A stretch of DNA of 19,886 nt from Paenibacillus sp. (GTDB taxonomy: Bacteria > Bacillota > Bacilli > Paenibacillales > Paenibacillaceae). Of this stretch, positions 1-19,886 are shown piece by piece. The first letter of the stretch is position 1. Every line of letters begins with the position of its first letter. A model generated the notes under the pieces. It saw only the letters and a program-made list of their open reading frames with translations. It was not told the DNA's origin and searched no databases. The stretch lies in the NCBI GenBank assembly GCA_029256665.1, contig JAQSXN010000004.1, positions 1-19,886 on the forward strand, given 5' to 3'. A program made the translations under genes and the position numbers.

Positions 1-1466
1 CCACCCATCTCGGATTGTCCGGCCAATATCGCGTTGCCCCGCGTCTCCCACTCGGCGAGCGCTGCTTTGGTCTCCATGGTGCCTTCGAGCACCTTCTGGA
101 ACAGCTCATAGCCGATCTGACGGGCTTCCCAGACACCCGGTTTTTCGCGGTAGATCTTTTCTTCGTTAACGGAGGATGGCGGCAGAGGCTTAAGCATTGT
201 GAACGCATCGATGTTGTAGTTCATGCCGCCAACCGGCTTCAAGAACTCCTTGCGCGCGACAAGCTCGTAATTGCTTCTCGATTTCAGCTTCGCCCATTCT
301 TTGCTGTTCGAGAATTTAATAAAGTCCCAAGCGCCATCCGCGTTCTGCGCCTTGTTATTGATCGCCATCAGCTGGCTCAAGTTAATATTGCCGCCGGAAT
401 CGACGTTGGTCGGGTGGGTAGGCACGGTTACGACATCCCAATCGACCATTTCAAAGTCCTTGATGCTCGCCGCATTGTCGCTAAACTTCTTCAGCTCGTT
501 GACATAATACGACTCGCCGATCATCATCGCGACTTTGCCTTGCGCGAACAGATCGCCGTAGAATGGATCAACGCCGCCGTCTGCCGCGACTTTTTCGTTC
601 AACTTCATAATGAATTCCTGATCCGGCACGATCTTCTCCTTGTACAGGCCGGCTACGGTGTCGAACACTTCCGCCCATTGATCGCTGTTCACGAGCATCT
701 TGTCGCCGTTGTCGTCCCAAGTCTTAAGCTGGAGGGCCGTGCTGTAGTTCTGCACGTCGCTGAAGCCGTCGGAGTTCCAACGGTTGAACGAGAAGCCGAA
801 CGTCCGGTCGATGCCTTCGCCGCTTGCCAGCTGACGGGCTTTCGCAAAGACGTCCGTCCAGCTCATTTTGTCGGTTGGAGGTTCGATATTCATGTCGGCG
901 AAAATCTTTTTGTTATAATAGAGCGCCGATGAAGTGAACGTAGGCGTAAGCGCGTAGATATTGTTGTCGCCTGCCGCCTTGATACCCTCGATGACCGTCG
1001 GCACGTAATCCGACAGATCGAATTTGTCCTGCGAGATCAGCGGATCAAGCGGCTTCAGCAAATTGTCCTGCGTGAATCTTCTCAGCAGATTGTAGTCGAT
1101 GACAACGACGTCTACCGGATTCTGGCCTTCCATCAGCTTCTTCATCTCTTCGTACGGATCAGGCTGATCCGTCGGCTTGCCCGGCTCCGAGGTTTGCGTG
1201 AAACGCTGATTGTCGTAGTTGACGGCGCCGACGATCTCGAATTCCACGTTCGGATATTGGAATTCGAACATATCGGTGTATTGCTGGCGGAAGTAGGGCT
1301 CGTTATCCGCTCCGCCGTACATAACGCCGATTCGAAGCACGCTCGTCTCCGCTTCGGATGGATCGTTGCCTCCCGAACACGCGGACAACATGCCGGCCGT
1401 GAGCGTAAGCGACATCCCAAGCATGGTCCATTTGGTTACTTTCGATTGACTTAGAACATTAATCAT
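1..1466 (-). CDS. extracellular solute-binding lipoprotein of an ABC transporter, family 1 type (3' end beyond window)
   Basis: Reading in from 1466 the frame stays open for 488 codons to the window edge, so the C-terminus is missing. The N-terminus is a lipoprotein signal peptide: charged stretch SQSKVTKW, hydrophobic core, and lipobox LSAC with the acylated Cys at residue 30. The mature part looks like a family 1 sugar/oligosaccharide-binding protein (segments such as ALYYNKKIFADMNIEPP and GKVAMMIGESYY are typical), so it should sit on the outer face of the membrane and capture a substrate. The substrate cannot be told from sequence. Two in-frame ATGs exist, at 1472 and 1466; AGGGGG lies 8 nt before the second, which I prefer. 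The start overlaps the end of the upstream ATPase gene by 8 nt, implying translational coupling to an export-type ABC operon, which is an odd partnership. No matching sugar permease is visible; it could lie past the edge. Confidence 0.9.
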   Translation of the reverse strand, partial: MINVLSQSKVTKWTMLGMSLTLTAGMLSACSGGNDPSEAETSVLRIGVMYGGADNEPYFRQQYTDMFEFQYPNVEFEIVGAVNYDNQRFTQTSEPGKPTDQPDPYEEMKKLMEGQNPVDVVVIDYNLLRRFTQDNLLKPLDPLISQDKFDLSDYVPTVIEGIKAAGDNNIYALTPTFTSSALYYNKKIFADMNIEPPTDKMSWTDVFAKARQLASGEGIDRTFGFSFNRWNSDGFSDVQNYSTALQLKTWDDNGDKMLVNSDQWAEVFDTVAGLYKEKIVPDQEFIMKLNEKVAADGGVDPFYGDLFAQGKVAMMIGESYYVNELKKFSDNAASIKDFEMVDWDVVTVPTHPTNVDSGGNINLSQLMAINNKAQNADGAWDFIKFSNSKEWAKLKSRSNYELVARKEFLKPVGGMNYNIDAFTMLKPLPPSSVNEEKIYREKPGVWEARQIGYELFQKVLEGTMETKAALAEWETRGNAILAGQSEMG

Positions 1467-2361
1467 TGCCATTACCCCCTAATAAATTTGGCGAAGTGAT
1501 GATGATGCGCTCCCCGTCGAATTCCATCGTCGCTTTGTCCTTGATGCCGAGCGCGGTCAAAAATTCCTTCGGTACCTGCAGACGTCCTACGCGGTCGACG
1601 ACGACGTATGCTTCGTGTACGCCCGTCAGACCTTTCATGGCGGGCTGCGACGCATCGCCTCCTCCTTCAAGTCCGATGTTCGGATTGCGTTTAATAAATT
1701 CGGTGCTCGTTAATCCGTCGCGAATGGCGACGACCCGGTCCACCTTGCTCGCAAGCGTCATGTCGTGGGTTACGATCACGATCGTAATGCCGATCTCGCG
1801 ATTGAGTCTTCGGAATATGCCCATGATCAGGTCCGAGGTAGTCGTATCGACGGAGCCGGTCGGCTCATCCGCAAGCAGCAGCTTGGGCCGGTTGGAGAGC
1901 GAGATCGCGATGGCAACGCGCTGTTGCTCTCCGCCCGAGAGCTGATGGAGCTTGTTGTGCATGCGTTCCTTCAGCCCCACCCACTCCAGAAGCTGCTTCG
2001 CGTAATCGCGATCGACCTTGCCGGACAACATCATCGGCATCTCGACGTTCTCCAGCGCCGTCAGGTATGGCAGCAGGTTCCGGGCATTGTTCTGCCAGAT
2101 AAAGCCTACCGTCTCCCTCTTGTACTGAACAAGCTCTTCGTCCGTAATTTTGAGCAAATCCCATGGTCCTACTTTCACTTGCCCCGCGGAAGGACGGTCG
2201 AGACCGCCCAGCGTGTTGAGCAGCGTCGACTTGCCGCTGCCGCTGTTGCCGATAATCGCCATCAGCTCGCCGTCTTCGACCGTCAGGTTAAGTCCTTGGA
2301 GCGCCACGACCTCAAGCTCATCCGTTTTGTAAATTTTCACTAATCCTTCGCAATGAATCAT
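1459..2361 (-). CDS. ABC transporter ATP-binding protein with C-terminal AbrB/SpoVT-like domain
   Basis: A 300-residue ATPase of the LolD/MacB/YknY class that would power the adjacent FtsX-type permease. Visible motifs: Walker A GNSGSGKS (about residues 36-43), Q-loop in FIWQN, signature LSGGEQQRVA (about 139-148), Walker B LLLADEPTG (about 160-168) and H-loop VTHD (about 198-201). The class normally ends near residue 220-235. Here a linker is followed at about 252-293 by VDRVGRLQVPKEFLTALGI and then E-x-DGERIIITSP, the pattern of an AbrB/SpoVT/MazE swapped-hairpin domain (compare VDELGRVVIPIELRRTLGI in AbrB). The domain may add a dimer contact, a regulatory site or DNA binding; this is inference. 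The start follows GGAGAGGAG in the last codons of the permease gene, with 6 nt between the permease stop and this ATG. The tail GGNGND is Gly/Asn-rich. Confidence 0.93.
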   Translation of the reverse strand: MIHCEGLVKIYKTDELEVVALQGLNLTVEDGELMAIIGNSGSGKSTLLNTLGGLDRPSAGQVKVGPWDLLKITDEELVQYKRETVGFIWQNNARNLLPYLTALENVEMPMMLSGKVDRDYAKQLLEWVGLKERMHNKLHQLSGGEQQRVAIAISLSNRPKLLLADEPTGSVDTTTSDLIMGIFRRLNREIGITIVIVTHDMTLASKVDRVVAIRDGLTSTEFIKRNPNIGLEGGGDASQPAMKGLTGVHEAYVVVDRVGRLQVPKEFLTALGIKDKATMEFDGERIIITSPNLLGGNGND

Positions 2362-2367
2362 GCGCCG

Positions 2368-5277
2368 TTAACGCTCCTCTCCCATCTTGACTGCCTGATG
2401 AACCCTTAATCTGCGAATATGCAGGAAGAGCAGCAGCGCGCCTACGATCATCATGAAACCGACGACGTAGAAGAGCTGATTCGTATCGCTTGCTTCGAAT
2501 ACGACGCGGAACGGCGGTACCGTCTCCGCGACATTGTCTGCCGTCTGCAAGAACTGGAGGAAGATAATGCTAACCGCCTTGCCGATCGCAACGCCCAAGC
2601 CGATCGCTAGCCCCGCGGTGAACAACTGCTCAAGCAGCAGCATGCCCGTAAGCTGCTTTCTGGAGAGACCCATTGCGCGCAGCACGCCGAATTGCACGAC
2701 CCGCCCCGACAAGTTGAAGAACCAGTAAAGAATGTATCCGGCAAGCGTAATGACGACGGATACGAGGAAACCGAGACTTAAGATGCCGAATACGCCGCCG
2801 CGGGTAGGATGCTTGGCTTGCGTGATCAGCTCGGTGCGAACGTCGTCGACCGAAGCCAGCTCGACGCCTTCCTTCTGCAGCTTCTCGACGATCGGCGCTA
2901 CAAGCGCGTCCGGCTCCATCTTCAGCCACACTTCGTACGGCATGATGGGAAGCTGATCGTAAATGTAATCGAGATTCGTAATGATAAATGGCGATTTGTC
3001 CGGATATTGACTTGGCCAATAAGGCAAGATGCCGAATACCGAGAACTCGATCATGCCGTCCGGGAAACCGACGGAGATCGTATCGCCCAGCTTCAGCTGG
3101 TATTTCTCCGCTACTCCGGTAGGGATAATTGCCGCGTGTTCGGCTAAGCCCAGATTCGCCAAATACTGGAACGGATGCACCGGATACAAATCGTCGCGGA
3201 ACCAGGCCACTTCTGAGAAATCTTTGTTGTCGATGCCGAGAATCGTTCCTTGGCCGATCGACTTGCCGGAGATGACGACGTTGCCCTTGGCCTTCAGCAC
3301 GCGGGCAGCCGCTTCGACGCCGTCTAGCGAACGGAAAATCTCGAAAGGCGGTTCGTTATACAAAATGCGCGTCGGTACGCCTCCGCCATTGCCCCCGCCT
3401 CCGTTTCCTCCTCCGCCATTGCCGCCTCCGCCGTTACCTCCACCGCCGTTGCCTCCACCGCCATTGCCGCCTCCACCGTTGCCTCCACCGCCGCTAGGCG
3501 GCGTAACTTCCGCCGTTCCGTCCCATACGGTCTGAATAATGACATCCGATCCGTATTTATATAGGGTGCGTTCCGTTGAGTTAAGGTCGATCGTGCGGGC
3601 GGCCGAAGCGTTGTACACGCCTAATCCGAGCGTAAGCACGAGCAATATCATAAGCGGATAATATCCTTTGGACGAACGCGACAGTTGCGTTAGCGTCAAG
3701 TAGAGCGGCACAGGGAGAAACTTGCGTCCCAGCCAATTAAACAGCTTGAGCAGCCATGGGAATAATCTAAGGAAAAACAATCCCAAAGCGAATATCGCCA
3801 GCGCCGGGACAAAGAACAGGAACGGCTGTACGTTAAGCTGATCCGTCGTCATGCCCGTCTGGAACGTCAGCATCTGGCGTTCATTGAACATATACCAGCC
3901 ATACCCTGCCGCTCCGAGCAGCAGCACGTCGAGGAACCAGCGCTGCCAGGCCGGCTTGCGGTCCGATCGCGCGAGCTCCTGTTTGTAGCTCACGATCGAC
4001 GAACGCGCATAGATGACCGCCGGAATGACGGTCGCCAGAATAGCTAGCAGCACGGCGGCTGCGCCTGCAATCATAGCCTCCGTGGAGAACCCTACCGGGA
4101 TCGACTTTCGATTGACGAACGATAAGAAGCCGTTGGCCGATCCGATGCTCTTGGCCATAAACCAACCGATGAACGGTCCCGTTCCCAACGCGATGGCTCC
4201 GAGCAGCAGGCTTTCTAACAGATAAATCCAAATGATCTGCCGCGTTCCCGCTCCGCGGCTGCGCAAAACGGCAATGTCGCTTCGCTGCTTATCGAGCGAC
4301 TGCCTGGCATTCATCGCGATGAAGTAGAACACCATCGCGATCATCGGGGCGGCAAGCGTAAAGAGCAGCGTTTGAAGCTGCAGGCTTTGCTTGCGGAACT
4401 CCGTGAGCGTCGACGCGAACGAAATTTCGACGCGCGTATCTTTCATCCGTTGGTAAAGCTCGATATTAAGACGTTCCAACGTTCTGCCGAGCGGCGAAAG
4501 TTGGCTCGTCTTCACCTCGGACAAGTCGAAAGCGTAATACCATCCGCCGTTATGCAGCGGAATGTGATGTTTCTCCATCAGCACCTTTTGGAAGGTCGCT
4601 TCGCTGACTTGCAGCGTGCCGAGCAACCCTTCAAGTCCCTGATACCAATAGGCATCTGTTGCATCGATAGGGTTAAACGCGCCGACGACCTTCACGCGAA
4701 GCGTCAGGTTAAGTCCGCCGTAGACCGGATATTCGAAGATGTCTCCGATATGGATATCGTTGCGGTACATCGCCTCCTCCATCATGACGGCTTCGATGAT
4801 ATCCCCGTTGCCGGCTGCTTCGTCGAACCATTTGCCTTGCGCGATCTCAGCGTGTTTGGCGAGTTCGGACATCGACATAAGCGACAATTGCCGGTTGCGT
4901 CCCGCGTCGACCTTGGAAGGATCTTCGGGCACGACGTCGGAGCTTCGGATGGAATACGTTTGTTGGTAGGTGTCATATGTAAAACCGATATTTGCCGGAA
5001 CGTTCTCCTTGATGTATCGTTCCAGCTCGCCAAGCGCCTTCATATCCGTACTCTCTCCAGGCGTTGCCTGGTATCTCATGAGCAGCGATCCCGCCGGCAA
5101 TCCCTCGCTTTTCTCTTGCAGCGACTGGGTAACGACGCGCTTCAGTGCTCCGTCGGCGTACATGGGGATGCTCGTGGCGAATGCAACCGCCATGATAAGT
5201 CCGGCGAGCGTGCTGAGCGTAAGCCATCTTGTATTCCACATTTTGCGGAATAAGAATCGGAACAGTGGAATACCCAT
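2368..5277 (-). CDS. FtsX/MacB-type ABC transporter permease, two-module, with Gly-Asn repeat linker
   Basis: A 969-residue membrane protein. About ten hydrophobic segments can be seen near residues 17-39, 305-325, 348-375, 400-423, 444-462, 484-512, 538-559, 827-853, 878-905 and 932-953. Two large extracytoplasmic regions (about 40-300 and 560-825) follow the first and seventh segments. Both halves carry the FtsX hallmark near a cytoplasmic loop (IAVLRSRGAGTRQI and FGVLRAMGLSRKQL), so it appears to be two FtsX modules in one chain, far longer than the roughly 400 residues of YknZ. Such permeases move lipids, peptides or drugs, or do mechanical work on the envelope, rather than forming an import channel. 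Residues 596-633 are seven GGGGN units plus GGG in the second ectodomain. The ATG lies 3 nt after the adaptor stop codon; the ribosome site is weak, suggesting coupled translation. Substrate unknown. Confidence 0.93.
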   Translation of the reverse strand: MGIPLFRFLFRKMWNTRWLTLSTLAGLIMAVAFATSIPMYADGALKRVVTQSLQEKSEGLPAGSLLMRYQATPGESTDMKALGELERYIKENVPANIGFTYDTYQQTYSIRSSDVVPEDPSKVDAGRNRQLSLMSMSELAKHAEIAQGKWFDEAAGNGDIIEAVMMEEAMYRNDIHIGDIFEYPVYGGLNLTLRVKVVGAFNPIDATDAYWYQGLEGLLGTLQVSEATFQKVLMEKHHIPLHNGGWYYAFDLSEVKTSQLSPLGRTLERLNIELYQRMKDTRVEISFASTLTEFRKQSLQLQTLLFTLAAPMIAMVFYFIAMNARQSLDKQRSDIAVLRSRGAGTRQIIWIYLLESLLLGAIALGTGPFIGWFMAKSIGSANGFLSFVNRKSIPVGFSTEAMIAGAAAVLLAILATVIPAVIYARSSIVSYKQELARSDRKPAWQRWFLDVLLLGAAGYGWYMFNERQMLTFQTGMTTDQLNVQPFLFFVPALAIFALGLFFLRLFPWLLKLFNWLGRKFLPVPLYLTLTQLSRSSKGYYPLMILLVLTLGLGVYNASAARTIDLNSTERTLYKYGSDVIIQTVWDGTAEVTPPSGGGGNGGGGNGGGGNGGGGNGGGGNGGGGNGGGGNGGGVPTRILYNEPPFEIFRSLDGVEAAARVLKAKGNVVISGKSIGQGTILGIDNKDFSEVAWFRDDLYPVHPFQYLANLGLAEHAAIIPTGVAEKYQLKLGDTISVGFPDGMIEFSVFGILPYWPSQYPDKSPFIITNLDYIYDQLPIMPYEVWLKMEPDALVAPIVEKLQKEGVELASVDDVRTELITQAKHPTRGGVFGILSLGFLVSVVITLAGYILYWFFNLSGRVVQFGVLRAMGLSRKQLTGMLLLEQLFTAGLAIGLGVAIGKAVSIIFLQFLQTADNVAETVPPFRVVFEASDTNQLFYVVGFMMIVGALLLFLHIRRLRVHQAVKMGEER
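3379..3492 (-). repeat. 15-bp-period tandem repeat encoding (GGGGN)7-GGG in the permease
   Basis: Seven consecutive 15-bp units read GGGGN on the minus strand, followed by GGG. The units differ at many third positions (GGC, GGT, GGA and GGG all occur; AAC and AAT alternate), so the protein repeat is conserved better than the DNA repeat. It lies in frame in the second extracytoplasmic region of the permease and is probably a flexible linker. Confidence 0.95.
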
Positions 5278-5280
5278 CGT

Positions 5281-6354
5281 TTATCGACCTACGACTTTCT
5301 GCCCCGGCTTCAATCCCTGCAAAATTTCGATATCCGTGGCGGTCTGCTGACCGACCTCGACATCCACCTCGCGTTTGCCTTCATCGTCAATCACTTGAAC
5401 ATAAGTGCGGGAACCGATATTGCGAAGCGCGGAAGGCGGGATGACGACGGCATTCTCCGTACGTTTGGTAATAATGTTGATCGCGATCGGCGTGCCTCGC
5501 TGAATGTCCGCCGGCAGTTCCGGCAAATCGACGATCATGAAGTCCTCGGGGCGTTCCGGCTTCGTCTCGCCTTGCGGCGGATTGCCGTTCCCGTTGCCGT
5601 CGCCTTCCGTCGTTTTCACGGGCATTTGCTTCACCGTGCCCTTAAAGTTGCCTGCGCTGCTTATCGTTACGACGGCCTCCATGCCGGGCGCGATTTTCTC
5701 AAGCTCCGTCTTGGTCAGCTTGGCCGCGGGCGTCATAAGTCCCGTGTCCGCCACGATCGCGACAGGCGCGTAGGCTTTGATCACGTCGCCCTTTTGGGCG
5801 CTAACCGACACGATCGTGCCCGCATATGGCGCTACGATCGTCGCTTTGGCGATCTCTTCTTCCATGTCGACGAGCTTCTGGCGTTTCTCTTCGAAGGCGA
5901 TTTGCTTCTCTTCGAATTCCAGCGGTTCCATCTCGTCGCGCATCCGAAGCGTCTCCTTCATCGCGTTTTCTTCCCGCTTGAACGCGAGCCGTTCCATCCG
6001 CAACGATTTCTGCAAGTCCTCGACGTCGAGCTCGCCGATGATGTCTCCGGCCTGCACTTTATCGCCGGTCTTTACGTAGAGCTCTTTGAGATGTTTGCCG
6101 TCTAGCGTAAAATACATCGTTTCTTCCTGCGTGGAAATGACTTTGCCGATGACTTGAACCTTCGTCTCCAGCGTCTTGGTCGTGACTTCGTACTCCGGTT
6201 TTTTCGAGATTTGAGGCGGCACGATATCCGGCAGCACCTCTTCTCCCTTTTCGTCGGGCAGCAGCGAACAGCCGCTTGCAAATACCAGCGACAAGCTCAT
6301 CGCGGCGATTACGGAAACTCTAGATAAATTTCCCGTCCACCATTTCATAGACAT
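5281..6354 (-). CDS. HlyD/RND-type membrane-fusion (periplasmic adaptor-like) lipoprotein
   Basis: A 357-residue adaptor of the YknX/MacA type that would link the ABC permease to the outside of the cell. The N-terminus has a hydrophobic stretch ending in FASGC (Cys 29), a plausible though non-classical lipobox, so it is probably lipid-anchored. A lipoyl/barrel-sandwich half precedes a short charged helical hairpin (about residues 111-168, rich in Glu, Lys and Arg), followed by the second half beginning ATIVAPYAGTIVSVSAQKGD. A beta-barrel region and a C-terminal domain (VVIPPSALRNIGSRTYVQV) follow. A Gly/Asn stretch GDGNGNGNPP lies near residue 252. The frame is open 30 nt further upstream, but GGAGG stands 9 nt before the ATG at 6354, so I use that start; it overlaps the upstream ATPase gene by 35 nt. 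It is followed after 3 nt by the permease gene. Confidence 0.92.
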   Translation of the reverse strand: MSMKWWTGNLSRVSVIAAMSLSLVFASGCSLLPDEKGEEVLPDIVPPQISKKPEYEVTTKTLETKVQVIGKVISTQEETMYFTLDGKHLKELYVKTGDKVQAGDIIGELDVEDLQKSLRMERLAFKREENAMKETLRMRDEMEPLEFEEKQIAFEEKRQKLVDMEEEIAKATIVAPYAGTIVSVSAQKGDVIKAYAPVAIVADTGLMTPAAKLTKTELEKIAPGMEAVVTISSAGNFKGTVKQMPVKTTEGDGNGNGNPPQGETKPERPEDFMIVDLPELPADIQRGTPIAINIITKRTENAVVIPPSALRNIGSRTYVQVIDDEGKREVDVEVGQQTATDIEILQGLKPGQKVVGR

Positions 6355-7117
6355 GGTCGGCAACCTCCAAAATCGTAGGATCATGTGTAGTCATGCATAT
6401 TGAGACGTTTTCTGTTGCGATAATAGTTTGGAATACCGCCATGATTTGCGCGGACATGCCCGTATCGAGCTCGGCTGTCGGCTCGTCGGCCAGCAGCAAT
6501 AGCGGTTTATGAGCGATCGCCTTCGCGATGGCGACGCGCTGCTGCTCTCCCCCCGACAACTCGAAAGGACGATGATGCATGCGCTTCTCCAGTCCGACGA
6601 GTTCCAAGCACTGCTCCACTCTACCCTTCCACTCCGATCGGGGCGTTCCAGCCATGCGCAGCGACAGCTCCACGTTCTCCCGCGCGGACAACAGCGGCAT
6701 CAACGCGAACGCTTGGAAAATAAAGCCCATCTCCTTGCGCCTGACATGCGTTCGCTCGTCGTCGCTCATTTGGCTGAACGGCAAACCGTGGAACACGATA
6801 TCCCCCTTGCTCGGCGTATCGAGTCCTCCCAGGCAATTAAGCAGAGTCGTCTTGCCCGAGCCGGATCGGCCCTTAAGCATGACGAGCTGATTGGGGTAGA
6901 CGGACATCTGTATCCCCTTAAGCACGTGCAGCGTATTACCGCCGACTTGAAACATGCGCTCCACTTGGTTCACGGTAAGCAAAGCGTCTGCGGTTACAGC
7001 CTCTTGCCGTTTCCCTTCATCCCAATCGGCGGTGCTATCAGGAGCATGCTCGATCAATTCTAGCTTCGTTATTTGCGGTTCCGTACCGGCATTCCCCTTC
7101 CCTATCTCTTTCTTCAT
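6320..7117 (-). CDS. ABC transporter ATP-binding protein (LolD/MacB/YknY class)
   Basis: A 265-residue ATPase with intact motifs: Walker A GRSGSGKT (about 81-88), Q-loop in FIFQAFALMP, signature LSGGEQQRVAIA (about 186-197), Walker B LLLADEPT (about 203-210) and H-loop TTHD (about 239-242). It resembles ATPases paired with HlyD-type adaptors and FtsX-type permeases. It opens the operon and its end overlaps the adaptor gene. The N-terminus has about 45 residues before the ABC domain (charged, no signal peptide), longer than usual, and no good ribosome binding site precedes the ATG at 7117. The start is therefore uncertain; a downstream GTG or TTG closer to LLTVNQVERMFQ is possible. With the second ATPase further on, the operon supplies two complete but different ATPases for one two-module permease, so a heterodimer is plausible but unproven. 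Confidence 0.9.
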   Translation of the reverse strand: MKKEIGKGNAGTEPQITKLELIEHAPDSTADWDEGKRQEAVTADALLTVNQVERMFQVGGNTLHVLKGIQMSVYPNQLVMLKGRSGSGKTTLLNCLGGLDTPSKGDIVFHGLPFSQMSDDERTHVRRKEMGFIFQAFALMPLLSARENVELSLRMAGTPRSEWKGRVEQCLELVGLEKRMHHRPFELSGGEQQRVAIAKAIAHKPLLLLADEPTAELDTGMSAQIMAVFQTIIATENVSICMTTHDPTILEVADHVYEMVDGKFI

Positions 7118-7124
7118 ATTTCTA

Positions 7125-7152
7125 ATCTTACATCATAGACGGCTTATGCCAA
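7125..7152 (-). promoter_or_regulatory. candidate SigA-type promoter for the ABC export operon
   Basis: TTGGCA (7147-7152) and TAAGAT (7125-7130) are separated by 16 nt, matching the consensus boxes at 5/6 and 4/6 positions. The -10 box ends only 7 nt before the annotated ATG, so transcription would begin at about the start codon. Either the message is leaderless, the real start is further in, or the promoter is elsewhere. Confidence 0.35.
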
Positions 7153-7196
7153 GAAAAAGTTACGTACTTTGGTCATTTATCCCTAACTTTTTTCAC

Positions 7197-7238
7197 AAAA
7201 AAAGAGAATGCCGCTCCGCGTGAAGAAATCGGAACGGC
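7197..7238 (-). terminator. rho-independent terminator of the chemotaxis receptor gene
   Basis: On the minus strand, GCCGTTCCG and CGGAGCGGC form a 9-bp stem (one G-T pair) with an 11-nt loop, followed after a few bases by seven T residues. It lies 12 nt past the receptor stop codon and before the ABC operon, separating the two units. Confidence 0.85.
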
Positions 7239-7250
7239 AGCCTCCACCTT

Positions 7251-8981
7251 TTATTGTTTTACTTTGAATCGACCGACGGCCGCTCCCAGTTGATCGACGA
7301 TGGAATCGAGCGTGCGCGAAGCGTCCGCGATGCTATCCGTTAGCGCAAGCTGTTCTTCCGTCGCCGCAGCCACACTTTCCGTTTTCTCCAGACTTGCGGA
7401 TGCCGTCGCCGCCGATTGCTCCGAGGATGCGCTGACTTCTTCGGAGCTGGCGGACATTTGCTCCGTGATGGCCGAGCTTTCTTGGAGCTGCTCCGTCATC
7501 TGGTTGACGGCCGCGCTAATCGCGTTCAAACGGCGATTCAGCTCGGCAACGCGGTTGCCCCCGTCCTCTACTTCGACCAGTGTTTGGCGCATGGCGTCCG
7601 ATGCGCTTGCGATTTCGCCTCTCGTAACGTTTACGAGATCGTTTATCCCCTCCGCGGAAGCAAGAGAGCTTGCGGCAAGCTTGCGTATCTCTCCGGCGAC
7701 GACGGCAAACCCTTTGCCATGCTCGCCGGCCCGAGCCGCTTCGATGGAGGCATTAAGAGACAGAATGTTCGTTTGGTTAGAGAATGTCGTTATATTTTCG
7801 GCTATGGAGCCGATCTGGCCGGAACGTTTCTCGAGCGTTTCGATGATGGCGGAGAGCCGGTGGATAACATCGACCATCCCCCTCATTCTGTCTTCCAACC
7901 GTTCCAGCGCCTCCCGTCCTTCCTCTGCCTCGGACGATGTCGAGGAGGAATGATCCGCCAAGGTCGACGTATTCTCCGCGATTCGGCTTATGCCGACCGT
8001 CATCTCTTCGATGGCGCGCGAAGTCTCTTCCGCGCTGCGTGCCTGAATCTCGGAATTCTGCGTGACCTCCGCGATCTGGCTTGCCACATGCTCGGATGCC
8101 GTTGCGGATTCCGATGCCGCTTGCGATAGACGAGCGGATGAAGCTTTGACGTCGGAGGCATTCCGGACGACGCCGGAGATCAAGCCGTTCATTCTTTCGA
8201 TCATGTCGTCGACCGAATGAAGAATGCGGCCGAGCTCGTCTTTGCCGTACTTGGCGGCGCGAGGAGCCGTCAGATCGCCTTGGCTTACCTGATTCGTTTT
8301 TTCCAGCACCCTCCGGATCGTCGAAGTCATCGAACGCGTCATCAGAATCAACATCGCGATAAGCGAGACGGTGACGACGATGATTCCGACGAAAGTGAAT
8401 AGCTGCGAGGAATCCAAGCCGGATTCGATTTCCTCCATCTTCTCATCCGCAAAGACTTCGACGTTCTGTCCGATTTCGTCCACGCCCGTCCGTGCGGTCA
8501 GGAACAGCGAGTCGACTTCCGGATTGACGGCTAACGCCTTGCCGTCATCCGTCGCCGCGGAAGCCGCAGCAAACCATCCTTTATAATTATCGTCGAACGA
8601 ACTTAGCAAATCGCCGACTTTTTCGGCGGAATCTCCTTTGTCCAAATCGAGCAGTCCCGCAGTTTCCATTAACGCTGTCGCCTCGGTCACTCTCTCGATC
8701 GCTTGATCCTTGTTCGCGACCATGTCTTCGCGCATCGCTTTAAGCGCGTCTCCTTCCAATGCCCCCGATTCGATCAATAAATATGCGGCATTAGCTTGAT
8801 AGAGATCCCGGTCTGCGTTGAGCAGCAGTCGGCCGACTTGATTGGACGTTTCATGTATGGACGACTTCATTTCATCGAATATTTTTCGTTCCTCGCTAAG
8901 CAGCAATAAACCCGTCATCGTGTAGAAAAACAACGGTAGTGCCGCCAAAATCACCAATTTAAATCCGACTGATATTTTCAA
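7251..8981 (-). CDS. methyl-accepting chemotaxis protein
   Basis: A 576-residue transmembrane receptor that would feed CheA/CheW signalling to the flagellar motor. Layout: first membrane segment about 8-28, a mostly helical extracellular sensor of about 165 residues like a four-helix-bundle (4HB_MCP) domain, second membrane segment about 195-216, HAMP linker about 217-270, then a long cytoplasmic coiled coil. The conserved signalling tip contains [20 protein letters not shown] (about 394-430). Gln/Glu-rich helices flank it as in methylation regions, and there is no NWETF-type CheR tether at the end. The ligand is not predictable. The start is TTG at 8981, preceded by AAAGGGGAG 9 nt upstream; no in-frame ATG fits as well. 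It is a monocistronic unit with a SigD-type promoter upstream and a terminator downstream. Confidence 0.95.
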
Positions 8982-9020
8982 CTCTGCTCGCTCCCCTTTA
9001 CGTCTTTGCCCTATGTCTCT

Positions 9021-9046
9021 TTATCGGCATTTTTGTCGCCCGTTTG
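9021..9046 (-). promoter_or_regulatory. candidate SigD (sigma-28) motility promoter for the chemotaxis receptor
   Basis: GCCGATAA (9021-9028) is the flagellar sigma -10 consensus, and CAAA (9043-9046) lies 15 nt upstream of CCGATAA. The Bacillus SigD consensus is TAAA-N15-CCGATAT. Transcription would start near 9013, about 32 nt before the TTG start. No convincing SigA promoter is seen between 8982 and 9128. Confidence 0.7.
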
Positions 9047-9128
9047 TACTCGGACGAACAAAGATCTGCAAGTTTATTTGTCGAATCGGGAGTCGCCGGC
9101 GGCCATCGGTCCGAATGCTCTTGCAGAC

Positions 9129-9158
9129 AAAAAAACGTCCCGCGAATCGCGGAACGTT
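9129..9158 (-). terminator. rho-independent terminator of the pyr operon (after pyrE)
   Basis: On the minus strand AACGTTCCGCG and CGCGGGACGTT form an 11-bp stem (one T-G pair) with a 3-nt loop, running straight into a T tract of about seven. It lies 40 nt past the pyrE stop codon and marks the end of the pyr transcript. Confidence 0.92.
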
Positions 9159-9198
9159 GATAAAAATTCCGTACATGCCGGACGAAAAGACGGCCCTG

Positions 9199-9852
9199 TT
9201 AGCTGCCGAACGATTGCGGGTCCTCGCGCCATGCTTGCAGCGTTGCCACGTCGGCTTCCGCCACCAGACTCTGGCGAACCGCCTCGTCGATTAGCGCCGA
9301 ATAGTTCGACAACGTCTCCAACCGGAAACCTTCGTCGGCAAACGATTTTGTTGCAGAATCGAACTGGTACGTGAAAATCGCTAGCACCGCCAACACTTCG
9401 CCGCCAACCTCGCGTACGGCTTGAGCCGCTTTCAGCGAACTGCCGCCCGTGGAAATCAAATCTTCGATGACTACGACCTTCTGCCCCGCTGAGATACGGC
9501 CTTCGATTTGATTCTGTTTGCCGTGACCTTTCGCCTTGTCGCGGATGTAAGCCATCGGCAAGTTCAGCTTCTGCGATACCCATGCGGCATGCGGGATCCC
9601 CGCCGTAGACGTGCCGGCGATAATTTCGGCATCCGGGTAACGCTCGCGAATGATGGTGGCGAATCCTTCTGCGATCATGTCGCGAATGTCGGGATATCCC
9701 ATCGTCAACCGGTTATCGCAATAGATGGGCGACTTTAGCCCGGAAGTCCACGTGAATGGATCGTTGGGGCGCAGCGCGACGGCTTGAATGTCCAACAGGC
9801 TCTTTGCGATCGTCTCCGGCAAATTCGATAATGTCAGCTTAGTCAACTGCAA
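9199..9852 (-). CDS. pyrE: orotate phosphoribosyltransferase
   Basis: Converts orotate plus PRPP to orotidine 5'-phosphate, the fifth step of UMP synthesis, in the cytoplasm. The PRPP-binding signature VVVIEDLISTGGS is at about residues 125-137, and YIRDKAKGHGKQNQIEG matches the catalytic loop of PyrE. At 217 residues it is of normal family size. The frame begins at TTG 9852; GAGGAG precedes it by only 4 nt and precedes a second in-frame TTG (9846) by 10 nt, so the exact start is open by two residues. No ATG is available. The start lies inside the end of pyrF (14-nt overlap), so the two are translationally coupled. It is the last gene of the pyr operon. Confidence 0.96.
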   Translation of the reverse strand: MQLTKLTLSNLPETIAKSLLDIQAVALRPNDPFTWTSGLKSPIYCDNRLTMGYPDIRDMIAEGFATIIRERYPDAEIIAGTSTAGIPHAAWVSQKLNLPMAYIRDKAKGHGKQNQIEGRISAGQKVVVIEDLISTGGSSLKAAQAVREVGGEVLAVLAIFTYQFDSATKSFADEGFRLETLSNYSALIDEAVRQSLVAEADVATLQAWREDPQSFGS

Positions 9853-10573
9853 TCAGCTCCTCGATAATAGATTCAAGCGCGGCGCGCGGCTCCGGCGCTG
9901 CCGTAATCGGCCTTCCGATCACCATGAAGTCCGTGCCTTGACGGAGCGCTTCGCCTGGCGTCATGATGCGCGACTGGTCGCCAATATCGGCGCCTTTCGG
10001 CCGAATGCCCGGCGTGACCGTATAGAAATCGCTACCGCATGCCGACTTGATCGCCGCAACCTCGGAAGGCGAAGCGACGACGCCTTGCAAGCCTGCGGCT
10101 TTCGCTAGATCGGCGTACCGGATTACCGCCTCTTCGACCGATCCCGCTATCCCGATCTCTTCGTTCATGACGATCGCGCTCGTGCTCGTCAACTGGGTGA
10201 CCGCTATGACCGCCGGAGGAGACGTACCGGATGGAAGCGCCGCATGTACGCCTTCCATCGCCGCTTCCATCATCGCCTTGCCGCCGCCCGCATGCACGTT
10301 GAACATGTCAACGCCCAGCTTCGCGACGCTGTTCGCGCCGCCTTTGACGGTGTTCGGAATATCATGCATTTTCACATCCAGAAACACATAATATCCCCGC
10401 TTCTTAAGGCTCTCCACAAAGGATGGGCCTGCAGCGTAGAACAGCTGCAAACCCACCTTCATATAACAGGGAATGCCCTTCAGCTCCTCGATCAGTCTTT
10501 CGGCCGCGGCCGCTTCCGGATAATCCAGAGCGACCATAATGCGTTTCGCGGCCTCTTCGCGCGATAGCTTCAC
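9839..10573 (-). CDS. pyrF: orotidine 5'-phosphate decarboxylase
   Basis: Decarboxylates OMP to UMP, the last step of de novo pyrimidine synthesis. The 244-residue protein shows the catalytic D-x-K-x-x-D signature as LDVKMHDIPN (about residues 63-72), the substrate site VTPGIRPKGAD, and the C-terminal VIGRPIT phosphate-binding motif. The start is GTG at 10573 with AGGGGG 8 nt upstream; an ATG nearer the ribosome site is out of frame. It begins 20 nt after carB and overlaps pyrE by 14 nt. In Bacillus subtilis pyrK and pyrD lie between carB and pyrF; here nothing does. Confidence 0.97.
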   Translation of the reverse strand: MKLSREEAAKRIMVALDYPEAAAAERLIEELKGIPCYMKVGLQLFYAAGPSFVESLKKRGYYVFLDVKMHDIPNTVKGGANSVAKLGVDMFNVHAGGGKAMMEAAMEGVHAALPSGTSPPAVIAVTQLTSTSAIVMNEEIGIAGSVEEAVIRYADLAKAAGLQGVVASPSEVAAIKSACGSDFYTVTPGIRPKGADIGDQSRIMTPGEALRQGTDFMVIGRPITAAPEPRAALESIIEELIAVD

Positions 10574-10593
10574 TTGCCATTCCCCCTATTCAT

Positions 10594-13500
10594 TTATTTG
10601 CTCGACTTGCTCAGCACCGGCATGGCATGGGAGGAGAAGTTGATCGTCTCCATCATGCGCAGCAAGGCGCGGACCGTATCCAGCGAAGTCATGCAGACGA
10701 CGCCGTTCTCGACCGCTTCGCGTCGAATGCGGAAGCCGTCGCGCTCAGGCGTTTTGCCTTTCGTCAGCGTATTGACCACGAACTGCGCCTTGCCTTCGCG
10801 CACCATGTCGAGAATGTTCGGCGTGCCTTCGCTCAGCTTGTTGACGCGCTGCACGTACAGGCCAGCCGCCTCCAACGCATCGGCCGTGCCGCCCGTCGCC
10901 ATTATTTTGTAACCGATTAGATTAAAGCCGCGAAGCAGCTCCACCGCTTCTTCTTTATCCTTATCAGCCACGGTCGCGACGATCGTGCCCGATGTCGGGA
11001 TCTTCATGCCGGCGCCGATGAGACCTTTGTACAGGGCCTTGGCATACTGCACGTCGCGGCCCATGACTTCGCCCGTCGACTTCATCTCCGGCGTCAGCGT
11101 AGGATCGACGCGGCGCAGCTTCGCGAAGGAGAAGACCGGCACTTTGACGGAGACGTATTCGTCTTCCGGCCACAGACCGTCCACATAACCTTGCGATGCA
11201 AGCGTCGTGCCGAGAATCGCCTTGGTCGCCAGATTCGCCATCGGCAGGTTCGTGACTTTGCTGAGGAACGGAACCGTGCGGGACGAACGCGGGTTCACCT
11301 CGATCACGTACACTTTGTCGTTATGGATGACGTATTGGATGTTGACGAGACCGATGACTTCGAACTCCTTGGCGATCTTGATCGTGATGTCGACAATTTG
11401 GTTCTTGATGTCGTCGGACAGCGACTGCGGCGGATAAACCGCGATGGAGTCGCCGGAGTGAACGCCGGCGCGCTCGACATGCTCCATGATTCCCGGGATC
11501 AGAACCGTCTGGCCGTCGCAGATCGCGTCGACCTCGGCTTCCTTGCCCATCATGTAGCGGTCGATCAGCACGGGATGCTCCGGATTGATCTTAACGGCTA
11601 CTTCCATGTAGCTTAGCAGCTCTTCATCGGAATACACGATTTCCATTGCCCGTCCGCCCAAGACGTACGATGGACGAACCAACACCGGATAACCGAGCTT
11701 TTGCGCCGTAACGACCGCTTCATCGACCGAGGTCACCGTGCTGCCGTCCGGCTGCGCGATGTTCAGCTTGCGAAGCAGCGCTTCGAATTTCTTGCGGTCT
11801 TCGGCTGCGTCGATGCTCTCGAGGCTCGAGCCAAGAATGCGCACGCCTGCCTTAACCAGCGGAGCGGCCAGATTGATCGCCGTTTGTCCGCCAAATTGCA
11901 CGATAACGCCGATCGGATTTTCTTGCTCGATGACGTTCATCACGTCCTCGAAGAACAGCGGTTCGAAGTAGAGGCGATCGGACGTGCTGAAGTCCGTCGA
12001 TACCGTCTCCGGATTGTTGTTGATGATTACGGCCTCGTAGCCCGCTTTCTGAATCGCCCACACCGCGTGAACCGTGGAGTAGTCGAACTCGATGCCTTGA
12101 CCGATCCGGATCGGACCGGAGCCGAGCACGAGCACCTTCTGCTTCGTCGTTTCCGTTACTTCGTTCTCCACCTCGTACGTGGAGTAGTAGTAAGGAGTCG
12201 TTGCCTCGAATTCGGCCGCGCAAGTGTCAACCATCTTGTAGACCGGCTTCAGGCCGTTCTGCAGACGGAACGCGCGCACCTCCGCTTCCGTCGTGTGACT
12301 TCCGTTCGGGAACCCTTCCTTGCGAATTTCGGCGATGGAACGGTCGGAGAAGCCTTTGCGCTTCGCCTCGTACAGAGTGCCGGCCGTCAGCGTCGCTTCT
12401 TTGCGCAGACGGTCTTCGAAAGCGACGATGGAAGCGATTTTGTCGAGGAACCACCAGTCGATTTTCGTGATGTCCTGAATCTCTTGCAGCGTGAAGCCGC
12501 GGCGGAACGCTTCCGCTACGAGGAACATGCGCTCGTCGTCCGGCTTCTCCAATCGGTTTCTCAGCACCGATTCTTCCAGCGAGCCGGCTTCCTTGAGGTG
12601 CAGGCGATGAACGCCGACCTCAAGCGAACGTACGGCTTTATGGATGGATTCTTCGAAGGTGCGGCCGATGGCCATGACTTCTCCCGTTGCTTTCATCTGC
12701 GTGCCGAGCTTGCGGTTGGCGTTAACGAACTTGTCGAACGGCCAACGAGGAATCTTGGATACGATATAGTCCAGCGTCGGCTCGAAGCAAGCGTACGTCT
12801 GGCCCGTAACCGGGTTAACCAGCTCATCCAGCGTATAGCCTACCGCGATTTTGGCGGCCATCTTCGCGATCGGATAACCTGTCGCTTTGGATGCCAGCGC
12901 GGAAGAGCGGCTTACCCGCGGATTAACTTCGATGACGTAGTATTGATAGCTGTGCGGATCAAGGGCGAATTGCACGTTGCAGCCGCCTTCGATGTTAAGG
13001 GCGCGAATGATCTTAAGCGACGCGGAACGCAGCATTTGGTACTCGCGGTCGGACAGCGTCTGCGATGGCGCCACGACGATGCTGTCGCCGGTATGAACGC
13101 CGACCGGGTCGAAATTCTCCATGTTGCACACGACGATGCAGTTATCGTTCGCGTCGCGCATTACTTCGTATTCGACTTCCTTCATGCCAGCGATCGACTT
13201 CTCGATCAGGCACTGGTTGATCGGGCTGTAGCGAATGCCGGATGCCACGATTTCCCGCAGCTCTTCCTCGTTCGCGCAGATGCCGCCGCCCGTGCCGCCA
13301 AGCGTGTAGGCAGGTCGAACGATGATGGGATAACCGATCGTGTTCGCGAAGTCGACGGCTTCTTCGACCGTCGTCACGATCTCGCTCTCGGGAACCGGCT
13401 GCTCCAGCTCGCGCATCAGGTCGCGGAACAGGTCGCGGTCTTCCGCTTTTTCGATGGCGATCAGCTGGGTGCCGAGCAGTTTCACGTTCTCGCGCTCCAG

Positions 13501-13821
13501 CACGCCGGCACGCGCCAGCTCTACGGCCATGTTGAGGCCCGTTTGGCCCCCAAGCGTCGGCAGCAAGCCGTCAGGACGCTCTTGGCGAATGATCTGGGAG
13601 ACAAACTCCAGCGTGATCGGTTCGATGTAGACCTTGTCGGCCATGTTCGTATCCGTCATGATCGTAGCCGGGTTGCTGTTGATCAAGACAACCTCGTAGC
13701 CCTCTTCCTTCAAAGCCTGGCAAGCCTGAGTGCCGGCGTAGTCGAACTCCGCCGCTTGTCCGATGACGATCGGGCCGGACCCGATTACGAGAATTTTTTT
13801 CAGTTGATTATTTCTGGGCAT
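10594..13821 (-). CDS. carB: carbamoyl-phosphate synthase, large subunit
   Basis: Makes carbamoyl phosphate from bicarbonate, two ATP and ammonia channelled from the small subunit. At 1075 residues it has the full family architecture: two homologous ATP-grasp halves (each opening with a dinucleotide-like motif, [17 protein letters not shown] near the N-terminus and [17 protein letters not shown] near the middle), an oligomerization region between them, and a C-terminal MGS-like allosteric domain ([18 protein letters not shown], then [10 protein letters not shown]) that usually binds UMP and other effectors. The frame opens at TTG 13827, but AAGGAG stands 9 nt before the ATG at 13821, which I prefer. 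It overlaps carA by 14 nt, as expected for coupled subunits. Confidence 0.97.
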
Positions 13822-14953
13822 ATTCAAGCTCTCCTTTCAACGTCTCCGACAAGACGGCCTGACGCGGTTTTTGCGGGTTGTTTTTTTTGTGCTCGCGGAT
13901 CATCTCAAGGAACTCGTCGAACAGATAGCTGGAATCAAACGGACCTGGCGCGGCCTCCGGATGATATTGCACGGAGAATGCCGGATGGACGTTATGCTTC
14001 AGTCCTTCGATCGTTTTGTCGTTATTGTTGATGTGCGTAACCGTCAATTGCGTGCCGTGCACCGTATGGTCGAGCACGGTGTAGCCGTGGTTCTGCGATG
14101 TAATGTAGCAGCGGTTCGTGGCCAGCTCCTTGACCGGATGGTTGCCGCCGCGATGGCCGAACTTCAGCTTGCCCGTGTCGGCGCCGCATGCCAGCGCGAA
14201 CAGCTGGTGTCCGAGACAGATGCCGAAGATTGGGTATTCGCCGAGCAGCTCGGAAATCATTTTCACCGCATGGGGTACGTCTTTCGGATCCCCAGGGCCG
14301 TTGGACAGCTGAATGCCGTCCGGCGCCAGGCGGCGAATCTCGTCAGCGGTCGTGTCGTGTGGCACGACTACGACGTCGCAGCCGCGCGACGTCAGTTCGC
14401 GCAGGATTCCGCTTTTGGCTCCGAAGTCGACAAGGACGATACGTTCGCCGTTGCCCGGGCTCGAGAAAATATTTTTAGTCGAAGTGCGGGCGACTTGATC
14501 GGTCAAGAGCTTGGATGCGCCAAGGCGTTCCGTCAGCTCTTCGATGCGTTCGTTGCCCGTCGTGATGAGGCCTCTCATCGTGCCGAAGTGGCGAAGCTTG
14601 CGCGTCAGCATTCGCGTATCGATGTCGCTGATGCCCGGGATGCCGTATTCTTTGAGCAGCTGGCCAAGCGAATATTGAGCGCGCCAGTTGCTCGGCACCG
14701 GCTCGTGACGTCTTACGACAAAGCCGTGAATGTGCGGACGAAGCGCCTCGAAGTCGTCTCTCGTAATGCCGTAGTTGCCGATGAGCGGATAGGTCATCGT
14801 TACGATTTGACCGCAGTAGGAGGGATCGGAAAGCACCTCTTGGTAACCCGTAATCCCGGTATTAAACACGACCTCGCCCGTCATTTGCGCTTCCGCGCCG
14901 AAGGACAGACCGGTGAACAACGTTCCGTCTTCCAACAATAATCTAGCTTGCAT
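13808..14953 (-). CDS. carA: carbamoyl-phosphate synthase, small (glutaminase) subunit
   Basis: Class I glutamine amidotransferase subunit that releases ammonia from glutamine for CarB. The 381-residue protein has the N-terminal CPSase small-subunit domain ([20 protein letters not shown]), then the glutaminase domain with nucleophile Cys 246 in [15 protein letters not shown] and the catalytic His-Glu in [10 protein letters not shown]. The frame can be extended to a GTG at 14962, but that codon overlaps the GAGGAG ribosome site, which is 8 nt before the ATG at 14953. It follows a 228-nt gap after pyrC that holds an inverted-repeat element, the only sizeable gap inside the operon. Confidence 0.97.
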
Positions 14954-14984
14954 CCGTATCACTCCTCAGCTGTTAGTTAAGGTT

Positions 14985-15150
14985 GTTCAAAAAGTCCGCT
15001 TCCCATCACGAAGTATGCCATGAAGCATATTCGACATCGAATATTGAATTCAGGCGAACCTTCCGTTGCTCACATAGCGCTGCTATGCTCCGCTACTCAG
15101 TTTCTACCTTCTTTCAATCTTCTCGGAGCTGATAACCGAACTTTTTGAAC
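14985..15150. repeat. 166-bp element with terminal inverted repeats (MITE-like or intergenic repeat)
   Basis: The ends are perfect 11-bp inverted repeats, GTTCAAAAAGT at 14985-14995 and ACTTTTTGAAC at 15140-15150. Inside are two further perfect dyads: ATATTCGA-CA-TCGAATAT (15027-15044) and CATAGC-GCT-GCTATG (15073-15087). TTAA occurs just outside both ends. No transposase is encoded. Its placement inside an otherwise tightly packed operon suggests insertion. Whether it is repeated elsewhere in the genome cannot be seen here. It shows no PyrR-site consensus and no T-tract terminator. Confidence 0.65.
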
Positions 15151-15155
15151 TTCAT
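15114..15155 (-). CDS. possible 13-residue small ORF at the edge of the inverted-repeat element
   Basis: ATG at 15155 is preceded by AGAGGG with a 7-nt spacer and opens MKFKKFGYQLRED before a TGA stop. The start lies outside the terminal repeat and most of the frame inside it. It could be a leader peptide, a relic, or chance. Nothing identifies a function. Confidence 0.2.
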   Translation of the reverse strand: MKFKKFGYQLRED

Positions 15156-15181
15156 TTAAATACCCTCTATATCGATAAAAG

Positions 15182-16468
15182 TTATTCCGACCATACGATG
15201 TTGCCGTTCACGATCGTTGCGACCGGCCAGCCCTTCAGCTCCCAGCCTCCGAACGGCGTGTTGCTGCTCTTGGAGAGGGTGTCCGCCGGATTCACGGCGC
15301 GCTGATTCTCCAGATCGATAATCGTGATGTCCGCCGGCGCTCCGGTCTCCAGCACCCCGGAGTTGAGACGGAATACCCGGGCAGGCTCCTTTGTCATGCG
15401 GCTAAGCAAAAATCCGAGCGTCCATCGGCCCGTTTCGACGAATTTCGTGTACAGCAGCGGGAACGCCGTCTCGAAGCCTACGATGCCGAACGGCGCAAGA
15501 TCCACGCCGCGACCCTTTTCTTCCGCGCTGTGCGGCGCATGATCCGTCACGATCATGTCGATCGTGCCGTCCTCCAGTCCTTCGATCACGGCTTGAACGT
15601 CGCGCGGCGTGCGAAGCGGCGGATTCATCTTCCAGTTGGCGTCGTCCAATCCGGGAATATCTTCGTCCGACAGAATCAAGTGATGCGGGCATACTTCGGC
15701 GGTTATGTGCGTGCCTACCGATTTGGCGAGACGGATCAGCCTGACCGACTGCTCCGTGCTGACGTGGCACACGTGGTAGTGCACGCCGGTCGCTTCGGCG
15801 AGCAAAGCATCGCGTCCGACGTGAATCGCTTCCGATTCGTTAGGGATGCCTTTGATGCCGTGTTTGCGGGAGAATTCGCCTTCTGACGCCCATGCGCCTT
15901 CCACGAGCGAGTCGTCTTCGCAGTGCGCGATGATCGGCATGTCAAGCGATCTCGCCAGCGCCATTGCGTCTTTCATCATCTGCGCGTTCTGCACGCCGAC
16001 TCCGTCGTCCGTGAAGCCGATCGCTCCGGCTTCCTTAAGCGCCGCGAAGTCGGTGAGCTCGCGGCCGAGTTCGTTTTTGGTGATGGCCGCGTACGGAAGC
16101 ACCTTAACGATGCCGGCGTTTTTCGCCTTGTCTACGACGTATTTCACCGTTTCCGGCGTGTCGATGACGGGACGCGTGTTCGGCATGCAGGCAATCGTCG
16201 TGAAGCCGCCTTTCGCCGCCGAGCGGGAGCCCGTTATGATGTCTTCCTTATGTTCGAATCCAGGGTCGCGCAAGTGTACGTGCATGTCGATCAAACCTGC
16301 CGACACCAGCTTGCCTTCCGCGTCCACTACTTCGGCGGAGCCTGTATCGACTGCCGCTCCTCCGTCCAGCATCTCGGCGATCAAGCCGTCCTGAACGCGA
16401 ATATGTTTTCTTTCGAGCTTGCCTGCCTCTTCATTCCATACGCTGCCGTTTTTGATCCATAATGCCAT
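15182..16468 (-). CDS. pyrC: dihydroorotase
   Basis: Cyclizes carbamoyl-aspartate to dihydroorotate, the third step of the pathway. The 428-residue class I amidohydrolase shows zinc-binding DMHVHLRDPG (about residues 60-69), the HCED and HVCHVST histidines in the middle, and the catalytic aspartate region TDHAPHS (about 306-312). Its length and motifs fit the Bacillus type, not the shorter Escherichia coli type. The ATG at 16468 follows CGGAGGG. The gap from pyrB is 67 nt with no terminator-like structure. Downstream lies the inverted-repeat element before carA. Confidence 0.97.
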   Translation of the reverse strand: MALWIKNGSVWNEEAGKLERKHIRVQDGLIAEMLDGGAAVDTGSAEVVDAEGKLVSAGLIDMHVHLRDPGFEHKEDIITGSRSAAKGGFTTIACMPNTRPVIDTPETVKYVVDKAKNAGIVKVLPYAAITKNELGRELTDFAALKEAGAIGFTDDGVGVQNAQMMKDAMALARSLDMPIIAHCEDDSLVEGAWASEGEFSRKHGIKGIPNESEAIHVGRDALLAEATGVHYHVCHVSTEQSVRLIRLAKSVGTHITAEVCPHHLILSDEDIPGLDDANWKMNPPLRTPRDVQAVIEGLEDGTIDMIVTDHAPHSAEEKGRGVDLAPFGIVGFETAFPLLYTKFVETGRWTLGFLLSRMTKEPARVFRLNSGVLETGAPADITIIDLENQRAVNPADTLSKSSNTPFGGWELKGWPVATIVNGNIVWSE

Positions 16469-16535
16469 TCTATATTCACCCTCCGATGGATAGTCCGTTT
16501 ATGCCGCTCATCCGTTATGGCGCGACTGCCGATCC

Positions 16536-17438
16536 TTAGCTAAGCGCCCGCTCCACGACCGCCATTCGCACCGGCACGCCGTTTTCCATCTGCGGGAAAA
16601 TTCTCGATTGCGGGTGTTCCACAAGCTCGTCGTCGATTTCCACGTTTCGGTTGACCGGAGCCGGGTGCATGATGATCGCGTGGGACTTTAAGCGCGCGGC
16701 GCGCTCGGTCGTCAAGCCGAATTGTTCGCGATAGGATTCCGCGGAGCTCAGCATGCCGCTTTCGTGGCGTTCCAGCTGCACGCGCAGCATCATGACGACA
16801 TCGGCCTGGGTCGCTTCGTCGATCGAGACGTAAGGCGCGTCCAACTCGGAGGCCTTCATGTTATCCGGCGCGCAGAAGCTGACTTTCGCCCCCAGCTTGC
16901 GGAGTGCGTACAGATTCGACCTTGCGACGCGGCTGTGCAGAATATCTCCGATGATGGAGACGTTCAGCCCATGCAGGCTATTGCCAAAATGTTTGCGCAT
17001 GGTGTACAGGTCTAATAAGGCCTGCGTTGGATGCTCGTTGTTGCCGTCGCCAGCGTTAATTAGCGGCACATTGATTTTCTCGGAGAGCTCCGCGAGCACG
17101 CCGTTCGGCTTGAGGCGAATAATGCCTACGTCGATGCCCATCGATTCCAGCGTGCGGACCGTATCGTAGATCGATTCGCCCTTTTGGACGCTTGAGGCGG
17201 CAGCCGAGAAGTTGATCACTTCCGCGCCCAGCCGCTTCTCCGCTACTTCGAACGAGAATCTCGTGCGGGTACTGTTCTCGAAGAACATGTTGGCCGCGAA
17301 TTTGCCCTGCATCATCGTATGCACTTTGGTTGGGTGATTCTCCCAATAAGCCGCTCTTTCCAAGATCGTTTCGATTTCTTCCTTGTCCAGGTCTTTCAGT
17401 CCGAGCATGCTGCGCCCTCTTAATTGCGTAATCGTCAT
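16536..17438 (-). CDS. pyrB: aspartate carbamoyltransferase, catalytic chain
   Basis: Condenses carbamoyl phosphate and aspartate, the first committed step. The 300-residue protein shows the carbamoyl-phosphate loop FFENSTRTRFSFEVAEKRLG (about residues 49-68), HPTQALLDLYT in the middle and IMHPAPVNRNVEI near the end, all family hallmarks. The open frame runs 186 nt further upstream through pyrR, but that stretch is low-quality coding and no family member has it. The ATG at 17438 follows GAGGGGG and begins MTITQLRGRSML, which fits the family start. It lies 5 nt after the pyrR stop. No pyrI regulatory chain is seen, as expected for Gram-positives. Confidence 0.97.
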   Translation of the reverse strand: MTITQLRGRSMLGLKDLDKEEIETILERAAYWENHPTKVHTMMQGKFAANMFFENSTRTRFSFEVAEKRLGAEVINFSAAASSVQKGESIYDTVRTLESMGIDVGIIRLKPNGVLAELSEKINVPLINAGDGNNEHPTQALLDLYTMRKHFGNSLHGLNVSIIGDILHSRVARSNLYALRKLGAKVSFCAPDNMKASELDAPYVSIDEATQADVVMMLRVQLERHESGMLSSAESYREQFGLTTERAARLKSHAIIMHPAPVNRNVEIDDELVEHPQSRIFPQMENGVPVRMAVVERALS

Positions 17439-17443
17439 GCCGC

Positions 17444-18037
<594 letters not shown>

Positions 18038-18088
18038 TCATCCTGTCCGTCGTCGTCCAACTTCTAGCGCGTCCCGATGCCGTCGTAC

Positions 18089-18122
18089 AAAAAAACTCCT
18101 TGCGGAGAAGTCCGCAAGGAGT
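18089..18122 (-). terminator. pyr leader attenuator terminator
   Basis: On the minus strand ACTCCTTGCGGA, loop CTTC, then TCCGCAAGGAGT form a 12-bp perfect stem that runs straight into seven T residues. It lies between the pyr promoter and pyrR, 75 nt before the pyrR ATG, so it must be read through for expression. CCTTGC in its 5' arm is complementary to GCAAGG at the base of the PyrR hairpin, giving the alternative (antiterminator) pairing. Confidence 0.92.
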
Positions 18123-18233
18123 CTGTGAGCAGTCGGGAAAAGAAATGGAGCAGGGTCCGCCAGCAGTCTCGAAAGCTCTCCGAACATGCGGGGATTGTCC
18201 AATTCCGTTCATTAATGACCCATATTCACGCTA

Positions 18234-18264
18234 CCTTGCCAGCCTCTCGGGACTGAGTTAAAGG
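18234..18264 (-). promoter_or_regulatory. PyrR-binding hairpin (anti-antiterminator) in the pyr leader RNA
   Basis: The minus strand holds CAGTCCCGAGAGGCTGGC, matching the known PyrR-site core (AGTCCnGAGAGGCT). It folds as an upper stem CAGUC/GGCUG closing loop CCGAGA, a purine-rich internal bulge, and a lower stem CCUU/AAGG. This is the classic binding-loop form. It begins about 15 nt after the predicted transcription start. Confidence 0.93.
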
Positions 18265-18284
18265 TTCTGCTTTGTATCATTGGA

Positions 18285-18313
18285 ATTATCCCACGTTCGA
18301 CAAACATTGTCAA
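18285..18313 (-). promoter_or_regulatory. SigA promoter of the pyr operon
   Basis: TTGACA (18308-18313, perfect -35) and GATAAT (18285-18290, 5/6 -10) are separated by 17 nt. Transcription should start near 18278, giving a leader of about 265 nt before pyrR. The leader holds the PyrR hairpin and the attenuator; the roughly 110 nt between those two has no other gene or clear structure. Confidence 0.93.
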
Positions 18314-18430
18314 GATTTATTAACGCATTTGGTCGGATGACCGATGTCGTTATAGTGTTGGTTCAATTCCGCTGCTTATGCAAGGATAGCGCTGGTAATC
18401 GGATATCGTTCAACTTTGTTCGAGGACGGA

Positions 18431-19666
18431 TTACAAGCTGAGCTTGCGAATGCGGTCCACCGCTTTTTCCGTATTCTCGCGGCTGCCGAACGCGGTCAGG
18501 CGGAAGTAGCCTTGGCCGCTTTGGCCAAAACCTACGCCCGGCGTGCCGACGATGTTGGCTTCCGACAGAAGTTTGTCGAAGAAACTCCACGAATCCATGC
18601 CTTTTGGCGTCTTGAGCCAGATGTACGGCGCGTTGACGCCGCCGAACACTTCAAGTCCGATTGATGCCAGACCGTCGCGGATGATGCCCGCGTTCGTCAT
18701 GTAGTAGTCGACCAGATCGGCGATTTGCGCTTTGCCTTCCGGCGAATAAATCGCTTCGGCGCCGCGTTGCGTCACGTAGGATACGCCGTTGAACTTCGTC
18801 GTGTGGCGGCGATTCCAGAGATCGTTCACGATGACGGAATTGCCGGCCGCGTCCAGTCCTTTGAGCTCGCGAGGCACGACCGTATACGCGCAGCGTACGC
18901 CCGTAAAGCCGGCCGTCTTGGAGAAACTGCGGAATTCGATCGCGACTTCCTTGGCGCCCTCCACTTCGTAGATGCTGTGCGGCACGTCTTTCTCCTGAAT
19001 AAACGACTCGTACGCGGAATCGAACAGAATGAGGCAGTTGTTCTCGCGCGCGTAGTCGACCCATACTTTAAGCTCGTCTTTGGTCAACGTCATGCCCGTC
19101 GGGTTGTTGGGGTAGCAAAGGTAGATCAGGTCCACTTTGCGGTCCGGCAGAGACGGCTTGAAGTTGTTTTCGGCCGTGCACTCCAGATACACGATATTTT
19201 CGTAGCGTTTCGTTTCTTGGTTGTATTTGCCGGAGCGGCCTGCCATGACGTTTGTGTCGACGTACACGGGATACACGGGATCCTGAACCGCGATCACGCT
19301 GTCCTGGCTAAAAATTTCCTGAATGTTGCCGACGTCGCACTTCGAGCCGTCGGATACGAATACCTCACCCGCGGCAATGTCGATGCCCAGCGCTTTGTAG
19401 TCGTTCTCGATGATCGCGTTGATCAGGAAGTCGTAGCCTTGCTCGGGGCCGTATCCGCGGAACGATCCCGGCTGCGCCAGCTCGTCCACCGCGCCGTGCA
19501 TCGCTTTAATGACGGCGTCCGGCAAGCCGCGCGTTACGTCGCCGATGCCAAGGCTGATAATCTCGGCGTTTGGATTTTCTTGAATGAATTTCGTGCGGCG
19601 TTTCGCGATTTCGGAAAATAAATAGCTGCCTTGCAGCTCCAAGTAATTTTGGTTAATGGAAGTCAC
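18431..19666 (-). CDS. dapL: LL-diaminopimelate aminotransferase
   Basis: PLP-dependent class I/II aminotransferase that makes LL-diaminopimelate directly from tetrahydrodipicolinate and glutamate, bypassing the succinylase or acetylase steps of lysine and peptidoglycan DAP synthesis. The 411-residue length equals the family norm. Visible features are the N-terminal LFSEIAKRR and [13 protein letters not shown] segments, [11 protein letters not shown], the cofactor-site CYPNNPTG, and the PLP lysine K250 in [10 protein letters not shown]. The combination of GDVTRGLP and [10 protein letters not shown] is typical of DapL and separates it from general aspartate aminotransferases. The start is GTG at 19666 with AGGTGA 6 nt upstream. 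No clear terminator follows the stop (18350-18430), so read-through toward the pyr promoter is possible. Confidence 0.93.
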
Positions 19667-19704
19667 GTTCGTTCACCTGTCCTTAAATGAGATTTAGTGC
19701 GATT

Positions 19705-19733
19705 AACATAAGAATAGCGCACATCCGCGACAA
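19705..19733 (-). promoter_or_regulatory. candidate dapL promoter
   Basis: TTGTCG (19728-19733) and TATGTT (19705-19710) are spaced by 17 nt, each matching consensus at 4/6 positions. It lies about 38 nt before the dapL GTG, in the 107-nt gap after the pseudouridine synthase gene, where no terminator was found. Confidence 0.4.
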
Positions 19734-19773
19734 GCATAATGCAGAATATGCGCAAAAGTTTGCACTTATCGGT

Positions 19774-19886
19774 TTAGCGGTGACGGAGACTATCCAGCAC
19801 ATGCTCCATGTCTTCCGGCAACGGAGCTTCGAATTGCAATCTCTCTCCCGTACGCGGATGCGTAAAGCCTAGAACGGCCGCATGCA
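19774..19886 (-). CDS. RluD/YlyB-family 23S rRNA pseudouridine synthase, C-terminal fragment (5' part beyond window)
   Basis: Only the last 37 codons are in the window. They read HAAVLGFTHPRTGERLQFEA and then PLPEDMEHVL before a TAA stop. The motif LGFxHPxTGExLxFEAPLPxDM is the usual C-terminal end of RluA/RluD-type pseudouridine synthases, which modify uridines in rRNA. In Bacillus subtilis ylyB of this family lies directly before pyrR, so the position supports the call. Here dapL lies between them. The catalytic domain is outside the window, so the exact subfamily is not certain. Confidence 0.85.
   Translation of the reverse strand, partial: HAAVLGFTHPRTGERLQFEAPLPEDMEHVLDSLRHR

What the first reader, a model, noticed from the sequence alone, without database searches (positions are those of the whole stretch)
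1459..2361. ABC ATPase fused to an AbrB/SpoVT-like swapped-hairpin domain
Seen: after a complete ATPase with all motifs, about 40 C-terminal residues read VDRVGRLQVPKEFLTALGI...DGERIIITSP, lining up with the AbrB pattern VDxxGRxxxPxExxxxLGI...ExIII. Known: AbrB-like domains are usually free-standing DNA-binding transition regulators or antitoxins and form intertwined dimers; ABC ATPases work as dimers. Inference: the domain could hold the ATPase pair together, sense state, or allow the transporter ATPase to bind DNA or another AbrB-family protein. I know of no described role for such a fusion in MacB/Ykn-type transporters.
Basis: partly seen in the sequence, partly recalled or inferred. Interest (0 to 1): 0.72.

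Follow-up and report, generated by a model that had tools for sequence, protein, structure and literature searches.

The report
Transporter ATPase carrying AbrB half-domain
One of the two motor proteins of a MacB-like bacterial membrane transporter carries half of an AbrB-type fold that has lost the residues AbrB uses to bind DNA, so it probably joins motor proteins to each other rather than switching genes.

Summary
The minus-strand gene 1459-2361 (Paenibacillus, by its relatives) encodes a complete ABC ATPase (ATPB), a variable linker and a conserved 45-residue AbrB/MraZ-family half-domain. The window's own tail scores below Pfam's cut-off; four relatives pass it narrowly, and a tail profile ranks AbrB/Abh first in the PDB. 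The tail is under purifying selection; the linker much less.

ATPB is the second ATPase of a conserved operon: ATPA, adaptor, double FtsX permease, ATPB and usually a solute-binding lipoprotein. ATPA has no such tail. In 56 of 242 listed relatives (the four with organism names are Chloroflexota) the ATPases are fused as ATPB-AbrB-ATPA; three others are ATPA-ATPB-AbrB. A and B trees mirror each other. They most likely form a heterodimer with one AbrB half per transporter. A swapped hairpin needs two halves, so the tail probably pairs with ATPB of a second transporter, or with another AbrB-family protein.

DNA binding in the AbrB manner is unlikely: at three AbrB arginine positions 0, 21 and 19 of 259 distinct tails carry Lys/Arg, never two together; 11 free AbrB/SpoVT domains have 11, 11 and 10. 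MazE-like domains also lack them. The pairing is inferred: AlphaFold did not settle it. No paper on the fusion turned up.

The parts
1459..2361 (-). ATPB: ABC ATPase with C-terminal AbrB-family half-domain (whole gene, 300 aa)
1696..2361 (-). ATPase domain of ATPB, residues 1-222, all motifs intact
1621..1695 (-). variable linker, residues 223-247
   Evidence: mean identity 0.45, pN/pS 0.476
1486..1620 (-). AbrB/MraZ-family half-domain, residues 248-292
2368..5277 (-). PERM: 969-aa permease with two FtsX stretches and a MacB_PCD match; about 10 hydrophobic segments and two large segments between them
3378..3493 (.). 15-nt tandem repeat encoding a GGGGN-type linker inside PERM
5281..6384 (-). 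MFP: MacA/HlyD-like adaptor with a lipobox-like N-terminus (lipobox read by eye)
6320..7117 (-). ATPA: second ABC ATPase of the operon, no AbrB tail, motifs intact
3..1472 (-). SBP_bac_1 solute-binding lipoprotein, overlaps the 3' end of ATPB by 14 nt; runs off the window

Best explanation
ATPB is the B subunit of an obligate pair of different ATPases (ATPA and ATPB) that drive a MacB-like (type VII) envelope system made of a double FtsX permease, a lipoprotein adaptor and often a solute-binding lipoprotein. Its tail is one AbrB-family half, repurposed from DNA binding to protein contact. ATPA and ATPB form the nucleotide-binding heterodimer under one permease, leaving one unpaired AbrB half per transporter. 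Two such halves from two transporters interleave as a swapped-hairpin dimer, held on flexible linkers, which tethers transporters in pairs and may tie their ATP cycles together. Shown: domain identity, conservation, loss of the AbrB DNA-binding arginines, the operon, and the A+B pairing by fusion and co-divergence. Inferred: the NBD heterodimer, the swapped hairpin, and its partner being another ATPB.
For: AbrB membership. Purifying selection on the tail, much weaker on the linker. Columns D10, G13, R14, Q16 and P18 are kept in 258-259 of 259 distinct tails, while the AbrB R8, R23 and R24 positions carry Lys/Arg in 0, 21 and 19 of 259 and never two together, against 11, 11 and 10 of 11 free AbrB/SpoVT domains with the DxLGR motif; strand 1 (columns 6-9) is hydrophobic in nearly every tail. 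Of 242 listed relatives, 181 are ATPB-AbrB, 56 ATPB-AbrB-ATPA, 3 ATPA-ATPB-AbrB and 2 show no tail; the P0125 and P0126 fusions lie apart from the P0131-type fusions in the tree. A and B distances correlate, r 0.89 over 94 systems, 0 of 999 permutations as high. In 102 operon loci (8980 ORFs) the tail profile hits 102 ORFs, all ATPases; a profile of free AbrB domains, which finds 32 of 32 control loci, adds at E<=0.01 only 3 ATPase tails and two short matches in PERM, so no plausible second half was seen beside ATPB. The fused model matches two-NBD single chains of M. tuberculosis OppD/DppD over its length, TM 0.61-0.65 against about 0.39 for one NBD.
Against: No complex was modelled. AlphaFold of the window protein is poor (mean pLDDT 60.7; most of the tail below 50), and the fused protein has pTM 0.53, so the NBD-NBD arrangement is not settled; the OppD/DppD matches have rmsd 7-10, and P-glycoprotein rows reach similar TM at rmsd above 20. 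The co-divergence contains shared species history. Ten other free AbrB-family domains (MazE-like and others) carry Lys/Arg at the three positions in only 0, 1 and 3 cases, so the loss argues against AbrB-type DNA binding only. The free-AbrB profile finds just 3 of 102 tails at E<=0.01, so a differently diverged second half could be missed. An ATPB homodimer in one transporter is not excluded. L147 has the ATPase pair without an FtsX permease nearby.
Confidence: 0.45

Rival explanations
1. Intra-transporter clamp: two ATPB subunits serve one permease and their tails dimerise below it, as MalK, MetN or MlaF C-terminal parts do; ATPA acts in an alternative or additional complex.
For: Dimeric C-terminal regulatory domains and the MlaF 'handshake' are known ways to hold NBDs together (PMC7367683, passages; MalK recalled). 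Bce-type systems use two copies of one ATPase on one ten-helix permease (PMC11466899 and PMC7828314, passages).
Against: ATPA is present in 80 of 80 close operons and in 20 of 22 distant loci, the other 2 (L120, L140) ending at a contig end; the two ATPases are fused 1:1 in 59 of 242 relatives; different Q-loop segments suggest contacts with different permease halves (inference).
Confidence: 0.2
2. Regulator trap: the AbrB half pairs with a free AbrB-family regulator and links transporter state to gene expression, as MalK does with MalT (recalled).
For: PF04014 matches over the cut-off exist in all 30 genomes searched, the window's own included; D, GR and P of the AbrB core are kept.
Against: No free AbrB-family gene was found in 102 operon loci with a profile that finds 32 of 32 control loci. 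The tail has its own invariant Gln (259 of 259) that none of 21 free AbrB-family domains has, which fits self-pairing better.
Confidence: 0.15
3. DNA-binding autoregulator: ATPB binds its own promoter through the tail.
For: The family is mainly DNA-binding (recalled); one source names relative P0191 as a lipoprotein-export ATPase and bifunctional DNA-binding regulator. The R15 equivalent is kept in 259 of 259. Ten other free AbrB-family domains lack the three arginines too (0, 1 and 3 of 10); MazE-like ones are held to bind DNA (recalled).
Against: R8, R23 and R24 equivalents are lost; mean net charge is about -1.1 over tail columns 3-45 against +2.4 over the slightly longer fragments of 11 free AbrB/SpoVT domains. 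Mutation of Arg23 and Arg24 abolishes AbrB DNA binding (PMC9598496, passage).
Confidence: 0.1
4. The half folds alone or packs on its own ATPase as a structural or ligand-sensing cap, without any partner.
For: The half keeps His, Arg and Gln nearly invariant, as a binding site might; the fused model gives it moderate confidence (57-74) as a single copy.
Against: AbrB halves do not make a closed barrel alone (recalled); the linker is long and variable.
Confidence: 0.1

Closest known systems
MacAB / LolCDE / YknXYZ type VII ABC systems
   Same: LolD/MacB-like ATPases, FtsX permease fold, MacA-like adaptor
   Different: Two different ATPases, one carrying an AbrB half; two FtsX stretches in one 969-aa chain; solute-binding lipoprotein in the operon
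BceAB-type exporters
   Same: One long single-chain permease; PMC11466899 (passages) describes ten helices in one polypeptide
   Different: Bce uses two copies of one ATPase and one extracellular domain; here two ATPases and two large inter-helix segments (hydropathy only)
AbrB/SpoVT/MraZ swapped-hairpin family
   Same: Sequence profile; D..GR...P core; half-domain length
   Different: Fused to an ATPase, AbrB DNA-binding arginines lost, invariant Gln at the AbrB Val17 position
MlaF C-terminal 'handshake'
   Same: C-terminal extension of an NBD that joins NBDs (PMC7367683, passages)
   Different: MlaF uses an extended peptide, not a folded half-domain, and forms a homodimer
M. tuberculosis OppD/DppD
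   Same: Two NBDs in one chain, like the ATPB-AbrB-ATPA fusions
   Different: Peptide-import systems by their names (recalled); no AbrB half is known to me there

Membership tests
AbrB/SpoVT (PF04014) domain family | Profile match over the curated cut-off | tested here: inconclusive
   Window tail 17.4 bits against 24.7, not over, and not listed by the family search of the own genome; four of six relatives rescanned are over it, narrowly (25.0-25.2). Membership rests on these plus the PDB profile hits and hhalign
AbrB/SpoVT (PF04014) domain family | beta-beta-alpha-beta-beta half fold | tested here: inconclusive
   Predicted strands and helix in that order in the window protein at pLDDT mostly under 50; beta-alpha-beta-beta at 57-74 in P0131, second strand not assigned
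AbrB/SpoVT (PF04014) domain family | Swapped-hairpin dimer | not testable with these tools
   No multimer prediction
DNA-binding AbrB-type regulator | DNA-contact arginines (R8, R23, R24; numbering recalled, R23/R24 in PMC9598496) | tested here: not met
   0, 21 and 19 of 259 distinct tails carry Lys/Arg there; none carries two or more
Type VII (MacB/LolCDE) ABC system | LolD/MacB-like ATPase with intact motifs | tested here: met
Type VII (MacB/LolCDE) ABC system | FtsX-fold permease and, for MacAB, a MacA-like adaptor | tested here: met
   FtsX in two stretches and MacB_PCD; TIGR01730 adaptor over its cut-off
Type VII (MacB/LolCDE) ABC system | Two copies of one ATPase per permease pair (as in MacB, LolD) | tested here: inconclusive
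   Two different ATPase genes in 80 of 80 close operons, fused in 59 of 242 relatives; stoichiometry not measured

The most novel reading that the evidence does not exclude
A widespread type VII ABC system (Bacillota, Chloroflexota) in which a transcription-factor fold, stripped of its DNA-binding residues, is a structural coupler that locks two complete heterodimeric transporters into a pair through an interleaved barrel beneath the membrane, making their ATP cycles interdependent.
Probability: 0.3. Interest if true: 0.78.

Novelty: new variant of a known kind. Interest (0 to 1): 0.58.

Why it matters
It would be a new type of C-terminal domain for an ABC ATPase, a case of a DNA-binding fold turned into a protein coupler, and a marker (D..GRLQ.P on an ATPase tail) for a whole family of two-ATPase, MacB-like envelope systems that the sources mostly name simply 'ABC transporter ATP-binding protein'. 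If the tail pairs two transporters, it makes inter-transporter coupling directly testable.

Tried and rejected
Single-sequence family scans alone would have left the AbrB call below the curated threshold. The tail profile also hits signal recognition particle protein over about 25 columns and an adenylate cyclase at E 0.12; set aside. Structure: AlphaFold of the window protein (A4, 46 rows) is poor, and its structure matches cover the ATPase. The fused P0131 (A6, 56 rows) has confident NBDs but pTM 0.53. The 50 rows shown list no AbrB chain for either model, but one domain fills those lists, so this says nothing. Row G311 is a free AbrB (L137); rows G779 (149-aa frame) and G884 (columns 1-25 only) are not taken as fusions and were not followed. 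The other 45 genomes were not all checked one by one for the ATPase. A short match to the free-AbrB profile in PERM of L056 (26 residues, E 0.004) and L045 (18 residues, E 0.0065) recurs weakly in other PERMs at the same place, residues about 675-750, in the large segment before the last three hydrophobic segments; it is read as a short look-alike motif, not a second half, because it covers about half of the profile or less and should lie outside the membrane (inferred from the FtsX topology).

The clade test used 10 distant ABC outgroups and no LolD/MacB, so it does not show that A and B are each other's sisters; its 32 systems were hand-picked from 161, and the 94 are distinct systems of a chosen subset. 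A1's 24 tails and the 22 distant loci were hand-picked; of 20 fetched AbrB-family stretches 19 were aligned (L193 left out), with L001 and L003 but not L002. Relatives were found with full-length or tail queries, so 'all have the tail' is partly ascertainment; the rows that one search lists (a capped list, full-length query) all reach query residue 286 or further, read by eye.

Papers: six searches aimed at such a fusion found none; some searches returned zero papers, one toxin-antitoxin review, one search showed 12 of 70. Searches were on other points. Only open-licence PMC texts are held. Seen as passages: PMC9598496, PMC11466899, PMC7828314, PMC7367683; all others as search listings with abstract starts only.

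Full report
What is there. By its relatives the window lies in a Paenibacillus genome (best match P. agaridevorans, 94% over the protein). The gene named in the finding is on the minus strand, 1459-2361. It encodes a complete ABC ATPase (ABC_tran E 1.8e-32; motifs located), then a 25-residue linker, then the 45-residue tail at residues 248-292 (window 1486-1620).

Is the tail AbrB? The window's tail alone reaches only 17.4 bits against a PF04014 cut-off of 24.7, and a PF04014 search of the own genome lists three other places, not this one. With 24 diverse tails (A1) the answer is clear: 17 of 24 hit PF04014 and 23 of 24 MraZ at E<=1 when scanned singly, and 9 of 24 hit TIGR01439 AbrB, best 1.1e-6. 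The profile's top four PDB rows are AbrB and Abh chains at E 0.0011-0.0018. hhalign against 21 free AbrB-family domains gives probability 95.3. Four of six relatives rescanned are over the Pfam cut-off, narrowly (25.0-25.2 bits); the same four carry PF04014 in the precomputed annotation, and one source's own name for P0191 already combines 'lipoprotein export system ATPase subunit' with a DNA-binding regulator. So automated annotation has noticed single cases.

Is it functional? Across 81 genes (the window and 80 loci, the best 80 of 413 found), mean pairwise identity is 0.90 in the ATPase, 0.45 in the linker, 0.81 in the tail; pN/pS over 1241 close pairs is 0.075, 0.476 and 0.106 (synonymous sites are saturated, so the ratios are rough).

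The operon. On the minus strand, in order of transcription: ATPA (7117-6320), MFP (6384-5281), PERM (5277-2368), ATPB (2361-1459), and a solute-binding lipoprotein (from 1472 off the left end; SBP_bac_1 E 5.8e-22). The genes overlap or lie within a few bases of each other. Of 80 genome loci, 78 have ATPA-MFP-PERM-ATPB in that order; L004 has PERM in two ORFs and L069 lacks an MFP hit. The binding lipoprotein follows ATPB in 77 of 80: 74 within -60 to 400 nt, and L061, L063, L078 as longer overlapping ORFs; L060 and L076 lack it and L069 ends. Of 22 more distant loci (L114-L123, L140-L151), 21 have PERM in the same gene run and 20 have ATPA (in L142 only a fragment at the contig edge), the two without it ending at a contig end. 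L148 has the order PERM-ATPA-ATPB. L147 has ATPA and ATPB overlapping but no FtsX permease; beside them lie a MalK-type ATPase and a solute-binding/CBM35 protein. A binding-lipoprotein relative lies just upstream of ATPA in L115-L119 and L121 (a piece in L114), downstream of ATPB in L122, L150 and L151, and was not found by phmmer in L120 (contig end), L123 and L140-L149.

Spread. With the tail profile, 14 of 398 genomes drawn from the phylum have a match, one of which (G311) is a free AbrB, and 47 of 398 from the class, of which G779 and G884 look like non-fusions and the rest were not all checked singly. The window's genome has three such ATPases (C369, C87, C154). Of the 56 ATPB-AbrB-ATPA proteins, four bear an organism name: Ardenticatenales, Anaerolineales, Promineifilaceae and Chloroflexia, all Chloroflexota; the others are unnamed.

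The pairing of the ATPases. Of 242 proteins listed in three searches (the best 120 of 8000 scored and, and 4), 181 are ATPB-AbrB, 56 are ATPB-AbrB-ATPA, 3 are ATPA-ATPB-AbrB, and 2 (P0184, P0186) show two ATPases without a recognisable tail (their middles look out of frame and were not touched). In a tree of 32 systems plus 10 outgroups, all A domains and all B domains fall on opposite sides of a branch with support 98/95, the two halves have similar branching, and P0125 and P0126 fall with L147 and L148 of Bacillota, away from the P0131-type fusions. This points to at least two independent fusions in opposite orders. Distances of A and B correlate at 0.89 in 94 systems, part of which is species history. 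Gene fusion in both orders is strong evidence that A and B act side by side; the natural place is the NBD dimer under a permease that itself contains both halves (two FtsX stretches). The predicted fused chain aligns over its length with two-NBD chains of M. tuberculosis OppD/DppD at TM 0.61-0.65, but rmsd is 7-10 and pTM 0.53, and P-glycoprotein rows reach similar TM at rmsd above 20, so this is weak.

What follows for the tail. One transporter then has one AbrB half. A swapped-hairpin AbrB barrel takes two halves (recalled from the AbrB, MazE and MraZ structures). In 102 operon loci with 8980 ORFs the tail profile hits 102 ORFs, every one an ATPase; a profile of free AbrB domains finds 32 of 32 control loci but in the operon loci, at E<=0.01, only 3 ATPase tails and two short matches in the permease (see Tried and rejected). 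Since that second profile finds only 3 of the 102 tails, a half diverged in another way could be missed. The likely partner is a second ATPB, belonging to a second transporter. The surface evidence agrees with protein contact and not AbrB-type DNA binding: in 259 distinct tails the equivalents of AbrB R8, R23 and R24 hold Lys/Arg in 0, 21 and 19 cases and never two at once, while 11 free AbrB/SpoVT domains hold them in 11, 11 and 10. The control cuts both ways: the 10 other free AbrB-family domains (MazE-like and others) hold them in 0, 1 and 3. The tail has the GR motif of the AbrB/SpoVT type, not the MazE type. R8 and R23 are replaced by hydrophobic residues in most tails. Arg23 and Arg24 are needed for AbrB DNA binding (PMC9598496, passage). 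Residues of the fold core stay (D, G, R, P), and a Gln at the AbrB Val17 position is invariant (259 of 259), as is His at column 3 where present (213 of 215). The mean net charge is about -1.1 against +2.4.

Comparison with the known. The system works like MacAB or LolCDE in its parts, yet has two different ATPases. Bce-type systems have one long permease with two copies of one ATPase (PMC11466899 and PMC7828314, passages). MlaF shows that a C-terminal extension that joins NBDs can be needed for assembly and be replaced by a zipper (PMC7367683, passages); that is the nearest functional parallel and suggests the test. I found no paper on an AbrB-ATPase fusion in six searches of open-licence texts.

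Limits. Structure prediction of the window protein failed to fold the tail confidently; no complexes could be modelled; relatives were found by queries that include the tail; the 259 tails lean to Paenibacillaceae and to the fused kind. Substrate and phenotype are unknown; a solute-binding lipoprotein of sugar-binding type (best PDB hit a putative sugar-binding protein) is a hint at a glycan-related role, no more.

Noticed in passing
window 3-1472 (-): A solute-binding lipoprotein of the sugar type overlaps the end of the AbrB-ATPase gene; a binding protein in an exporter-like FtsX operon is unusual. In paralogous operons it sits before ATPA instead.
   Followed up: partly
window 3378-3493: Tandem repeat encoding a GGGGN-type linker in a large inter-helix segment of the permease.
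   Followed up: no
L147:2554-13757: ATPA and ATPB pair without FtsX permease, beside a MalK-type ATPase, a 1004-aa solute-binding/CBM35 protein and two further ORFs that resemble sugar permeases by eye (no Pfam hit for the one tested).
   Followed up: partly
L045 and L083, downstream of ATPB: Two tandem binding-lipoprotein-like genes after the AbrB-ATPase instead of one.
   Followed up: no
L123:5854-7986 (-): A 710-aa protein with a signal-like start takes the place of the binding lipoprotein and overlaps the ATPB end.
   Followed up: no
L056:3106-5997, permease residues 709-734, and the same place in other permeases: Short motif in the permease's large second segment resembles part of the AbrB half (IP..hA.....k.GD); weak and partial.
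   Followed up: partly
window 9199-18013 (-): Looks like a pyrimidine biosynthesis cluster (pyrR, pyrB, pyrC, carA, carB, pyrF, pyrE; names recalled from the translations, no search made), on the same strand as the transporter operon and separated from it by a chemoreceptor-like gene 7251-8981.
   Followed up: no
P0184, P0186: Two long two-ATPase proteins whose middle region does not show the AbrB tail and reads like another frame; left as they are.
   Followed up: no
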